A stretch of DNA of 64,000 bases from Nitrospira tepida (GTDB taxonomy: Bacteria > Nitrospirota > Nitrospiria > Nitrospirales > Nitrospiraceae): the NCBI RefSeq assembly GCF_947241125.1, contig NZ_OX365700.1, positions 682,001 through 746,000 of the forward strand. The letters are read 5' to 3'. A model generated the notes under the pieces. It did no database searches. It had not been told where the DNA came from and saw only the letters and a program-made list of their open reading frames with translations. Each line of letters opens with the position of its first letter. Positions within the stretch are counted from its first letter, which is position 1. The translations under genes were made by a program, and so were the position numbers. Positions 1 through 64,000 of this stretch are shown piece by piece.

Positions 1-1
1 T

Positions 2-2236
2 CTGTTGCTCGATCACACCGGGCTCCAGTATCGGTTTGCCGGTCCCGGGGCCGTCACCTTACAACCGGCCGGTACAGTCGGGACCGGGGCTGCTGCCGCG
101 GCTGGAGCAGCCAGAACGCCGGCGGACTCCGGCAAGCCGGTCAAACTCCCGGAAGTCGTCGTCAAGGAGACGAGAGAACTGCCGCAGCCGTCTCAAGACC
201 CCCCGGCAGGCTACAAAGCCGACTATTCGTCGACCGTCACGCGCAGCACGATGTCGATCGACGAGACCCCGACCTCGATCGGCGTCGTCACGCGCGACGT
301 CATCCGCGATACCTTCTCTCGGACCCAGAATGACGCATTCGAAAGCGTGAGCGGTCTGTCCCGGAGCAATACCAGATTGGGACGGGGTGAAGGGATCAAT
401 ATCCGAGGATTCGAAGCATGTACCTTCACCGGCGCCTTTAACGGCATGAAGGTCAATGGGTTGCCGACGGATTGCGTCTTCGCGCCGGATTGGGCCATCG
501 TCGAACGATATGAGATCGTGAAAGGGCCGGCCTCGATCGTCGGCGGCGCCGCCACCCCGGGCGGCATCGTCAACCGTATCACCAAGACCCCGCAACGCTC
601 GAATTTCACGACCGTGGAAGCCAACATCGGCTCCTATGATTTTTACAGAGGGATGATCGACGCCAACGGCGTGATGCCGAATCACGAGAACATCCGGGGC
701 CGCTTGGTGTTTGCTGTCGAAGAGGGGGGCAACTTCATCGACTTCACGCCGGTCCGGCAATATACCGTCGCCCCATCCGTCGAGTTCGACCTGTTCAAGG
801 GCGCCGGCAAGTTGCTCATCATCGGCACCTATCAAAAATTCGACGGCGCCAGCTATCCCGGTTGGCCGCTCACGAGCGATGGGAACATGCTCAACGTGCC
901 GCGCACGAGCAACTTCGGCGGCGGCGCCGACGTGGGCGCCCATACCAACTTTACCGGCTACAACGGCGAGGTCCATTACAATCATCAGTTCATCCACGAC
1001 ATCAAACTCTCAGCCAAGGGCAAGTACTCGAAGTCGGACCTCACCGATAATGTCGTGTACAGCTATACCATCGGCGGGATTCCTCCGAGCGGGGACTCCT
1101 ATCTCAACAATGGCTTGCGCCGCAACCGTTTCGATACCTATGCGGGCGAGTTGTTCCTCAGTAAGGAGTTTGATCTCTTGGGGCAAAAGAACGAAATCTT
1201 GGCCGGCGCCGATTATCGCGACATGACGCAGAATTTCCTTCTCGGCTATACCTATTTGCCCGTAGGCGGACCGTTTGTGATCGATAACGTGTTCAACCCG
1301 AGGAACGGGATACCAGTGGCGTCCGATTCGTTCCTGACTAGCGTAGCGGGTGCAGACCGCCGATCCACCTTGAAACAGACCGGCGTATTCGCACAGACCG
1401 TCATCCGTCCCTTCGAACGGTTGACGCTCGTGCTGGCGGGACGGCACGACAACGCGGACTCGACCAACCGCGAAACATCAACGAGTGCACAAAGCGCACG
1501 GACGGACTCCCGATTGACCGGCCGAGCCGGCGCGACCATGAAAGTGACCGAATGGATGAACGTCTATGGCGGTGTCCAACAGTCCTTCGCTCCGCAACCG
1601 CTCTTTATCACTCGAAATAATGAAATGCTGAACGCGGAGACCGGCATCAATTATGAAGTCGGCGCCAAGTTCAACCTGCTCAACGAGCGCCTCCGTATCA
1701 CCACCGCACTGTTTCGCACCTATCGCCGCAATGTCGCGACGCCCGATCCGACCGACTTTCGATTTTCCATCGCTGTCGGGGAGCAGCGCCATCAGGGGGC
1801 GGAACTGGACGTGAACGGGCAGCCGATTCCCGGCCTGAACCTGAATGCAGCCTTCACGTACCTGGATGCCGTGATTACAGAAGACAACAACCCGGCATTG
1901 GTCGGCAGCTATCCGACTCGGGTGCCGCGCAACTATGTGGGGCGCGTCTTCGCGACCTATCAACTCCAGTCCGGGCCTCTGCAAGGCTTCGGATTCGGGG
2001 GCGGAGTCTATTTCCAAGGCGGGTATGAATTATCGTTCCCAAACGGGATCAAGACAGACCCCTATCAGCGGGTGGACGCGCTGCTCTTTTACCGGGGAAA
2101 CAAACGATACGATCTGAGCGTCAACATCCGCAATCTGCTCAACCAAAAATACATCGAGAGTCCCGGCAACTTAAACTCCTATAACGGCTTCGGCGCGCCA
2201 ATCATCGCCATCGCGTCGCTCCGGGTGTTTTTCTGA
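2..2236 (+). CDS. TonB-dependent siderophore receptor, 5'-truncated by the window edge
   Basis: Outer-membrane gated barrel for ferric-siderophore import, powered by TonB/ExbBD. Only the last roughly 744 residues are in the window. The opening residues LLDHTGLQYRF match the end of the STN signalling domain in the other receptors here (LLAGTGLTYRF), so the frame runs in from the left and the TTG at 5 is not a real start. The linker carries KLPEVVVKETRE, the TonB-box-like motif shared by all receptors of this window. A plug follows (TPTSIGVVTRDVIRD, then NIRGFEACTF and VKGPASIVGG), then a TonB_dep_Rec barrel ending in an aromatic residue (LRVFF). The partial STN domain means it probably signals to a FecR/ECF pair to the left. 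Its ligand cannot be read from sequence. The sulfotransferase gene begins 8 bases after the stop. Confidence 0.93.
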   Translation: MLLDHTGLQYRFAGPGAVTLQPAGTVGTGAAAAAGAARTPADSGKPVKLPEVVVKETRELPQPSQDPPAGYKADYSSTVTRSTMSIDETPTSIGVVTRDVIRDTFSRTQNDAFESVSGLSRSNTRLGRGEGINIRGFEACTFTGAFNGMKVNGLPTDCVFAPDWAIVERYEIVKGPASIVGGAATPGGIVNRITKTPQRSNFTTVEANIGSYDFYRGMIDANGVMPNHENIRGRLVFAVEEGGNFIDFTPVRQYTVAPSVEFDLFKGAGKLLIIGTYQKFDGASYPGWPLTSDGNMLNVPRTSNFGGGADVGAHTNFTGYNGEVHYNHQFIHDIKLSAKGKYSKSDLTDNVVYSYTIGGIPPSGDSYLNNGLRRNRFDTYAGELFLSKEFDLLGQKNEILAGADYRDMTQNFLLGYTYLPVGGPFVIDNVFNPRNGIPVASDSFLTSVAGADRRSTLKQTGVFAQTVIRPFERLTLVLAGRHDNADSTNRETSTSAQSARTDSRLTGRAGATMKVTEWMNVYGGVQQSFAPQPLFITRNNEMLNAETGINYEVGAKFNLLNERLRITTALFRTYRRNVATPDPTDFRFSIAVGEQRHQGAELDVNGQPIPGLNLNAAFTYLDAVITEDNNPALVGSYPTRVPRNYVGRVFATYQLQSGPLQGFGFGGGVYFQGGYELSFPNGIKTDPYQRVDALLFYRGNKRYDLSVNIRNLLNQKYIESPGNLNSYNGFGAPIIAIASLRVFF

Positions 2237-2244
2237 GGTCGGGA

Positions 2245-4047
2245 GTGGGCAGGGCTGCTGTACCAGATGCCGAGTGCCGGGGCTCAGCGCTTCTCCATGC
2301 GGTGCAACTGGCCCTGAATGACAATCACCCTCGGGTGGCCAAGCGCATCTGCGAGGATCATCTCCGTGCCGCTCCGGACGATCCCGATGCGCACCGGTAC
2401 TTAGCCCAAGTGTTGATGGTCTTGGGCGAGCACGAACAGGCGCGTACCATTGCGATCCGCGCCACCGAATTTGCCCCGGATGATCCTCGCGCCTGGTCTG
2501 ATCTGGGACGAGTGCATGTCTTGTCGAGAAATCTTCGCGACGCGATCGTCTGCTTCGAGAAAGCCGTCGAAGTCGATCCACACTATGCCGACGGCTGGCA
2601 TAACTTGGGCCTGGCGCTCCGGCAGACGGGCCAAACAGAGCGGGCCTTCGACGCCCTGAAGCAGGCGTTGATCATCGATCCGACGCGAGCCGAATCCTAT
2701 CTCAGCCTTGGGAACCTCCTGGTGGATGCGGAACAGTTGGAGGAGGCCATCGGCTGTTTCGAACGGGCCGTGCGGCATGATCCCGCTCTGGCCAAGGCCC
2801 ATACGCGGCTCGCGCAGGAACTGTCCCAACGCGGCGAGGTCGACCGGGCCGAATCGCTGTTTCTACGCGCCCTCTCGCTCGATGCCGGCCATGTCGAGAG
2901 CTGGTTCGGGCTGGGCCGCACCCTCGAAGACCTCGGCCTGGCAGAGGCGGCGCTGAGCTGCTATCGGACCCTCCTGCAGCGGCAACCGGGCCATGCCCTG
3001 GCGCTGGGACATTATCTGGCGCTGGCGAAAGGGGAGGAAGGCCACGAGTGGCTCGCCCAACTGGAACCGGCGCTCGATCGCACGGAGGGGTCGGCTGAGG
3101 CCAAAGCCCTCATGGGCTATGGCCTCACGAAATGGTATGACCGCCGCAGCCGGTTCCGCGACGCCGCCTCGGCCGGCACTAAGGCCAATGCGGCAAGGAG
3201 GCAAGCGACAGGACCGTTCAACCGCGCCGGCATGACCGGCCGGATCGATGCCATTCTGGCGGCATACACCGTGGAGTTCTTCGCCGAACGCCGGCATCTC
3301 GGAATCGGGACCGACCAGCCGGTGTTCATCGTGGGCTTGCCGCGCTCCGGCACGACCTTGACCGAACAAATTCTCTCGGCCCATCCGCTCCTGCATGGCG
3401 CGGGAGAACTGCCCGATCTGGCCCGCTTGGCGAAGCAGTCGCTGGAAGGAGAGGATGTAGCGCCCTGGGAAGCGGCCCAGTACCTCGACGAGGAGATGAC
3501 CAGTCGCCGGCTCGCCCATGAGTATTTGAGCGCAATGCGGCGCAGCGCCCCGCCGGACTGCCGGCGCATCAGTGATAAGCAGCCGCTGAACTTCTTTCAT
3601 CTCGCCTTTGCCGCGCTCCTCTTTCCCAATGCCCGCGTGATTCACTGCCGCCGCGATGCGCGCGACAATGCGCTCTCGATCTGGATGGAGAATTTCAACC
3701 CCGATCAGACGTATGCCACGGACTTCGGCGACCTGGCGCATTTCACGGCCGAATATCGCCGATTGATGGCGCATTGGCGCGCTGTGCTGCCGCTTCAGAT
3801 CCTGGAGGTCCAGTACGAAGACACGGTCGCGGACCTGGAGGGCCAGGCTCGCCGGCTCATCGACTTTCTCGGCGCGCCCTGGGACGAGCGGTGCCTCAAC
3901 TTTCACCAACAGGATCGCGCGGTGCAGACGCCCAGCCGCTGGCAGGTTCGCCAGCCGATCTACTCGAAGTCCGTCGGCCGATGGCGGCGGTATCGAGAGT
4001 TCCTGCCGGAGCTGGAGTCGGCGTTTGCAGCCATGGAGGACGACTGA
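2245..4047 (+). CDS. TPR-repeat sulfotransferase
   Basis: Predicted cytosolic PAPS-dependent sulfotransferase of 600 residues. Residues about 15-290 are tandem tetratricopeptide repeats (for example GWHNLGLALRQTGQTERAFD). Residues about 350-590 are a Sulfotransfer_3-type domain. The 5'-phosphosulfate loop is GLPRSGTTLTEQIL, and the 3'-phosphate site is represented by HCRRDARDNALS. The GTG start has a purine-rich stretch (gaggtcggga) just before it and lies 8 bases after the receptor stop, so the genes are probably co-transcribed. The stop overlaps the start of an APS kinase gene, which would supply the PAPS donor. TPR-sulfotransferases are often found next to TonB receptors in other bacteria (recalled, not checked). 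The acceptor is unknown; a surface protein tyrosine, a glycan or a siderophore are all possible. Confidence 0.9.
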   Translation: MGRAAVPDAECRGSALLHAVQLALNDNHPRVAKRICEDHLRAAPDDPDAHRYLAQVLMVLGEHEQARTIAIRATEFAPDDPRAWSDLGRVHVLSRNLRDAIVCFEKAVEVDPHYADGWHNLGLALRQTGQTERAFDALKQALIIDPTRAESYLSLGNLLVDAEQLEEAIGCFERAVRHDPALAKAHTRLAQELSQRGEVDRAESLFLRALSLDAGHVESWFGLGRTLEDLGLAEAALSCYRTLLQRQPGHALALGHYLALAKGEEGHEWLAQLEPALDRTEGSAEAKALMGYGLTKWYDRRSRFRDAASAGTKANAARRQATGPFNRAGMTGRIDAILAAYTVEFFAERRHLGIGTDQPVFIVGLPRSGTTLTEQILSAHPLLHGAGELPDLARLAKQSLEGEDVAPWEAAQYLDEEMTSRRLAHEYLSAMRRSAPPDCRRISDKQPLNFFHLAFAALLFPNARVIHCRRDARDNALSIWMENFNPDQTYATDFGDLAHFTAEYRRLMAHWRAVLPLQILEVQYEDTVADLEGQARRLIDFLGAPWDERCLNFHQQDRAVQTPSRWQVRQPIYSKSVGRWRRYREFLPELESAFAAMEDD

Positions 4048-4670
4048 TGGACGGCCCGCTGACGTTGGGAGAAGTGACTGTCTTTGGGGATACGTCGCTT
4101 CAAGAGGTGGATCAAGTCCCCGCTGACCCGGGCTTCACGATCTGGCTCACGGGCCTGCCTGGCTCCGGAAAGACCACGCTCGCCCACTTGCTCGAGGCCG
4201 ATCTGATAAGGCTCGGCCTACCGGTGGTGGTGCTCGACGGCGATGAGGTCCGCCGAAAGCTGGCAAAGGACCTCGGATTCTCTCGGGAGGATCGCAACGA
4301 GAACGTGCGCCGCATCGCATTCGTGGCCGGCTGCGTGACCCGTGCGGGGGGCGTCGCGATCGTGGCCGCCATCTCCCCCTATGCCGGGGCGCGCGCCGAG
4401 GCCCGAAAGGAGATCGGCCGGTTCGTGGAGGTCTATGTCCGCTGCCCCCTCGCCGTCTGCATGCAGCGCGATCCGAAAGGCCTCTATGCCAGAGCCCGGC
4501 GCGGGGAAGTGGCCCATGTCACCGGCCTGTCCGATCCCTATGAAGAGCCGACAGACTCGGAAGTGATTGTCTCCACCGATCGGGAAGCGCCTCGCAACAG
4601 CCTCAAGGCAATCCTACGATACCTGGCCGACAGACAGCTCGTTCGGCTATTCGTCCCGACCCCTGATTAG
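4047..4670 (+). CDS. cysC: Adenylylsulfate (APS) kinase
   Basis: Phosphorylates adenosine 5'-phosphosulfate to PAPS with ATP in the cytosol. 207 residues. Walker A is GLPGSGKTT (residues about 34-42). The APS-kinase signatures VVLDGDEVRRKLAKDLGFS, EDRNENVRRI, AAISPYAGARAEAR and CPLAVCMQRDPKGLYARA are all present in order. The ATG overlaps the sulfotransferase stop (TGATG), with ggagga upstream as ribosome-binding site. This start was chosen over longer in-frame extensions lying inside the sulfotransferase gene. There is no ATP sulfurylase neighbour, so APS must come from elsewhere in the genome. Pairing a dedicated APS kinase with one sulfotransferase argues for sulfate-donor supply rather than assimilation. 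An N-terminal extension of about 25 residues precedes the kinase core. Confidence 0.93.
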   Translation: MDGPLTLGEVTVFGDTSLQEVDQVPADPGFTIWLTGLPGSGKTTLAHLLEADLIRLGLPVVVLDGDEVRRKLAKDLGFSREDRNENVRRIAFVAGCVTRAGGVAIVAAISPYAGARAEARKEIGRFVEVYVRCPLAVCMQRDPKGLYARARRGEVAHVTGLSDPYEEPTDSEVIVSTDREAPRNSLKAILRYLADRQLVRLFVPTPD

Positions 4671-4815
4671 CAGGTTTCTCCTCGCTCGATGCGCGGTGAA
4701 TCCTCACCCAACCCGGATGACCATCACGACGATGGCCGGCGGCGGCCGGCCGGACCGTTCCGACTCGGACGGCAGAGGCCGGAAGAAATCAACTGGACAT
4801 TCGATCGTTGGCGCG

Positions 4816-4852
4816 TGTAAATTTACATTTTGAGACAAGTTCTCAATATCAT
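4816..4852 (+). promoter_or_regulatory. Fur-like operator overlapping a promoter, upstream of first ECF sigma gene
   Basis: The 17-base near-palindrome TTGAGACAAGTTCTCAA (4830-4846) sits directly after a perfect 12-base palindrome TGTAAATTTACA (4816-4827). A possible -35 (TTTACA) and -10 (AATATC or TATCAT) flank the near-palindrome, so a bound repressor would block polymerase. The same TTGAGA-N5-TCTCAA arrangement recurs at 35031. It resembles a Fur box, but the protein that binds it is inferred. Confidence 0.5.
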
Positions 4853-4891
4853 CAGGTAGCCAATTCCTGAGGCCAGAGCCCATCAGGGCGG

Positions 4892-4927
4892 AGCCCGCCG
4901 CATCTCACGATGCGCGCGGGCTTTTTT
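4892..4927 (+). terminator. Intrinsic terminator in the leader of the first ECF sigma gene
   Basis: Stem AGCCCG with CGGGCT plus an inner stem CGCAT/ATGCG, followed by six T residues (4922-4927). It lies between the Fur-like operator and the sigma-factor ATG at 4948, so transcription must read through it. A short GCCC-ATCA-GGGC hairpin just before it (4878-4889) could compete for pairing. It closely resembles the terminators at 35116 and 41538. It may be a transcription attenuator or the 3' end of a small RNA. Confidence 0.6.
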
Positions 4928-4947
4928 ATGGGGCCGGGTCGCCGCGC

Positions 4948-5460
4948 ATGAACCTGACGTACCGCGACATCGAGCAACTGTTCTGCCGGCATCGGCGCGA
5001 GCTGGCTCGCAGTCTCTACAAGATCGTGCGGTGCGAGGAAACGGCGGCGGATCTTTGCCAAGAGACGTACCTGCGGCTGATCAATTTGGCGAAACACACC
5101 GCCGTGGCCTATCCGCGCGCGCTCTTGCATCGGACCGCCAGGAATCTGGCGATCGACCATTTGCGCAAGCGGCAACTGCATGCCTCTTACGAAGCGGTGG
5201 ACGCGGTCACGGACGAAGTTCCCAGTCCGATGCCCTCGGCGGATGATGCGATCGATGCCCGCCAGCGATATCTGCTGCTGCGCCGGGCCGTCGCCACCCT
5301 GGCGCCCAAGTGCCGGACCGTGTTCTTGCTCCACAAGGCCGAGCACCTCTCGTATGCGCAGATCGCCGCCCGTTTGAACATCTCCACCAGCGCCGTCGAA
5401 AAACATATGAGCAAAGCGCTGGCGCTATGCCGTGATGCCCTGGAACGAGAAGGGCGATGA
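4948..5460 (+). CDS. FecI-family ECF sigma factor (unit 1)
   Basis: Cytosolic sigma-70 family factor of 170 residues that would direct RNA polymerase to the downstream receptor gene. Region 2 contains AADLCQETYLRL (about residues 30-41). Region 4 carries the helix-turn-helix SYAQIAARLNISTSAVEKH near residue 135. The start ATG is about 20 bases after the leader terminator. The next gene is the FecR-type regulator that would control it. By eye it is the closest relative in the window of the sigma factor at 35934; the two also share the same operator-terminator leader, which points to duplication of the whole control region. Confidence 0.95.
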   Translation: MNLTYRDIEQLFCRHRRELARSLYKIVRCEETAADLCQETYLRLINLAKHTAVAYPRALLHRTARNLAIDHLRKRQLHASYEAVDAVTDEVPSPMPSADDAIDARQRYLLLRRAVATLAPKCRTVFLLHKAEHLSYAQIAARLNISTSAVEKHMSKALALCRDALEREGR

Positions 5461-5533
5461 GCCGGTCCAGGCTGTGGTAACCCTGGATTCGTTCGTCACA
5501 CAGGGTAGGCGGAGCGATGAGCCCGGGAACGCC

Positions 5534-6523
5534 ATGAGTCCTGACGAGCGCAGACTGTCCGATGAGGCTGTCCGTTGGCGGGTGCGCCTGCAAGCCGAAG
5601 ATCTCACCGACGAAGAACGGCGGTCATTCGAAGAGTGGACGCGCCGCAGCGACCGCCACCGCGCCGCCTACGCGCGAATCGATTCGCTCTGGCGCGATCT
5701 GGATGCGCCCAGCCGCCACGTGTGGGAGGAGGTTCGGCGGGGAGTCGAACCGGCCGATGCGGCTGTCCCACCTGTCTCTTTGAGATGGAAACGGCCCGCG
5801 CTCATCGCCGCGTCGGTCCTGCTGGCGGTGCTCGCCGGGCTGTGGGTCATGGATTTTGGAGAGCCGTGGACGCCGGGCCTCGTCAGGACCGCTCGGGGAG
5901 AATATGCCAGCCGTATCTTGCCGGACGGTTCGACGGTCCATCTCAACACCGACAGCGTTGTCTCGGTCGAGTTCACCGATCAGAAGCGGCGTCTGGTACT
6001 CAAACGGGGTGAAGCGTGGTTTTCCGTCGCGTCGGAGCCGGCCAGGCCCTTCGCTGTTGAAGCCGGCGGAGGCACGGTGCGCGCAATCGGGACCGAGTTC
6101 AATGTCCGCCAGGATCACGACGGCACCACCGTGACCGTCATCGAGGGGACGGTCGAGGTGTCGCCATCGGCGCCGCCGGCTTCGTCGCCTCCCTCCGTTC
6201 GAGCATCGGTGGGGGCCGGTGAACAGGTCCGATACAGCCGGTCCGGAGGGATGGACAAGGTGGTGCCCGCCGATCTGGTGCAGGTCACCGGGTGGCGCCG
6301 CGGGCAATTGGTGTTCGATCTCAAGCCGCTGGGCGACGTTGTCGAGGAGGTCGATCGATACTGGCCGGGGCGCATCCTCGTGCTGAGTCCAGACCTTCGG
6401 CGCCATCGTGTCAGCGGGGTCTTCAAGACCGGCGATCCCGACGCGGTCGTGCACGCGCTGGAGACGACGTTTCAGATGAAATCGCTGAAGGTTGCCGGGC
6501 TCCTCATCATCCTCTATCAGTAG
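5534..6523 (+). CDS. FecR-type anti-sigma/signal transducer (unit 1)
   Basis: Inner-membrane regulator of about 329 residues that passes a signal from the STN domain of a loaded TonB receptor to the ECF sigma factor. The N-terminal DUF4880 segment (EAVRWRVRLQAEDLTDEE) is cytosolic. One membrane helix follows (LIAASVLLAVLAGLWVM). The periplasmic FecR domain contains SRILPDGSTVHLNTDS and AVEAGGGTVRAIGTEFNV, and the end has the WRRGQLVFDLKPL motif and a C-terminal STN-like segment. I chose the ATG at 5534, just before the conserved region. An in-frame ATG at 5432 would overlap the sigma gene and add 34 unconserved residues. Confidence 0.92.
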   Translation: MSPDERRLSDEAVRWRVRLQAEDLTDEERRSFEEWTRRSDRHRAAYARIDSLWRDLDAPSRHVWEEVRRGVEPADAAVPPVSLRWKRPALIAASVLLAVLAGLWVMDFGEPWTPGLVRTARGEYASRILPDGSTVHLNTDSVVSVEFTDQKRRLVLKRGEAWFSVASEPARPFAVEAGGGTVRAIGTEFNVRQDHDGTTVTVIEGTVEVSPSAPPASSPPSVRASVGAGEQVRYSRSGGMDKVVPADLVQVTGWRRGQLVFDLKPLGDVVEEVDRYWPGRILVLSPDLRRHRVSGVFKTGDPDAVVHALETTFQMKSLKVAGLLIILYQ

Positions 6524-6633
6524 CCCTCCTCGAACCATCATCCCGTCATCCGAAAATAAATTCATCACGGCTTGGGGTGGGCGCGGCCTGATCCGTCTTA
6601 CGGGCAGGACCAGGCTCACTTCACGAGGGATGT

Positions 6634-9144
6634 ATGAAGACGTTGTTGCTGGCTGTCAGCGGTGTGATGGTGTGTGTGCTGTCCGGGGTCGTGTTCCCAC
6701 TGCTGGTTGCCGCCGAACCGGTGGATTTCGAGATCCCCGAACAATCATTGGCCTCCGCCCTGGCCGAGTTTGCGGCCAAGACCGATCTGCAGGTGTTGTA
6801 CAGCGGGGAGCTGACGCGGGGACAGCGCACGCGGGGAATCAGCGGCCGCTATGAACCGGAAGAGGCCCTCGGGCACCTGCTCAAGGAGAGCGGGCTCGAG
6901 TACCGGTTCACCGATCACCACACGATTACGTTGGAACGTGCGCCGGTTGTTCCCCTTCCTCCCGGGGCGCCCGCACCACAGAGTCAGGAGGTTCCGGCCC
7001 ATCCGGCACCGGCCACATCGCCGAACAGCGGAAAACCGCTCAAGTTGCCGGAGATCCTGGTGAAGGACGTGAAAGAGCGCGGCTATACGGCCGACGATTC
7101 TTCCACGGCGATGCGCCTGTCGATCCCCATCCAGGAGACTCCTCGTTCTATCGAAGTGGTCACCAGGCAGGTGCTCGACGACCAGAAAGTGCTCCGGGTG
7201 CAGGACGCCTTGCGCAACGTCAGCGGCGCCTCGATGCCGAGTTCCCAGGGAGGCCGGGCCGGCGATTTCATGATTCGGGGATTCCGGTCCGATCAGAGTG
7301 TGTTCAAGAACGGCTTCCGGGAAGACAGCACCTTCGGCGCGCGCGCCTCGCGGGACACGGCCAATCTCGAGTCCATCGAGGTGATCAAGGGACCGCCCTC
7401 CTATCTCTACGGACGCGCCGATCCCGGCGGAGTCATCAATCAGATCACCAAGAGCCCGTTGCGGGAACGGTACTCGGCCGTGGACCTGACCGTGGGCAGC
7501 TATAATCTCTATCGTCCCTCCGTCGATCTTGGCGGTCCGCTGAACGACAGCAAAACCCTCACCTACCGATTCAACGGGGTCTATGAATCCTCGCAGAGTT
7601 TTCGGGAAGGGGTAAGGATCGATCGGATCTTCCTGGCCCCGACCATCGGCTGGGAACTGGGGCCTCGCACGACCCTGCGCTTCGAAGCGGAGTATCTGCA
7701 CGATCGCTCTCCGATCGATCGCGGGATCGTGGCGGTCGGGAGCGGGCCGGCCGATATTCCGATCGGCCGCTTTCTCGGCGATCCCACTAGGCGGGGTGAG
7801 ATCAACCAGGGGAAAGCGACGTTGATTTTCCGCCATCAGTTCAACGAGGCCTGGGCTTGGCGGACCGGCTTTCGCTCGGCGGTCGCATCGGAAAAGTACG
7901 ACAGTCTCGAATCGTGGTTTCTGCTGGCGGACAATCGCACGCTGGAGCTGGCCGCTTTCCGTATTCCGCAAACCGTCCAGAGCCATTACCTGCAAAACGA
8001 ACTGCACGGCCATTTCTCCACCGGTCCGATCGGGCACCGCCTGTTGTTGGGGGTGGAGCTGGGCCGGGAGGTTCAGAAATCGACGGTCCTCACGGACAGC
8101 AGTTGCGCCTTTCTCGGAACCTGCGCCGCATTGAACACAATCGATATTCTGAACCCGACCTATTCGTTCTTTAATAATCCGCTGAGCACGATCAACGACA
8201 GCAGCCAGACCAACGGCATCATCGGCCTCTACGCGGGGGACCAGATCGATCTCTTGGACAATCTCCACCTGAATTTCGGGGGCCGCTTCGATATCTTCAA
8301 ACAGCATCTGACCAACCGGCCTGATGCATTCGATCCCACCGATCGGGAGGTGGAAGAGACCCACCGGGCGTTCAGTCCGTCGGTCGGGTTGACCTATGAG
8401 CCGCTCAAGACCGTTGCGCTCTTCGCCAACTACACACGCTCGTTCATGCCGCAATCACCCGGCGCCCGTAGTTCGCAAGGGACCCTGTTCGATCCGACCA
8501 GAGGGCGTCAGTACGAAGGCGGCATCAAGTTCCAAGCCTCCGACGGCAGGCTCCGGTCCACCATCGCCCTGTTCGATATCGTCAAGACCAATGTCCTGAC
8601 GAGCGAGATCGGTGCCGGCGGAGCCTTCACCGGCTTTTCGATTGCCACCGGCGAGCAGCGGAGCCGAGGCGTGGAGTTCGACGTGGCCGGCCGGATCCTG
8701 CCCGGATGGGACGTGATCGCCAACTATGCCTACATCGACGCCCGCATTACCAAGGACAACACCTTCGTCGAAAACAGCCGGCTCGATAACGTGCCCTATC
8801 ACCAGGGCAGCATCTGGACCCAGTATTTTCTCCAAGAAGGCCGATTGAAGGGACTCGGGGCCGGCATCGGCATGTACGCGCAAGGCCAACGGAACGGGAT
8901 CAAACTCGTGCAACCTACCGCGTTCGGGCAGGAGCCGTTCAACTTGGCGGGGTTCGTGCGGATGGATGCGGCGGTGTACTACCGGAAGCAGAACATCTTC
9001 AATCGCACGAACCTGCTGGCGTCGGTGAATATCTACAATCTCCTCGACCAACGCTACTTCGCCGGCGCCCAGGATTTCCGGGAGATCGTCTACCCGGGCA
9101 TGCCGCTCACCGTGATCGGATCGCTGAAGTTCGAGTTCTATTGA
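6634..9144 (+). CDS. STN-domain TonB-dependent siderophore receptor (unit 1)
   Basis: Outer-membrane ferric-siderophore receptor and signal transducer, 836 residues. Signal peptide at 1-27 ending near AAEP. STN domain about 28-80 (DFEIPEQSLASALAEFAAK, ending YRFTDHHTITLE). Linker with the TonB-box-like KLPEILVKDVKE. Plug about 150-275 (TPRSIEVVTRQVLDD, FMIRGFRSD, VIKGPPSYLYGRADPGG), and a 22-strand-type barrel ending LKFEFY. The STN domain is the hallmark of receptors that signal through FecR. It lies 110 bases after the fecR-like gene, in a gap with an A/T-rich box (GAAAATAAATTCATC, 6552-6566) that could be part of the sigma-dependent promoter. The ligand is unknown. Confidence 0.95.
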   Translation: MKTLLLAVSGVMVCVLSGVVFPLLVAAEPVDFEIPEQSLASALAEFAAKTDLQVLYSGELTRGQRTRGISGRYEPEEALGHLLKESGLEYRFTDHHTITLERAPVVPLPPGAPAPQSQEVPAHPAPATSPNSGKPLKLPEILVKDVKERGYTADDSSTAMRLSIPIQETPRSIEVVTRQVLDDQKVLRVQDALRNVSGASMPSSQGGRAGDFMIRGFRSDQSVFKNGFREDSTFGARASRDTANLESIEVIKGPPSYLYGRADPGGVINQITKSPLRERYSAVDLTVGSYNLYRPSVDLGGPLNDSKTLTYRFNGVYESSQSFREGVRIDRIFLAPTIGWELGPRTTLRFEAEYLHDRSPIDRGIVAVGSGPADIPIGRFLGDPTRRGEINQGKATLIFRHQFNEAWAWRTGFRSAVASEKYDSLESWFLLADNRTLELAAFRIPQTVQSHYLQNELHGHFSTGPIGHRLLLGVELGREVQKSTVLTDSSCAFLGTCAALNTIDILNPTYSFFNNPLSTINDSSQTNGIIGLYAGDQIDLLDNLHLNFGGRFDIFKQHLTNRPDAFDPTDREVEETHRAFSPSVGLTYEPLKTVALFANYTRSFMPQSPGARSSQGTLFDPTRGRQYEGGIKFQASDGRLRSTIALFDIVKTNVLTSEIGAGGAFTGFSIATGEQRSRGVEFDVAGRILPGWDVIANYAYIDARITKDNTFVENSRLDNVPYHQGSIWTQYFLQEGRLKGLGAGIGMYAQGQRNGIKLVQPTAFGQEPFNLAGFVRMDAAVYYRKQNIFNRTNLLASVNIYNLLDQRYFAGAQDFREIVYPGMPLTVIGSLKFEFY

Positions 9145-9176
9145 GGGGGGCAGCCGAGACCAGGGATGGCGGTCGC

Positions 9177-9213
9177 GCGGTCCGTCGGGGCCGCCTTCCG
9201 GGACCGCTTGTTT
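9177..9213 (+). terminator. Probable terminator after receptor of unit 1
   Basis: Inverted repeat GCGGTCC (9177-9183) and GGACCGC (9201-9207) with a 17-base loop, followed by TTGTTT. The T-run is imperfect, so termination strength is uncertain. Placement between a receptor stop and the next promoter region fits. Confidence 0.4.
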
Positions 9214-9218
9214 GATAG

Positions 9219-9235
9219 TTGATATTACTTCTCAA
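9219..9235 (+). promoter_or_regulatory. Fur-like operator upstream of second ECF sigma gene
   Basis: TTGATATTACTTCTCAA fits the TTGANA-N5-TCTCAA pattern seen at 4830, 32853 and 35031. It is about 73 bases before the sigma-factor start. The sequence CGGAGCCCG follows (9251-9259), as in the other leaders, but the terminator hairpin is degenerate here. The binding protein is inferred. Confidence 0.4.
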
Positions 9236-9307
9236 AATCACTATACTGTCGGAGCCCGTGATGCTGCATGATGGGTCTGCTCACGCGATAGAGATTCCGA
9301 AAGCGCC

Positions 9308-9817
9308 ATGGCTCACGCAGATCTTCCACAGATCTTTGACCGGCTCGCGCCGGACCTGCAACGATTCCTCGCGAGCCGGGTCACCTGCGAGGCCACGGCT
9401 GCGGATCTCACGCAAGAGACCTTTTTGCGTCTCGCGCAGGTGCCCAACCTGGAGGCGATCGACAATCTTCGCACCTACCTGTTCAAGATCGCGAACAATC
9501 TGGCCATCGATCACCATCGGGCCCGCGCGCGGACGAGGTGCTCCTCTCCGGAGGATGAGAGCGCGCTGATCGAATATCCGGATGGGGCCGCGACACCGGA
9601 AGCGGCGACCCTCGCCAAAGAGGAACTGGCCGTCGCCTTTCAGGCCCTGGAGGAACTGTCGCCCCTGTGCCGCCGGATCTTCGTCCTCAATCGCTTCGAA
9701 GGCTTGCCCCACCGCGAGATCGCGGATCGGCTCGGGATTCACCTCAGCACCGTGGAGAAGAACATCGCCCGCGCCCTGAATCACTGCCGCCGGCGTCTGA
9801 ACGAGTCCGCCGGGTGA
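9308..9817 (+). CDS. FecI-family ECF sigma factor (unit 2)
   Basis: 169-residue ECF sigma factor. Region 2 shows TAADLTQETFLRL (about residues 30-42). Region 4 shows PHREIADRLGIHLSTVEKN. The start MAHADLPQIFDRLAP aligns with the N-termini of related FecI proteins, although only a weak purine stretch precedes it. It is followed after 121 bases by a FecR-type gene and then by a receptor and a lipoprotein gene, so this is a complete surface-signalling cassette. Its region 4 helix differs from those of the other four factors, which suggests that each factor reads its own promoter. Confidence 0.95.
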   Translation: MAHADLPQIFDRLAPDLQRFLASRVTCEATAADLTQETFLRLAQVPNLEAIDNLRTYLFKIANNLAIDHHRARARTRCSSPEDESALIEYPDGAATPEAATLAKEELAVAFQALEELSPLCRRIFVLNRFEGLPHREIADRLGIHLSTVEKNIARALNHCRRRLNESAG

Positions 9818-9938
9818 AGAATTCGCTCCCGTTCCGTCCGGCTTTGGACGCGCCCATCGTCTTATCCATAGGCCCCTCTTGATTCGCGACGGTTCTTTGC
9901 CCTATCTCAAGGGCCGGATCGCCTGGAGATGGCGCAGC

Positions 9939-10949
9939 ATGTCGGCAGCGGAGCCCTTCGAACAGGAACGGGAACAGCTTGAAGAAGAGGCCGTGGCGTG
10001 GATCGTGCGCCTCACGTCAGGCGGCGCGACCGACGCCGATCGGGACGCGCTGGCGGTCTGGCGCCGCCGGAGTCCCGAACACGATCAGGCGTTTCGAAAG
10101 GTGGAGCGTCTCTGGGCGGGCATTCAGCCCTTGAAAGCACGCCTCTCTGCTGCGGAGGCTGCGAGCGAGCGAACGGGTGCACCGGTCGCCGCCACCGCGA
10201 CGGCCGGTACACGCAGGATCAAGCAGCCTGTATGGATTCGATGGGGCGCCATCGCCGCGTCTCTGGCGGCCCTTGCGGTGACGCTGGCCCTGGCGAGCGG
10301 AACCTTTCCGCTGCTGTGGGCGGATGCCCGCACAGGGGTCGGCGAGCAGCGAACGCTCCCCTTAGATGACGGCAGCGAGATCCTCCTCAATACGCAGGCC
10401 GCGGTCTCCATCCACTACTCCGAGCAGGCGCGTCTGGTGGACCTGTTGGCCGGGGAAGCGGCATTTCGCGTGGAAAAGGATGCCGGGCGTCCGTTCCTCG
10501 TGCAGACGAACGAGGGACAGGTCCGTGCCGTCGGCACGGAGTTCATCGTCCATAAGACCGCGGAAGCCGTACTTGTCACCGTCACGGAAGGCGTCGTGGA
10601 GGTCAGTGTCAAGGGCGGCCTTGCGGCATCTCCGACTCTGGTCCAGGCCGGCCAACGGATACGGTACGATCCTGCCGGCGTGGGACCGGTCGAGCCGGTC
10701 GATCTCCGCGTGGCCACGGCCTGGCAGCGGGGCAAGCTGATCTTCGAAGCGACGCCGCTGACCCTCGTGGTCGACGAGATGAACCGGTATCGCCGCGGCC
10801 ACATCATGGTGCTCAATCCGAAACTTGCCGAGCACCGAGTCAGCGGCGTCTTCGATCTCCAACGATTGGACGCCGCCGTCAGCACCATTGAACGGACCCT
10901 GCCGATCACCGCCACCCACTTCACCGACCGCCTGATCTTCTTCCGCTAA
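9939..10949 (+). CDS. FecR-type anti-sigma/signal transducer (unit 2)
   Basis: About 336 residues. N-terminal DUF4880 region (EEAVAWIVRLTSGGATDADRD). A single membrane helix comes near residue 110 (IAASLAALAVTLALA). The periplasmic FecR domain holds LPLDDGSEILLNTQAAVS and VQTNEGQVRAVGTEFIV. The final segment has WQRGKLIFEATPLTLVVDEM and AEHRVSGVFDLQRLDA, which corresponds to the STN-like C-terminus of the family. The ATG at 9939 follows a GGAG motif; a TTG start 60 bases earlier is in frame but less convincing. It should hold or activate the sigma factor encoded just upstream, depending on receptor occupancy. Confidence 0.92.
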   Translation: MSAAEPFEQEREQLEEEAVAWIVRLTSGGATDADRDALAVWRRRSPEHDQAFRKVERLWAGIQPLKARLSAAEAASERTGAPVAATATAGTRRIKQPVWIRWGAIAASLAALAVTLALASGTFPLLWADARTGVGEQRTLPLDDGSEILLNTQAAVSIHYSEQARLVDLLAGEAAFRVEKDAGRPFLVQTNEGQVRAVGTEFIVHKTAEAVLVTVTEGVVEVSVKGGLAASPTLVQAGQRIRYDPAGVGPVEPVDLRVATAWQRGKLIFEATPLTLVVDEMNRYRRGHIMVLNPKLAEHRVSGVFDLQRLDAAVSTIERTLPITATHFTDRLIFFR

Positions 10950-11143
10950 ACGTCGCAGCCTCCGCCGAGACTCCCCACGCATTTTTTCTAAGCCTAGCCG
11001 TCCGGGTTTCTTCCCCGAGAGCGTCTATTCTCTGTCATCGGTTCTGAGATCGATGGGAACGGAAGGAACAATGTCGAGGTTGGGCGACTCGGCGGTTCGC
11101 CCATTTCCGGGAGTGTGTGCGCGAAGCGCGTGGTGGAGGACGA

Positions 11144-13711
11144 ATGGATAGCAGGTTGGGAAGGGACAGACAACGGGTCAGACGGATAGCGGGAGCGCTG
11201 CTGTGGACGTTCGCATTGGCTTGGCCACTTGCGCCGGCCTATGCGGAAACGGCCGATCGTCAAGACGAGGGGGCGCGCCTCGCGGAGGCGGAGCGGATCA
11301 ATTTCGACATCCCGCCGCAACCCTTGCGGAGCGCGCTCACGACGTTCGCGGAGCAGAGCGGCTGGCAGCTCTTCTATAGCGCGGAGGTGGCGGAAGGCAT
11401 CCAGAGCCCCGGCCTGTCCGGCATCTATGCGCCGGACCGCGCGCTGAAAGAACTGCTGGCCGGAACCGGACTTGCGTTTCGCATGACCGATCCAAGAACC
11501 GTCACGATCGAATCGGCCTCATCGGCCGCGGCCCCGCCTCCAATCCCTCCGACGACGAGCGAAACGGCGCCGGTGGACTCGGCGAACGGCATGAACGGCG
11601 CACCCAAAAAGAAACCCGTGAAGCTGCCCGAAGTCTTGGTCAAGGACGTGCGCCAGCGCGCCGACGACACGAAATCGTATGTAGCCGAAGAGGCGAATAC
11701 GGCGACGAGAACCGATACGCCGATCCGGGACGTGCCGCAGTCGATCCAAGTGACCACTCGGAAGGTGATCGAAGAGCAGCGCACGTTTCGTCTGCAGGAC
11801 GCCTTGCAGAATATCTCCGGCATCAACGCGACGGAGTCCGCGGCGTCGCTGTATGAATCGATCATCATTCGAGGGTTCGACGCGACGACCCGGACCTATT
11901 TCCGAAACGGCTTGTTCGATCCATTCGCGCAATTTACGGCGTCGGACACCTACAACATTCGAAGGATCGAAGTGCTGAAAGGGCCGGCGGCGGTCCTGTA
12001 CGGGCAGGGAGACCCCGGCGGCATCATCAATATCGTCACGAACCGAGCCCTACCGGATGCCGCCTATGCCGCGAACGTCACTTTGGGGAATTTCCGCTTC
12101 TATCGGTCCGAGCTTGACGCCACAGGCCCGCTCAACGCGAACAAGACGGTGCTCTATCGATTGAATGTGGCGGGGCAAAAGGCGGACAGCTTCATCGACT
12201 ATGCCAATCGCGATCTGGTGGCCTTTGCGCCGACCATCACCTGGCTCATCGGCCCGCGCACCACCTTGACCGTGGAGGCCGATTACCTGCGCCGCTGGAG
12301 CAACGATCCCTACGGTCTTCCGGCTCAGGGGACGCTTTTCCCGAACATCAACGGCCCGCTCCCGAGGAACCGCACCGTGACCCTGGGCGATTTCAGCTCG
12401 TTCAACCGCACGTCCTACCGGGTCGGCTATGACCTCACCCATCAGTTCAGCAACAACTGGTCCTTTCGCAATGCCTATCGGCATACGATTGCGGAGGACG
12501 ACAAGAACAACCTGTACGCCTTCCCCGATTCGCTGGACCCAGACCAACGGACGCTCCAGCGGTTGCAGGTGCTGCAGCCGGCGATTGCCCGCAGGCATGC
12601 GCATTCGATGATCACGAACGTGGTCGGGCATTTCCGGTTTTTCGACATGGACCATACCCTGTTGACCGGTGTCGAATTGCGGCAGGAGAAGACCGACCGG
12701 TCCGTCTATACCTTCGCCGCGGCGCCGCCGCTGGACCTGTTTGCTCCGGACTATTCACTGAGCCCGCTGGCCTTTACCGGCGACCTCGTGAACTTCAACA
12801 ACGACACCAAGAGCGCCGGCCTCTTTGTGCAGGATCAGGTGACCATTCTGCCCAACCTGAAATTCCTCGGCGGCTTGCGCTTCGACTACATTCACCAATT
12901 CGCCCACTCTCTGGGCGAGCCGGAACAGACGTCGGACAACCATGCGGTCAGCCCTCGACTGGGCCTCGTCTATCAGCCGGTCGAACCGGTGTCCCTCTAT
13001 ACGTCCTGGACCAAGGGATTTCAGCCGAGTTCGCCCTTTGGGTTCAATCCGGACGGCCAGCTCTTCAAGCCGGAACGATCCACCCAATATGAAGTGGGAA
13101 CGAAGATCTTCATGTTCGAGAACCGCCTGTCGGCCACCCTCGCCTGGTTTCACCTGACGCGGGAGAATCTGGTCACGCCCAATCCGGACCCCGCGCTGGC
13201 CTTCGCGGGATTTTCGGTGCAAACGGGCGAACAACGGAGTCAGGGCGTGGAATTGGACGTGACGGCGCAACTGACGCCTGGATGGAACGTGATCGCGAGC
13301 TATGCCTATACCGATGCCGAGGTGACGAAGGACAACGATCCGGCGTTGCTCAACAAGCGTCTGGCCAACGTGCCCTACAACAAGGCCACCCTCTGGTCGA
13401 CCTATCATTTTCAGGAAGGGCCGCTCAAAGGATTCGGTCTTGGCGGCGGGATCTTTGCCTACAGCGACCGGAACGCCTCCCTGTTCGGAGACCAAATCTC
13501 AATGCCCGGCTATATCAGAGCCGATGCGGCCGTGTACTACAACCGCGCCTTGGAGCCGGGAAATTGGCTGAGGGCCAAGGCCTTGAATGTCGCGCTGAAT
13601 ATTCGGAATCTTCTGGACAAGCGCTACATCGCCACCTCGCACAACGGTTCCCAGTTTTTCTTCTTCGGCGAGCCCTTCACCGTGCTGGGCACCGTGGGGA
13701 TACGGTTCTGA
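11144..13711 (+). CDS. STN-domain TonB-dependent siderophore receptor (unit 2)
   Basis: 855-residue outer-membrane receptor. Signal peptide with the core GALLWTFALAWPLAPAYAET. STN domain about residues 45-105 (NFDIPPQPLRSALTTFAEQ, ending AFRMTDPRTVTIE). Linker with KLPEVLVKDVRQRADD. Plug from about 185 (VPQSIQVTTRKVIEEQ, IIRGFDATT, VLKGPAAVLYGQGDPGG) and a barrel ending LGTVGIRF. The ATG at 11144 has a strong site (ggagga) and was chosen over an in-frame GTG at 11117. A T-rich box, GCATTTTTTCTAAG, lies upstream at 10979-10992. A small lipoprotein gene follows 13 bases after the stop, so the two are very likely one operon. Confidence 0.95.
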   Translation: MDSRLGRDRQRVRRIAGALLWTFALAWPLAPAYAETADRQDEGARLAEAERINFDIPPQPLRSALTTFAEQSGWQLFYSAEVAEGIQSPGLSGIYAPDRALKELLAGTGLAFRMTDPRTVTIESASSAAAPPPIPPTTSETAPVDSANGMNGAPKKKPVKLPEVLVKDVRQRADDTKSYVAEEANTATRTDTPIRDVPQSIQVTTRKVIEEQRTFRLQDALQNISGINATESAASLYESIIIRGFDATTRTYFRNGLFDPFAQFTASDTYNIRRIEVLKGPAAVLYGQGDPGGIINIVTNRALPDAAYAANVTLGNFRFYRSELDATGPLNANKTVLYRLNVAGQKADSFIDYANRDLVAFAPTITWLIGPRTTLTVEADYLRRWSNDPYGLPAQGTLFPNINGPLPRNRTVTLGDFSSFNRTSYRVGYDLTHQFSNNWSFRNAYRHTIAEDDKNNLYAFPDSLDPDQRTLQRLQVLQPAIARRHAHSMITNVVGHFRFFDMDHTLLTGVELRQEKTDRSVYTFAAAPPLDLFAPDYSLSPLAFTGDLVNFNNDTKSAGLFVQDQVTILPNLKFLGGLRFDYIHQFAHSLGEPEQTSDNHAVSPRLGLVYQPVEPVSLYTSWTKGFQPSSPFGFNPDGQLFKPERSTQYEVGTKIFMFENRLSATLAWFHLTRENLVTPNPDPALAFAGFSVQTGEQRSQGVELDVTAQLTPGWNVIASYAYTDAEVTKDNDPALLNKRLANVPYNKATLWSTYHFQEGPLKGFGLGGGIFAYSDRNASLFGDQISMPGYIRADAAVYYNRALEPGNWLRAKALNVALNIRNLLDKRYIATSHNGSQFFFFGEPFTVLGTVGIRF

Positions 13712-13724
13712 AAGGAGGCGGCTC

Positions 13725-14003
13725 GTGACGAACAGGGGAGGACGTACCGCCGCCGGCCTCGTTTGGTTGTTGACGCTGGCCGGGTGCAGCGAAGGGCGCT
13801 GGGCGCATCCGACGAACACGGAAGAGCAGGCCGCGCAGGATTGGGAAGTCTGCAAGGCCGAGGTGCTTTCGGGCGTCGAGCATCAAAAGGAGACGCTCGC
13901 CGGCGGGGTGAACCTCAGCGGGTGCATGAAGTCCAAAGGATATACCTACGTCGAAGGCGAAGCACCACGCGATCCCGGCGCCAAGGTTACGGAGCCCCGC
14001 TGA
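13725..14003 (+). CDS. Small lipoprotein of unknown function, linked to receptor of unit 2
   Basis: 92 residues. The N-terminal signal ends in the lipobox LTLAGC, so the mature protein is probably a lipid-anchored periplasmic or outer-membrane protein. The mature part is short and contains two further cysteines (EVCKAEVLSG and NLSGCMKSKGY). The GTG start has a strong ribosome-binding site, aaaggagg. A clearly homologous 3' fragment lies at 21391-21500, also upstream of an ECF sigma gene. I do not recognise a function. Position suggests a helper for the receptor encoded immediately before it. Confidence 0.8.
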   Translation: MTNRGGRTAAGLVWLLTLAGCSEGRWAHPTNTEEQAAQDWEVCKAEVLSGVEHQKETLAGGVNLSGCMKSKGYTYVEGEAPRDPGAKVTEPR

Positions 14004-14152
14004 TCGTCCTCGCTCGACCACGTTGGCATGTCTGCCTGACTCGCGCATTGCCCTTCCCGCGGCCGTCATCGGGCGTGATCTGGCACGGCCAAGCCTGCGA
14101 AACAGGTCATCCGGCTGACACGCGGCCCACACGCGCTGTCCCTCACAGTACC

Positions 14153-14190
14153 GGCGAATGAACATTCTCCTGCCCTGCTCCTCGTGATAG
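14153..14190 (+). promoter_or_regulatory. Promoter-like element shared by two ECF sigma genes
   Basis: CCGGCGAATGAACATTC, containing the inverted repeat GAATG-AA-CATTC, is followed by GTGATA. The spacing is exactly 20 bases between GAAC (14160-14163) and GTGATA (14184-14189). The same two boxes at the same spacing occur at 21582-21611 before another ECF sigma gene, while the sequence between them differs. That pattern fits a -35/-10 pair of an unusual sigma factor or a two-part operator. Sequences downstream to 14289 show nothing else I can name. Confidence 0.45.
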
Positions 14191-14289
14191 CGTGGCGCCG
14201 TTTGCGCGGCGGTTCCGGACCGGAATGGTCGAGGATTCCATGCGCGGTCGATCTCACGCGCGCTGAATAGCGGCCGATCCATCAGCCTC

Positions 14290-14802
14290 ATGACCTCCCA
14301 CGATGTCGAACAGCTTTTTCTCTCCGCCGGCGACGATCTCAGGCGGTTTCTCTCGCGGCGGATCGCCTGCCCGCACACGGTATCCGATCTGATGCAGGAA
14401 GCCTTTCTCAAACTGATGGGGAGGCAACCGGCCGCGGAGATCAGGGACCCGCGCGGGTACCTGTTTCGTATTGCCTCCAACCTGGCCATCAACCATGGAA
14501 CCAGACGGCGCGATCTCGATGCCCTCTCCTCCGAGCCGGACTCCGGGCCGGCCGCCGACCGATCGCTCCGCGATGACCGGACGCCGGAGCGGGTGGTGGC
14601 CGGCGCCGACCGGCTGCGCCGGGTGATGGAGGCGATCGAATCGCTTCCGTCACGCTGCAAGGAGGTCTTCATCCTGTACCGGTTTCATCACATGAACCAA
14701 ACGGAGATCGCCGCGCAACTCGGCATCTCGCTCAGCATGGTCGAGAAGCACGTCATTCGAGCCATGCGTGCTTGCCGCGAGGCGCGGGATGGGGCACAGT
14801 GA
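14290..14802 (+). CDS. FecI-family ECF sigma factor (unit 3)
   Basis: 170-residue ECF sigma factor. Region 2 contains TVSDLMQEAFLKL (about residues 29-41). Region 4 contains NQTEIAAQLGISLSMVEKH near residue 138. It begins MTSHDVEQLFLSAGDDL, matching family N-termini. It is preceded by a small lipoprotein gene and a GAATGAACATTC element, an arrangement repeated in decayed form before the sigma gene at 21624. The FecR-type gene starts about 10 bases after the stop. Confidence 0.95.
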   Translation: MTSHDVEQLFLSAGDDLRRFLSRRIACPHTVSDLMQEAFLKLMGRQPAAEIRDPRGYLFRIASNLAINHGTRRRDLDALSSEPDSGPAADRSLRDDRTPERVVAGADRLRRVMEAIESLPSRCKEVFILYRFHHMNQTEIAAQLGISLSMVEKHVIRAMRACREARDGAQ

Positions 14803-14812
14803 GGGAAATGCG

Positions 14813-15862
14813 GTGAATCGTGTCGAAGGAATAGACGGACTAGACAGGCGCCTCATGAACGGAACCACCAACCAGCCCGCCGATGGGCCGGACCCGGCCA
14901 AGGCCTACGATGAGGCCGTGCGCTGGCTGATGGCGTTGCGACAGGCCGGTCCTGTGCCCCTGAATCGGAACCGGCGCGCCTTCGAGCAATGGCTTGCGGC
15001 GAGCCCCGAACATGCCAGGGCCTTCGAGGAATGCCGGGCCGACTGGGATGAACTGGAGCCGCTGGCCTCGGTGTATGGTCCGAGCGCCGGACCAACCGCG
15101 AAAGCCAGGGCTTCCGGGCTCAAGCGGGCGCGCAATTGGATGTGGATCGCTGGCATGGCCGCGATGTTGGCCGCCGTGGCCACGATCGGATTCTTCGCCG
15201 CCGCCCGTCTCTGGCCGACCTATGAGGTCGCGGCCTCCACGCAGATCGCGGAGCGCAGGACGTTGGAGTTGATCGACGGGTCGCGCATTGAGTTGAACGG
15301 CCGCTCCAGGGTGCGGGTCGAATATTTCCGCGGTCGCCGCATCAGTCATTTGGACGAAGGCGAGGCGCTGTTCGATGTCGCCGGCGATCCCGACCGGCCG
15401 TTTGTGGTGGAGGCCGGTCTCGGCACGGTCCGTGTGGTCGGGACCTCGTTTCAGGTGACTCGCGAGGCGGATCGGGTCGCCATAAAGGTCGTGAGGGGTC
15501 AGGTACGGGTGGAACGGCCTCTCCCACCTGTGATGACCGTCGTGCTCTCGGCCGGTCAAGGTGTCAACGTCACGGCAACCGGCATCGAGCCGGTTGCCGA
15601 CGTCGCTGTGGAAACGATCGGAACCTGGAGACGTCACGTGTTGGTGTTCGACCGGGCTCCGCTCCGGGAGGTCGTGCCCGCGTTGCAGCGCCAGTATCAA
15701 GGGATCATCCGGCTCGACCCCGCTGCCTCGGACATTCGGCTGACCGCGGTCGTGCAGTTCACCGATATCGAGGCCACGCTCGCCGCTCTGCCGGCCAGCC
15801 TGCCGGTCCGCGTCGATCATCCTGCTCCGGCCGACTGGCATATCCGAGCCGGACTTCCCTAA
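14813..15862 (+). CDS. FecR-type anti-sigma/signal transducer (unit 3)
   Basis: About 349 residues. N-terminal DUF4880 region (DEAVRWLMALRQAG). Membrane helix near residue 110 (WMWIAGMAAMLAAVATIG). The FecR domain has LELIDGSRIELNGRSRV and VEAGLGTVRVVGTSFQV. The C-terminus has WRRHVLVFDRAPLREVVPAL. I prefer the GTG at 14813, which follows gagggaaatgcg and leaves 10 bases after the sigma stop. Other in-frame starts are at 14768, 14789 and 14855. The expected WxRG motif is WRRH here, a small departure from the other four regulators. Confidence 0.9.
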   Translation: MNRVEGIDGLDRRLMNGTTNQPADGPDPAKAYDEAVRWLMALRQAGPVPLNRNRRAFEQWLAASPEHARAFEECRADWDELEPLASVYGPSAGPTAKARASGLKRARNWMWIAGMAAMLAAVATIGFFAAARLWPTYEVAASTQIAERRTLELIDGSRIELNGRSRVRVEYFRGRRISHLDEGEALFDVAGDPDRPFVVEAGLGTVRVVGTSFQVTREADRVAIKVVRGQVRVERPLPPVMTVVLSAGQGVNVTATGIEPVADVAVETIGTWRRHVLVFDRAPLREVVPALQRQYQGIIRLDPAASDIRLTAVVQFTDIEATLAALPASLPVRVDHPAPADWHIRAGLP

Positions 15863-16005
15863 TGGCTCCTACTCCGTCGACGGCGATCTGATTCCGGCTT
15901 CCGAGTCGGCCCTGTGTTGTTCTTTTCCATCCCCGTGAGGGTTTTCTCTCCTCCTGTGTCGTAGCAGATAGCGGCGACAGGAGAAACCGAGCACGGAGGG
16001 TGGTC

Positions 16006-18426
16006 ATGCGGGAGGTTCCGTGGAGACGATTCACGATCGAGGCCATGTCTGCGGCGCGGCGGGCCGCCGGTATCCTGGCGGCCGTGTTGTTGTTTTCCGG
16101 CCCGGTCCGGGCGCAAGAGCGTACATTCGACATTGCCGCGCAACCCTTGAACAGAGCCCTGATCGAATTTGCCACCCAGGCCGGCGTATCGGTGAACGCC
16201 GACCCCGAGTTGCTGGCCGGCCGGCAGAGCATGGGAGTTACCGGGCCTTACACGAACGAGGCGGCGCTCGCGCAATTGCTGAAGGGAACCGGACTCCAAC
16301 TCCAACCGGCCGGGGCGAACACCTTCACGATCCAGCCGGAACCCACGCCGCCGCCACCGGTCGGCATGCCCCGCAGCAGCGGAGAGAAACCGGTCAAACT
16401 CCCGGAAGTGCTGGTCAAGGACGTGCATCAGCGGGATGACGGCAAGGACTACGTGGCCGAGGAGGCGAACACCGCCACGCGGACCGACACCCCGCTGATC
16501 CAGGTGCCGCAGTCGGTGGAAGTCGTGACGCAGAAAGTTATCCAGGACCAACGGGGCATTCGCGTCGAGCAGGCGCTGCGCAACGTCAGCGGCGTGGCGC
16601 TCGGCGATGTCGGGCAAACCGGCCTCGCCGCCGACGTGGCCTTTTGCCGAGGATTCCGATGCGGCTATTTCAAGAACTATCTCCGGAACGAAGACGCCAA
16701 CCAGGCGCTCGCCTATCGGGACATCGCCAACATGCAACGGATCGAGGTGCTCAAAGGGCCGGCCTCGGTCCTCTACGGCCGGAGCGAACCGGGCGGCATC
16801 ATCAACATCCTGACGAAGCAGCCACAGGCGGAACGCTATGCCTCCATCGATCAGATCATGGGCAGCTACAACTACTATCGGACGATGATCGACGCCACCG
16901 GCCCGATGAATGAAAGCAAAACGCTGCGCTTTCGCATCACCGGCGCCTATGAAAACACGGAAAGTTTCCGGGATATCGTCCGAGGCCAGCGGTATTTCGT
17001 CTCGCCCGTGTTGACCTGGATCGCCGGCAACCATACGACGATCACGATCGAAGGCGAATATATCCGCGATCGCCGGACGCCAGACCCGGGGATTCCGGCG
17101 ATCGGGCGCGGGCTCGCGCCGGTGCCCGACAGCCGGTTTCTCGGCGAGCGGTTCGATACGCTGGCCTTCGAAGAAGGACGAGCCAGCCTCACCGTGGAGC
17201 ACCGCTTCAATCCAGACTGGCGTATCGAGAGTCGCTTCAGGGCCGACCGGGGCACCGCCACGGCCTATCGCACCGTCCCCCTCGCCGTGTTGCCGGGCGA
17301 TCAAGCCGTCGCGCGATTCTTTTTCGACCAACTGGCGCCGGTCTCCAGCTACTACTGGCGGAACGATGTCATCGGGAAGTTCGCCACCGGCTCGATCGCC
17401 CATCGTCTCCTGACCGGGGTGGAGGTGGGCCGGCAATACGCTTCGTACGAGCAGGCCGCAGTGCCCTTCGACACGTTCAACTTCTTCAATCCGGTCTACG
17501 GGCAGACGCCGGGACCGATCCTGCCGCGAACGCCCTTCAGCCACAGCTTCGCCAATGCGCTGGGCGGCTATGTGCAGGACCAACTGTCTTTGCTCGACAA
17601 CCTCCATGTCCTGATCGGCGCCCGGGGCGATTATTTTTACCAGCACAGCCACGTTGTGGGAACGGACACGAAGGCGGAAAATTTTGCGTTCAGCCCCCGC
17701 ATCGGCCTGACCTATCAGCCGCTCGCGCCGATCGCGATCTACGCCAACGTCACTCGGTCGTTCGTGCCGAACTTCGGCCCCTTCACCGCGGCGAGCAATC
17801 AATTCAAGCCGACGACGGCGACGCAATACGAAGCCGGGATTAAAGCCGAAATCGTGCCCGGGCGCTTGACCTCGACCTTGGCCTTTTATCGGATTCTGAA
17901 AAAGGACGTCCTGGCGGCCGACCCGACCAACCCGCTCTTTTTCGTGCAGACCGGCGCGCAACGCAGTCACGGCGTCGAGTTCGACCTGACGGCGAACCTG
18001 ACGCCGGAATGGAATGTCATCGTGACCTATGCCTACACGGACGCGCGCATCGCGGCGGACACGACCGTTCCGGTCGGCAATCGGCTGCCCTTGATCGCGA
18101 GACATACCGGGAGTTTCTGGACCACCTACGACCTTCAAGACGGTCCGTTGAAAGGATTCGGGGCCGGTATCGGTCTCTTTGCGGTGGGGGAACGGGCCGG
18201 AGATCTGGGGAATACCTTCGAGCTTCCCGGCTATGTGCGGACGGACGCCGCCCTCTACTACCGCAAGCCCGAGATCTTTCCCCGAACCAATCTGGTCGCC
18301 CAGTTGAACGTGCTGAACCTGCTCAACCAGGAGTATTTCTACAGCGGAGGACAAAGCCGGGCCGCCGCCGCGTTTCCGGGGGCGCCGCTCACCTTTCTCG
18401 GTTCCATTAAGTTGGAGTTCTATTGA
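16006..18426 (+). CDS. STN-domain TonB-dependent siderophore receptor (unit 3)
   Basis: 806-residue receptor. Signal peptide ends near GPVRAQ. STN domain about 35-90 (FDIAAQPLNRALIEFATQ, ending LQPAGANTFTIQPE). Linker KLPEVLVKDVHQRDDG. Plug from about 155 (VPQSVEVVTQKVIQDQ, VLKGPASVLYGRSEPGG) and a barrel ending SIKLEFY. The plug has AFCRGFRCGYFKNY where a usual receptor shows a run like IRGF, giving two cysteines that could form a disulfide in the plug. The ATG at 16006 follows ggaggg. The next gene, a PepSY membrane protein, starts 15 bases after the stop. Confidence 0.95.
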   Translation: MREVPWRRFTIEAMSAARRAAGILAAVLLFSGPVRAQERTFDIAAQPLNRALIEFATQAGVSVNADPELLAGRQSMGVTGPYTNEAALAQLLKGTGLQLQPAGANTFTIQPEPTPPPPVGMPRSSGEKPVKLPEVLVKDVHQRDDGKDYVAEEANTATRTDTPLIQVPQSVEVVTQKVIQDQRGIRVEQALRNVSGVALGDVGQTGLAADVAFCRGFRCGYFKNYLRNEDANQALAYRDIANMQRIEVLKGPASVLYGRSEPGGIINILTKQPQAERYASIDQIMGSYNYYRTMIDATGPMNESKTLRFRITGAYENTESFRDIVRGQRYFVSPVLTWIAGNHTTITIEGEYIRDRRTPDPGIPAIGRGLAPVPDSRFLGERFDTLAFEEGRASLTVEHRFNPDWRIESRFRADRGTATAYRTVPLAVLPGDQAVARFFFDQLAPVSSYYWRNDVIGKFATGSIAHRLLTGVEVGRQYASYEQAAVPFDTFNFFNPVYGQTPGPILPRTPFSHSFANALGGYVQDQLSLLDNLHVLIGARGDYFYQHSHVVGTDTKAENFAFSPRIGLTYQPLAPIAIYANVTRSFVPNFGPFTAASNQFKPTTATQYEAGIKAEIVPGRLTSTLAFYRILKKDVLAADPTNPLFFVQTGAQRSHGVEFDLTANLTPEWNVIVTYAYTDARIAADTTVPVGNRLPLIARHTGSFWTTYDLQDGPLKGFGAGIGLFAVGERAGDLGNTFELPGYVRTDAALYYRKPEIFPRTNLVAQLNVLNLLNQEYFYSGGQSRAAAAFPGAPLTFLGSIKLEFY

Positions 18427-18441
18427 TCTCCAAGGTCTGGC

Positions 18442-19608
18442 ATGACGGTTAAGGCCTTCAAGACTTGGCACCTCGTCCACAAGTGGACGAGCCTGATCTG
18501 CACCGCCTTTCTGGTCCTGCTCTGTCTCACCGGGCTGCCGCTGGTCTTTCGAGACGAGCTGGCCGTCTGGCTGGGCGACGCCGTCGAGCCGCCCGAACAG
18601 GTTACGGCCACGGCGCCCGTCGTCCTCGATGGCTTGATTCAGGACGCCCGGGCCAGACGGCCGCAGGAGCATATAAAATTGCTGATACGGGACGACGAAG
18701 ATCCCGCGTGGTTCGTCTCCTTGGGCGAGACGCCCGAGGCGCAGGACAACAGCGCGCTCTTCATGTACGACGCCCGCACGGGGGCGTTTCTGCACGCACT
18801 CCCGGTCAACGAGGGCCTGCTCAATCTGCTCTTCAAGCTCCACGTCGAACTGCTGGCCGGCCTGCCGGGAACCTTGTTCCTGGGAGCCATGGGCCTCTTG
18901 TTCGTTGCCTCCGTCGTGTCCGGCGTCGTGGTATATGGGCCGTTCATGCGCAAGCTGCCGTTTGGGACGGTGCGGCGGGAGAGAAGCCCCAGGCTCTGGT
19001 GGCTGGACATCCACAACCTGCTCGGAATCGTGACCGTGGTCTGGGCGTTCGTCGTCGGTTTCACGGGCGTGGTGAATACCTTGGACCGCCCGCTCTTGGC
19101 CTATTGGCAGATGACGGACATCGCCGGGATGGTCGCGCCCTGGGAAGACCGGCCACCTCCGGCGGTGATGAGGCCGGTGGATGAGATCGTCCGGACGGCG
19201 GAGGCAGCGGCTCCGGAGATGATCGTCCGCTTCATCGCCTTTCCCGGCACCCCGTTCGGAGGTCCGCACCATTATATGGCGTTCATGCGTGGGCAGACGC
19301 CCTTGACCTCGCGGTTGCTGACGCCGCTCTTGATCGACGCTGAAACGGCGCAGGTGAGCGATAGCAGGCATCTGCCCTGGTATCTGACAGCCTTGCTGCT
19401 GTCGCAGCCGCTCCATTTCGGCGACTACGGCGGCCTGCCCCTCAAGATCCTGTGGGCGCTGCTGGACGTCATCACGATCGTCGTGCTGCTCAGCGGGCTC
19501 TATCTGTGGTGGCGGAAGCGGCGGATGTCGGTGGAGCAACTCCTGGCTGAAACCGATCCCAACGGTGCCGTAATGATGGGGGCGTCGCCAGGCCAGGTGA
19601 TCCGATGA
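18442..19608 (+). CDS. PepSY-associated transmembrane protein (possible ferrisiderophore reductase)
   Basis: 388-residue inner-membrane protein of the PepSY_TM (PiuB/FoxB-like) family. Membrane segments are visible near the N-terminus (LICTAFLVLLCLTGLPLVF), in the middle (LFLGAMGLLFVASVVSGVVV and LLGIVTVVWAFVVGFTGVVN) and near the C-terminus (WALLDVITIVVLLSGLYLWW). Paired histidines occur on or near the helices (FKLHVELLAG, WWLDIHNLLG). Some family members reduce ferric siderophores at the periplasmic face; that role is inferred from family and position after the receptor. The stop overlaps the next start (ATGA), which indicates translational coupling. Confidence 0.88.
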   Translation: MTVKAFKTWHLVHKWTSLICTAFLVLLCLTGLPLVFRDELAVWLGDAVEPPEQVTATAPVVLDGLIQDARARRPQEHIKLLIRDDEDPAWFVSLGETPEAQDNSALFMYDARTGAFLHALPVNEGLLNLLFKLHVELLAGLPGTLFLGAMGLLFVASVVSGVVVYGPFMRKLPFGTVRRERSPRLWWLDIHNLLGIVTVVWAFVVGFTGVVNTLDRPLLAYWQMTDIAGMVAPWEDRPPPAVMRPVDEIVRTAEAAAPEMIVRFIAFPGTPFGGPHHYMAFMRGQTPLTSRLLTPLLIDAETAQVSDSRHLPWYLTALLLSQPLHFGDYGGLPLKILWALLDVITIVVLLSGLYLWWRKRRMSVEQLLAETDPNGAVMMGASPGQVIR

Positions 19609-19805
19609 GTCGGCCTCTTCCAGCCGGTCAAGTCTGGGGCATGCCGGTCGCTCTGGCCGCGGTGAGCGCGGTCGGGCTGATTTCCGCGTTGTTGGGAGAC
19701 GGGGTCTGGGATGCGTTGTCTTGGCTCGCGCTTGGCACGCCGATCGCCGTCAGCCTGTGGTTCGGTCTGTCATGCCTATGCCGGACGAGCCGGAGTTTCC
19801 ACTGA
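19605..19805 (+). CDS. Small membrane protein coupled to the PepSY gene
   Basis: 66 residues with two likely membrane helices (MPVALAAVSAVGLISALLG and WLALGTPIAVSLWFGLSCL). Its ATG overlaps the stop of the PepSY gene as ATGA. I do not recognise a named family. Small hydrophobic partners after PepSY proteins are common in siderophore operons, so it may stabilise or assist that protein. Confidence 0.65.
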   Translation: MSRPLPAGQVWGMPVALAAVSAVGLISALLGDGVWDALSWLALGTPIAVSLWFGLSCLCRTSRSFH

Positions 19806-19864
19806 AGCCCGATCGCGTTCTCCGCTTGATGAGGCGGCCGACCTGATAGCAGGCGGTCGAGCGG

Positions 19865-20209
19865 CTACCGGCCCTGGACGCCGCTCACGTTGCGGAGCGC
19901 ATCGCCGACGGTCAAGGCCCGTTGATCCTCGATGAGCTGGCGGTTGATGACCTGGGACGATCCCGGAATATCGCGGACCGGGGTATTTGGATCGCGCGAG
20001 TTGACCGACACACAGGGTTCGACATAGCCCCTGTCCCGACTGGCCGCCTGACAACGCTGGTCGGGAAAAGCGGCCGGCTGCCGCTCCTCAGCAGCCAAGG
20101 TCTGCTGAGGGGGTCGCTCATTCGTGGCCGTGCAGCCGGCTAGGCCCAGCGACAGGATCACGACAGATGACGTGAGTGACAGAGCGAGTGGCAGAGATGG
20201 ATGTGGCAT
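19865..20209 (-). CDS. Lipoprotein carrying only a fragment of a TonB-receptor plug domain
   Basis: 114 residues. The start has a good site (gaggaggga, on the minus strand). The signal peptide ends in a perfect lipobox, LGLAGC, so it should be lipid-anchored. The C-terminal half, TPVRDIPGSSQVINRQLIED followed by DALRNVSGVQG, matches the first part of the plug of siderophore receptors; compare VPQSVEVVTQKVIQDQ and DALRNVSG in this window. It then stops, with no barrel. No TonB-box-like motif is visible. It is either a receptor cut short after gaining a lipobox, or a genuine plug-only protein. Clean start, signal and stop argue that it is expressed. It converges on the small membrane protein gene, which ends 59 bases away. 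Confidence 0.7.
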   Translation of the reverse strand: MPHPSLPLALSLTSSVVILSLGLAGCTATNERPPQQTLAAEERQPAAFPDQRCQAASRDRGYVEPCVSVNSRDPNTPVRDIPGSSQVINRQLIEDQRALTVGDALRNVSGVQGR

Positions 20210-20522
20210 GGTCCCTCCTCGAAAAAGCCAGGGGGATGATGAATACAGGTATCCTGGCAGACGCTCCGACGGTGAGTCAATCATGCTCGGAAGCCTTACG
20301 GCGCGCCGATCTCGACCCTTCCTCAGACATTGAGGATCCGCGGTCGCGACCGGTCGCCTCGCTTGTTGTGCCTCTATTGGTCTCGTAGCTCCTTGATTCG
20401 GCCCCACCGAGCAAAAATATTGCCCACCACAGGTTGGGTTTTTCCCGTTCCATACGTCTTCCAACCGAACAGGGGGGAGTTTCAGGGTCAGGTCTTGCGT
20501 CGCGATATGCCAGGGCTCTACC
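20210..20522. other. Gap between plug lipoprotein and toxin gene
   Basis: No convincing gene on either strand. The first roughly 80 bases should hold the promoter of the minus-strand lipoprotein; a TTGACT hexamer reads on the minus strand near 20280. The rest looks like decayed sequence leading into a receptor-tail relic that starts at 20523. Confidence 0.4.
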
Positions 20523-20570
20523 GGCGCCCCGTTCACTCTCCTCGGCTCGCTTGAGCAGGAGCTGTATTAA
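20523..20570 (+). pseudogene. Relic of a TonB receptor 3' end
   Basis: Reads GAPFTLLGSLEQELY then a TAA stop. This is the signature end of siderophore receptors in this window (GAPLTFLGSIKLEFY, GVPFTVLGSIRLEFY). No matching barrel sequence is found upstream in the same frame. It is a leftover of a deleted receptor gene and lies 47 bases from the end of the VapC-type toxin gene. Confidence 0.65.
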
Positions 20571-20617
20571 TCGGTGGAGCCGGGCTCAGCCCTGTGCAGC
20601 GCTGTCAACGCAACGGA

Positions 20618-21052
20618 TCATGCAAACGGGTCGCGCGTCTCAAGAAACGGAAACTTCTTGAAATCGGCATCCATGGTGTAGAGCCGTCGCACATCGTGCT
20701 GCCGTAGGAGGGTCGCCACGTGCGCGTCCGGAACGAGATTGCCTCGCGCCTTCAGGTGTCCGGTCGCTTCCCGATACACCTGGAGAAAACCATCCTCTTC
20801 TGCCAGGACGCGCACATGCGGGTACGCCAAAAGGGCTTCGATGTTGCCCAATGCCTCATCGGGCGACAACGGGTTACGGAAGATACGCGGGTGGGTTGCG
20901 ATTCGAAGGTACGCCATCAGCACGGGCCAGGTGAGACAGAATGGTTCAGGGTCCGCAGTTCGACGCGTCAGAAATTCACGCGCCGCCTCGTGATGCGGAC
21001 TGGTTTGATCGGAGGCGTACAGCAGAATGTTGACGTCGATCGAGTCGCTCAC
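20618..21052 (-). CDS. vapC: VapC-family PIN-domain ribonuclease toxin
   Basis: 144 residues. Typical PIN toxin of the type II VapBC class, an endoribonuclease acting on RNA in the cytosol. Acidic active-site residues sit in SIDVNILLYASD near the start, in NLVPDAHVATLL, and in MDADFKKFP near the end. The central LTWPVLMAYLRIATHPRIF is characteristic of one VapC subfamily. The start overlaps the stop of the upstream antitoxin gene by 4 bases, the usual coupling for such pairs. It appears intact. Confidence 0.9.
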   Translation of the reverse strand: MSDSIDVNILLYASDQTSPHHEAAREFLTRRTADPEPFCLTWPVLMAYLRIATHPRIFRNPLSPDEALGNIEALLAYPHVRVLAEEDGFLQVYREATGHLKARGNLVPDAHVATLLRQHDVRRLYTMDADFKKFPFLETRDPFA

Positions 21053-21288
21053 GGCCTCTCGTCATCAAGGATTGCGTACAGATGGTCCTTGTCATCGAGA
21101 TCGAGCTGCGCTCGCATTGGCTTGGCCGTCCATTTCAGCTCCCTCTTCCCGTGCTTGCGTGTTCGGCGGGCCAACGCCTCCGCAAGCAGATGGGAGACGA
21201 CTTGTCCCAAGGAACGCTTCTCGCTTTTTTGAAGCGCCTTGAGCTCCTTGAGAATGGGGGTGTCAATGTCGAGCGTCGTTCGCGCCAT
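21049..21288 (-). CDS. vapB: VapB-type antitoxin (ribbon-helix-helix)
   Basis: 79 residues. The N-terminus (ARTTLDIDTPILKELKALQK) resembles a ribbon-helix-helix DNA-binding fold, and the C-terminal tail (LDLDDKDHLYAILDDERP) would wrap and inhibit the toxin. It is encoded just before the PIN toxin on the same strand with a 4-base overlap. Such antitoxins also repress their own operon. The pair lies between relics of a receptor tail and of a small lipoprotein gene, so it probably arrived by insertion. Confidence 0.85.
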   Translation of the reverse strand: MARTTLDIDTPILKELKALQKSEKRSLGQVVSHLLAEALARRTRKHGKRELKWTAKPMRAQLDLDDKDHLYAILDDERP

Positions 21289-21390
21289 GATGCGTTGATG
21301 CTATCTCCTCACGCATCACATGTCAAATACTGGAACCGTGACCTCCGACTTTTGACAAGAGACCACGTCCGAGACTGAGTCCCAGAGCCG

Positions 21391-21500
21391 ACTGGGAGCG
21401 CTGCACGGCCGAGGTGCTGGCCGGCGTGGAACACCAGAACGACACGATGGCGGGCGGCATCAACCTCTCCGGCTGCATGCAGTCGAAGGGCTACCGCTGA
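21391..21500 (+). pseudogene. 3' relic of the small lipoprotein gene
   Basis: In one frame the sequence reads DWERCTAEVLAGVEHQNDT then MAGGINLSGCMQSKGYR and a TGA stop. It closely matches the middle of the 92-residue lipoprotein at 13725 (DWEVCKAEVLSGVEHQKET, NLSGCMKSKGY). The signal peptide and lipobox are missing. Its position just upstream of an ECF sigma gene is the same as that of the intact copy, which supports duplication of the unit and later disruption. Confidence 0.75.
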
Positions 21501-21577
21501 ATCGAGGGTCCTCCACCGCCCTCTCCGGCCCTCCAATGTGGAGAGACCGGTCCCTGGCCGATGTTTTCTATTCCGGC

Positions 21578-21611
21578 GGATGAACATTCCCGCTCCCCCT
21601 GTCCTGTGATA
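21578..21611 (+). promoter_or_regulatory. Second copy of the GAACATTC/GTGATA promoter-like element
   Basis: GGATGAACATTCC (21578-21590) followed by GTGATA (21606-21611). The distance from GAAC to GTGATA is 20 bases, exactly as at 14160-14189. The sigma-factor ATG chosen here begins only 12 bases after the second box, so a transcript from this promoter would have a very short leader. Confidence 0.45.
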
Positions 21612-21623
21612 CGGTCTGCGGCC

Positions 21624-22163
21624 ATGAGTACGGAGGAATCGACCGCCTGGCCGGAATCGCCACAACGTTCTCTGCTGGAGACCTTCCGGCTGTGCGGCGG
21701 CGAGTTGCAGCGATTTCTCGCTCGCCGCCTGGGATGTCCCGATACCGCCGCTGATCTGGTCCAGGAAACCTTTGTGCGGCTCGCACAACTGCCGCCGGCG
21801 CAGCAGCCCGATAATCCTCGCGCGTTTCTGTTCCGGGTCGCCGCCAATCTCGCCGTGGATCACCAGCGCCGGTTGCGCTATGCCGCCCGCTACGAGGTAT
21901 GGGACGAGGCGGGCATCGAGACGGCCGATGAGCGTCCCTCGGCCGAAGCCGAAGTCTTGAGCAAAGAGCAGGTCGGGCGGCTGCACCGGGCCATCGCCGA
22001 GCTGCCGCCCAAGTGCCGCGACGTGTTCATCCTTCACAAGTTCCACCATCTGAGCTATGCGGACGTGGCGAAGCGGCTCGGCATCACCAAGAGCACCGTG
22101 GTCAAACATATGATCAAAGCGCTGGACTATTGCCGGCGGCGCGTTGAGGAGGAGCCGCTGTGA
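21624..22163 (+). CDS. FecI-family ECF sigma factor (unit 4)
   Basis: 179-residue ECF sigma factor. Region 2 has TAADLVQETFVRL and region 4 has SYADVAKRLGITKSTVVKH. I chose the ATG at 21624 (MSTEESTAWPESPQRSLLE). A longer in-frame start at 21561 would run through the conserved promoter-like element, so it is unlikely. The unit continues with a FecR-type gene, a receptor and then the siderophore biosynthesis operon, so this factor may tune production and uptake together. Confidence 0.93.
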   Translation: MSTEESTAWPESPQRSLLETFRLCGGELQRFLARRLGCPDTAADLVQETFVRLAQLPPAQQPDNPRAFLFRVAANLAVDHQRRLRYAARYEVWDEAGIETADERPSAEAEVLSKEQVGRLHRAIAELPPKCRDVFILHKFHHLSYADVAKRLGITKSTVVKHMIKALDYCRRRVEEEPL

Positions 22164-22245
22164 GGAGGCCGGCGTCCTGGATGCGAAAGCCGCCCGGTTC
22201 GTCGTTCATAATAGCAGGTGACAGGACGGCGGCCGGATCATTACC

Positions 22246-23271
22246 ATGACCCTCGCCATGACCGACAGGTCTCGGGAGACGCCCGCGGAGGCGGCGACAC
22301 GGTGGCTCGTGTTGTTGCAAGCCGACGACGCCAGAGCCGAACACCGGCGGGAATTCGCCGAATGGCTCGCCGCCGATCCGGCTCACCGGCTGGCGTATCG
22401 GGAGGCCGAGCGGTTCTGGGACCAGCTCGACGTCCTCCCCGAGCCGGACATTCAGGCGATGGGCGCGCTGCTGTCGCCTCGTGCCTCGGGCCCCGACAGG
22501 GCGGGCGCCGCAGCCCCACGGCGCGTCGGCTGGGTTGGCGCGTGGCGGCGGGCTGCCCTGCTCAGCGCTGCCGCCGCCTTGGCGGCCCTGTGTCTGGTGA
22601 GCCTGATCCAAACCTGGCATCTCGGAGCGGACTACCGCACGGCCACCGGCGAACAGCGGTCCGTCACGCTGAACGACGGATCGACGGTCCATCTCAATAC
22701 CGCCACGGCCCTGTCGGTGGAGATTACCCCGGCCGCCCGCCGGTTGGTCCTGCACGAAGGCGAAGCCTTCTTTTCCGTTGCGCCGGATACCCGGCGTCCC
22801 TTCGAGGTCGTGGCGGGGGGCGGCACGATTCGCGCCCTGGGGACGGCGTTCAATGTGCGAGCCGATGGAGGGCAGGTCGTCGTGACGGTCACCGAGCATG
22901 CCGTCCGCGTTATCGGCCATCGCGCAGCGGTTGACGTGCCGGAAGGCCGGCGTCTCTCGTACGGGTCGGCCGGCTCGTTCAGCCTTGTCGAGACGGCGGA
23001 TCTCGACCGAGCGCTCGCCTGGCGGCGCCATCGCCTTGTCTTCGAGCATCAGCCGCTGGCCGAGGTCATTGCGGAGGTAAACCGATACCGCCGCGGGTGG
23101 ATCGTGCTGCGTGACCCATCCCTGCAACGGCTTCCCGTGACGGCCGTCTTCGATATCCGCAGGACCCAACAGGCGCTCCAGACCATCGAAGAAACCCTTC
23201 CGATCCGAACGGTGGCCGTCACCGACCGGCTGGTGCTGCTGTCGCGTAAGACCGGGCCGTCTTCCCCCTGA
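22246..23271 (+). CDS. FecR-type anti-sigma/signal transducer (unit 4)
   Basis: 341 residues. N-terminal DUF4880 region (EAATRWLVLLQADDARAEHR). Membrane helix near residue 110 (AALLSAAAALAALCLVSLIQ). FecR domain with VTLNDGSTVHLNTATALS and VVAGGGTIRALGTAFNV. The C-terminus has WRRHRLVFEHQPLAEVIAEV and LPVTAVFDIRRTQQAL. The WxRG position again shows WRRH, as in unit 3, which fits descent of units 3 and 4 from one ancestor. An alternative ATG at 22258 is possible; neither has a clear ribosome-binding site. Confidence 0.92.
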   Translation: MTLAMTDRSRETPAEAATRWLVLLQADDARAEHRREFAEWLAADPAHRLAYREAERFWDQLDVLPEPDIQAMGALLSPRASGPDRAGAAAPRRVGWVGAWRRAALLSAAAALAALCLVSLIQTWHLGADYRTATGEQRSVTLNDGSTVHLNTATALSVEITPAARRLVLHEGEAFFSVAPDTRRPFEVVAGGGTIRALGTAFNVRADGGQVVVTVTEHAVRVIGHRAAVDVPEGRRLSYGSAGSFSLVETADLDRALAWRRHRLVFEHQPLAEVIAEVNRYRRGWIVLRDPSLQRLPVTAVFDIRRTQQALQTIEETLPIRTVAVTDRLVLLSRKTGPSSP

Positions 23272-23430
23272 GCCCGGGCGTGGGGCCGCTTTCGCATCAC
23301 GCCTCAGCCCTCCGCGGCCCTTCACAATCTTTCACACAAATCTTTTCACGCGACTAGACCTCACGGCGGCGCAGTTCGTCGTATCAGGAGAGACGGCGAG
23401 CTGTGTTTCACATACCGGAGGGTCTGTCGC

Positions 23431-25875
23431 ATGGCGCATCGGAGCCGTTTGGTCTTCATCAGTTTCCTGCTGGGCCTCGTCGTTCATGCCGGGTTCGCTT
23501 TGGAGACATCCGCTCAGCAACGTATACCCTTCAACATTCCGCCGCAGTCCTTGTCCTCGGCGCTGCTTCAGTTCTCGGAAACTGCGAATGTGGAATTGCT
23601 GGTAGACGCCTCGCTCACCAGCGCGCGCGAAAGTCCGGGGGTGACGGGAACGTATACGGCGGAAGAGGCGCTGAGCGCCCTCCTGGCAGGCACGGGTCTC
23701 ACCCATCGATTCACAAGCGGCGGAGCCGTAACCCTCGTGGAAGCGCCGGCCATGCCGGTGGCCCCGTCCGCTGCGCCGCCTGAAGGTCCGTCCGGCCTGT
23801 CGCCTCGCGCGGACGGGACGACGGGAAAACCGGTCAAGCTACCGGAAGTGCTGGTCAAAGACGTCCGTGAACGAGAGGATGCCGCCTCCTATGTGGCGGA
23901 GGAGACGAGCACTTCGACCAAGAGCGACACGCCGCTCATCGAGACCCCGCAGTCCATCACCGTGATCACGCGCGAACGGATGAACGCCCAGGAAGTCAAT
24001 ACCATCGCGGAAGCCTTGCGCTACACGGCCGGCGTCCAGGGCGAGCCGTTCGGATTCGAGCCGCGGTTCACCTTCCTGCGGTTCCGCGGATTCGACGCGA
24101 CGCAGAACGGATTGTTCAAGGACGGGCTCCAGCTCCGCAATCCGGGCTTCGCGGTCAGTTACAACCTCGAGCCCTACGGCGCCGAGCGGATCGACGTGCT
24201 CCGCGGGCCGGCCTCCTTCCTCTACGGACAGGGCAGCCCCGGCGGTTTGTTGAACTACATCACGAAGCGGCCGACGGGACAGACGTTCCATGAACTGCAA
24301 TTCCTGACCGGCAGTTTCAGCCGGTACGAAGGCCGGCTCGATCTCGGCGGCCGGGTCAACGACAGCGACGCGCTCGCGTTCAGATTGACCGGCCTCTTCC
24401 GCGAAAGCGGCACGCAGATCGATCAGGTGCCGAACGATCGGATCTACATCGCGCCCGCGCTGACGTGGCGGGCGGCCCCCGGCACCAAGATCACGTTCTT
24501 TGCGCACTTTCAGAAAGATCAGCTCGGTTCCTCCCAGGCCTTGCCGGCCGAGGGCACGTTGCGGGTCAATCCCAACGGGAGCATTCCGGCCGCCCGGTTC
24601 ACGGGCTTCCCCGATATTGAAAAGCAAAACAGAACGGAATCATCGGTCGGGTATGAATTGCAGCATCGTCTGGCCACGGACTGGGATTTCGTCCAGAAGC
24701 TCCGCTACAGCATGACCGAACTCGACCTCATGAACATCTTCAGCAGCAGCTTCGGAGCGGACCGCCGCACTGTCGGGAGAGGCGCCTTCGGATCGCTCGG
24801 CACATTGAACGCGCTGGCCATTGACAACCAAGTGCACGGCCGATTCTCGACCGGGCCGTTCCAGCACCTGGTGCTGGGCGGCTTGGACTTCCAGCGGATC
24901 ACGGTGAAGTTGCGGCAAACGTTCGGCGCCGCCTCCGACATCGATATTTTCAACCGGTTCGATTACGGCGCGCCCTTTCCGTTGCCCTCCCTGTTCCTGG
25001 ACCAACACGTCACCCAATGGCAGACGGGTCTCTATCTGCAGGATCAGATCAAGTTCTACGACAAGTGGCTGCTGACCGTGGGCGGACGTCATGACTGGGC
25101 GAACAACGACACGCAGGACAACCTTACGCCGTCGGCCAGCCAGAGCCAGGACGACCGCAAAGCCACCGGCCGGGCGGCCTTGACGTACCTCTTCGATTTC
25201 GGGCTGGCGCCATACGTCAGCTATTCCACGTTCTTCCTGCCGTCGATCGGTCTGAACCAATCGGGGCAGCCCTTTTCGCCGGAGACCGGCCGGCAATATG
25301 AAGTCGGCATCAAGTACCAGCCCCCGGGGTCACGCAGCTTCTTCACCGCGGCGTTGTTCGACCTCACGAGAGAAAATTACGTGCAGACCGATCCGGGGAC
25401 GTTTCTCCCGGTGCAACGGGGCAAGGCGCGCTCGCGCGGGCTTGAACTGGAAGGACTGGCGAGCTTCGACTCGGGCATCGACCTGATCGCCAGCTATACG
25501 CTGCTCGACAATGAAGTGATGGAGAGCGCCGATCCGACCGAGAAGGGCAAGCGGCTGACCCAAACTCCCGCGCAGTTCGGCTCGCTCTGGGTCAAGTACA
25601 CGGTTCCGGACGGAACCTGGAAGGGGTTCGGGATCGGCGGCGGCGCGCGGTACACGGGGTATACCTATTCGGACGTCGCGAACCAGTTCAGAGTCCCGAG
25701 CTTCGTGGTCGGGGACGCGGTCATCGACTACACCTGGCGCCGCTATCGGTTCGCGCTGAATATCAGCAACATCTTCAATCATGACGCGTTTTCCTGCTTC
25801 GATCGCGGAGGGACCAATTTCTGCGTCTTCGGCGAACGCCGCACCGTGGTCGGGACAGTCGCCTACCGGTGGTGA
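23431..25875 (+). CDS. STN-domain TonB-dependent siderophore receptor (unit 4)
   Basis: 814-residue receptor directly upstream of the siderophore biosynthesis genes, so it is the best candidate for the receptor of the native siderophore. Signal peptide ends near LETSAQ. STN domain about 30-90 (FNIPPQSLSSALLQFSET). Linker with KLPEVLVKDVREREDA. Plug from about 170 (TPQSITVITRERMNAQ, LRFRGFDATQNG, VLRGPASFLYGQGSPGG). The barrel ends FGERRTVVGTVAYRW, and the late segment HDAFSCFDRGGTNFCVFG matches the C-terminal pattern of ferrichrome/ferrioxamine-type FhuA/FoxA relatives. The ATG follows ggagggtctgtcgc. This receptor is the only one of the six that does not end in a phenylalanine or F-Y. Confidence 0.95.
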   Translation: MAHRSRLVFISFLLGLVVHAGFALETSAQQRIPFNIPPQSLSSALLQFSETANVELLVDASLTSARESPGVTGTYTAEEALSALLAGTGLTHRFTSGGAVTLVEAPAMPVAPSAAPPEGPSGLSPRADGTTGKPVKLPEVLVKDVREREDAASYVAEETSTSTKSDTPLIETPQSITVITRERMNAQEVNTIAEALRYTAGVQGEPFGFEPRFTFLRFRGFDATQNGLFKDGLQLRNPGFAVSYNLEPYGAERIDVLRGPASFLYGQGSPGGLLNYITKRPTGQTFHELQFLTGSFSRYEGRLDLGGRVNDSDALAFRLTGLFRESGTQIDQVPNDRIYIAPALTWRAAPGTKITFFAHFQKDQLGSSQALPAEGTLRVNPNGSIPAARFTGFPDIEKQNRTESSVGYELQHRLATDWDFVQKLRYSMTELDLMNIFSSSFGADRRTVGRGAFGSLGTLNALAIDNQVHGRFSTGPFQHLVLGGLDFQRITVKLRQTFGAASDIDIFNRFDYGAPFPLPSLFLDQHVTQWQTGLYLQDQIKFYDKWLLTVGGRHDWANNDTQDNLTPSASQSQDDRKATGRAALTYLFDFGLAPYVSYSTFFLPSIGLNQSGQPFSPETGRQYEVGIKYQPPGSRSFFTAALFDLTRENYVQTDPGTFLPVQRGKARSRGLELEGLASFDSGIDLIASYTLLDNEVMESADPTEKGKRLTQTPAQFGSLWVKYTVPDGTWKGFGIGGGARYTGYTYSDVANQFRVPSFVVGDAVIDYTWRRYRFALNISNIFNHDAFSCFDRGGTNFCVFGERRTVVGTVAYRW

Positions 25876-25926
25876 GACCGTCAGCGCGGGGGTGAAGGGT
25901 TGCCTCGTCCCTCCTGCGTGTCAAGG

Positions 25927-25947
25927 CTCGGCGCGCATCGCGCCGAG
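25927..25947 (+). terminator. Strong hairpin after receptor of unit 4
   Basis: CTCGGCGCG-CAT-CGCGCCGAG forms a perfect 9-base-pair stem with a 3-base loop. No T-run follows, so it may be a Rho-type stop, a transcript-stabilising hairpin or a partial block before the biosynthesis genes. Confidence 0.4.
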
Positions 25948-26050
25948 CAGCCTTCGTCAGCTCTACGGCCCGAGACCTCGCGTCCAGAGCCCGGCATCGG
26001 CCTGCTGATGCCCGCCTGTTGCGGGCACCACAACTTGGAGTGAGGGACCT

Positions 26051-29000
26051 ATGGACACCATTCGCAAGATCCCTGCATCGATGTTGGCCGGCATGACAGC
26101 GACCACGCCGTCCGACGACCCGTTGTCGAGGGGGCGCCGCTGCCTCCTGGCCGGTTCGCGCGGAGGGCTCGCCCGGCTTCCGGCGGTGCTCGCAGGAGCC
26201 ATCGAGCGGGCGCTCGAATGCCAGCGCGATGACCGGCCGTTCCCTGCCGGTACGGCCGGGGAGGTGCTGAGCGCCGCTGAGGACCTGCTCGGGCCGGTCG
26301 AAGTGCCCACCGAGGGGATCGGCACGGACGCGGCGTTGGAACGACTGGCCAGAGTGCTGGCGGAATACGGACTCGACCTGTCCCATCCGCGGGCGGCGGC
26401 GCACCTGCAGCCGCCGCCGCTCTTGGTGGCAGTTGCCGCCGATGCGCTGGCCAGCATCAGCAATGCGTCGTTGGATACCTATGATTCCGGTCCGTCTGCG
26501 ATTGCCGTGGAACGCTGGTTGATCGGGGCGCTCGCCCGGATGGCCAAGCTGGGGCCGAAGGCGGACGGCGTCCTCACACCGGGCGGCTCGATCTCGAATC
26601 TCATGGGCCTGCTGCTGGCGCGCGACCGGGCCGCCCGGCGACGCGGAGTGGACATTCGCCGCGATGGGGTCGGGGCGCTGCCCGGTCCTCTGGTGCTCTG
26701 CTCGGAATGTGCGCATTTCTCGGTCCAGCGGGCCTGCGCCGCCTTGGGATTGGGGGAAGGCGCCGTCCGCACCGTCCCGACGGACGGAGGCCGGCGGATG
26801 TGTGCTCGGGCGTTGGGGGGCCTCCTGCGCGACCTGGCTCCACGCCACACGCTTGTGGCGGTCGTTGCCACCGCGGGCACGACGGACTTCGGGACGATGG
26901 ACCCAATTCCGGAGATCGCGCCACTCGCCGCGGAGTATGGCGTCTGGCTGCACATCGATGCCGCGTACGGCTTCGGCGCCTTGTTCTCCGAGCGCCTGGC
27001 GGATCGGCTGGCGGGTCTGGAGCGAGCCGACTCGATCACCGTAGACCTGCACAAGCTCGGCTGGCAGCCGGCGGCGGCGAGTATCTTGCTCGTGTCTGAC
27101 CACGCCGCGTTCGCCCCGTTGGACCGCGAAGTCGCCTATCTGAACCCGACCGATGATCAGGCGGCGGGCTACGACGGCCTGCTCGGCCGTAGCCTGCAGA
27201 CGACGCGCCGGCCGGATGCGGTGAAGGTCGTCGCCACGTTGCTGGCCTACGGCCGCCGGGGATTGGGGGATATGGTCGATGCCTGCCACGGCTTGGCCTG
27301 CCGCGCGCAGGAGCGGATCGAAGCCGAACCCAACCTGGAACTGGTGTCGCCGGCCGAGCTCACGACCGTCGTGTTCCGGTACCGGTGCACACATCGGCAC
27401 CGGGGGGATCTGGCCCAGATCGAGGACGACATCAACGGCGAATTGCGGCGGCGCCTGCTGGAGCGCGGGATGGCGCTGATCGGCCGCACCGCGGTGCGCG
27501 GGCAAGGGCCCGATTCACCCGAGCGCGTCTGCCTGAAGCTGACCCTGCTCAATCCCACCGCCTCCCCGCACGAGATCGACCACCTCCTCGACGCGGCGCT
27601 GGAGGCGGGCCGGGAGTGTGAAGAGGAGCGGCGGCTGTCAGCGATGGATCGGGTCATCACGGAGGACCCGGCCGGGGATCGGCGCGAGCATGATGTCATC
27701 GCGATCGGCTGCGGGCCGTTCAACCTGGGGTTGGCCGCGCTCGCGTCGACCATCACCGGGTTGGATCTTGTCGTCCTCGAGGCGCGCCCCGAGCTGCGGT
27801 GGCATCCCGGGTTGATGTTCGACGATGCCCGGCTCCAGCTCAGCTTCCTCGCCGACCTGGTGACGCTGGTCGATCCGACGCACCCACTGTCGTTCTTGGC
27901 CTACCTCCGGGACGTCGATCGCATGTACCCGTTCTACATCCGCGAGCAGTTTCATCCGACCCGCGTCGAATACGAGGACTACCTCCGGTGGGCGGCCTCC
28001 CGATTGCCGGCCGTGCGGTTCTCGCACCGGGTCGAAGCGGTTCACTGGGACGAAGCCCGGGAGCGGTTTGTCGTTGAAACGACGCGTGGCGACGGCGCGC
28101 GGCTCGCCCTGGCGGCCAAACATTTGGTGATCGGCATCGGCACCGAATCGTACGTGCCCGAGGCGTTGGCCGGACTGCCGGCGGACAGGCTGGTGCGCGC
28201 CGGAGACTATCTGGACCGCCGGAGCGAGGTGGAACGCGCATCGCATGTGACGGTGGTCGGCGCCGGGCAATCCGGCGCCGAGATCATGGTCGATCTGCTG
28301 ACGCAGAATCTGGCCGGCGGGCCCGCCGTGAGCTGGCTGACCCGGACGCGGTCGTTCGCGCCCCTCGACTACACGAAGCTCGTCCTGGAGATGACGACGC
28401 CGGCCTACGTCCGGTACTTCCATCGGTTGCCCCAGCCGGTGAAAGACCGGCTGGTCGCCGAACAGTGGCAGCACTACAAGGGGATCTCGACCGAAACCCT
28501 GGAGCAGATCCACGACCTGCTGTACCGGCGGCGGCTCAAGCTCGAATCGTCCCCGGTCGACCTCCGGTGCGGTGTCACGATCGAGTCGGCCCGGCAGGAC
28601 GGGTCCGGCCGGCCGGTCCTGCACTGTCGCCATCGCGACACCGGGGCGGTCTTCCCGCACAGCACGGATCTCGTGATCGCGGCGACCGGGTACCGGCACC
28701 GCCGGGCGTCCTTTCTCGGCCCGATCGAGGGGAGGCTGCGCCGAGACGAGCAGGGGCGCTACAAAGTCCGACTCGATCATTCCCTGGAGCTGGCCGACTC
28801 GATCAGCGGGCGCATCTTCGTCGCCCACGCGGACCTGCACAGTCATGGCGCGGCCGCGCCGGATCTCGGCATCGCGCCGTACCGCAATGCCGTCATTCTC
28901 AATGCCATCGTGGGGCGAGAAGTCTACCGGCTCCCGATATCAACGGCGTTCAGCACCTTCGACGCCCCGGGGTCCGACACAGGAGCGTTCGTTTCGGCGC

Positions 29001-29107
29001 ATCCAGGAGAAAGTGCGGTGCTTGCGCCGGCTTGCGACTCCGCACCTAGGCACGCCCTGCGCAGGACAGCCGGCGATCCCACACGTTCGGGCGCGTGTCG
29101 AGCATGA
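26051..29107 (+). CDS. Fused PLP-dependent amino-acid decarboxylase and FAD/NADPH diamine N-hydroxylase (siderophore biosynthesis)
   Basis: 1018 residues joining two enzymes normally separate. Residues about 1-520 are a group II PLP decarboxylase (DesA or diaminobutyrate-decarboxylase type). They show HIDAAYGFGALF, the PLP lysine in DSITVDLHKLGWQP (about K335) and SLQTTRRPDAVKV. Residues about 540-990 are an IucD/AlcA/DesB-type N-monooxygenase. The FAD motif is GCGPFNLGLAALA, substrate-region motifs are SFLADLVTLVDP and PLDYTKLVLEMTTP, the NADPH motif is GAGQSGAEIM, and ATGY closes it. Together they would turn a basic amino acid into a diamine and hydroxylate one amine, the first two steps to a hydroxamate. 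The substrate (lysine, ornithine or diaminobutyrate) cannot be read from sequence. The stop overlaps the exporter start (ATGA). Fusion is supported by one open frame with both cores intact. Confidence 0.92.
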   Translation: MDTIRKIPASMLAGMTATTPSDDPLSRGRRCLLAGSRGGLARLPAVLAGAIERALECQRDDRPFPAGTAGEVLSAAEDLLGPVEVPTEGIGTDAALERLARVLAEYGLDLSHPRAAAHLQPPPLLVAVAADALASISNASLDTYDSGPSAIAVERWLIGALARMAKLGPKADGVLTPGGSISNLMGLLLARDRAARRRGVDIRRDGVGALPGPLVLCSECAHFSVQRACAALGLGEGAVRTVPTDGGRRMCARALGGLLRDLAPRHTLVAVVATAGTTDFGTMDPIPEIAPLAAEYGVWLHIDAAYGFGALFSERLADRLAGLERADSITVDLHKLGWQPAAASILLVSDHAAFAPLDREVAYLNPTDDQAAGYDGLLGRSLQTTRRPDAVKVVATLLAYGRRGLGDMVDACHGLACRAQERIEAEPNLELVSPAELTTVVFRYRCTHRHRGDLAQIEDDINGELRRRLLERGMALIGRTAVRGQGPDSPERVCLKLTLLNPTASPHEIDHLLDAALEAGRECEEERRLSAMDRVITEDPAGDRREHDVIAIGCGPFNLGLAALASTITGLDLVVLEARPELRWHPGLMFDDARLQLSFLADLVTLVDPTHPLSFLAYLRDVDRMYPFYIREQFHPTRVEYEDYLRWAASRLPAVRFSHRVEAVHWDEARERFVVETTRGDGARLALAAKHLVIGIGTESYVPEALAGLPADRLVRAGDYLDRRSEVERASHVTVVGAGQSGAEIMVDLLTQNLAGGPAVSWLTRTRSFAPLDYTKLVLEMTTPAYVRYFHRLPQPVKDRLVAEQWQHYKGISTETLEQIHDLLYRRRLKLESSPVDLRCGVTIESARQDGSGRPVLHCRHRDTGAVFPHSTDLVIAATGYRHRRASFLGPIEGRLRRDEQGRYKVRLDHSLELADSISGRIFVAHADLHSHGAAAPDLGIAPYRNAVILNAIVGREVYRLPISTAFSTFDAPGSDTGAFVSAHPGESAVLAPACDSAPRHALRRTAGDPTRSGACRA

Positions 29108-30297
29108 CCCTCAAGCTCCTGCTGGTGCTGGTGACCGTCATCGCGGTGGTCGGCGACAGCTTGCTGGCTCCGTTTTATCCGCACTACTTTGCGGACGTGT
29201 TCGGCCTGCGCGATCCGGAGCACGTGGGCTTCTACATCGGAGCCTCTTGCTTCACCGTGATGGCGGCCTTTCCGTTCTGGGCCTGGGTCGCCAGGTATCT
29301 GCCCGCGCTGCGCCTGCTGGTCTACACCCAGCTCGCCGCCGGACTTCTGTGCCTGCTGTCGTATGGCGCCGGGTCGCTCCCGATCTTTTGGCTGATGTCG
29401 CTCGGGATGTTTACCTTCAAGGCCAGCTACCTGCTCATCTATCCCTACCTGCTGAGCGAGGAGGCCAAGGACCGCCATGTCGGCACGATCGGGTTGCTCT
29501 CCGTCATCGTGCACCTTGGAGGCATCCTCGGAGCGTTGCTCTCCGGCCTGGTCCTCCAAGTATTGGAGCCGCGCCATCTGTTCCTGGTCATGGCGGCCTG
29601 TGACCTGACGCAGGCGCTCATCTGCCTGCCGTTGGCAAGAGACCAGCAGCGCGGCGCGACCGGTCGGGCAACCGAGTCGCTCCGAGCGCCAAGCCGGGAG
29701 CCGAGAAGCCGGGCGACCGTCCTCGTCTACCGTCTCGGTGCGGTCATGCTGCTCTTCTATTTCAGCGCGTTTCTGACCCGGCCGTTCTTTACCCTGTACT
29801 GGGAGTCGATGTCCGGGCTGGACAATCGCCTGGTCGCCGGCCTGGTCTACGCGATTCCGGGAATCGTGGCCCTGGCGGCGCTGTGGCTCGGGGCGCGACG
29901 GGGCGCGGGTGACGAGGGCCGCCACAGGGTCGTCACGGCCCTTCTCGCGGGGCTGCTCGGGAGTCTGCTCCAAGCCTCTCCCCAGGAGCTGCTCGTGCTG
30001 ATCGGGCGCGGCATCTTCGGCTGGGCGCTGTTCCAGGGGGCCGTTCGTCTCGACCTGCTGTTGTTTCAGCGGAGCGATCCCGAGCGCTACGCGACCGACT
30101 TCAGCAAGATCCACGTGTTTCAACAGCTCGGCGTCCTCTGCTCGTCATTCGCGGCCGGGTCGCTCGTGACAACCCATGGCCTTCGGGCGCCGTTTGTGGT
30201 CGCGTCGGTCGGATTTGTCGCGACCATCTTGTTGTATCGGTGGCTCTTACACCCTGGTGCGCAGCCGGCGGTCAGCAGGGTGACGGCCGCGTTATGA
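29104..30297 (+). CDS. Major-facilitator transporter, probable siderophore exporter
   Basis: 397-residue inner-membrane protein with about 12 hydrophobic helices, for example LLLVLVTVIAVVGDSLLAPF and IGLLSVIVHLGGILGALLSG. The ATG overlaps the stop of the decarboxylase/hydroxylase gene, and its own stop overlaps the next start, both as ATGA. A transporter between siderophore-synthesis enzymes is usually the exporter of the product. Import of the ferric complex across the inner membrane is the less likely alternative. Specificity is not visible in the sequence. Confidence 0.88.
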   Translation: MTLKLLLVLVTVIAVVGDSLLAPFYPHYFADVFGLRDPEHVGFYIGASCFTVMAAFPFWAWVARYLPALRLLVYTQLAAGLLCLLSYGAGSLPIFWLMSLGMFTFKASYLLIYPYLLSEEAKDRHVGTIGLLSVIVHLGGILGALLSGLVLQVLEPRHLFLVMAACDLTQALICLPLARDQQRGATGRATESLRAPSREPRSRATVLVYRLGAVMLLFYFSAFLTRPFFTLYWESMSGLDNRLVAGLVYAIPGIVALAALWLGARRGAGDEGRHRVVTALLAGLLGSLLQASPQELLVLIGRGIFGWALFQGAVRLDLLLFQRSDPERYATDFSKIHVFQQLGVLCSSFAAGSLVTTHGLRAPFVVASVGFVATILLYRWLLHPGAQPAVSRVTAAL

Positions 30298-32780
30298 GCC
30301 ACATGTTGCAGGAGGAAGTTCACGAACCGGAGGAACCTATGCGAAGACAGGACCCATGTTTTGAGAAGGATGTTCCGGCTGTTGGTCGGTTCACGCTCCG
30401 GATGCTGGATGTGCCGGATGACATTCCGCTGGTGCACCGCTGGGTCACGCATGAGCGCGCCAAGTACTGGGGCATGCAACAGCAGTCCGTCGATGACGTC
30501 GAGTCGGCCTATAGGGAGATTCTGAGGCAGCCGGGTTCATCCGTGTTCCTCGGGTTTCACGACGACGAGCCGGCGTTTCTTGTCGAGCGCTATCACCCGA
30601 TGGAGGACGTGGTGGGTCGCTATTACGACGCCCGCCCGGGCGACCGGGGCATGCATATCCTGGTGGCGCCGACAGACCGGCCGATCGCCCAGTTCACCTG
30701 GCATGTCTTCACCGTCGTCATGGATTTTCTCTTCAGCGAGGACTCGGTGGAGCGTATCGTGGTCGAGCCGGACGTCAGGAACGAGAAGATTCACCGGCTG
30801 AACAGGCGTGCCGGCTTCGAATACCAGGACATCATCCAGTTGCCGAAGAAGACCGCCTACCTGGCATTCTGTACGAGAGCCCGGTACCAGACTGCCCTCA
30901 AGCGGAACGGCGGCGAACGAGGCTGGGCCCCCATGTCCGGCGCGGACACCGGCGTTTCGCATCTGACTCCGGGCCTGTGGTCGACGGTCAATGTTCTTCT
31001 GGTCCGAAAGATCATTCGCGAGTTCGCTCACGAGCTGCTGCTGGAACCGCGGCGCACCGGCTCGGAAGGCGGCTGGGAACACTATGTTCTGGGCACCGAC
31101 AGCCCGGACATCGAATATCGGTTTCGCGCGAAGGTGTTGCATCTGGAGCACTGGCACATCGACGCGGCCTCCATCGAAAAATACGCCCGCGGCAAAAGGG
31201 CCCGCCTCGATGCCCTGAGCTTCATCCTGGAAATCCGCCGGCTCATCGGCATCGACCCCGCCATGCTGCCGACCTATATGGAAGAGATCACGAGCACGTT
31301 GTATGGCGGCGCCTACAAGCATGCCAACCAGGAGCTTGGCGCGGTGGAACTCGCCCATGCCGGGTTCCAGGATATCGAACGAGGCATGGCGGAGGGGCAT
31401 CCTGTATTCGTCGCGAACAACGGCCGCATCGGCTTCGACGTGCGGGATTATCGGACCTACGCGCCGGAGGTCGGAGCGGACGTTCGGCTCGTCTGGCTGG
31501 CCGCGCACAAGAGCCGTGCGACGTTCGCCTCCGCCAGCGACCTGAGCTATGGGGATCTGATGCAAAAGACGCTCGGCGCGCCAACCGTGCAGGCCTTCAC
31601 CGAGATCCTGCGGCGGGAAGGGTTGAATCCGGACTCGTACCTCTTTTTCCCGGTTCACCCGTGGCAATGGGAGAACAAGCTCGCCTGTCTGTTCGCCCCC
31701 GACCTGGCCTCTCGGAAGTTGCTGTATCTCGGAATCGGCGAAGAGGTCTATCGCGCGCAGCAGAGCATCCGCACGTTCTTCAACTTTACGCGTCCGGAGA
31801 AACACTACATCAAAACCGCGCTGTCCATCTTGAACATGGGGTTCATGCGCGGGCTCTCCTCCTCTTACATGGAGACGACGCCCGCCATCAACGAATGGAT
31901 CCATGCCCTGATCGAGGGGGACTCGTACTTGCGGGACAGCGGGTTCGGGATTCTGCGCGAGGTCGCGTCCGTCGGCTATCGGCACCCGCATTATGAAGCG
32001 GCGGTCACCGGGGACAGCCCCTATAAGAAAATGCTGGCTGCGCTCTGGCGCGAAAGCCCGGTGCCGCGCTTGGCGGCGGGAGAACGGCTCATGACGATGG
32101 CGGCGCTGTTGCATCGGGACCGTGACGGCGTCGCGCTCCTCCCGGAGCTCATCCGGGCGTCCGGCGTGGGCGCGGAGCAATGGGTGCGGCGATATCTCCG
32201 CTGTTATCTGGCTCCGCTCCTGCACTGCTTCTACGCGCACGATCTGGTGTTCATGCCGCACGGGGAGAACATCATCCTCGTGTTGCGGGACCATGTGCCG
32301 GTCCGCGTGGTTCTCAAGGACATTGCGGAGGAATCGGCGGTCCTCGACGCCCGGGTGCTGCCCGAGAAGGTCCGCCGCCTGTCGGTTTCGGTTCCGGAAG
32401 AGATGAAGGTGCTGTCGCTCTTCGTCGACGTGTTCGACTGTTTCTTCCGCTACCTGGCCGAGCTGTTGTGGGAGGAGCGCCTGTGTTCCGAGACGGGCTT
32501 CTGGCGGCTGGTGGCGGAATGCGTGCTGGAGTATCAATGGAAACATCCGGAACTGTCGGAGAAGTTCCGGCGCCACGATCTGTTCGCTGCAGAATTTCGG
32601 CGCTCCTGCCTCAACCGGTTGCAGATCGCCAACAATCGCCAGATGATCGATCTGGCGGATCCGGCGAAGAACCTGCAGTTTGCAGGGACGCTGGCCAATC
32701 CGATCGCGCCGTTTCGCTCGACCGGGCGAGAGGACGGCCACATCCGGGAGTTCATTGATGAGCCGACAAGCGTAGTGTGA
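30294..32780 (+). CDS. Fused GNAT acyltransferase and IucA/IucC (NIS) siderophore synthetase
   Basis: About 828 residues. Residues about 20-190 are an IucB/AlcB/DesC-type acyltransferase (FTLRMLDVPDDIPLVHRWV, and EDSVERIVVEPDVRNEKIHR then LNRRAGFEYQ). It would acylate the N-hydroxylated diamine. Residues about 200-800 are an NRPS-independent siderophore synthetase that uses ATP to join carboxylate and amine. It shows GHPVFVANNGRIGF (about 368), FPVHPWQWENKL (about 453), ILNMGFMRGLSSS, HGENIILVLRDHVPVRVVLK, and a C-terminal FhuF-like region. With a single NIS synthetase, condensation of the hydroxamate units themselves (alcaligin, bisucaberin or desferrioxamine logic) is more likely than a citrate core; this is inference. 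The ATG at 30294 overlaps the exporter stop; ATG 30339 has a better site (ggaggaacct) and is a serious alternative. Confidence 0.92.
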   Translation: MSHMLQEEVHEPEEPMRRQDPCFEKDVPAVGRFTLRMLDVPDDIPLVHRWVTHERAKYWGMQQQSVDDVESAYREILRQPGSSVFLGFHDDEPAFLVERYHPMEDVVGRYYDARPGDRGMHILVAPTDRPIAQFTWHVFTVVMDFLFSEDSVERIVVEPDVRNEKIHRLNRRAGFEYQDIIQLPKKTAYLAFCTRARYQTALKRNGGERGWAPMSGADTGVSHLTPGLWSTVNVLLVRKIIREFAHELLLEPRRTGSEGGWEHYVLGTDSPDIEYRFRAKVLHLEHWHIDAASIEKYARGKRARLDALSFILEIRRLIGIDPAMLPTYMEEITSTLYGGAYKHANQELGAVELAHAGFQDIERGMAEGHPVFVANNGRIGFDVRDYRTYAPEVGADVRLVWLAAHKSRATFASASDLSYGDLMQKTLGAPTVQAFTEILRREGLNPDSYLFFPVHPWQWENKLACLFAPDLASRKLLYLGIGEEVYRAQQSIRTFFNFTRPEKHYIKTALSILNMGFMRGLSSSYMETTPAINEWIHALIEGDSYLRDSGFGILREVASVGYRHPHYEAAVTGDSPYKKMLAALWRESPVPRLAAGERLMTMAALLHRDRDGVALLPELIRASGVGAEQWVRRYLRCYLAPLLHCFYAHDLVFMPHGENIILVLRDHVPVRVVLKDIAEESAVLDARVLPEKVRRLSVSVPEEMKVLSLFVDVFDCFFRYLAELLWEERLCSETGFWRLVAECVLEYQWKHPELSEKFRRHDLFAAEFRRSCLNRLQIANNRQMIDLADPAKNLQFAGTLANPIAPFRSTGREDGHIREFIDEPTSVV

Positions 32781-32852
32781 TCTGACGGAGCGAGACGGGG
32801 TGCAATCCGCGACGCTGCGCCGAGTTTCGCCGAGGTCCCGGTTCGCTCGATA

Positions 32853-32888
32853 TTGAAAACCGCTCTCAAAGTGGGCTAGGATCGCCCT
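32853..32888 (+). promoter_or_regulatory. Promoter with Fur-like operator before the second PepSY gene
   Basis: TTGAAAACCGCTCTCAA (32853-32869) fits the TTGANA-N5-TCTCAA pattern. Its left half TTGAAA can also serve as a -35 box with TAGGAT (32876 onward) as -10. Overlap of operator and promoter would give repression. The motif is weaker here than at 4830 or 35031. Confidence 0.4.
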
Positions 32889-32961
32889 ATCCCAATTCGT
32901 GAAGCGGCCGGAGGGTCTCGAATCCCGGAGCCCATTTTCCAGAATGGAGGGGAACGAGACC

Positions 32962-34224
32962 ATGGCCGGATCGCCCGTCGCCGTTCAAGAGCCTGTCGCT
33001 GCCTCGGCGGAGGTCGGCGCCGCCCCGCCGCCCGCCTCCACTGTGCTCCGGCATCCGCTTCGCCGACTGTGGTTGCAAACCCACCTCTACCTCGGCCTGG
33101 TCGTCGGCGGCCTCTTCGTGCTCGTCAGCCTCACCGGCAGCCTGCTCGTGTTTTATAAGGCCATCGACGGATGGCTCAATCCGGATCTGCTCCGCAGCCG
33201 GTCTGCGGGCGAATCCCGCCCGCTCAATGACATTGTCGCAGCGGCGCGGGCCGCAAGACCGAATGGAGGCGGCTTGGAGCACATCCGGCTTCCTGACCAT
33301 CCGGACGATACGGTCCTGGTCTGGTACACGATTCCGACCCATGACCCGGAAGAACCCCGCTGGATCGAAGTTCGGATCGACCCGGCGACGGCCGAGGTGT
33401 TGAGCCCCGGCCGCGAGTGGGGCGGCACGCTGGTGTCGTTCATCTACGAACTGCACGAATCGTTGCTGATCGACAAACCAGGCCAAACCATCGTGGGCTT
33501 CCTCGGCCTGTTCCTGCTCGTCTCAGTCGGCACCGGCCTCTATCTCTGGTGGCCGAGCCTCGGCCGGCTGCGACAGGCGTTTTCATGCAAACCCGGTCGG
33601 AGCGTCATTCGGTGGCATTACGATCTCCACAAGCTCAGCGGTTTCTACAGCGCGATCATCCTGGCCGTGCTCGCGTTCACCGGCGTCTATCTGGAGTTCT
33701 CCGAGTATGTCGTTCCGCTGGTCAGAATCTTCTCGCCGGTGCAGGAATTTCCCAAGAAGGGCGACCTGCGCTCCAGTCCTCCCGCACCCGGCGCGCCGGC
33801 GCTGTCCGCCGAGCAGGCGGTGGCCCGCGCGCGGGAAATTGTTCCGGAAGGGGAACTCAAGTTTCTTTCGGTCCCGGACCATCCGGAGGGCGTCTTTCGA
33901 ATCGGGCTGCGCCAGCCCGGCGAGGTGCGGGAATCAGGCGGGCAGAGCCAGGTGTGGCTCGATCAATACAGCGGCGCGGTCTTGAAGGTCCGCGACTGGC
34001 GGAACTTCACCGCCGGTGATACATTCCTGGCCTGGCTGTTCCCCCTGCACAACGGCGAGGCCTTCGGATTGGCGGGACGATGGATCGTGTTTGCGAGCGG
34101 CGTGATCCCATTGGTCCTCTACGTCACGGGACTTCGCATGTGGTGGCTGAAGCGGCGGGCCCATCAACGGCAGCGGGCAGGAACAGTCGCCTCGGTCGCG
34201 CAGGAGCGCTTCGCACATGATTGA
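32962..34224 (+). CDS. PepSY-associated transmembrane protein after the siderophore operon
   Basis: About 420 residues, inner membrane. The first helix is LGLVVGGLFVLVSLTGSLLV, followed by a periplasmic PepSY-like region. Further helices include IVGFLGLFLLVSVGTGLYLW, FYSAIILAVLAFTGVYLEF and WIVFASGVIPLVLYVTGLRM. Histidines near helices (YELHESLLID, WHYDLHKLSG, FPLHNGEAFG) could bind heme, as proposed for reductases of this family. It is clearly related to the protein at 18442 but longer. It overlaps the following ZIP permease gene by 8 bases. I infer reduction of ferric siderophore with the ZIP protein taking up released iron. The ATG at 32962 follows ggagggg. Confidence 0.88.
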   Translation: MAGSPVAVQEPVAASAEVGAAPPPASTVLRHPLRRLWLQTHLYLGLVVGGLFVLVSLTGSLLVFYKAIDGWLNPDLLRSRSAGESRPLNDIVAAARAARPNGGGLEHIRLPDHPDDTVLVWYTIPTHDPEEPRWIEVRIDPATAEVLSPGREWGGTLVSFIYELHESLLIDKPGQTIVGFLGLFLLVSVGTGLYLWWPSLGRLRQAFSCKPGRSVIRWHYDLHKLSGFYSAIILAVLAFTGVYLEFSEYVVPLVRIFSPVQEFPKKGDLRSSPPAPGAPALSAEQAVARAREIVPEGELKFLSVPDHPEGVFRIGLRQPGEVRESGGQSQVWLDQYSGAVLKVRDWRNFTAGDTFLAWLFPLHNGEAFGLAGRWIVFASGVIPLVLYVTGLRMWWLKRRAHQRQRAGTVASVAQERFAHD

Positions 34225-34969
34225 CCTGATCGGGTTGGGCCTCGTGGCCGGCGTCATCCCGGTCTATCTCGGCATCGGCGTCGCCCTGGCGCTCGGCAAG
34301 ATCCTGCCGCGATCCTGGGAGGGCGCCTTGATCGGCGTGGCGACGGGCGTGTTGGCCTACCTCTTTTTCGACCTCATGCACGAAGCCGTGGAGCTGACCG
34401 GCGCGCGGGATGGAGTCTCGTGGGGCGTGTTTCTGGGTAGTCTCGGCATCAGCTTGATCGGCCTCGTCGCGTTGGAATCCAGCCAGATCCTTGGGACCGG
34501 ATCAACCGGCCGCCTGCTCTCGCTTCCGTACATGATCGCCGTCGGCATGGGGTTGCACAATCTGGGGGAAGGCTTGGCGATCGGCGCCAGCTATGCCGCC
34601 GGGGAGTGGGTCCTCAGCGCGCTGCTCGTAACCGGGTTTGCGCTCCACAACGGAACCGAAGGGTTCGGGATCGTTGGGGCTGCCGGAAAGGCTCCGTTGC
34701 CATGGCTCGATGTGTGGTGGCTTGGCCTGTTGGCCGGCGGTCCCACCTGCGTCGGCACCCTGTTGAGCGGGCAGGGCCTGTCTCCGTATTTCTCGATTGC
34801 CTTCTATACGCTCGCCGCCGGCTCGCTGCTCTATGTGATTCTGTCGCTCACCGCGATGTCCTACACGGCGTCGCGTCGTCTCCAAGTCGCCTCCGGCGTC
34901 TTTGCCGGCATCAGCCTCATGTATGTCACGGCCATGGTGCTGACCCTCGTGTCGGGCATCCGCAGCTAA
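34217..34969 (+). CDS. ZIP-family metal permease
   Basis: 250-residue inner-membrane protein with about eight hydrophobic helices. The metal-binding helices carry the family motifs HNLGEGLAIG (about residue 114) and HNGTEGFGIVG (about residue 145). The start lies within the end of the PepSY gene (8-base overlap), so the two are translated together. ZIP proteins import zinc, ferrous iron or manganese; ferrous iron is the natural guess here because of the neighbours, but zinc cannot be excluded. Confidence 0.88.
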   Translation: MIDLIGLGLVAGVIPVYLGIGVALALGKILPRSWEGALIGVATGVLAYLFFDLMHEAVELTGARDGVSWGVFLGSLGISLIGLVALESSQILGTGSTGRLLSLPYMIAVGMGLHNLGEGLAIGASYAAGEWVLSALLVTGFALHNGTEGFGIVGAAGKAPLPWLDVWWLGLLAGGPTCVGTLLSGQGLSPYFSIAFYTLAAGSLLYVILSLTAMSYTASRRLQVASGVFAGISLMYVTAMVLTLVSGIRS

Positions 34970-35030
34970 TTCGTATCGAAGCCCAAAAAAAGGTCTGTAC
35001 TTTTCCGACGGGAATCCCTATACTCTTTAG

Positions 35031-35053
35031 TTGAGACGAGTTCTCAATATCAA
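35031..35053 (+). promoter_or_regulatory. Fur-like operator before the zinc-ribbon/peroxiredoxin-fold gene
   Basis: TTGAGACGAGTTCTCAA is nearly identical to the operator at 4830 (one base different over 17) and is followed by the same ATATCA. It overlaps a possible -10. The transcript would pass through the terminator at 35116 before reaching the gene at 35200 and then the sigma factor at 35934. Confidence 0.5.
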
Positions 35054-35115
35054 AACTAGATGTGCCGCGCCGTTTCGACGCGCGCGGCGGAGAGGCCGGA
35101 GTCATCGATGACCGG

Positions 35116-35149
35116 AGCCCGAGCGTACCAGGTACGCCCGGGCTTTTTT
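35116..35149 (+). terminator. Intrinsic terminator in the leader before the zinc-ribbon gene
   Basis: AGCCCG-A-GCGTACC pairs with GGTACGC-CGGGCT, an almost perfect stem of about 13 pairs with a very small loop, followed by a run of T. It is preceded by further potential hairpins (GCCGCGC/GCGCGGC, and CCGG around TCATCGATGA). Strong enough to stop most transcripts, so downstream expression needs read-through or a second promoter. Confidence 0.7.
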
Positions 35150-35199
35150 GTTGGAGCAGCGGTGACAAGACAAAGCCCGGAGGAAAGGAGTTGGACGAT

Positions 35200-35871
35200 A
35201 TGATTGCCACGACACATTGTTTCCGATGCGGAGGTCTCTTGGTTCCGGACTATAGCGGCGAAGGGTATGCCCGTCTCACGATCCTGAAATGCGTCAATTG
35301 CGGGCGAACGCCGCCGGGCGGCGCGAGCGAACCCTCAAAGGCGGCTGTTTCCCGATGGGCCAATTCAAGGCAGGCGAGGCAGATTCCACGGCATCAGTCG
35401 CGGATCGGCCGCCCCGCCCCGCCGTTTCGGCTTATGGCGGTGATGAACGGGGAGCCGATGTACCTGCACTCGACTCGGTATCGCCGGCGATGGGTGGTCC
35501 TGTGCTTTCCCGGACGGCTGGGCCTGATGGAGCGGATGGTGCTCGACCGCCAGGAACATCTGTTCGCGCGGGCCGACACGGCGTTGCTCGTGGTCGCGCC
35601 CGACGATCTGGTTGCCGACGACCCCTGGGCAAGGACCTCCGGGCCGCTTTCGGTCCCGTTGTTGATCGATCCGATGAAGCGATTGGCCCGCCTGTACGGC
35701 GTCAAGCACGATGTGGTGGCAGGCCGATGCCACACCTTCGCCATCGATCCCGACAACCACGTCAGGTTCCACCATGCGCATCCCCTGACGGTCAGGAGCA
35801 TGGAGGCGCTGCGACGGCGCCTCAGCCCGCGGGACGTGGGAACGGCCCGCCGTATCGTGATGAGCCGGTGA
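35200..35871 (+). CDS. Zinc-ribbon protein with a peroxiredoxin-like domain lacking the catalytic cysteine
   Basis: 223 residues. Residues about 1-40 hold two CxxC knuckles (CFRCGG and LKCVNCGR), a probable zinc ribbon. Residues about 65-200 resemble an AhpC/TSA thioredoxin fold (IGRPAPPFRL, RWVVLCFPGRLGL, PLLIDPMKRLARLYGV, HTFAIDPDNHVRF). After the FP motif a peroxiredoxin would have T-x-x-C; here those positions are glycine and glutamate, so peroxidase activity is unlikely. One cysteine lies just before FP instead. The start at 35200 follows aggaaaggag. Position between an iron-type operator and an ECF sigma gene suggests a sensing or redox role, but this is inference. Confidence 0.7.
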   Translation: MIATTHCFRCGGLLVPDYSGEGYARLTILKCVNCGRTPPGGASEPSKAAVSRWANSRQARQIPRHQSRIGRPAPPFRLMAVMNGEPMYLHSTRYRRRWVVLCFPGRLGLMERMVLDRQEHLFARADTALLVVAPDDLVADDPWARTSGPLSVPLLIDPMKRLARLYGVKHDVVAGRCHTFAIDPDNHVRFHHAHPLTVRSMEALRRRLSPRDVGTARRIVMSR

Positions 35872-35933
35872 GTGACAGGAAGGTCTGGTGATCATCCGAC
35901 GAGAGCGGCCGATCAAGGGATGAGCGAGCGTTC

Positions 35934-36449
35934 ATGAGCCTGACGTCCCAGGACATCGAGCGGCTGTTTCACGAGTGCCGGCAACAGTTGATCCGGTCGC
36001 TCTATCGCATCGTCCGCTGCGAAGATGCGGCCGCGGACCTGGCGCAGGAGACCTATTTGCGCCTGGTCAGCCTGGCCCCGACCACCTCCGTGGCCTATCC
36101 GCGCGCCCTGCTGTTTCGGACCGCCGCCAATTTGGCGATCGATTACCTGCGCCAAGGCCAGGCCAGGCGGCGGACGGGCGAGGCGCTCGAAGCGGCGGCG
36201 GACGTCCCCTCGGCGGCGCCCCCCGCCGATCGCGCTCTGTTCGACAAGCAGCGGCTCAGAATCTTCCTGGATGCCATCGACAGCCTGCCGCCTCGCAGCC
36301 GGGAAGCTTTTCTTTTGCATCGGGTCCACGACTGTTCCTACCGGGCCATCGCCGCCAAACTGGGCGTGTCCGAAAGCGCCGTGGAGAAATTGATCATGCG
36401 GGCGCTGCTCCATTGCCGGCGGGCGTTGCAACAACGCCAGGCGGAGTGA
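35934..36449 (+). CDS. FecI-family ECF sigma factor (unit 5)
   Basis: 171-residue ECF sigma factor. Region 2 has AAADLAQETYLRL and region 4 has SYRAIAAKLGVSESAVEKL. It resembles the factor at 4948 over the whole length (both have RSLY-IVRCE and AYPRALL-RTA-NLAID), and the two share the operator-terminator type of leader. Here, however, the zinc-ribbon gene lies between leader and sigma gene. The FecR-type gene begins one base after the stop. Confidence 0.95.
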   Translation: MSLTSQDIERLFHECRQQLIRSLYRIVRCEDAAADLAQETYLRLVSLAPTTSVAYPRALLFRTAANLAIDYLRQGQARRRTGEALEAAADVPSAAPPADRALFDKQRLRIFLDAIDSLPPRSREAFLLHRVHDCSYRAIAAKLGVSESAVEKLIMRALLHCRRALQQRQAE

Positions 36450-36450
36450 C

Positions 36451-37530
36451 ATGAGGGACTGGCACCCTCATCCGTCAGAGCCTATACTCGCCCCATCCCG
36501 GAATCTGTCCGGCAGTCCCAGTGGGTGCCCCGCGATCATGCCGACCTCCGACGAACGGCCGCCATTCGATCCGCCGCTCGGCGAGGAGCCGACCCCATCC
36601 GATGAGGCGCTCGCTTGGTTCACACGCCTGAGGTCCGGCCGCCTCTCGCCGGAGGAGCGGCGAGAATTCGACCGGTGGCGGCAGAACAGTCCGGGCCATG
36701 CGCGGGCCTTCGACGAGGTCTGCGAGCTGTGGGACGATCCGGCGCTCAAGGCCGCGGCCTTGGTGGCGGACGAGCGCTCGCCTTTCCTTGGTTCAACGGC
36801 CCCACCGCGACGACGCCGGCTCACGCGGATGCTGCAAGCGGCCGCGGTGGCCGCGCTTGTGATTGGCCTCGGCCTGCAACTGGACCTTCCGACTCGCCTG
36901 ACCGCCGACCAGCAGACCGCCGCCGGCGAGCGGCGCACGATTCAACTCCCCGACCGCTCCACGGTGACGCTGAACACCGACAGCGCCTTGGCCGTGCAAT
37001 TCAACGCGGCCACCCGGCGCGTGCGCCTGTTGAAGGGCGAAGCGTGGTTTCAGGTGCAACCGGAGGAAGGGCGGGCGTTCATCGTGGAAAGCGGGCGGCT
37101 CCTGACCCGCGCCGTGGGAACCGAATTTCTTGTTCGGGAAGAACGGCAAGGGGTCCGGGTCACCGTCGTCGAGGGTATGGTGGAGTTGGCGCCGAACGGA
37201 CCGGCTTGGGCGCCGCTTCGCGTGGAGGCAGGCCGGCAGGTCTCCGTCGATGCGGGCGGTCCCGGGCCAGTGCGCGAGGCGGATCTCTCGACTGCCACGG
37301 CCTGGCTCAAGGGCCGCCTCGTGGTCGATAACGTCCGTCTGGGGGATCTGGTCGGGGAACTGCGCCGGTACCATGCGGGCGCCATTCTCGTCGTGAATCC
37401 TTCCATCGCCGACATCAAAGTCAGCGGCAGTTACACGCTCGCCGATCCCGCCGGCGTGCTCACGACGTTGACGCAGACGCTGCCGGTTCGAATGGCCCGC
37501 CTCACGAATCGCCTCGTCATCCTCTTCTAA
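36451..37530 (+). CDS. FecR-type anti-sigma/signal transducer (unit 5)
   Basis: 359 residues from the ATG at 36451, which has aggcggag upstream. An in-frame ATG at 36538 would remove a proline/serine-rich stretch and is possible. The DUF4880 region is SDEALAWFTRLRSGRLSPEE. A membrane helix follows near residue 130 (LQAAAVAALVIGLGLQL). The FecR domain contains IQLPDRSTVTLNTDSALA and VESGRLLTRAVGTEFLV. The end shows WLKGRLVVDNVRLGDLVGEL and IKVSGSYTLADPAGVL. It is expected to control the adjacent sigma factor in response to the receptor at 37639. Confidence 0.92.
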   Translation: MRDWHPHPSEPILAPSRNLSGSPSGCPAIMPTSDERPPFDPPLGEEPTPSDEALAWFTRLRSGRLSPEERREFDRWRQNSPGHARAFDEVCELWDDPALKAAALVADERSPFLGSTAPPRRRRLTRMLQAAAVAALVIGLGLQLDLPTRLTADQQTAAGERRTIQLPDRSTVTLNTDSALAVQFNAATRRVRLLKGEAWFQVQPEEGRAFIVESGRLLTRAVGTEFLVREERQGVRVTVVEGMVELAPNGPAWAPLRVEAGRQVSVDAGGPGPVREADLSTATAWLKGRLVVDNVRLGDLVGELRRYHAGAILVVNPSIADIKVSGSYTLADPAGVLTTLTQTLPVRMARLTNRLVILF

Positions 37531-37638
37531 CCCTGGATTCAGAAATTTTTTCATCCGCACGTGAGGGACGGTTGTTTCCTTCCGTCAAGGAGGAGTCGCG
37601 GCGATGGGTCGTCGCGCTGCAACCGGAAGGGAGAAGCC

Positions 37639-40152
37639 ATGTCGAGACGGGGATGGAGCTGCAGGTCGGGGTACGGGTGGTGGCCATGGACGGCGCCGGC
37701 GGCCATGGCGCTGGCGCTGACGATCGGTCAATCGGCGGCTGCGGCGCAGCCTGCCGCCTCCGGCCAGGGCGAGCGGGCGCCGGTTACCTTCGACATCGCT
37801 GCCCAACCGCTTACGTCCGCCTTGCATGCCTTTGCGGAGACGACCGGGCTCCAGGTCAGCTATCCGGCGGAGCTGGCGGCCGGCGTCAGCTCACCGGGCG
37901 TCGCCGGCCGCTATGAGCCGGAGGCGGCGTTACGAGCGCTCCTGGCTGGCACGGGATTGACCTATCGGTTTACCGATGCCCACACGGTCACGCTCGTGGA
38001 GGGCCAATCCGGGTCGATGATGACCCCGGCGCCGGCGACTCCGCGGGAAGGGTTGGCGGTACCCGAACCCCCGCGTGGCGGGGCCGGTTCGCCCAGGTTC
38101 AAGGCGATCAAGGTGCCGGAAATCGTCGTCCGCGAGAGCAAGGAAGTCGGCTACAAGACGGATGAGGAAGTCTCCTCGCCGACGAGACTCCCGGGGCCGG
38201 TCCGCGATCTGCCCCAGTCTGTCGAAGTGATCACGCGCAAGCTCATGGACGATCAGAAGGCGGTTCGCATCCAGGACGTCATCCGCAACGTCAGCGGCAC
38301 CTTCATCAGCTCGACCGGAGGAGGGCGGCAGGAGTTCATCAATATCCGGGGGATCACGAGTTTCGCGGATCTGAACATCTTCAAGAACGGATTTCGGGAT
38401 GACAGCGGGTTTGCGAACCGGGTGTTCAGAGAAACCGCCAATCTTCAGCGGATTGAGGTCTTGAAAGGACCGGCTTCCTTTCTCTATGGCCGGGCCGCGC
38501 CAGGCGGGATCATGAACCTGATCACCAAGAAGCCGCTAGAGGAGCCGTACTATTCGGCGGACCTCATTTTCGGCAGCTACAATCTCTATCGCCCTTCGAT
38601 CGATGTCTCCGGTCCGCTCAACGCCAGCAAGTCGTTGCTGTATCGATTCAACGGTCTGTACGAGAGCGGCGGCAGCTTCCGCGACGGAGTAAAACACGAC
38701 CGCGTCTTTGCCGCGCCGAGTTTCAGTTGGACCCTGGGATCGCGGACTCGCCTCCTGTTCGACATGGAATATCTCTACGACGATCGCGTGATCGATCGCG
38801 GTCTTCCGGCCATCGGCCGTGGGGTTGCCCCGGTGCCGATCTCGACCTTTCTCGGCGATCCCAACCGCCGGACCGAGTTTCACCAGGGGAAAGCCTTTCT
38901 GGTCCTGCTCCATGAACTCTCGAACAACTGGACCTGGCGGACGGGCTTTCGCACCGCGATCGCCAGCGAAGCATATGATTCGATCGAGCAGACCGGAAAC
39001 GCGACGGCGACCGGCAACATCGGATTAGTGCGGTTCGAGCAACCGACGACGGCGCAGAGTCATTACTTGCAAAACGAAGTCGTCGGGGTCTTCTCGACCG
39101 GGTGGTTGGGCCATCGCCTGCTGGCGGGTGTCGAAATCGGACGCGAGCGCCTGGATCAGACCATCGTTCGAACCGGCTTCGGCACCACCAACGTGTTCAA
39201 CCCGACCCGGGTCTTTACGCCGACGACGGCGGCCGCCAACATCTTCGATGGGTACGGCGTGGCGAATTTCATCGCCCCATACCTCGTGGATCAAGTCGCG
39301 CTGCTCGACAATCTAAAGCTCTTTCTGGGAGGCCGGTTCGACATCTTCAAGCAGGAGGACGTTCAAGGAGGGGTCTCGACCGCGAGCGTCTCGGAGAACT
39401 TTTTCAGTCCGATGCTGGGAGTCAACTATCAACCGGTGAAACCCGTGTCGCTCTACGCGAACTTCAGCCGCTCGTTCGCGCCGCAGTTGGGCGCCATTAC
39501 GCAAGACAATCAGGTCATCCGTCCGGCGACAGGGACGCAATATGAAGCCGGAGTGAAAACCGAGCTGTTTGACGGTCGTCTGTTCACCAATCTGGCGGTC
39601 TTTCAGATCACGCAGCGCAATCTGGCGACGTTCGATCCGACCGATCCAACCTTTCGGTTCTCGCTGCCGACCGGCGAACGCCGCAGCCAGGGTGTTGAGT
39701 TGGACGTGGCCGGCCGGGTGATGCCGGGCTTGGACGTGATCGCCACCTATGCCTACATTGATGCAGAGAATAGGTCCGACGATTCGGTTCTGGGCATCGC
39801 ATCAGGGAATACGTTGGCCAATGCGCCGCTTCACAGCGGGAGCCTCTGGGGCACCTATACGATTCAAAGCGGTCCCCTCCGCAACTTCGGCGCCGGCGTC
39901 GGCTTCTATGCCGCCGCCAAGCGCCTGGGAGACTTACAAAACACGTATGAGATGCCGGGTTACGTTCGCTTGGATGCGGCGCTGTACTACCGGAAACTCG
40001 AGGTGTTCAAACGCACGAACCTCACCGCCGCCCTCAATTTCCGGAATCTGTTGGATCACGAGTATTTCGAAGGAAGCCGCGAGAACCGCCGCGAAGTGTA
40101 TCCGGGTGTGCCCTTCACCGTGCTCGGGTCGATCAGGCTGGAGTTTTATTAG
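37639..40152 (+). CDS. STN-domain TonB-dependent siderophore receptor (unit 5)
   Basis: 837-residue receptor. Long N-region signal peptide with the core APAAMALALTIGQSAAAAQ. STN domain about 50-110 (FDIAAQPLTSALHAFAET, ending YRFTDAHTVTLVE). The linker motif is KVPEIVVRESKE, a variant of the KLPEVLVKD seen elsewhere. Plug from about 185 (LPQSVEVITRKLMDDQ, INIRGITSFAD, VLKGPASFLYGRAAPGG). Barrel ends SIRLEFY. It is most similar by eye to the unit 1 receptor at 6634, in keeping with the similarity of their sigma factors. The ATG at 37639 follows ggaaggga. The T-rich box AGAAATTTTTTCATCC lies at 37541-37556. Confidence 0.95.
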   Translation: MSRRGWSCRSGYGWWPWTAPAAMALALTIGQSAAAAQPAASGQGERAPVTFDIAAQPLTSALHAFAETTGLQVSYPAELAAGVSSPGVAGRYEPEAALRALLAGTGLTYRFTDAHTVTLVEGQSGSMMTPAPATPREGLAVPEPPRGGAGSPRFKAIKVPEIVVRESKEVGYKTDEEVSSPTRLPGPVRDLPQSVEVITRKLMDDQKAVRIQDVIRNVSGTFISSTGGGRQEFINIRGITSFADLNIFKNGFRDDSGFANRVFRETANLQRIEVLKGPASFLYGRAAPGGIMNLITKKPLEEPYYSADLIFGSYNLYRPSIDVSGPLNASKSLLYRFNGLYESGGSFRDGVKHDRVFAAPSFSWTLGSRTRLLFDMEYLYDDRVIDRGLPAIGRGVAPVPISTFLGDPNRRTEFHQGKAFLVLLHELSNNWTWRTGFRTAIASEAYDSIEQTGNATATGNIGLVRFEQPTTAQSHYLQNEVVGVFSTGWLGHRLLAGVEIGRERLDQTIVRTGFGTTNVFNPTRVFTPTTAAANIFDGYGVANFIAPYLVDQVALLDNLKLFLGGRFDIFKQEDVQGGVSTASVSENFFSPMLGVNYQPVKPVSLYANFSRSFAPQLGAITQDNQVIRPATGTQYEAGVKTELFDGRLFTNLAVFQITQRNLATFDPTDPTFRFSLPTGERRSQGVELDVAGRVMPGLDVIATYAYIDAENRSDDSVLGIASGNTLANAPLHSGSLWGTYTIQSGPLRNFGAGVGFYAAAKRLGDLQNTYEMPGYVRLDAALYYRKLEVFKRTNLTAALNFRNLLDHEYFEGSRENRREVYPGVPFTVLGSIRLEFY

Positions 40153-40400
40153 AAGCGGTCGACGGCTAAGCGGTCACCCGCCAGCTTGGGAAGGAATGGG
40201 GGGCGTCCTTACAACGCGGCAAGAGAACTGAAGAGGCTATTGAGACCGCACTCAAGCTCTTGGAAACCCTCCCGGAACCGATGCAAGCACATCTGGCTAG
40301 TTTCTGGGAGGGTCTTCAGTTGTGCTTCGCAATCGCTTGCCCATTTTAGGAGAGTAGTGCTACGTTACGACTCAAATTGGGCTCTCTATAAGGAGACGGG
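40153..40400 (+). other. Gap with a possible antitoxin-like relic
   Basis: From 40203 to 40349 one frame reads EEAIETALKLLETLPEPMQ and AHLASFWEGLQL before a TAG stop. This resembles short cytosolic proteins found beside toxin genes, but no start codon is visible in frame. It may be the tail of a lost toxin-antitoxin gene. The promoter of the Phd antitoxin gene must lie in the last part. Confidence 0.3.
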
Positions 40401-40676
40401 ATGAGCTTGAAAGAAACGATCAAGCCGATCAGTTACGTTAAAACCCACACTGCGGAATTGGTCCACCAGATCAATCACACCCGTCAGGCCGCCATTGTGA
40501 CACAGAACGGGGAGCCACGAGCTGTTGTGCAAGACATCGAGACCTTTGAGCAGACACGACGGGCACTGTTGCTCTTGAAATTAGCCGCTCAAGGAGAGGC
40601 CGAAATTCGCGGCGGGCGCGCGGTGGATCAGGCGAGCGCCCTCGCCACAATCGAGGCGCGCCTCCGACGTGCCTAA
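40401..40676 (+). CDS. Phd/YefM-family antitoxin
   Basis: 91 residues. The N-terminal Phd/YefM fold (KPISYVKTHTAELVHQI, AIVTQNGEPRAVVQDIETFE) would bind operator DNA, and the C-terminal part would bind toxin. The last codon and stop (GCC TAA) coincide with the CTAA that is repeated on the far side of the MITE-like insertion. The cognate toxin reading frame, beyond the insertion, is broken. The antitoxin is therefore probably an orphan. Confidence 0.88.
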   Translation: MSLKETIKPISYVKTHTAELVHQINHTRQAAIVTQNGEPRAVVQDIETFEQTRRALLLLKLAAQGEAEIRGGRAVDQASALATIEARLRRA

Positions 40677-40854
40677 CCCGCATTATTCACGAAGGCTTCT
40701 ACTGCAATCGCGGATACGCTGCTGCGACGGGTGTGCTCGCCACTCAGTCGGTCAACATACTGTTGCAAGTATGCCTCCCTCTTTCGCGGCTGCGCTTGCC
40801 CGTCTCACGACGCGTCTGCGCGGTTTCGTCACGAAGCATCGTGAATAATGCGGG
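40677..40854 (+). mobile_element. MITE-like element, copy 1, inside a toxin-antitoxin operon
   Basis: 178 bases with near-perfect terminal inverted repeats CCCGCATTATTCACGA and TCGTGAATAATGCGGG. It is flanked by the direct repeat CTAA at 40673-40676 and 40855-40858, a probable 4-base target duplication. It contains no transposase gene. A homologous copy lies inverted at 48729-49000; shared internal blocks include GGCTTCTACTGCA, CTCGCCACTC and CAAGTATGCCT. Removing the element and one CTAA joins the antitoxin end to GTGCCTAAGCG, which would be an overlapping start for the toxin gene. Confidence 0.8.
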
Positions 40855-41182
40855 CTAAGCGATACCGCGTTCGATGGTCACCGGTGGCCATCGAAGATGC
40901 CGTCGCCATTCTAGAGTATCTCCCACAACAGACCCCTGACACTGCTGACCGACTCTTTCAGAAACTACAACGTCGCGCCTAAAGCCTGGAGCGTTTTCCC
41001 GAGCGCGGAAGAATCGTTCCTGAATTGCACCAGATCGGCATAGACTTTCTCCGCGAACTGGTCATCTCACCTTATCGTCTTCTTTATCGCATCGATCACC
41101 GGGCCGTTCACGTATTGGCAGTCTTTGACGGACGCCGTAACTTGGAAGATCTCGTTCTCGAACGCGCTCTTCGTGCTCTCTA
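40848..41182 (+). pseudogene. ParE/RelE-type toxin gene, interrupted by a stop codon
   Basis: Reads MRAKRYRVRWSPVAIEDAV, then LEYLPQQTPDTADRLFQK, then a TAA stop at 40980-40982. The same frame continues SLERFPERGRIVPELH, FLRELVISPYRLLYRIDH and VHVLAVFDGRRNLEDL to a TAA at 41180. That is the full length and pattern of a ParE-family toxin (about 110 codons). The stop lies in the middle of the expected helix. The ATG used here belongs to the right end of the MITE; the original start was probably a GTG overlapping the antitoxin end. Because the reading frame is otherwise clean, the nonsense change looks recent. Confidence 0.75.
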
Positions 41183-41198
41183 ACCGACTCACTGACTG

Positions 41199-41245
41199 GG
41201 CGCCCCGCTGACGTTCCTCGGCTCGATCAGGCTGGGTTCGAGTAA
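41199..41245 (+). pseudogene. Relic of a TonB receptor 3' end
   Basis: Reads GAPLTFLGSIRLGSSN, matching the receptor tail GAPLTFLGSIKLEFY until a small frameshift near the end; GAG TAA occurs one frame over. It stands 17 bases after the ParE-like pseudogene. Together with the relic at 20523 it shows receptor tails left beside both toxin-antitoxin loci. The region 41246-41408 shows nothing else I can name. Confidence 0.65.
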
Positions 41246-41408
41246 CCGAAGCAAGGGGTACGCCGCGAAGTTCCATGACGCCGCCGAGCTGCGATTCCGA
41301 CCTCGGGGAATCCGTGCATGTCAGCGTGGGATGCCTACCGCAGGCGGCCCAGTTCAGTATCCGGCGATCATTTCCGTGTCTTCGCCGCGCCGAAGTGCTG
41401 CGGAGGTC

Positions 41409-41450
41409 TTGACAAGGGCTGGTCATAAATGATAACGAGAATACATATCA
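41409..41450 (+). promoter_or_regulatory. Fur box overlapping a sigma-70 promoter before the chelatase-like gene
   Basis: -35 TTGACA at 41409-41414 and -10 GATAAC at 41431-41436, spaced 16 bases. The 21-base sequence TGATAACGAGAATACATATCA (41430-41450) matches 14 of 19 positions of the classic Fur consensus GATAATGATAATCATTATC and covers the -10. This is the most conventional Fur site in the window. It predicts expression when iron is low. Confidence 0.65.
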
Positions 41451-41537
41451 ACTACAGGCAACGAAGGGGCAGGCAATGAACGCGAGCCGCTTTTAAGCAT
41501 CGTCTCTCCGTATCGAGGCCAGCGATCATGAAGGTCG

Positions 41538-41582
41538 GAGCCCAGGGCGTAAGACGCGCCGTGGGCTTTTTTGTTTGCGTGC
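41538..41582 (+). terminator. Intrinsic terminator in the leader of the chelatase-like gene
   Basis: AGCCCA (41539-41544) pairs with TGGGCT (41572-41577), with GCGT/ACGC pairs inside, followed by a run of T. It lies between the Fur-controlled promoter and the ATG at 41654. The preceding CGGAGCCC is shared with the leaders at 4892 and 35116. It may act as attenuator or end a short RNA of about 130-150 bases. Confidence 0.65.
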
Positions 41583-41653
41583 CGCAGGGACAACGTGATC
41601 GATCTGTGAGGCAAGAGGCGCTCGCCCGCCCTTGTTCCTGGAGGACAAGAGCC

Positions 41654-43324
41654 ATGCTTCTCATTCGCATCTCCCTCCATGTTTGCGCGATCCTTGCCTG
41701 CGGAGCCTCCTGGGTGTCCGCTGAGACGAGCGACGTCGGCTTTTTAGTGGTTGCGCCGGATCGTGGCTATCTCGGGAACCAAGAGATCCAAACGGTGTTT
41801 GAGCAATTCAAGGAGCGGTATGCCCCGGCCTCCCTGGCTTTGGTTGGACGGGACTACAACGGAGTCGGCAGCGAATATTCCTCTTATCTGAGCCGCGCGG
41901 TCCAAGAATTGGCACGAGATGGGGCGGCCCGTATCGTCGCCATCCCGCTCTTCCTTTCGGAGGCGGATCCCGTGCTGCGAAAGGTGATCGCCCATCTGCC
42001 GGCCTATACCGCTGCCCGCGCCGTTCGCTGGGCTCCGGCCATGGCGCAGAGCTACCTCACCGGACAAATCATGCTGGATCGGGTGGAAGCCACGAGCCAG
42101 GATCCACAGCAGGAGCGCCTGTTCATGATCGGCGTCGGGGCGCCGGACGAGGCGGGGGAACAGGCCCTGAAAGCCGACCTGGGAAAACTGGCCGCCTATG
42201 TCTCCCTGCGGAAGGCGTTCAAAGAGGTCCAGGCGGTCGTGTATTACGATCGAGATGCCGCCGGAGCCGAAGACAAGAACAAGGCGGTGGACGCGCTCCT
42301 CATGCAAGCCGCGGCTAAGAAGGGACGGACGATCGCCGTTCCTGCCACACTGGGCCCCAAGTTCGACCACAGCATGGCGCTGACCAACTGGCTTGGCGAC
42401 AAGTTCCGAGAAATGGATGTGGCGTACGTGAAAGACGAACTGCTGCCGCATCCGAATGTGCTGCTATGGCTCAAGAAGACCGCCAACCGGTACCTGCCGG
42501 CCTCCGCCGGTGAAATCGGCGTCATCGTCATGCCGCATGGAGCCACGCAGCCTTGGAACGATGCGGTCGAACACATCATCAACCCTCTCAAAACGCGCTA
42601 CCCCCTGGAGATCGCCTTCGGGATGGGCGATGCGGAAATCATCCAGCAGGCGGTGACTCGGTTGGAGGATCAGGGCATCCGGCGCATCGTGTTCGGGCGG
42701 ATGTATGCCCTGTCCCATCATATGGAAGAACGGATCGAGTATATTCTCGGGCTCGCGCCCGCGCCGGCGTCCCATGACCACGATCATCCGCTTCCGGCTC
42801 AGGTGCGGAGCGCGGCGCTCTTCGCCGGCTTCGGCGGCTATGAAGAATATCCCGGTGTCGCGGAGATCCTGCACCAACGCATCATGGAAGTCAGTCAAGA
42901 GCCTTCGACGGAAACGGTCCTCCTGCTCGCGCACGGCGACCGGTCGGAGGAAGGGAATGCCAAGTGGATGCACGTGATGCAATCGCATATCGAGCGGCTC
43001 AGGCAGGACCCTCACTGCGCCCGGCTCAGGGCGCTGCGCGCGGCCACGGCGCGAGAAGACTGGCCGGAGCTCCGGGACCCCGCGATGGCGGAAATCAAGG
43101 CCTCGATCAGGGAAGACGCCAAGCAGGGTCGGGTGCTCGTCATCGCGAATCGTTTGTACGGCTCCGGTCCCTACAAAAAACTGCTGGCTGATGTGGAGTA
43201 CGTGCTGAATGAAAAGGGGCTGGCACACCCGTTACTCACCCGGTGGTTGGAGGAGGAGGTTGACAAAGCCGCCGCGGCCCTGGCTGCTCCCCTGGACGAC
43301 GCCCCTCCCATCGCCGGACGGTAG
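41654..43324 (+). CDS. Exported protein with three CbiX/SirB-like chelatase modules
   Basis: 556 residues. A signal peptide at 1-24 (LLIRISLHVCAILACGASWV then SAE) predicts periplasmic location, unlike classic CbiX/SirB chelatases, which are cytosolic. Three related modules are visible. The first begins DVGFLVVAPDRGYLGNQEI, where the usual metal-binding histidine is replaced. The second has IGVIVMPHGATQPWNDAVEH (about 289). The third has ETVLLLAHGDRSEEGN (about 425). A histidine-rich loop, SHDHDHP, separates the second and third. The ATG at 41654 follows ggaggac; a longer in-frame start would begin inside the terminator stem. With a Fur box upstream, a role in handling iron or tetrapyrroles in the periplasm is plausible, but the reaction is unknown. 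Confidence 0.82.
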   Translation: MLLIRISLHVCAILACGASWVSAETSDVGFLVVAPDRGYLGNQEIQTVFEQFKERYAPASLALVGRDYNGVGSEYSSYLSRAVQELARDGAARIVAIPLFLSEADPVLRKVIAHLPAYTAARAVRWAPAMAQSYLTGQIMLDRVEATSQDPQQERLFMIGVGAPDEAGEQALKADLGKLAAYVSLRKAFKEVQAVVYYDRDAAGAEDKNKAVDALLMQAAAKKGRTIAVPATLGPKFDHSMALTNWLGDKFREMDVAYVKDELLPHPNVLLWLKKTANRYLPASAGEIGVIVMPHGATQPWNDAVEHIINPLKTRYPLEIAFGMGDAEIIQQAVTRLEDQGIRRIVFGRMYALSHHMEERIEYILGLAPAPASHDHDHPLPAQVRSAALFAGFGGYEEYPGVAEILHQRIMEVSQEPSTETVLLLAHGDRSEEGNAKWMHVMQSHIERLRQDPHCARLRALRAATAREDWPELRDPAMAEIKASIREDAKQGRVLVIANRLYGSGPYKKLLADVEYVLNEKGLAHPLLTRWLEEEVDKAAAALAAPLDDAPPIAGR

Positions 43325-43329
43325 ATGCC

Positions 43330-43360
43330 GAGCCCCGTTCGTCGGATGGGACGGGGGCTC
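43330..43360. terminator. Hairpin between convergent genes
   Basis: GAGCCCCGT and ACGGGGGCTC form a GC-rich stem about 31 bases across. It lies just after the chelatase-like gene and before the convergent lipoprotein gene. There is no clear T-run on either side, so it is a possible rather than proven bidirectional terminator. Confidence 0.35.
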
Positions 43361-43442
43361 CACGGCTCCTCGCGGGGCCGTCATGCTGAACGCGCCCTCG
43401 CATGATGTCCGGGATCTGTCACCGGGCCGGCGGCACCGTCGC

Positions 43443-44072
43443 CTATCGAGTCGCTCGCAGTTTCCTGACTTCCTCCTCGCCGAAGGTGTGTTGGACGGTC
43501 GTCGCGGTTGTGTCGCCGAAATGCCGGAACGCTCCCTCGATCAGGAGCGGCGCCAGAGCCTGCAGATCCTTGCTCGGGCCGGTCGTCTGCGCATTACCAC
43601 GCCAGAGCTCGACCACTGAACCGGTCGCGCGTGACTGGGTCAAGTCCGCGGCGATAAGGACCACTTGGGCGACATAGCGGGAAAATCCCGCGGACGCCGA
43701 CGGCGAGACGGCCGTTCCATACCCGACGCCGCCTCCCGTCCCGGCAGGACTTCCCAGGGGCGGTCCGCCGGCTGATGAGGGCGCCGTGGCCGCCTGTTCG
43801 GTGACTCCGTAGGCGAGATAGACACCGAGCTTGGCTACCTTGGCGTCGGTTTCGCGATAGTCCCGCTCCGCCAGCTTGCGGGCCACGAGGCGCGCGTAGG
43901 TGGGAAAGGCCGGATCATGCTCCACCTCTCCCGTCGGGATCACCGCGAAGGTGATGTGGGGTGGAATCGGTTGCGTGCCGCGCCCATGGACATCCACGGT
44001 GACGCCCCCGGCGCAGCCCAGGCTCACCAACATCAACCCCGCCACCAGCGTTCGACACCCACGCCTCGTCAT
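43443..44072 (-). CDS. Lipoprotein, DUF4136-like
   Basis: 209 residues. The signal peptide ends in a lipobox-like LVSLGC, so it should be lipid-anchored. The mature protein begins with TVDVHGRGTQPIPP and contains FAVIPTGEVEHDPAFPTYAR and LVARKLAERDYRETDAK, a pattern I associate with DUF4136-type envelope lipoproteins. A glycine/serine-rich insert lies in the middle (GSPAGTGGGVGYGTAVSPSA). Function unknown. It is convergent with the chelatase-like gene and divergent from the RND genes. Confidence 0.7.
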   Translation of the reverse strand: MTRRGCRTLVAGLMLVSLGCAGGVTVDVHGRGTQPIPPHITFAVIPTGEVEHDPAFPTYARLVARKLAERDYRETDAKVAKLGVYLAYGVTEQAATAPSSAGGPPLGSPAGTGGGVGYGTAVSPSASAGFSRYVAQVVLIAADLTQSRATGSVVELWRGNAQTTGPSKDLQALAPLLIEGAFRHFGDTTATTVQHTFGEEEVRKLRATR

Positions 44073-44394
44073 CGCGTCACCTCATAATAATAGAGAATGG
44101 TGGAACCACGTCGTATTTGGCCCACCATACGCCCCTGCGCAGGAAAAAGACATGCTTGGCAGTCGGACCGGACAGGTTGCGTCTTGGGACCCGGTGGCCT
44201 TTGTCGGGCGCACCAGACCGGCGTGAAGGGACATAGCCCTGTCGAAGATTAACCGTCATCCTCTCGTGCCCGTTCCCTTTTTTGCTTCGGTCATTGCTTA
44301 GCCCGATTCTTAGAGTGACGTGACCGGCCCGAGTGTGGTTTCTGTCTTCTGAAACGTCATATAGTGTAGCCTGCGGAAAGGAAGGGGCCTGGGT
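44073..44394. other. Divergent promoter region of the lipoprotein and RND genes
   Basis: No gene seen. A TATAGT hexamer at 44360-44365 could be the -10 of the RND operon. An A/T-rich patch near 44084-44097 could serve the minus-strand lipoprotein gene. No Fur-like palindrome was found. Confidence 0.35.
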
Positions 44395-45543
44395 GTGCCC
44401 GGCGGCGTCCGCCTGCCGTCGGGAAACCGCAGCCCGTTTATGCCGATGTCTGAACGCCAGTTGAAACGCCGGGGGCTGACCTGGGCCATGGTGCTTGGCG
44501 CCGGCCTCGTGCTTACCTTCTTGATGATCGCCAAGCTCGGCACCAAGGCCGATGGCCGGTCCGGCGAGCTGGATGGAGCCAGGTCTGCGGTTCTCCTGGT
44601 GGAAGTGGCGCCTGTGACGGTCGAGCCGGTTGCGGAATCACTCAGCGCCGTCGGCACGCTTCAGGCCGTGGCCTCGGTCATGATCCGCCCTGAACTGGCG
44701 GGGTTGGTGCGGCGCATCGCGTTTGTCGATGGGCAGCGGGTCTCGGCGCAGGACCTGTTGTTTGAGCTCGATCAAGAGGAGCTTCGGGCGGAGGTAGGCC
44801 AGGCCGAGGCGCAGGAGAAGATCGCCCGGCTCACCTACGAGCGGCTGAAGCGTCTCTCCGGTCAACAAACGACGATCATTTCTCCCCAGCAGCTTGATGA
44901 GGCACGAAGCGCCTGGCAGGCGGCCGAGGCCAACAGCGTCCTGTACCGGACGCGGCTCAAGAAGACGATCATCCGCGCGCCGTTTGCCGGCACGGTGGGC
45001 CTTCGTCGTGTGTCTGCCGGAGACTATGTCGCGCCGGGGCAGGATCTCGTCAATCTCGAAGATCTGCGGACACTCCACGTGGACTTCAAGGTGCCGGAAG
45101 GGTGGCTGTCCAAGGTCGCCGTGGGGCAGCGGGTGGGGTTGCTGACGGAGGCCTACCCGGACAGGGTGTTTCAGGGCGAAGTCTCGGCGGTTGATCCGCG
45201 ACTGGATGCGGTGAATCGGACGGTCCCCCTGCGCGCGGTGGTCCCCAATCCGGAGGGGGCGCTTCGTCCCGGCCTGTTCGTCACCGTCCGCCTGATGGTC
45301 CGGGAGGAGCAGGAGGCGCTGATGATTCCCGAAGAGGCGGTCCTGTTGAAACAGGGCCGGCCGTATGCCTTTCGCTACGACGGATCAGCCGCGCGTCTGA
45401 CGGAGGTGATCCTGGGGGTGCGGCAACGAGGATTGGTCCAGGTCCTCTCCGGCCTGTCGGCGGGCGACCAGGTCGTTCGCACCGGCACCCACAAGCTCAG
45501 CGACGGGATGGCGGTCACGACCCAGGCGCCGGCGGAGTCCTAA
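44395..45543 (+). CDS. RND efflux periplasmic adaptor (membrane fusion protein)
   Basis: About 382 residues. A single N-terminal anchor helix (AMVLGAGLVLTFLMIAKLG) is followed by a barrel-sandwich/lipoyl region (VASVMIRPELAGLVRRIAFV then DGQRVSAQDLLFELD), a helical hairpin and the second lipoyl half (IRAPFAGTVGLRRVSAGDYV). The start GTG at 44395 has aggaagggg upstream; internal ATGs at 44440 and 44446 are alternatives. It connects the RND pump encoded next to an outer-membrane channel that is not in the window. The substrate is unknown. Export of siderophore or metal is possible from context only. Confidence 0.9.
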   Translation: MPGGVRLPSGNRSPFMPMSERQLKRRGLTWAMVLGAGLVLTFLMIAKLGTKADGRSGELDGARSAVLLVEVAPVTVEPVAESLSAVGTLQAVASVMIRPELAGLVRRIAFVDGQRVSAQDLLFELDQEELRAEVGQAEAQEKIARLTYERLKRLSGQQTTIISPQQLDEARSAWQAAEANSVLYRTRLKKTIIRAPFAGTVGLRRVSAGDYVAPGQDLVNLEDLRTLHVDFKVPEGWLSKVAVGQRVGLLTEAYPDRVFQGEVSAVDPRLDAVNRTVPLRAVVPNPEGALRPGLFVTVRLMVREEQEALMIPEEAVLLKQGRPYAFRYDGSAARLTEVILGVRQRGLVQVLSGLSAGDQVVRTGTHKLSDGMAVTTQAPAES

Positions 45544-45619
45544 TGCGCCGCCTCTCTGCGTTTCATCCGAACCTTTCTATAGTCATGCCTACGGTCATGA
45601 CCGTCCGGTCCATCGCGCG

Positions 45620-48600
45620 ATGATCCTTTCCGATCTCTCGGTCCGCCGTCCCGTCTTGGCGACGGTCATGTCGCTGCTGCTGGTGCTGTTCGGGCTCCTG
45701 AGCTTCACCCGCCTGACCTTGCGGGAATATCCGGATATCGCCTACCCGATCGTCTCGGTGAGGACTGTCTATCCCGGCGCCAGCCCGGCGCTGGTGGAGA
45801 CCGACGTGACCACGGTCCTCGAAGGGGCCATCAGCGGCATCGAAGGCCTCCGCACGATCACCTCCGCCAGCCGGGCCGAGACCTCCCAGATCGTGCTCGA
45901 ATTCGGACGGACGCGCAGTTTGGATGCGGCGACGAACGACGTGCGGGACGCCATCAGTCGAGTGCGGCGCCAACTCCCGCTCGCCGTCCAGGATCCGCTC
46001 GTCGCGAAGGAAACCGGCGACGGCAATGAAATCATGTGGCTCTCGCTGGCCAGCGATCGCCATTCCGAGTTGGAGATGACGGATGTCGCGGAGCGATTCA
46101 TCAAGAACCGGTTGGCGATGTTGCCCGGCGTCTCGACCATTCCGTTGGACGGGGAGCGCCGCTATGCGATGCGGATCTGGCTTGACCCTGAACGGTTGGC
46201 CGCTCGCCGGCTTGCCGCGCAGGACGTCGAAGAGGCCCTCCGGACGCAAAACCTCACCCTTCCCTCCGGCCGGATCGAGAGCGATCGCACGGAGTTCGAC
46301 GTCTCGATCCGTGGCTCGCTGGAGACCCCACAACAATTTCTGCACCTGATCGTCGCCTATCGAGACGGATACCCGGTCAGGATTCAGGACATCGGCCGCG
46401 TGGAACTCGGCTCGGAAGACGACCGGAAACTGGTCCGCGTGAACGGCAAGCCGGCGATCGGGATCGGCGTCGCCAAGCAATCGAAGGCCAACACGTTGGA
46501 GGTGGCGCAGGCCGTCAAGCAGGCCTGGCCAGACCTGGTCGCCTCCTTGCCCGAGGGGATGACCTTGCAGGTGGCGTGGGACGGGTCGCTCGCGATCGAG
46601 CAATCCATTCGGGAGGTCTACCGGGCCTTGGGACTGGCCCTCATCCTGGTCGTGTTGGTGATTTACCTCTTTCTCGGCAGCGTCCGCGCGACCTTCATCC
46701 CGGCGGTCGCGATTCCGGCCTCGATCATCGGCGCCGTGACCATCCTCTGGGCCACCGGCTGTTCGCTCAATGTGTTGACGCTGCTCGGGTTTGTGCTCGC
46801 CGTCGGCCTGGTGGTGGACGATGCGATCATCGTGCTTGAGAACATCCATCGCCGGATCGAATCCGGGGTGCCGCCCATCCAGGCCGCCATGGCGGGAAGC
46901 AGGGAAATCGGATTCGCCGTGCTGGCCACGACCCTGTCGCTGGTGGTGGTGTTCATTCCGATCGCGTTTCTGACCGGCGTAGTCGGCCGGCTCTTCGCGG
47001 AATTGGCGATTGCGGTGGCGGCCGCGGTGTTGCTGTCGGGATTCGTGGCGCTGACGCTGACGCCGATGTTATGCGCCACGCTGTTGAAGACCGGACGGCG
47101 CCAGACCCGGTTGTCCAAGGTTGCCGAGGAGGCCTTTGCCGGCCTGGTGAGCCGGTATCGGCGCGCGGTCGAGCGTCTGGTGGAGGCGAGGGGGCCGGTG
47201 CTCGGCGTCGCGTTGGGGGCGATCGTCGCCAGCGTCCTCCTGTTTCTCCGCTTGCCCATGGAATTGGCTCCGCTGGAAGACGTCGGCTGGTTCGCCGGCC
47301 ACCTGACGGCGCCGGAAGGCGCTACGATCCGCTACACCGATGCCTATGCCAGGCAAGTGGAGGGCATCGTGGAGACAGTTCCGGAAGTGACGTTCAACTA
47401 TATGGTGGTCGCCCGCGGGTATCGCCCCACGATTGTGAACCGCGCATCGAGTTGGGTGACTTTGGCCGAGTGGGAGAAGAGGGACCGGACGCAACAGGAC
47501 ATTGTGGCGGAACTGAATGCCCGGCTTGGACGGTTGACCGGAGTCAAAGTCTCGGTCCTCAACCCGCCGCCGATGGAGCAGTCGCCCGAGAAGACGCCGG
47601 TTCAGTTCGTGCTGGTCGGATCGACCTACGAGGAGCTGCGGGTTCAGGCCGAACGGCTCATGCGCAAGGCGGCGGCCCATCCGGGGTTCCTCAACCCGGA
47701 TATGGATTTGTCGATGAACATGCCCCATGTGACGGTGGAGGCGCATCGGTCCAAATCCGCCGATGTGGGCGTCTCCATGGCTGCCATCGGCCGGACGCTC
47801 GAAACGTTTTTGAGCGGAAGGCCTGTCACGACCTTCTCGCGCGACGGACGGGTGTACAACGTCATCGTCAAGGTGGATGAGCCGTACCGGAACAGCCCGT
47901 CGGATATTATGACCCTTCCGGTGCGCGGCGAGCAGGGGCAGTTGATGCCGCTCGGCAACGTCGTGTCCGTGCGGGAAGACGCGACGCCCGAAGCGCTCCA
48001 CCATTACGATCGGATGCGCGCCGTCACGATCAGCGCCGGACTCGCCGAGGGATTTTCGCTGGGGGAGGCGCTGGACTATCTGAACCGGACGGCGAAGGAG
48101 AGTCTCCCGAGGATGATGCGGTTCGCCTATGCGGGAGAATCGAAGGAATTTCTTGAAAGCCGAGCCAGCCTGCACGTGACGTTCGGGTTGGCGATTCTCG
48201 TCGTCTATCTGGTGCTCTCGGCGCAGTTCGAAAGTTTTCTCTCTCCGCTGGTGATTTTGCTGACGGTCCCGCCGGCGGTGATGGGCGGCCTGCTGGCGCT
48301 GGCGTTCACCGGAGGGACCTTGAACATCTACAGCCAGATCGGGCTTATCATCCTGATCGGGCTCGTCACCAAGAACGCGATCCTGATCGTGGAGTTCGCC
48401 AACCAGTTGCGCGGTCGAGGCATGGCCGCGCGGGAGGCGATCGTCGAAGCCGCCACCCTCCGTTTCCGGCCGATCATCATGACCACGGCCGCGACGATTC
48501 TCGGCGCCCTGCCGTTGGCCCTGGCGACCGGAGCCGGCGCTGCAGGCAGGCGGCATATCGGACTGGTCCTGGTCGGCGGGTTGGCGCTCTCCACCCTGTT

Positions 48601-48754
48601 GTCGTTGTTCCTGGTCCCCACCGTGTACCGGCTGCTCGCGCGCGGTCCCGTCAAGCCGGATAAGCTCGCGGTCGCGCGGTTGCCCTATGCCACGGTCGCG
48701 GATCAATCGCATGCCTCGTCCGCCTCATCCCACATTATTCATGGCGGTTCGTGA
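45620..48754 (+). CDS. RND (AcrB/MexF-type) efflux pump
   Basis: 1044-residue proton-driven inner-membrane transporter. It begins MILSDLSVRRPVLATVMSLL and has the usual porter sequence LREYPDIAYPIVSVRTVYPG. The proton-relay helix contains GLVVDDAIIVLENIHRRIE (about residue 397). Later helices include GLVTKNAILIVEFANQLRG. The length is normal for the hydrophobe/amphiphile class rather than the heavy-metal class. The last residues, SHIIHGGS, are encoded by the left end of MITE copy 2, so the original C-terminus was replaced by insertion; the loss should affect only the cytosolic tail. Confidence 0.93.
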   Translation: MILSDLSVRRPVLATVMSLLLVLFGLLSFTRLTLREYPDIAYPIVSVRTVYPGASPALVETDVTTVLEGAISGIEGLRTITSASRAETSQIVLEFGRTRSLDAATNDVRDAISRVRRQLPLAVQDPLVAKETGDGNEIMWLSLASDRHSELEMTDVAERFIKNRLAMLPGVSTIPLDGERRYAMRIWLDPERLAARRLAAQDVEEALRTQNLTLPSGRIESDRTEFDVSIRGSLETPQQFLHLIVAYRDGYPVRIQDIGRVELGSEDDRKLVRVNGKPAIGIGVAKQSKANTLEVAQAVKQAWPDLVASLPEGMTLQVAWDGSLAIEQSIREVYRALGLALILVVLVIYLFLGSVRATFIPAVAIPASIIGAVTILWATGCSLNVLTLLGFVLAVGLVVDDAIIVLENIHRRIESGVPPIQAAMAGSREIGFAVLATTLSLVVVFIPIAFLTGVVGRLFAELAIAVAAAVLLSGFVALTLTPMLCATLLKTGRRQTRLSKVAEEAFAGLVSRYRRAVERLVEARGPVLGVALGAIVASVLLFLRLPMELAPLEDVGWFAGHLTAPEGATIRYTDAYARQVEGIVETVPEVTFNYMVVARGYRPTIVNRASSWVTLAEWEKRDRTQQDIVAELNARLGRLTGVKVSVLNPPPMEQSPEKTPVQFVLVGSTYEELRVQAERLMRKAAAHPGFLNPDMDLSMNMPHVTVEAHRSKSADVGVSMAAIGRTLETFLSGRPVTTFSRDGRVYNVIVKVDEPYRNSPSDIMTLPVRGEQGQLMPLGNVVSVREDATPEALHHYDRMRAVTISAGLAEGFSLGEALDYLNRTAKESLPRMMRFAYAGESKEFLESRASLHVTFGLAILVVYLVLSAQFESFLSPLVILLTVPPAVMGGLLALAFTGGTLNIYSQIGLIILIGLVTKNAILIVEFANQLRGRGMAAREAIVEAATLRFRPIIMTTAATILGALPLALATGAGAAGRRHIGLVLVGGLALSTLLSLFLVPTVYRLLARGPVKPDKLAVARLPYATVADQSHASSASSHIIHGGS

Positions 48755-49000
48755 CGAAACCGCCAAGACGCCACGCGTTGGACCCATTGCATGCTCGACC
48801 CGTTGTCTGAAGCAGAGTGCAATGGGTGCCCCGGCAATGGGTACCCCACGCGGAACCGCGAGGGAGAAAGGCATACTTGAAAGCAGTATGTCGACCGACC
48901 GAGTGGCGAGCCTGCCCGCTTGGCTGCGAGAACCTGGCAGTCAAGCTTGTTGCAGCGGCGTATCGGCGGGTGCAGTAGAAGCCGTCGTGAATAATGTGGG
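48729..49000 (-). mobile_element. MITE-like element, copy 2 (inverted, with internal insertion)
   Basis: 272 bases bounded by CCCACATTATTC and GAATAATGTGGG. Read on the minus strand it aligns with copy 1 at 40677-40854 at both ends and in internal blocks (GGCTTCTACTGCA, CTCGCCACTC, CATACTG, CAAGTATGCCT, GGCGGTTTCGTCACGAA). It carries about 95 extra bases that include an inverted repeat CCCATTGCA/TGCAATGGG. The flanks do not show a matching 4-base duplication. It contains no transposase. The remaining bases to 49104 hold the start region of the sensor kinase gene. Confidence 0.75.
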
Positions 49001-49104
49001 TTAGTTGCCAGACGGTCGGATTCCGACTGATCCACTCCCCTCGCGGCTCTGGAGTTTGCTCCCACCGGTTGCTTAGAATAGCCCTCATTTTGAGTCCCAA
49101 GGTC

Positions 49105-51129
49105 ATGAGTCATACCATTCGCGGGCGGATTGTCGTCGCGATCGTGCTGGTGGGCTGCGTGCCCCTGCTGATCGGACTGGTGCTGGCCTACATGTCCGGC
49201 ATGCAGTCCCTGCGCGACGTCATCGGCGGCAACCTCCAGGCCGTGGCCGCCCAGGTCGCAGATCGCGTCACGTTGTTGGTGCAGGGCGAGATTCAAGGCG
49301 TCCGGCTGCTCGCCTCGGCTCCGTTGCGGGTCCGCCAGCCAGTCGAGACCGCGAACCGGGCCTATCCTGTCGAGCGCTCAGCCATCGATCAAATCATTCG
49401 CGAGCGGATGCAGATGTGGGAGCAGGGGAAGGATGCCTCCGCGCGCCTGCTGGATTCCGCGCTGTCCCGCTTTCTGCGTGAAACCAAAGTCCGTGACGGG
49501 GATAAGGTCGTCGGTCTCTTGATCACGGATCAATATGGGGCCCTGGTGGCGGCGAGCTCGGAGCCGGACCATTATGTGTTTAACCAGGAAGCCTGGTGGA
49601 GGGCGGTCCAGAGCGGCGACCCGGAGCCGGTCTTCATCAGCGGCGTGATCCCGGCCCGCGAGGGCTCGTTTCGCACGCCGGAGGAAACCATCGATATCGC
49701 CGTGCCCATCCTGGACGACCGCCAACATGCGGTGATCGGGGCCATCAAGGCCTCCTATCGGTTCGACAGCCTGTTTGCGATCATCAAACAGATTCGGGTG
49801 GGACAAACGGGCCACGCCATGCTGTTCAACGCGGCGGGCCAGCCGCTGATCTGTCCGATCCTGCCGCGGCAAGCGCATCGAATCCCCAGCCAGCTCATGG
49901 CCATGATCGTGTCGCCGGACCCGGGCTGGGCCGTGGCGGAGGACGACGGGCATGGCGCCCAGGATACGGTGATCGGCTTTGCGCCGGTCGGCGGGTTGAA
50001 GCTGCCAGATAACACCTGGCATGTGTTGGTCCGGCAACAGCCGAGCGAGAGCTACGCGCCGATCCGCGATCAGGTCAGAAACCTGGCCGCGATCGGGCTG
50101 GTGATGGTGGGACTGCTCTGGCTGATGGGCCGCTATGTGGCCGCCCGGATCGCCAGACCCATCCAGACGTTGCAGGCCGGCGTGGAGGCGATCAGCCAGG
50201 GCACCTACGACCGTCCCCTCGATATCGCGACCGGCGATGAGTTTCAGGATTTGGCTGCGGCCGTGCACCGGATGGCCGATCGCCTCAAGACCTCCCGGGC
50301 TGAGCTGGAAGCCTTGAATGCAGACCTGGCCCGTCGCGTGGAAGAGAAAACCGCCGAGGTGACTGGCCACCTGAAGAAACTCCAGTTCGCCGAACGGTTG
50401 GCGACGCTGGGCCAGGTGGCGAGCGGGATTGCCCATGAAATCAACAATCCGCTCGGGATCATCCTGAACCGGATCGAATGCATGGAGGCGGAAGCGGCGC
50501 ATCTGCCGGAGGACGTGTGGAACGATCTGCGGGCGATCCGGTCGCAGGCCGACCGTATTTCCCGCGTCACGCGGAGCGTCCTCGCCATGTCGCGCGGGGC
50601 GGCGACCACCCTGAAGCCGATCGACATGAATTGCGTGCTGCGCGCCTGTGTGGAGGTCGCCAGGGATCGGGCGGCGGCCCATGATGTCCATCTTGAGACG
50701 GACCTGGCCGGCGACGTGCCTCCCGTCATGGGGGATCGGGACCGGCTGGAGACGGTCATCCTGAATCTGCTCAACAATGCCATCGATGCGGTCCGGGACA
50801 GCGATCAGCCCCGGCAGGTGACCATCCGGTCCGAGTCCGTGCAGGCTGACGAGGGTGACTTCGTCGTGACGACGGTGCGGGATACGGGACCAGGCATCCC
50901 TGAAGAAATACTCGGACGCATCTTCGATCCGTTCTTCACGACGAAGAAGACGGGACAGGGCACAGGGTTGGGATTGTTCCTGAGTTATGGGATCGTCGCG
51001 GATCACCGCGGACGGCTGGAGGTCAAGAACGACGAGCGTGGCGCCGTGGCGTCCGTGGCGCTGCCCGCTCTGGCATCATGTGTCGATGTTCATCAGGAGG
51101 CCGGATGGAGAACACAGGCAAGATATTGA
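49105..51129 (+). CDS. Sensor histidine kinase with periplasmic Cache-type domain
   Basis: 674 residues. Membrane helix 1 is [21 protein letters not shown] large periplasmic region to about 325 resembles a double Cache sensor ([13 protein letters not shown]-like [18 protein letters not shown]). Helix 2 is [16 protein letters not shown], then HAMP. The phosphorylated histidine is in [16 protein letters not shown] (about 442). The ATP domain shows [32 protein letters not shown] and [13 protein letters not shown]. NtrB-like. The start at 49105 is the first ATG before the membrane helix. It overlaps the response-regulator gene downstream, so the two form one system. The signal sensed is not evident. 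Confidence 0.92.
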
Positions 51130-52517
51130 TCGTCGATGACGAAGCGGATGCGCTGGACAACTGCCGTCGCATCCTGAGCCGCTTAGGGCATGACTGTCTG
51201 ACGGAGCAGGATCCGGTTCGCGCCGTACAGAGGATTCAAATCGAGCGACCGGAACTGGTCCTGACCGACCTGTGCATGCCGGGGTTGGACGGTCTCGGGG
51301 TGCTCAGCGAGGCCAAGCGGGTCGACCCCACGATCAAGGTGGTGTTGCTGACGGCCTATGCGACCGTCCAGACTGCGGTGGCCTCCATGCGGCATGGGGC
51401 GCTCGATTACATTCTGAAACCCTATTCCAGCAAAGATCTCGAGGAGGTGGCGAAACGGGCTTTCGGAGGAACTGAACCCAATGGGGGCGGCGTCCTGGCG
51501 CAGGTCGGCGGCGGTCGATTGCAACGGACCAGGTCGGGAGAGACGCCCGCGCTTGCACAGATCCTTGGACGGAGCAAAGCGATCCTGACACTGTTGGAGC
51601 TGATCCGGAAAGTGGCCGATACGGAAGCCAGCCTGCTGATCTACGGCGAGAGCGGGACCGGCAAGGAGTTGGTCGCGCGTGCGATTCATGCGCACAGCCG
51701 CCGGGCGGCCCATTCGTTCGTGCCGGTGGATTGCGCCGCTCTGCCCGACACCCTCCTGGAATCGGAGTTGTTCGGACATGAAAAGGGGGCCTTTACGGGG
51801 GCCCATGCGGCCAAGCCGGGACTGTTTGAAGTGGCGAACGGCGGGACGGTCTTTCTGGATGAAGTCAGCGGGATGAGCCAGACCCTCCAGGCTCGGCTCC
51901 TCCGCGTGTTGCAGGAGCGGCATGTACGCCGTGTCGGCGGGACACGCTATAGCGATATCGACGTCCGGGTGATTGCGGCCTCGAACAGGAATCTTGAGGA
52001 CGCGTGCCGAAACGGCACCTTTCGTGAAGACCTGTATTACCGATTGAACGTCATTCCGATCGTGCTGCCGCCGTTGCGGGAACGGGAGGGTGATGTGGAG
52101 TTCCTGGCGCGGGCCTTCTTGCGACGCTTCATGGACAAGAAAGCGAACAGCTTTGGAGATACGGCAACCTTCGATCCGATGGCTCTTTCTTCCTTAAACG
52201 CCTACACCTGGCCCGGCAATGTACGGGAGCTTCAGAACGTGATCGAGCGGGCGGCGGCGCTGGCGGATGGCCCCGTGATCCGCCTGGAGCATCTGCCGGA
52301 ACGCGCCCGGCTGATCGGCTTGAAAGAGCTGCCCGATCACGAGGTCCCTCGATACAAAGAGGCCAAACAGGAGGTGGTGCGCTCATTCGAGCGGACGTAC
52401 CTGCTCGATCTCCTCAAGCGCCACGACTGGCATATGGGGCACGCGGCCCAAGAGGCGGGGGTGGATCGGAAGACCATCGAGCGCATGGTCAAGCGCCACG
52501 GTCTCACGGAATCGTGA
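51105..52517 (+). CDS. NtrC-family sigma-54 response regulator
   Basis: 470 residues. Receiver domain 1-120 with the phospho-acceptor aspartate in LVLTDLCMPGLDGLG. AAA+ domain about 155-385 with Walker A GESGTGKELVARAIH and the sigma-54 contact motif GAFTGA within HEKGAFTGAH. Fis-type helix-turn-helix at the end (MGHAAQEAGVDRKTIERM). The ATG follows aggaggccgg and overlaps the kinase gene by 25 bases. It activates sigma-54 promoters; I looked for a clean TGGCAC-N5-TTGC site before the multicopper oxidase gene and did not find one. Confidence 0.94.
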   Translation: MENTGKILIVDDEADALDNCRRILSRLGHDCLTEQDPVRAVQRIQIERPELVLTDLCMPGLDGLGVLSEAKRVDPTIKVVLLTAYATVQTAVASMRHGALDYILKPYSSKDLEEVAKRAFGGTEPNGGGVLAQVGGGRLQRTRSGETPALAQILGRSKAILTLLELIRKVADTEASLLIYGESGTGKELVARAIHAHSRRAAHSFVPVDCAALPDTLLESELFGHEKGAFTGAHAAKPGLFEVANGGTVFLDEVSGMSQTLQARLLRVLQERHVRRVGGTRYSDIDVRVIAASNRNLEDACRNGTFREDLYYRLNVIPIVLPPLREREGDVEFLARAFLRRFMDKKANSFGDTATFDPMALSSLNAYTWPGNVRELQNVIERAAALADGPVIRLEHLPERARLIGLKELPDHEVPRYKEAKQEVVRSFERTYLLDLLKRHDWHMGHAAQEAGVDRKTIERMVKRHGLTES

Positions 52518-53732
52518 TAGGTCGGGGGCCTGAGCGGTTCACGCCAGGCATGACCGAGCAGCGGTCCCGCCGAGCCAGTTGCCGGGGGCGCCTGGCTGTC
52601 TCAACGTCTGGAGCCTGCTTATCGTGTCAGTTTCGGCCGCATGCGAGACAGCGGCGCATAGAGATTCGTGAGACATGAGAAGTGAGGCGAACGAGGCCTT
52701 TCGCATCCTGCCTTGCAAATCTCCCGCTTGTACTTGGCGGTCATTCTGAACCGCTTGTGTCACAGAGCTCGTCAGCGAACTCGTCCGGTTTGGGCAGGAG
52801 CGGGCTAACGGTATTCTGATTTCTTCTCACCTTAATAGGATTCCAACAGCCACGTGATCGGCATCAGGTCGGTTGTCCGGCAGCTTACCCCGTACCTCGC
52901 GGCCTTTATTGTGTCTATTACGCCCCAGTGAAAAGATATGAAATTCACGCACGGGGTGGTGGCGCTCGTCTTCATAGGTGAGGGTCAGGCGCTGTGCGGG
53001 GGCTGACCTGAATCTTTTTCTTGCCGTAAAGCTCCATGATGATGCAGCGGCGCGGCGGTGAATTCCTCGAGCGTCGACCGTCCTGACTGGTCCCCCATCA
53101 GACACATTCGTGCAGATTCGTGAATCCCGATAAGAAGGCTCTACTCCGCTGGCGGGTCGAGCGTGATGCCGACGCCTACCTTGGCGGATCTTGTCGGGCT
53201 ATGATCACGCTCCTCGGAGCAGGATCGAAGACTTGCCAGCATGGGTGGGCTCCTTCGGCCCGTCCTGATTCAGACTGTTCCTACCCCTCGTGCCCCCCGC
53301 CTAGAACATGGGGCGTCGGCGTCCCATTGTTCACCTGGAGCAAGGGCGAAGAAAGTCGGCAGGCAATCAAGCGGTTCGGAGAGACTCCTGGTGCGAATGG
53401 GACGCCGATGCCCCATTGGATTCGCCCGTGCAACCTAGACACGATCCGATTTCGCGGGAAATCGTGAAGTAGCCGGGATGATCGTGAGCGGAACAGGAGT
53501 TGCGTAGGGATGCCCATGGCTTGGTGCGTTGCTGTCGAATATGACGAGGTCTGGTGAAGGAGCGGGAAGAAAAGGACCGGCCTCCTGATTTTCCCCGCGC
53601 GCGAGCCCCCTTCACCGGGCCACCAAATATGAAGGCCGCTGATGGAGAGAGCGGGGATCACGGTTCACTGGTTTCCATTGAGGATCTGAAGGCGGGGATT
53701 TGGACAGGATGAAAGGACAGGGAGAAGACATC
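52518..53732. other. 1.2-kb region without a convincing gene
   Basis: Only short or poorly coding frames on both strands. The minus strand from 52827 has a stretch reading RLTLTYEDERHHPVREFHIF and GKLPDNRPDADHVAVGILL that could be a gene remnant, but no plausible start or family is visible. A long inverted repeat lies at 53308-53416. The right end must hold the promoter of the multicopper oxidase gene. The base composition is more mixed than in neighbouring genes, consistent with old insertions and decay. Confidence 0.4.
53308..53416. repeat. Long imperfect inverted repeat
   Basis: ATGGGGCGTCGGCGTCCCATT (53308-53328; key block GGCGTCGGCGTCCCAT) and its reverse complement at 53396-53416 match at 20 of 21 positions, separated by 67 bases. 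A transcript would fold into a stable hairpin. It may be the remains of a small mobile element or a paired REP-type sequence. No other copy was noticed in the window. Confidence 0.55.
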
Positions 53733-56700
53733 ATGATCTGGAGCTTGATCCGACATCATCAGGTACTTGCCACGATCCTGTGCGGCGCGGTCCTCGCCTG
53801 GGTCGGGGACGAGGCGGCCGCCCAGCATGCGGCGCATCAAGGGGCCACGGAGCCTTCATCAGGGGCGGCCTGGGCCGAGCGCCTCAAGGGGCAAACCATC
53901 GTTGAGGATGCGATGGAGGGTCGTCCGGAGCGCACGGCGATGGTGGAACGCCAGCATCAGCGCATCATGCAGCAAATGGAGCAGGATGCCGAGGCCCAAC
54001 GCACCGGCGGCTTCTACCACAACGTGAACATGATGCACCAATACGGGGCCGGCAATCAGGATGTGCTGCTGATGTCGAATCCCGGCGTGGAGCCGGTCTC
54101 CACCCAGGGTGGACGCTGCCCGGCGGCGGCTCCGGTCCGGCAGTACGACATTTCGGCCATCAACGTTGAAATCACGCTCAACATGTGGCTCGACTTTTAT
54201 CCCGGCTACATGTACGTGCTGACCGAGGACATCGACAAGGTGCGGGAAGAGGAAAGGAGGAATCGGGAAGCCCGTGAGAAGGACGGGCATGATCCCGGCG
54301 CCGTGAGGAACGGCTTGCAGAGCCAATGGATCCAGCCCCTGGTCATCCGCGGCAATCAGGGTGATTGCGTGAAGATCACGCTGCGCAATCAACTGGAGGG
54401 GAATGAGGAGGTCAGTCTCAACGTTCACGGTTCCAGCATGGTCGTGGCGTCGACGGGTCAGCCCGCAACCACGACGAATCCGGATAGCATCGCGGCCCCG
54501 GGCAAGGCCGTGGAGCTGGAGTGGTACATCCCGCCGACTCAGCAAGAGGGCGGACGGCAATTCCACTCCTACAGCAACGATCGGGAATTGACGGTCATGG
54601 GCCTGTTCGGCTCGTTCGTGATTGAGCCGAAGGGGTCCGAATACCTTGATCCGCTGGGAACCGGCGAGCCCGAGCCGATGAGAAGCGGGTGGCAGGCGAT
54701 CATCAAGAACGGGGCGGGGCCGGATTTTCGAGAGTTCGTGCTGATCTATCACGAAGTCGGGGATGAAGCGTTCAGGCCCCTGAACAAGAAGGGCGATTTC
54801 CTCCCGCAGCGCGATCCCTTGACCGACGTCTATCGGCCGGTCGCCCGTGCGCTGAACTACCGGAGCGAACCCTTCGGCCTCGATAACATGCAGGCGCAGC
54901 ACGAATACTTCGGCTTTGAAGACGAGTCGATGGCTTACAGCGCCTATACCTTCGGAGACCCCGCCACCACGATTCCGCGGAGCTACTTAGGCGATCCGGC
55001 CAAATTCCGCCTGGTGCACGGCGGATCCGAGGTCTTTCATTCCCACCATCCTCACGGCGGCTCCATCCGCTGGCCGCGAAGCCCCCGCGCGATCGATGAA
55101 ATGCCGCTCTGGCATGCGGCCAAGAACGGACCGGTCAAATATCCCGTGATCCGGACCAAGTCCGATCGCGTGGACGTCGAGGTCATCGGACCGTCCGAGA
55201 CCATGGATCTGGAAACCGAATGCGGCTCCGGCCTCTGCCAGCAGTTGGCCGGCGATTTTTTGTTTCATTGCCATGTCGCGCATCACTATATCGCGGGCAT
55301 GTGGGGATACTGGCGCGTGTACAACACGCTCCAGCAAGGCGCACACCACAACGACACCATGCCCGCGCTCCGCGAGTTGCCCGATCGTGCCGGCCGCCTG
55401 AAGCCCGGCGTGACCTCGGACGAGCTGATAGGCAAGACGGTCGATTGGTTCGGCAAGCAGTTCCGGATCATTGAGAAGGGCAAGACCGATTGGAACGCGG
55501 ACCCGGCCCTGGTCACGATCAAAGATTGGGTGGAAATGCAGTTGCCCCCACAGGGCAAGCCGGGTCATAAAGACGATGAACTTGGGCAAACCCTCTCGTA
55601 CGACGCGACGGTCTTGGATTGGGTCTGGCAGGGCCGTCGCGCCATGACGGAACGGGAAAACACCGTCCCGAATCCCCGCTACCAATCGGCGCATCCGGGC
55701 GAGCGGCTGCCGATCCTGTTTGAGACGGCCACGGGGAAGATCGCATGGCCTCATCTGAAACCTCATTTTGGGAGACGGGTGCCGTTTTCCCAGAACCATA
55801 ACCCGTCCCCGTGGCTGGACATGATCCATCTCGATGACGATGGGCTGCCCAGTTCCTACCCTGCGAAACCCGGCGAGAACGGCCGCTGGAGCATGTGTCC
55901 GGACAACGCCGGATCGAAGAAGTACAACGTGCACTTCATCCAGACGCCGATGACGCTGGCGGATAAACAAGGCGACACACCGGCCATCGTGGATAAGGAC
56001 GGGCTGATCTACGTGCTGCACGAGGAGGAAGCCCAGGTCCGCAAGAGCGACATCAAATATCCGCTGGTCGTGCGCGCCAATATCTACGATTGCATCGACT
56101 GGATGCTCACCAGCGAATGGGAAGACGACGATCACATCAACTTCCATGCGTCCAAGATCAATACGCACTGGCATTTCTTGCAGTTCGACAATCAATCCTC
56201 CGACGGCGTCATTACCGGCTTCTCCTACGAGCAATCCGTGCGCCCCTTCACGATGCTCGAGAAGAAGGTCAACAAGGGCCTGCCGTTGCCGATGAACACG
56301 GTCTTTACCAAGCCGGCCAAGAAAGGCGACCGGGTCCTGACGGTCAAAAATGCCGCGCAATACCATCCCAACGTGGAGATTCTGATCGGGGCAGACAACG
56401 TCGACGGCAACGAGGTCGGCCGCATCAAATCCATCAAAGGGAATCAGATCACGCTCTACCGGCCGCTCAAGCACGCGCACCCGGCCAACGATATCGTGAC
56501 CGTGGAATTCGTCCGGCAACGGTTTTGGGTAGATTCGGACGTGGGGACGGTGTTCTGGCACGACCATGCCTTGGGGCGGGTCACCTGGCCGCATGGCGGC
56601 TTCGGCACCATCATCATTGAGCCGGTCGGCTCAACCTACCATGATCCCAAGACCGGCAAACCCATCCGCAGCGGACCGCTCGCCGACATCCGGACGGCCG

Positions 56701-58571
56701 AGCCGGTCGGCTATGGAGTCAATGGAAGCTTCCGGGAGCTGATGGTGCAGTTGAACGACACCGTCCCCCATACGGTGAACATCGTCACCGAAGGCAACCC
56801 GCCGGGACAGCCCATCGAGGTGGCGTTAGAAGCCGGCAAGACCGTGTCTTTTGTCATGCCGGAAACCATTCCCATGTCGCCGATGGCGTTTCTCAACGGT
56901 GGCACCCATACGACGGGCGGCGGCCTGAACTTCAAGGCGGAACCGATCGCGAGCCGCTTGGCGGCGAATCCTGATCCGTCGAAGCTCTTCAGCAGCGCGG
57001 TCCATGGGGACCCCTATACGCCGATGGTGCGCGCCTACCTGGGAGACACGGTGGTGTTCCGGCTGCTCCAGACCATGGCGAATGAGACGATGGTCTGGAC
57101 CCTCTCCGGCCATACCTATCTCACCGAGCGGTACGCGGGAGATGCCAACCGGAAAAATTCCATCCATATCGGCATCGCCGAACGGTACGACCTGGTCGTG
57201 CCGCAAGCCGGCGGCCCGCGGCTCCAGCCGGGCGACTACATCCACTTCAACGGCCGCGCGTCCAAGTTTTCCGAGGGCGCCTGGGGCATCATGCGGGTCC
57301 TGGACAAAGAGATTCCGGACCTGCAAAAGCTGCCTGCGGGCTATAGCCGGCGCAACGACATTCCGAAGCCGCTGGCCGTCTGTCCGGCAGAGGCGCCGGT
57401 GAAGAGTTTCAACGTCGTGGCGATGGACTACCCCTCGCTGAAGTTGAATCCCAAAGCGCCGGATGCCATCGAGGTCGATTTTGAACGGACGATCCACATG
57501 GTCAACCCGAACGCGAAGATTTATGCGCTCGAGGACGAGGTCTCGACGGTCGCGGCGGGCCTCCAGCCGATGCCGCTGACCTTGCGGGCCAATGTGGGGG
57601 ATTGTCTCAAGGTGAAGCTGACGAACCGGATGAAGGAGGGGCGGGCCTCCTTCTCGGCGATCGGCTTGGCGTTCGATCCCAAGGATTCGCTTGGGGCGAA
57701 CGTCGGCGGGAACCCCGGCGAGCAGACGGTTGCGCCGGGAGAGAGCCGGATCTATACCTATTATGCGGATCCCTTCCTCGGCGAGACCGCCTCATTGGTC
57801 TGGGACTGGGGCAACGTGATGACCCATCCCCGAAATGGGCTGTACGGGGCCGTCATTATAGGGCCAAAGGGCGCGGCCTATCGGGATCCCAAGACCGGCG
57901 CGGACCTTTCCGGCAAGAACAGTTGGGTAGCGGACGTGATTGTGGATCGCACGATCCCGGGCCACGAACACCGCGTGAACTATCGTGACGTGGCCTTGTT
58001 CTTCCAGGATGAAGACAACATCATCGGGACGAGCTTCATGCCCTATGTGCAGAACACCGCCGGTCTTACGGCGGTGAACTACCGGGCGGAACCCTACAAG
58101 TTCCGGGAGGAAACCGGGTGCACGCTCGGCAAGGTCTTCCAACCCTGTGTCGTCGAGAAGCCGGAAGATCCGGCGACCCCGATCATCGAAGCGCATGCCG
58201 GAGATCCTGTGCGCATCCATGTGTTCGGAGCCAGCAACGAGCAGAACGGCATGTTCGGCGTTGAACGGCATGAATGGCCGATCGAGCCGTTCATGCGCGG
58301 GGCCGATATGATCAGCGTGGTGGAATTCTCGGGGTCCGAGGCGCTGGATGCCTTTATTCCGAGCGCCGGCGGACCGTTCCGCATGCCGGGCGACTACGTC
58401 TGGAGCAACCAGCGCCTGCCCTATTCCCAGTCCGGGCAATGGGGATACCTGCGGGTGCTGTCTCCCGGCGATCAGCGACTCCTGCCGCTCTCGGACGGGC
58501 GCCCCACGATCAAACAAGCCGCGACCGAGCCCTCGATCCAGACGACGGCTGTGTCAGGCTCCCGCAACTGA
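53733..58571 (+). CDS. Giant multi-cupredoxin multicopper oxidase
   Basis: 1612 residues from the ATG at 53733 (site agggag; an upstream ATG at 53709 is possible). Signal peptide near the start (QVLATILCGAVLAWVGDEA then AA). Repeated cupredoxin folds run through the protein. Copper-site motifs are FHSHHPHGGSIRWP (about 434), the canonical HCH-x3-H-x4-M in FHCHVAHHYIAGMWGYW (about 510), HWHFLQFD (about 812) and VFWHDHALGRVTWPHGG (about 940). Typical multicopper oxidases have about 500 residues; a length over 1200 recalls MnxG-type manganese oxidases. Oxidation of Mn(II), Fe(II) or Cu(I) is therefore possible, but the substrate is not fixed by the sequence. An NtrB/NtrC pair lies upstream. Confidence 0.88.
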   Translation: MIWSLIRHHQVLATILCGAVLAWVGDEAAAQHAAHQGATEPSSGAAWAERLKGQTIVEDAMEGRPERTAMVERQHQRIMQQMEQDAEAQRTGGFYHNVNMMHQYGAGNQDVLLMSNPGVEPVSTQGGRCPAAAPVRQYDISAINVEITLNMWLDFYPGYMYVLTEDIDKVREEERRNREAREKDGHDPGAVRNGLQSQWIQPLVIRGNQGDCVKITLRNQLEGNEEVSLNVHGSSMVVASTGQPATTTNPDSIAAPGKAVELEWYIPPTQQEGGRQFHSYSNDRELTVMGLFGSFVIEPKGSEYLDPLGTGEPEPMRSGWQAIIKNGAGPDFREFVLIYHEVGDEAFRPLNKKGDFLPQRDPLTDVYRPVARALNYRSEPFGLDNMQAQHEYFGFEDESMAYSAYTFGDPATTIPRSYLGDPAKFRLVHGGSEVFHSHHPHGGSIRWPRSPRAIDEMPLWHAAKNGPVKYPVIRTKSDRVDVEVIGPSETMDLETECGSGLCQQLAGDFLFHCHVAHHYIAGMWGYWRVYNTLQQGAHHNDTMPALRELPDRAGRLKPGVTSDELIGKTVDWFGKQFRIIEKGKTDWNADPALVTIKDWVEMQLPPQGKPGHKDDELGQTLSYDATVLDWVWQGRRAMTERENTVPNPRYQSAHPGERLPILFETATGKIAWPHLKPHFGRRVPFSQNHNPSPWLDMIHLDDDGLPSSYPAKPGENGRWSMCPDNAGSKKYNVHFIQTPMTLADKQGDTPAIVDKDGLIYVLHEEEAQVRKSDIKYPLVVRANIYDCIDWMLTSEWEDDDHINFHASKINTHWHFLQFDNQSSDGVITGFSYEQSVRPFTMLEKKVNKGLPLPMNTVFTKPAKKGDRVLTVKNAAQYHPNVEILIGADNVDGNEVGRIKSIKGNQITLYRPLKHAHPANDIVTVEFVRQRFWVDSDVGTVFWHDHALGRVTWPHGGFGTIIIEPVGSTYHDPKTGKPIRSGPLADIRTAEPVGYGVNGSFRELMVQLNDTVPHTVNIVTEGNPPGQPIEVALEAGKTVSFVMPETIPMSPMAFLNGGTHTTGGGLNFKAEPIASRLAANPDPSKLFSSAVHGDPYTPMVRAYLGDTVVFRLLQTMANETMVWTLSGHTYLTERYAGDANRKNSIHIGIAERYDLVVPQAGGPRLQPGDYIHFNGRASKFSEGAWGIMRVLDKEIPDLQKLPAGYSRRNDIPKPLAVCPAEAPVKSFNVVAMDYPSLKLNPKAPDAIEVDFERTIHMVNPNAKIYALEDEVSTVAAGLQPMPLTLRANVGDCLKVKLTNRMKEGRASFSAIGLAFDPKDSLGANVGGNPGEQTVAPGESRIYTYYADPFLGETASLVWDWGNVMTHPRNGLYGAVIIGPKGAAYRDPKTGADLSGKNSWVADVIVDRTIPGHEHRVNYRDVALFFQDEDNIIGTSFMPYVQNTAGLTAVNYRAEPYKFREETGCTLGKVFQPCVVEKPEDPATPIIEAHAGDPVRIHVFGASNEQNGMFGVERHEWPIEPFMRGADMISVVEFSGSEALDAFIPSAGGPFRMPGDYVWSNQRLPYSQSGQWGYLRVLSPGDQRLLPLSDGRPTIKQAATEPSIQTTAVSGSRN

Positions 58572-58592
58572 CCGTCGTTCTGGTTCGAGTCG

Positions 58593-58639
58593 CAAGACGG
58601 GGAACACCGCTCAGTCAGGGTGTTCCCCGTCTTGTTTTT
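58593..58639 (+). terminator. Intrinsic terminator of the multicopper oxidase gene
   Basis: A perfect 16-base-pair stem: CAAGACGGGGAACACC (58593-58608) with GGTGTTCCCCGTCTTG (58619-58634), loop of 10, then TTTTT. It starts 21 bases after the stop codon. One of the strongest terminators in the window. Confidence 0.95.
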
Positions 58640-58878
58640 GAGCGCCTACGCTCACCCCCGCACTATTCCACGCGCCCGATCAAGAGTGCCTCAAGCAGAT
58701 CATCCGGTTTTTGGCCTTCACCGGTGACCATGACCGATCGCGATAGATCGTAAACATCACCGCATAGCCTTCAGCGGCACACACGTCCGCCTGTTTCAAG
58801 GGAGAACCCAGCCGGTCGATAGGCGCCGGCCTGGCATCGAAGAGAGGGCTGCCGGAGAACCGGACCCTGGTCGAACGA
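58640..58878. other. Gap downstream of two convergent genes
   Basis: Between the terminator and the end of the minus-strand glycosyltransferase gene. A minus-strand open frame (including FSGSPLFDARPAPIDRLGSP) runs through it and into the neighbouring gene in another frame. No start codon or ribosome site fits, so I do not call a gene. Confidence 0.3.
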
Positions 58879-60768
58879 TCAACGGACCAGCGCGGAGCGT
58901 TTCTGGAGTGAGGGGGACGGCCCGGGACGTGGATGGTGAAGGTCGGCATAGAAGGATGCCATCTCATCCAAGCGCCGGCCTTCTTCCCTCGCCTGTTCAG
59001 GGTCGAACTGGGAGAGGAGTGCCAGCAGCTTCTTACGCGGGCTCAGATTGCCGGCATTGATCTCCAGCGACCGTCGGTAGGCAGCCATGGCCTCTTGGGG
59101 CTGCTGGGTGAGCGCAAACAGGTCGCCCAGCACTTCATATTTCGCCGCCGCGCCGAAGGAGGAGTCGGGGATCTTGTCGAGATAGAGCCGTGCCGAGTCC
59201 GCATCCTGTTGCTGCAAGGCCATGCGGGCGAGCGAGAGGTTCGCATAGACGGAATAGGCGCCGTTCAGACCGGAAGAAAACCGCCAGATGGCCGCCGCAT
59301 CCTCCAGTTTGCCCTGCTGCATGAGCATCCAGGCCTGGATATTGTAGTGGCCGGACCGGTCCTGGCTCCCTTCGATCGGGATCGAAACCAGACCGAGGCA
59401 AAGCAGGGTCGTGACTCCCGGCCCTACGACGGACGGCCAGGACCAATCCTGCCAGGCATCGTACAGCTTTGCCAGCGTGAACGAAGCAAAGATGATCAGG
59501 ATGACGAGCAGCGGCAACCGATAGCGGCCGATCATGGGAAACCAGAGCAGGGTCGAGGCATACAGGCCGCCAAGGAGCATCAAGCTCCACCGGCCCATGT
59601 CGCGGTCGGCATGCCACACCATCTCCGCGAGCCCAAGTGGCGCCAAGAGGAAAAAGCCGAGGAACGGGATCTGAAAGAACAGCGCGGATTCCCCAAGCAC
59701 CGTCCAATCGTAGTGATCGCCTGCCTCAAACCGATTGAACAGGGCAAGCGCCCGTTGCCCGATCTTGGCCAGAAAGTCCGACGGATGCTCCCGGGCGTAG
59801 GCGACGACGGTTCCGATCCAAAATCGCTCGGCTTCCTGATAGGACAGCATCCGCCCCGTTCGCCGGCTGGCCTCGATGCGATAGTGCGTCTCCGCTTCCG
59901 ACGGCAACGCCGAGGCGAAGGGGGCCGGTTGGAAGTAGGGAGTCGGATTGGCCGGGTTGTTGCCGATGTACAGGTTGAATCCTGCCTGATGGGTCGTCAA
60001 GGCCAGCTCGCCCGCCACCAGATAATTTCGAAGGGCGAAGGGAGCGAGGACGAGGAGGTATCCGGCCAACAGCGAGGCGGCGATGCGAACTGGCTGCCGC
60101 ATGCTTCCACCCACTCGCCATGAGGCATAGAGCGTGAGGCCCAGCATCAAAGGCAGCAGCGCGAGCGTATTCTCGCGGGTGGCGGCCAGGAGCCCGGCGG
60201 CCAATCCGGTGAGGAGGGCGGAGCGGCCCGATGAAGTCTTAAGCAATCGGACAACACAAAGGAGCGTCAGGGAGAACAGAAAGACGGCCAGCGCCGATTT
60301 CAACGGCACGACACTATAGAGGATGAACGGTTCGCAAAAGGCCGCCAGGAACCCCGCGATCAGGCCGATCCGCCGATCGCCCAAGTGGAATCCCACCCGG
60401 TAGATCACGAAGCAGGTGGCGACCCCGAGGAGAACATTCAAGAGGCGGATATAGACCGGGTCCGGCCCGAAGAGTTTGTAGAGGATCGCGATGACATAGG
60501 CGGGGAGCGGCGAGAAACCATAAACCGAGGTGGATTGGACCGTGCCGGCGGCGAGGTCACTCGCCCACTGATGGTAGACCAATTCGTCCGTCACCAGCAC
60601 CCCGGCATAGCCGGTTCCCAGCAGCGAGACCAGCGCCAATAGACGGACAACCAAGGCGGTCAGCAACAGTGCCACGATCGGCAGGGTCGAGGAATGGTCC
60701 TGTGCAGATGCGTTGGCTTCGGCGGCCGACAGGAGCGGAAGGTCTTTCTTGATCACCATCGTGTCCAT
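58879..60768 (-). CDS. GT39/ArnT-like membrane glycosyltransferase with C-terminal TPR repeats
   Basis: About 629 residues. The N-terminal two-thirds has many membrane helices (LPIVALLLTALVVRLLALVS, IRIAASLLAGYLLVLAPFAL). The first periplasmic loop holds the acidic motif TDELVYHQWASDLAAG, typical of lipid-phosphosugar-dependent PMT_2 enzymes, which transfer sugars at the outer face of the inner membrane. The last 150 residues look like TPR repeats (AWMLMQQGKLEDAAAIWRFS, LTQQPQEAMAAYRRSLEINA). Several starts are possible (60843, 60792, 60768, 60759), none with a clear ribosome site. Acceptor and sugar are unknown. It is not obviously tied to the iron genes. Confidence 0.8.
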   Translation of the reverse strand: MDTMVIKKDLPLLSAAEANASAQDHSSTLPIVALLLTALVVRLLALVSLLGTGYAGVLVTDELVYHQWASDLAAGTVQSTSVYGFSPLPAYVIAILYKLFGPDPVYIRLLNVLLGVATCFVIYRVGFHLGDRRIGLIAGFLAAFCEPFILYSVVPLKSALAVFLFSLTLLCVVRLLKTSSGRSALLTGLAAGLLAATRENTLALLPLMLGLTLYASWRVGGSMRQPVRIAASLLAGYLLVLAPFALRNYLVAGELALTTHQAGFNLYIGNNPANPTPYFQPAPFASALPSEAETHYRIEASRRTGRMLSYQEAERFWIGTVVAYAREHPSDFLAKIGQRALALFNRFEAGDHYDWTVLGESALFFQIPFLGFFLLAPLGLAEMVWHADRDMGRWSLMLLGGLYASTLLWFPMIGRYRLPLLVILIIFASFTLAKLYDAWQDWSWPSVVGPGVTTLLCLGLVSIPIEGSQDRSGHYNIQAWMLMQQGKLEDAAAIWRFSSGLNGAYSVYANLSLARMALQQQDADSARLYLDKIPDSSFGAAAKYEVLGDLFALTQQPQEAMAAYRRSLEINAGNLSPRKKLLALLSQFDPEQAREEGRRLDEMASFYADLHHPRPGPSPSLQKRSALVR

Positions 60769-60926
60769 CGTACGAGCGGCCGGAACGAACATCGACCGGT
60801 TCTCGCACGACACCGATGATAGCGGAAGAAATCTGGGAGGCAAGCAGACCGGCGTTTCCGAACGGCCTTTCTTGCGCGCCCCGGTCCAGCTTGACCGAGG
60901 TGTTTGAGGGCGCTAGAGTGACCTCG

Positions 60927-61325
60927 ATGGTACGGCTGGTCTGGATTGCCTTGCTTCTGTCCACTGTCACAGCTCCCGCCTGGGCGGAGGATGGGGCTCG
61001 CCTTCAGGATTCCCGGCGGACAGCTGAAATCACTCGACAGCTCGACCTCGAATCCGGAATAGCAGCGCTCAATCGTCTGTTCTCGGCGGCAGATCGCTAT
61101 CTACAGGAGCACTTCGAGATCGATGGAGAGTACCGCGCCGATTCATTGAGCGAAGGCGGGGCCGGCCGATTCCATTTCAAGTGGTATCCGGATGGCAAGA
61201 GCCGTTCCTCCGAAGGGTTTGAGACCGATGCCAGGTTCGAAGCCTTGCCGCATCAGTTCTCGTTTCGCTTCCGGTTCTCCGAGCCGCGCCCCCAGGACGA
61301 ATCCTCCGGAGGCGACATCTTGTAG
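60927..61325 (+). CDS. Small secreted protein of unknown function
   Basis: 132 residues from the ATG at 60927. Signal peptide MVRLVWIALLLSTVTAPAWA is clear, so the product is exported. The mature part has one helix-rich region (QLDLESGIAALNRLFSAADR) and a beta-rich end (RFHFKWYPDGKSRSSEGF, HQFSFRFRFSEPRP). I do not recognise a family. It is divergent from the glycosyltransferase gene, and about 190 bases separate it from the metallopeptidase gene. No strong ribosome site is visible, which lowers certainty about the start. Confidence 0.6.
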   Translation: MVRLVWIALLLSTVTAPAWAEDGARLQDSRRTAEITRQLDLESGIAALNRLFSAADRYLQEHFEIDGEYRADSLSEGGAGRFHFKWYPDGKSRSSEGFETDARFEALPHQFSFRFRFSEPRPQDESSGGDIL

Positions 61326-61519
61326 CCGCACGTTCATCTGCCCTTCGAGCCCGCTTTGCTCTTTGCGATGCCGGGTTTCGTCCATGCCACCCGATCCCGA
61401 GGTCAAATTTCACCATTTGGTCCTCACGTCCCCGACCCGATGCTATGATCCTTCCGAGGCGCGCCGTCGAGCTATGTTCATCGCGCGCGGCGGCATGATG
61501 ATCTGAGACTCGGTAGAGG

Positions 61520-62557
61520 ATGATCCGGCGATTGTCCGCCAAGAAGCTGATGCCCTGGGCCAATTGGCCGGAACAGAAGCTTTTGGATCTGCGGCTGTGC
61601 GACCTGGGCTTGACGATCGACGGGGAATTGCTGAACAGGCAGATCCAGCGTCTGTACGACGAACTCGAGGCCAAACAGATCCGGTTCCGCCCTCATTTCT
61701 GGCTCTCCGACGAATGGTTCTGTCCCGACGGGGTGCCGGGCATCGCGATCCCCTTCTATCTCGCCCATCCCAGGCTGGCGCGGCTTGAACGGACCTACAT
61801 GTTGGAAGTGGAAGGAGGCACGCCTGAGTGGTGCATGCGACTCCTTCGCCACGAGACCGGCCATGCGATCGAGAATGCCTATCTCTTGAGACGCCGCAGC
61901 CGGCGCCAGGAACTGTTCGGCAAATCTTCCGAACCCTATCCGGATCACTATACGCCGAACCCCTACAGCCGCAGCTTCGTCCAGTATCTGGAGGTCTGGT
62001 ACGCGCAGAGCCATCCGGACGAGGATTTCGCCGAGACCTTCGCGGTTTGGCTGGACCCCTCGTCGCTCTGGCGCCGGCGTTATGCGGGCTGGCCGGCAAT
62101 GAAGAAGCTCCAGTACATCGAGGAAGTGATGAAGGAATTGGCGGCAATGCCGCCGAACGTCACGTCGCGACGCCGCATCGATCCGCTCGAACGGCTGAAC
62201 AAGACCCTGCGCGAGCACTATCTCCAAAAACGGGCCCATTATGACGTGGACCATGCCAAGGCCTATGACATGTGGCTGCTGCGGCTGTTCTCCGCAAAGC
62301 CCCGCCGTCCCGGCGGCATGGGCGCGGCCGAGTTCCTGGCCAGCATCAGGGGCGAGGTGCGCCGGACCGTCGCCTTGTGGACGGGCCAATATCAATACAC
62401 GATCGACCAGGTCATCGAGGACATGATCGAACGGTGCCGGACGCTCAATCTCCGGGTGGCGACGCCGCTGGATCAGGCCAAGCTGGGGTTCACGGTCCTG
62501 TTGACCAGGCAGTCGATGAATTACCTGCACAGTGGCCGGCATCGGGTGGCGGTATGA
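61520..62557 (+). CDS. Putative zincin metallopeptidase
   Basis: 345 residues, no signal peptide, so probably cytosolic. The zinc motif is HETGH within LLRHETGHAIENAYLL (about residue 110), a form of HExxH. A third ligand may lie in HPDEDFAETFAVWLDP (about 171-185). The N-terminal part contains LCDLGLTIDGELLNRQIQRL and HFWLSDEWFCPDGVPGI. The stop overlaps the start of an ATP-grasp ligase gene (ATGA), and I recall this kind of metallopeptidase/ATP-grasp pairing in other genomes. The two may cut and join the same peptide or amino-acid conjugate. The substrate is unknown. Confidence 0.8.
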   Translation: MIRRLSAKKLMPWANWPEQKLLDLRLCDLGLTIDGELLNRQIQRLYDELEAKQIRFRPHFWLSDEWFCPDGVPGIAIPFYLAHPRLARLERTYMLEVEGGTPEWCMRLLRHETGHAIENAYLLRRRSRRQELFGKSSEPYPDHYTPNPYSRSFVQYLEVWYAQSHPDEDFAETFAVWLDPSSLWRRRYAGWPAMKKLQYIEEVMKELAAMPPNVTSRRRIDPLERLNKTLREHYLQKRAHYDVDHAKAYDMWLLRLFSAKPRRPGGMGAAEFLASIRGEVRRTVALWTGQYQYTIDQVIEDMIERCRTLNLRVATPLDQAKLGFTVLLTRQSMNYLHSGRHRVAV

Positions 62558-63576
62558 AGAAGCTCCGTGTGCTGGTGCTCATGCACGAAGACCTGGTTCC
62601 CCCCGACGAGCTGAACGGGCAGGATCCGGCCGCGGCCGAGTGGAAAACCGAATACGACGTCGTCTCGACTCTGCGCAAGCTGGGCCATGAGGTCCGCCCG
62701 CTTGGAGTGAAGAGCGACCTCGGCGTCATTCGAGCGGCCGTGGAGGAGTGGCATCCGCACATCGCGTTCAATCTGCTCGAGGAATTTGACGGCGTGGCCG
62801 TCTACGACCAGAACGTCGTCTCCTATCTCGAATTGCTGCGCGTGCCCTATACGGGCTGCAACCCGCGCGGCCTGATGCTGGCGCGGGACAAGAGCCTGTC
62901 CAAGAAGCTGCTGTCGTTCCATCGCATTCCCTTTCCGGACTTCGCCGTCTTTCCAATGGGCCGGTCGGTCAAGCGCCCCGCCTATCTGGGCTTTCCGCTG
63001 ATCGTCAAGTCGGTCACCGAAGAAGCGTCGCTGGGAATCTCCCAGGCCTCCATCGTGAACGACGAGGAAAAGCTGTGCGAGCGCGTGGCCTTCATTCACG
63101 AGAGCGTCGGCACGGGCGCGTTGGTGGAACAGTACATCGAAGGGCGCGAGCTGTACGTCGGGGTCATGGGCAACGGCCATCTGCGCGTGCTGCCCGTGTG
63201 GGAGCTGGTCATGGACCGGATGCCGGAGGAGGCCTGGCGGATCGCGACCGAGCGGGTGAAGTGGAGCCGGACGTATCAGAACAAGTACGGCATCCGGTCC
63301 GGCGAGGCCCGGAATCTTCCCGACGGGATGGAAGAGAAGATTCAGCACCTGGCGCGCCGCGTGTACCGGGCCTTGGGGCTCAGCGGCTACGCCCGGATCG
63401 ACTTGAGGATGGATCAATCGGGACGGGTGTACGTGCTCGAAGCCAATCCCAACCCACAGATCTCGCGCGATGAGGATTTTGCCGAATCCGCCCTGAAGGC
63501 CGACTGGACCTACGGGGACTTGCTGCAAGAGCTGTTGAATCTCGGCCTGCGCTGGTGTCCCGCCAAGGCCGCGTGA
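62554..63576 (+). CDS. ATP-grasp ligase, D-Ala-D-Ala-ligase-like
   Basis: 340 residues. It begins MKKLRVLVLMHEDLVPPDEL and overlaps the metallopeptidase stop by 4 bases; a much longer in-frame extension lies inside that gene and was rejected. ATP-grasp features are PYTGCNPRGLMLARDKSLSK, FPLIVKSVTEEASLGIS, ALVEQYIEGRELYVGVMGN and RIDLRMDQSGRVYVLEANPN. The last is the Mg-binding segment. It resembles D-alanine ligases, but coupling to a zincin suggests an amide-bond-forming enzyme of another pathway rather than cell-wall synthesis. Confidence 0.87.
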   Translation: MKKLRVLVLMHEDLVPPDELNGQDPAAAEWKTEYDVVSTLRKLGHEVRPLGVKSDLGVIRAAVEEWHPHIAFNLLEEFDGVAVYDQNVVSYLELLRVPYTGCNPRGLMLARDKSLSKKLLSFHRIPFPDFAVFPMGRSVKRPAYLGFPLIVKSVTEEASLGISQASIVNDEEKLCERVAFIHESVGTGALVEQYIEGRELYVGVMGNGHLRVLPVWELVMDRMPEEAWRIATERVKWSRTYQNKYGIRSGEARNLPDGMEEKIQHLARRVYRALGLSGYARIDLRMDQSGRVYVLEANPNPQISRDEDFAESALKADWTYGDLLQELLNLGLRWCPAKAA

Positions 63577-63841
63577 CCACGAACCTTGTCAGACGTGAGG
63601 CGATAAACGGACTGTACAGTTTCGGTCCGGTCGACGTGTTCACGCTCACCGAGGTTCGCAATGGGGGAACCGCAAGATCATTTCCCGAGCCGCATGACAG
63701 AGGTCGCGATTGCCGTGATGGAGTCGGGTGTGGATCAGACTCGTTGCAACGCGACGAACCATCACGAAGAGTGTGAGCCGGAGGCCAACCGCTCGGTCCC
63801 ATCCCAGTCTCGTAGCGATTCGAACCTAGACGATCCTCGGG

Positions 63842-64000
63842 TCACTGCACAAGGATTCCTCGTACGGCGGCCGACACGGCCGCTATCAGAGGGTCTTGCG
63901 CACGCCGGCATAGGTAGGCGAAGAGCAATCGCACCTCTTGCTGCACACCGCTGAGCAACTCCACCTCGCCTTTCGCCTCCGCCTCCCGGGCCGTCTCGGC
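63842..64000 (-). CDS. C-terminal end of an unidentified gene, cut by the window edge
   Basis: An open minus-strand frame enters from the right edge and stops at 63842. It reads AETAREAEAKGEVELLSGVQ, then QEVRLLFAYLCRRAQDP, then LIAAVSAAVRGILVQ. The composition (helical, amphipathic, alanine and leucine rich) looks like protein. The frame has no start inside the window. No family recognised. The sequence from 63577 to 63841 shows no convincing gene. Confidence 0.4.
   Translation of the reverse strand, partial: AETAREAEAKGEVELLSGVQQEVRLLFAYLCRRAQDPLIAAVSAAVRGILVQ

Follow-up and report, generated by a model that had tools for sequence, protein, structure and literature searches.

Gene organization at the locus

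The window, as the whole 64,000-nucleotide stretch of Nitrospira tepida DNA that was analysed is called here, contains a run of three overlapping genes on the forward strand. The first (26051..29107) is an open frame of 1018 aa that encodes a fused decarboxylase–diamine N-hydroxylase (PF00282 and PF13434), and the third (30294..32780) encodes a GNAT acyltransferase fused to an NIS synthetase (828 aa; PF13523, PF04183, and PF06276). Between them lies the gene for an MFS transporter (29104..30297; PF07690), a candidate siderophore exporter. This gene overlaps both of its neighbours, starting at ATG 29104 within ATGA 29104-29107 and ending in the ATGA at 30294-30297, within which the third gene starts at ATG 30294. 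A reading made from the sequence alone had described a hydroxamate NIS pathway of just this form, with four activities in two proteins and an exporter gene between them, and the domains and motifs reported below are complete for all four activities.

Pfam searches placed an ECF sigma factor (21561..22163) and a FecR anti-sigma regulator (22246..23271) upstream of the operon on the same strand, followed by a TonB-dependent receptor with an STN domain (23431..25875). The receptor was FoxA/FhuA-like by ferrioxamine/ferrichrome receptor models and matched the ferrioxamine receptor FoxA (8b43) with an E value of 3e-129 and the receptor 3qlb with 3.7e-157. Downstream, also on the forward strand, is a FoxB-like PepSY_TM inner-membrane reductase (32899..34224; PF03929), the sole solved relative of which is the PepSY protein 7abw (E 1.3e-17), presumably FoxB. 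The gene that overlaps it (34217..34969, forward strand) encodes a probable ZIP-type metal transporter, a label based on a weak match (E 3e-4) to the solved membrane protein 5tsa, which we take to be a ZIP. FoxB-type proteins are periplasmic ferric-siderophore reductases (PMC10866019). No Fur box scoring better than shuffled sequence was found upstream of the operon, and a weak Fur-box-like match (13/19) is located at 32849, ahead of the reductase gene.

The window also holds a dense array of ECF-sigma, FecR, and TonB-receptor genes (5-25875 and 35934-40152), in which most receptors have a FecR gene beside them. Five receptors are found at 5-2236, 6634-9144, 11117-13711, 16000-18426, and 23431-25875, and a sixth at 37561-40152. 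PepSY_TM reductase genes are two in number, one (18442-19608) following a TonB receptor and the other (32899-34224) being that which overlaps the probable ZIP transporter. Directly after a TonB receptor gene, positions 2245-4047 encode a 600-aa protein that combines TPR repeats with a C-terminal sulfotransferase domain. A 1623-aa ORF (53700-58571) contains a multicopper oxidase domain and gave a partial match to the manganese-oxidising oxidase MnxG (140 bits against a cut-off of 3100).

The decarboxylase–hydroxylase protein

Translation of the first ORF revealed no internal stops, in agreement with the single frame of the sequence-only reading, and decarboxylase and hydroxylase are both full-length. 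In Pfam searches Pyridoxal_deC covers residues 92-445 (E 4.6e-48) and Lys_Orn_oxgnase covers residues 547-883 (E 1.1e-106), and the catalytic motifs of both are intact. The group II PLP decarboxylase domain (residues about 61-526; 26231..27628) aligns to DfoJ (5o5c) and a DABA decarboxylase (2qma); the PLP-binding motifs HK, AHFS, and HIDAAYG are kept in the alignment with DfoJ, and K335, H222, and D303 are the aligned PLP-site motif positions. The FAD/NADPH diamine N-hydroxylase domain (residues about 545-975; 27683..28975) aligns to DesB (6xbb), DfoA (5o8p), and the putrescine hydroxylase 7us3. Alignment with DesB and DfoA identified the motifs GCGPFN (FAD), GAGQSG (NADPH), and ATGY, and residues Q596 and D938 are the equivalents of DesB Q61 and D391.

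Adjacent unfused decarboxylase and hydroxylase genes could be found at 66 sampled loci (about 60 distinct), and in 50 of these 66 pairs the decarboxylase stop lies in a 4-base overlap, ATGA or GTGA. None of the 66 is fused, and the fusion was seen at the window locus only in the sampled locus set. No decarboxylase–hydroxylase fusion appeared among the matches listed from 379, 396, and 398 genomes of the phyla of three relatives, nor a second one among those listed from 175 genomes of the window's own family; these were genome samples with limited candidate scoring, and it is for them that the absence holds. Relative to the genomes sampled here, the fusion is apparently new. Hydroxylase frames of ~1000 aa in L035, L049, L055, and L116-L131 were rejected as fusions because the decarboxylase sits in another frame.

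Most simply, the fusion would have arisen when a 4-base overlap became a single frame through an indel or the loss of a stop. Alignment to Myxococcus homologues shows the decarboxylase part continuing as far as its usual C-terminal end, near residue 533, and the hydroxylase part beginning immediately thereafter at its usual N-terminus, with no part of either protein missing. Because the genes of relatives already overlap by 4 bases and both proteins are complete, a neutral in-frame merger would account for the arrangement. A one-base error that erased the stop between genes overlapping or abutting in the living cell would leave the same picture, and it would fit the unfused state of all sampled relatives, the out-of-frame TGA at 27619, just beyond the decarboxylase homology, and the in-frame ATG at 27647. 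Such an artefact is nevertheless quite improbable: the genome is a single contig that is 100% complete, third-position G+C stays high in the same frame right across the junction so that the codon signal is unbroken, in-frame homology extends over the decarboxylase to its natural end and over the hydroxylase from its natural start, and ATG 27647 lacks a well-spaced upstream ribosome site. It had also been proposed that the pairing serves channelling of the reactive hydroxylamine; for this fusion that would mean a selected module that passes the diamine, or shields the hydroxylamine, between active sites. The domain pairing does follow the reaction order, as that proposal had it. However, the AlphaFold model of the 1018-aa protein, although it contains two confident domains, has a pTM of 0.56 and low-confidence stretches at the linker placed by the junction alignment (residues 535-542; 27653..27676; pLDDT below 50) and in the tail beyond residue 975, so domain orientation is not fixed by the model. 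This short low-confidence linker, together with the 4-base overlap already present in relatives, weakens the channelling proposal; the fusion point is an ordinary gene junction minus its stop, no second lineage with the fusion was seen in the samples, and the transfer of the reactive hydroxylamine from step 2 to step 3 would still take place between two proteins. A channelling function selected for as such is therefore considered unlikely, and an in-frame merger is preferred.

The GNAT–NIS protein

The order of Pfam domains in the 828-aa frame is Acetyltransf_8 (GNAT), then IucA_IucC and FhuF, again as read from the sequence alone. Residues 30-808 align to residues 16-787 of DfoC (PDB 5o7o) with an E value of 7e-282, and the NIS motifs HPWQW, QQSIRTFFN, KTALSILNMGFMRGLS, HGENIIL, and KDIAEE are present in alignments with DfoC, AlcC, and DesD. 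The phylogenetic tree places the NIS domain with DesD, DfoC, and AlcC (support 100), apart from the citrate-type synthetases, and this domain is the one NIS match in the entire genome, which upholds the single self-condensing synthetase suggested previously. By sequence the enzyme is assigned to type C′, the self-condensing group.

GNAT and NIS domains share one frame in 14 entries of the locus set, repeats and the window included. This fusion is already known from DfoC of Erwinia amylovora, the structure of which is solved (5o7o), from BibC of Aliivibrio salmonicida, which combines the activities of PubB and PubC (PMC8891985) and whose gene unites homologues of mbsC and mbsD (PMC5577590), and from BsbCD1 (PMC6164419). 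Because these proteins share the architecture, the GNAT–NIS half of the finding is not new. The window protein resembles DfoC and BibC in joining GNAT and NIS in one protein, colinear with DfoC, but it is about 54-55% identical to its nearest homologues. Gene order also varies, with the MFS gene downstream of GNAT–NIS in Pantoea vagans and upstream of it in the window. The sequence-only reading had taken the four activities to be separate proteins in known pathways and had named earlier characterisation of the fusions as a point against itself; for GNAT–NIS it is overtaken by DfoC and BibC, whereas for the decarboxylase–hydroxylase pair it stands, this architecture having been found in the samples at the window locus only.

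Relationships to other loci and known systems

Phylogenetic trees place both halves of the first protein beside proteins from the Myxococcaceae (support 97 for the hydroxylase and 83 for the decarboxylase), in a wider clade that also takes in Pseudonocardiaceae, Gordonia, and Nocardia. DesA/DfoJ and DesB/DfoA lie apart from it, a distance that would count against a desferrioxamine-type reading. The nearest relatives of both halves (about 72%) come from Myxococcaceae and Pseudonocardiaceae clusters with two NIS synthetases. The Myxococcaceae clusters (L010-L017 and L022) have the closest decarboxylases (71-74%) and hydroxylases (67-72%) but, unlike the window, contain two NIS synthetases and an unfused GNAT, with genes about 2.4 kb apart.

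The MFS gene is in the same position at L024, L035, and L156. The order at L024 and L035 is decarboxylase, hydroxylase, MFS, GNAT–NIS, with the first junction unfused, and that at L156 is decarboxylase, hydroxylase, MFS, GNAT, NIS, with a further GNAT–NIS. In L035 (Proteobacteria bacterium DTSAM18) and L156 the decarboxylase and hydroxylase belong to the clade of the window enzymes and are followed by MFS and GNAT/NIS, but they are encoded by separate overlapping genes. Because clade, MFS gene, and GNAT/NIS order are shared, the window operon is a fused variant of the L035/L156 type. A tree uniting the window hydroxylase with those of L035 and L156 alone was rejected (p 0.014); the equivalent for the decarboxylase was not (p 0.29). 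The idea that the operon newly recombines two types of pathway was considered and dropped, as enzymes of this clade already occur with MFS and GNAT–NIS in L035 and L156.

Like DfoJ-DfoA-DfoC and DesABCD, the window operon encodes four activities with one type C′ synthetase, and a ferrioxamine-like receptor lies near it; it differs from these systems in the fusion of its decarboxylase to its hydroxylase and in the subclade to which these two belong. Other fusions in NIS pathways involve other domain pairs, as in the corynebactin synthetase CiuE, with two fused NIS domains (PMC7857480), and in IucAC/AcD of Pedobacter (PMC10609062). In Kocuria palustris (L064, 9335-11230), an N-hydroxylase and a GNAT (steps 2 and 3) occupy one 632-aa frame. 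The rhb genes of S. meliloti were located in L154.

Any NIS match was found in only 2 of 296 sampled genomes of the window's phylum. The second, from the same family (L157), contains three consecutive, distantly related NIS synthetases in a different siderophore locus. This distribution suggests that the pathway was acquired by transfer. Recent transfer as judged by base composition was not retained; G+C is 69% in the first ORF against 63% in the window, and third-position G+C hardly differs.

Proposed pathway and product

The gene content is that expected of a desferrioxamine-type system: PLP decarboxylase, FAD diamine N-hydroxylase, GNAT, and type C′ NIS synthetase are grouped at one locus, and the synthetase is a single self-condensing one that has no citrate-type partner. 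The probability that this is a desferrioxamine-type NIS siderophore operon in which the first fusion is an in-frame merger, its halves working as in relatives, is put at roughly 80%. Decarboxylation, diamine N-hydroxylation, acylation, and NIS adenylation and joining of units make up the desferrioxamine and bisucaberin pathways (PMC5577590). From the architecture, motifs, relationships, and gene order described above, we infer the following reactions, substrates, and product. The decarboxylase domain of the first protein would convert L-lysine (possibly L-ornithine) to a diamine, which its hydroxylase domain would N-hydroxylate, each half acting as its relatives do. The GNAT domain of the second protein would then acylate the hydroxylamine, succinyl-CoA being the likeliest donor, and the NIS domain would activate the carboxylate with ATP (adenylation) and build a macrocycle from two or three units. 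Export of the siderophore would fall to the MFS protein, the FoxA/FhuA-like receptor would bring its ferric form into the periplasm, and the FoxB-like PepSY_TM reductase would release the iron, with the ECF-sigma/FecR pair probably sensing the loaded receptor.

The sequence-only reading had left the diamine open and considered that the product could be new. No DABA aminotransferase was found in the operon, and the best TIGR00709 match in the genome reached 168 bits against a cut-off of 401.6; cadaverine from lysine is therefore the likeliest diamine. DABA-type siderophore decarboxylases that lack a DABA aminotransferase were reportedly shown by Burrell et al. in 2012 to be lysine decarboxylases, and the window has the corresponding gene content of a cadaverine route, namely a DABA-decarboxylase homologue with no DABA aminotransferase above cut-off. 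Together with the ferrioxamine-like context, this makes cadaverine and a known macrocycle the default, and the product would be expected to be a ferrioxamine-like macrocycle. Gordonia is among the genera of the wider clade, and an enzyme from it is named a lysine/ornithine decarboxylase in the title of a reference given in PMC7824959. A different diamine (putrescine or 1,3-diaminopropane), leading to an alcaligin- or putrebactin-sized or a new smaller macrocycle, is nonetheless a possibility of some weight, if a doubtful one, since the substrate loop in the decarboxylase pocket reads DTYDSGPS in the window against DTWDQSAG in DfoJ. The NIS domain groups with AlcC (putrescine) as well as DfoC, and related hydroxylases accept several diamines (PMC8009421). 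The best NCBIfam model for the decarboxylase is the DABA decarboxylase RhbB, though far under its cut-off, but identity to RhbB is only 42%, and the missing aminotransferase speaks against this reading too. A citrate-based hydroxamate of the schizokinen/arthrobactin type, which might be imagined from the two-NIS clusters that house the closest decarboxylases and hydroxylases, is scarcely credible: the sole NIS domain of the genome belongs to the self-condensing group, and the rhizobactin/schizokinen combination of two NIS synthetases with a DABA aminotransferase was not found in the genome. Very improbable, likewise, is a two-enzyme lysine-to-macrocycle route in which the first fusion is tuned for direct hand-over of the diamine and a non-cadaverine pocket gives rise to a new macrocyclic hydroxamate.

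Significance

The feature is real; one of its fusions is known, and the other is apparently new and mechanistically simple. Understanding of NIS siderophore synthesis is unchanged by it. What it adds to a well-studied pathway is a domain architecture, the decarboxylase–hydroxylase, that was unseen in the genomes sampled here, and with it a compact two-enzyme cassette for desferrioxamine-like chelators. A bacterial family in whose other 174 searched genomes no comparable decarboxylase–hydroxylase match was found is now seen to carry the pathway.
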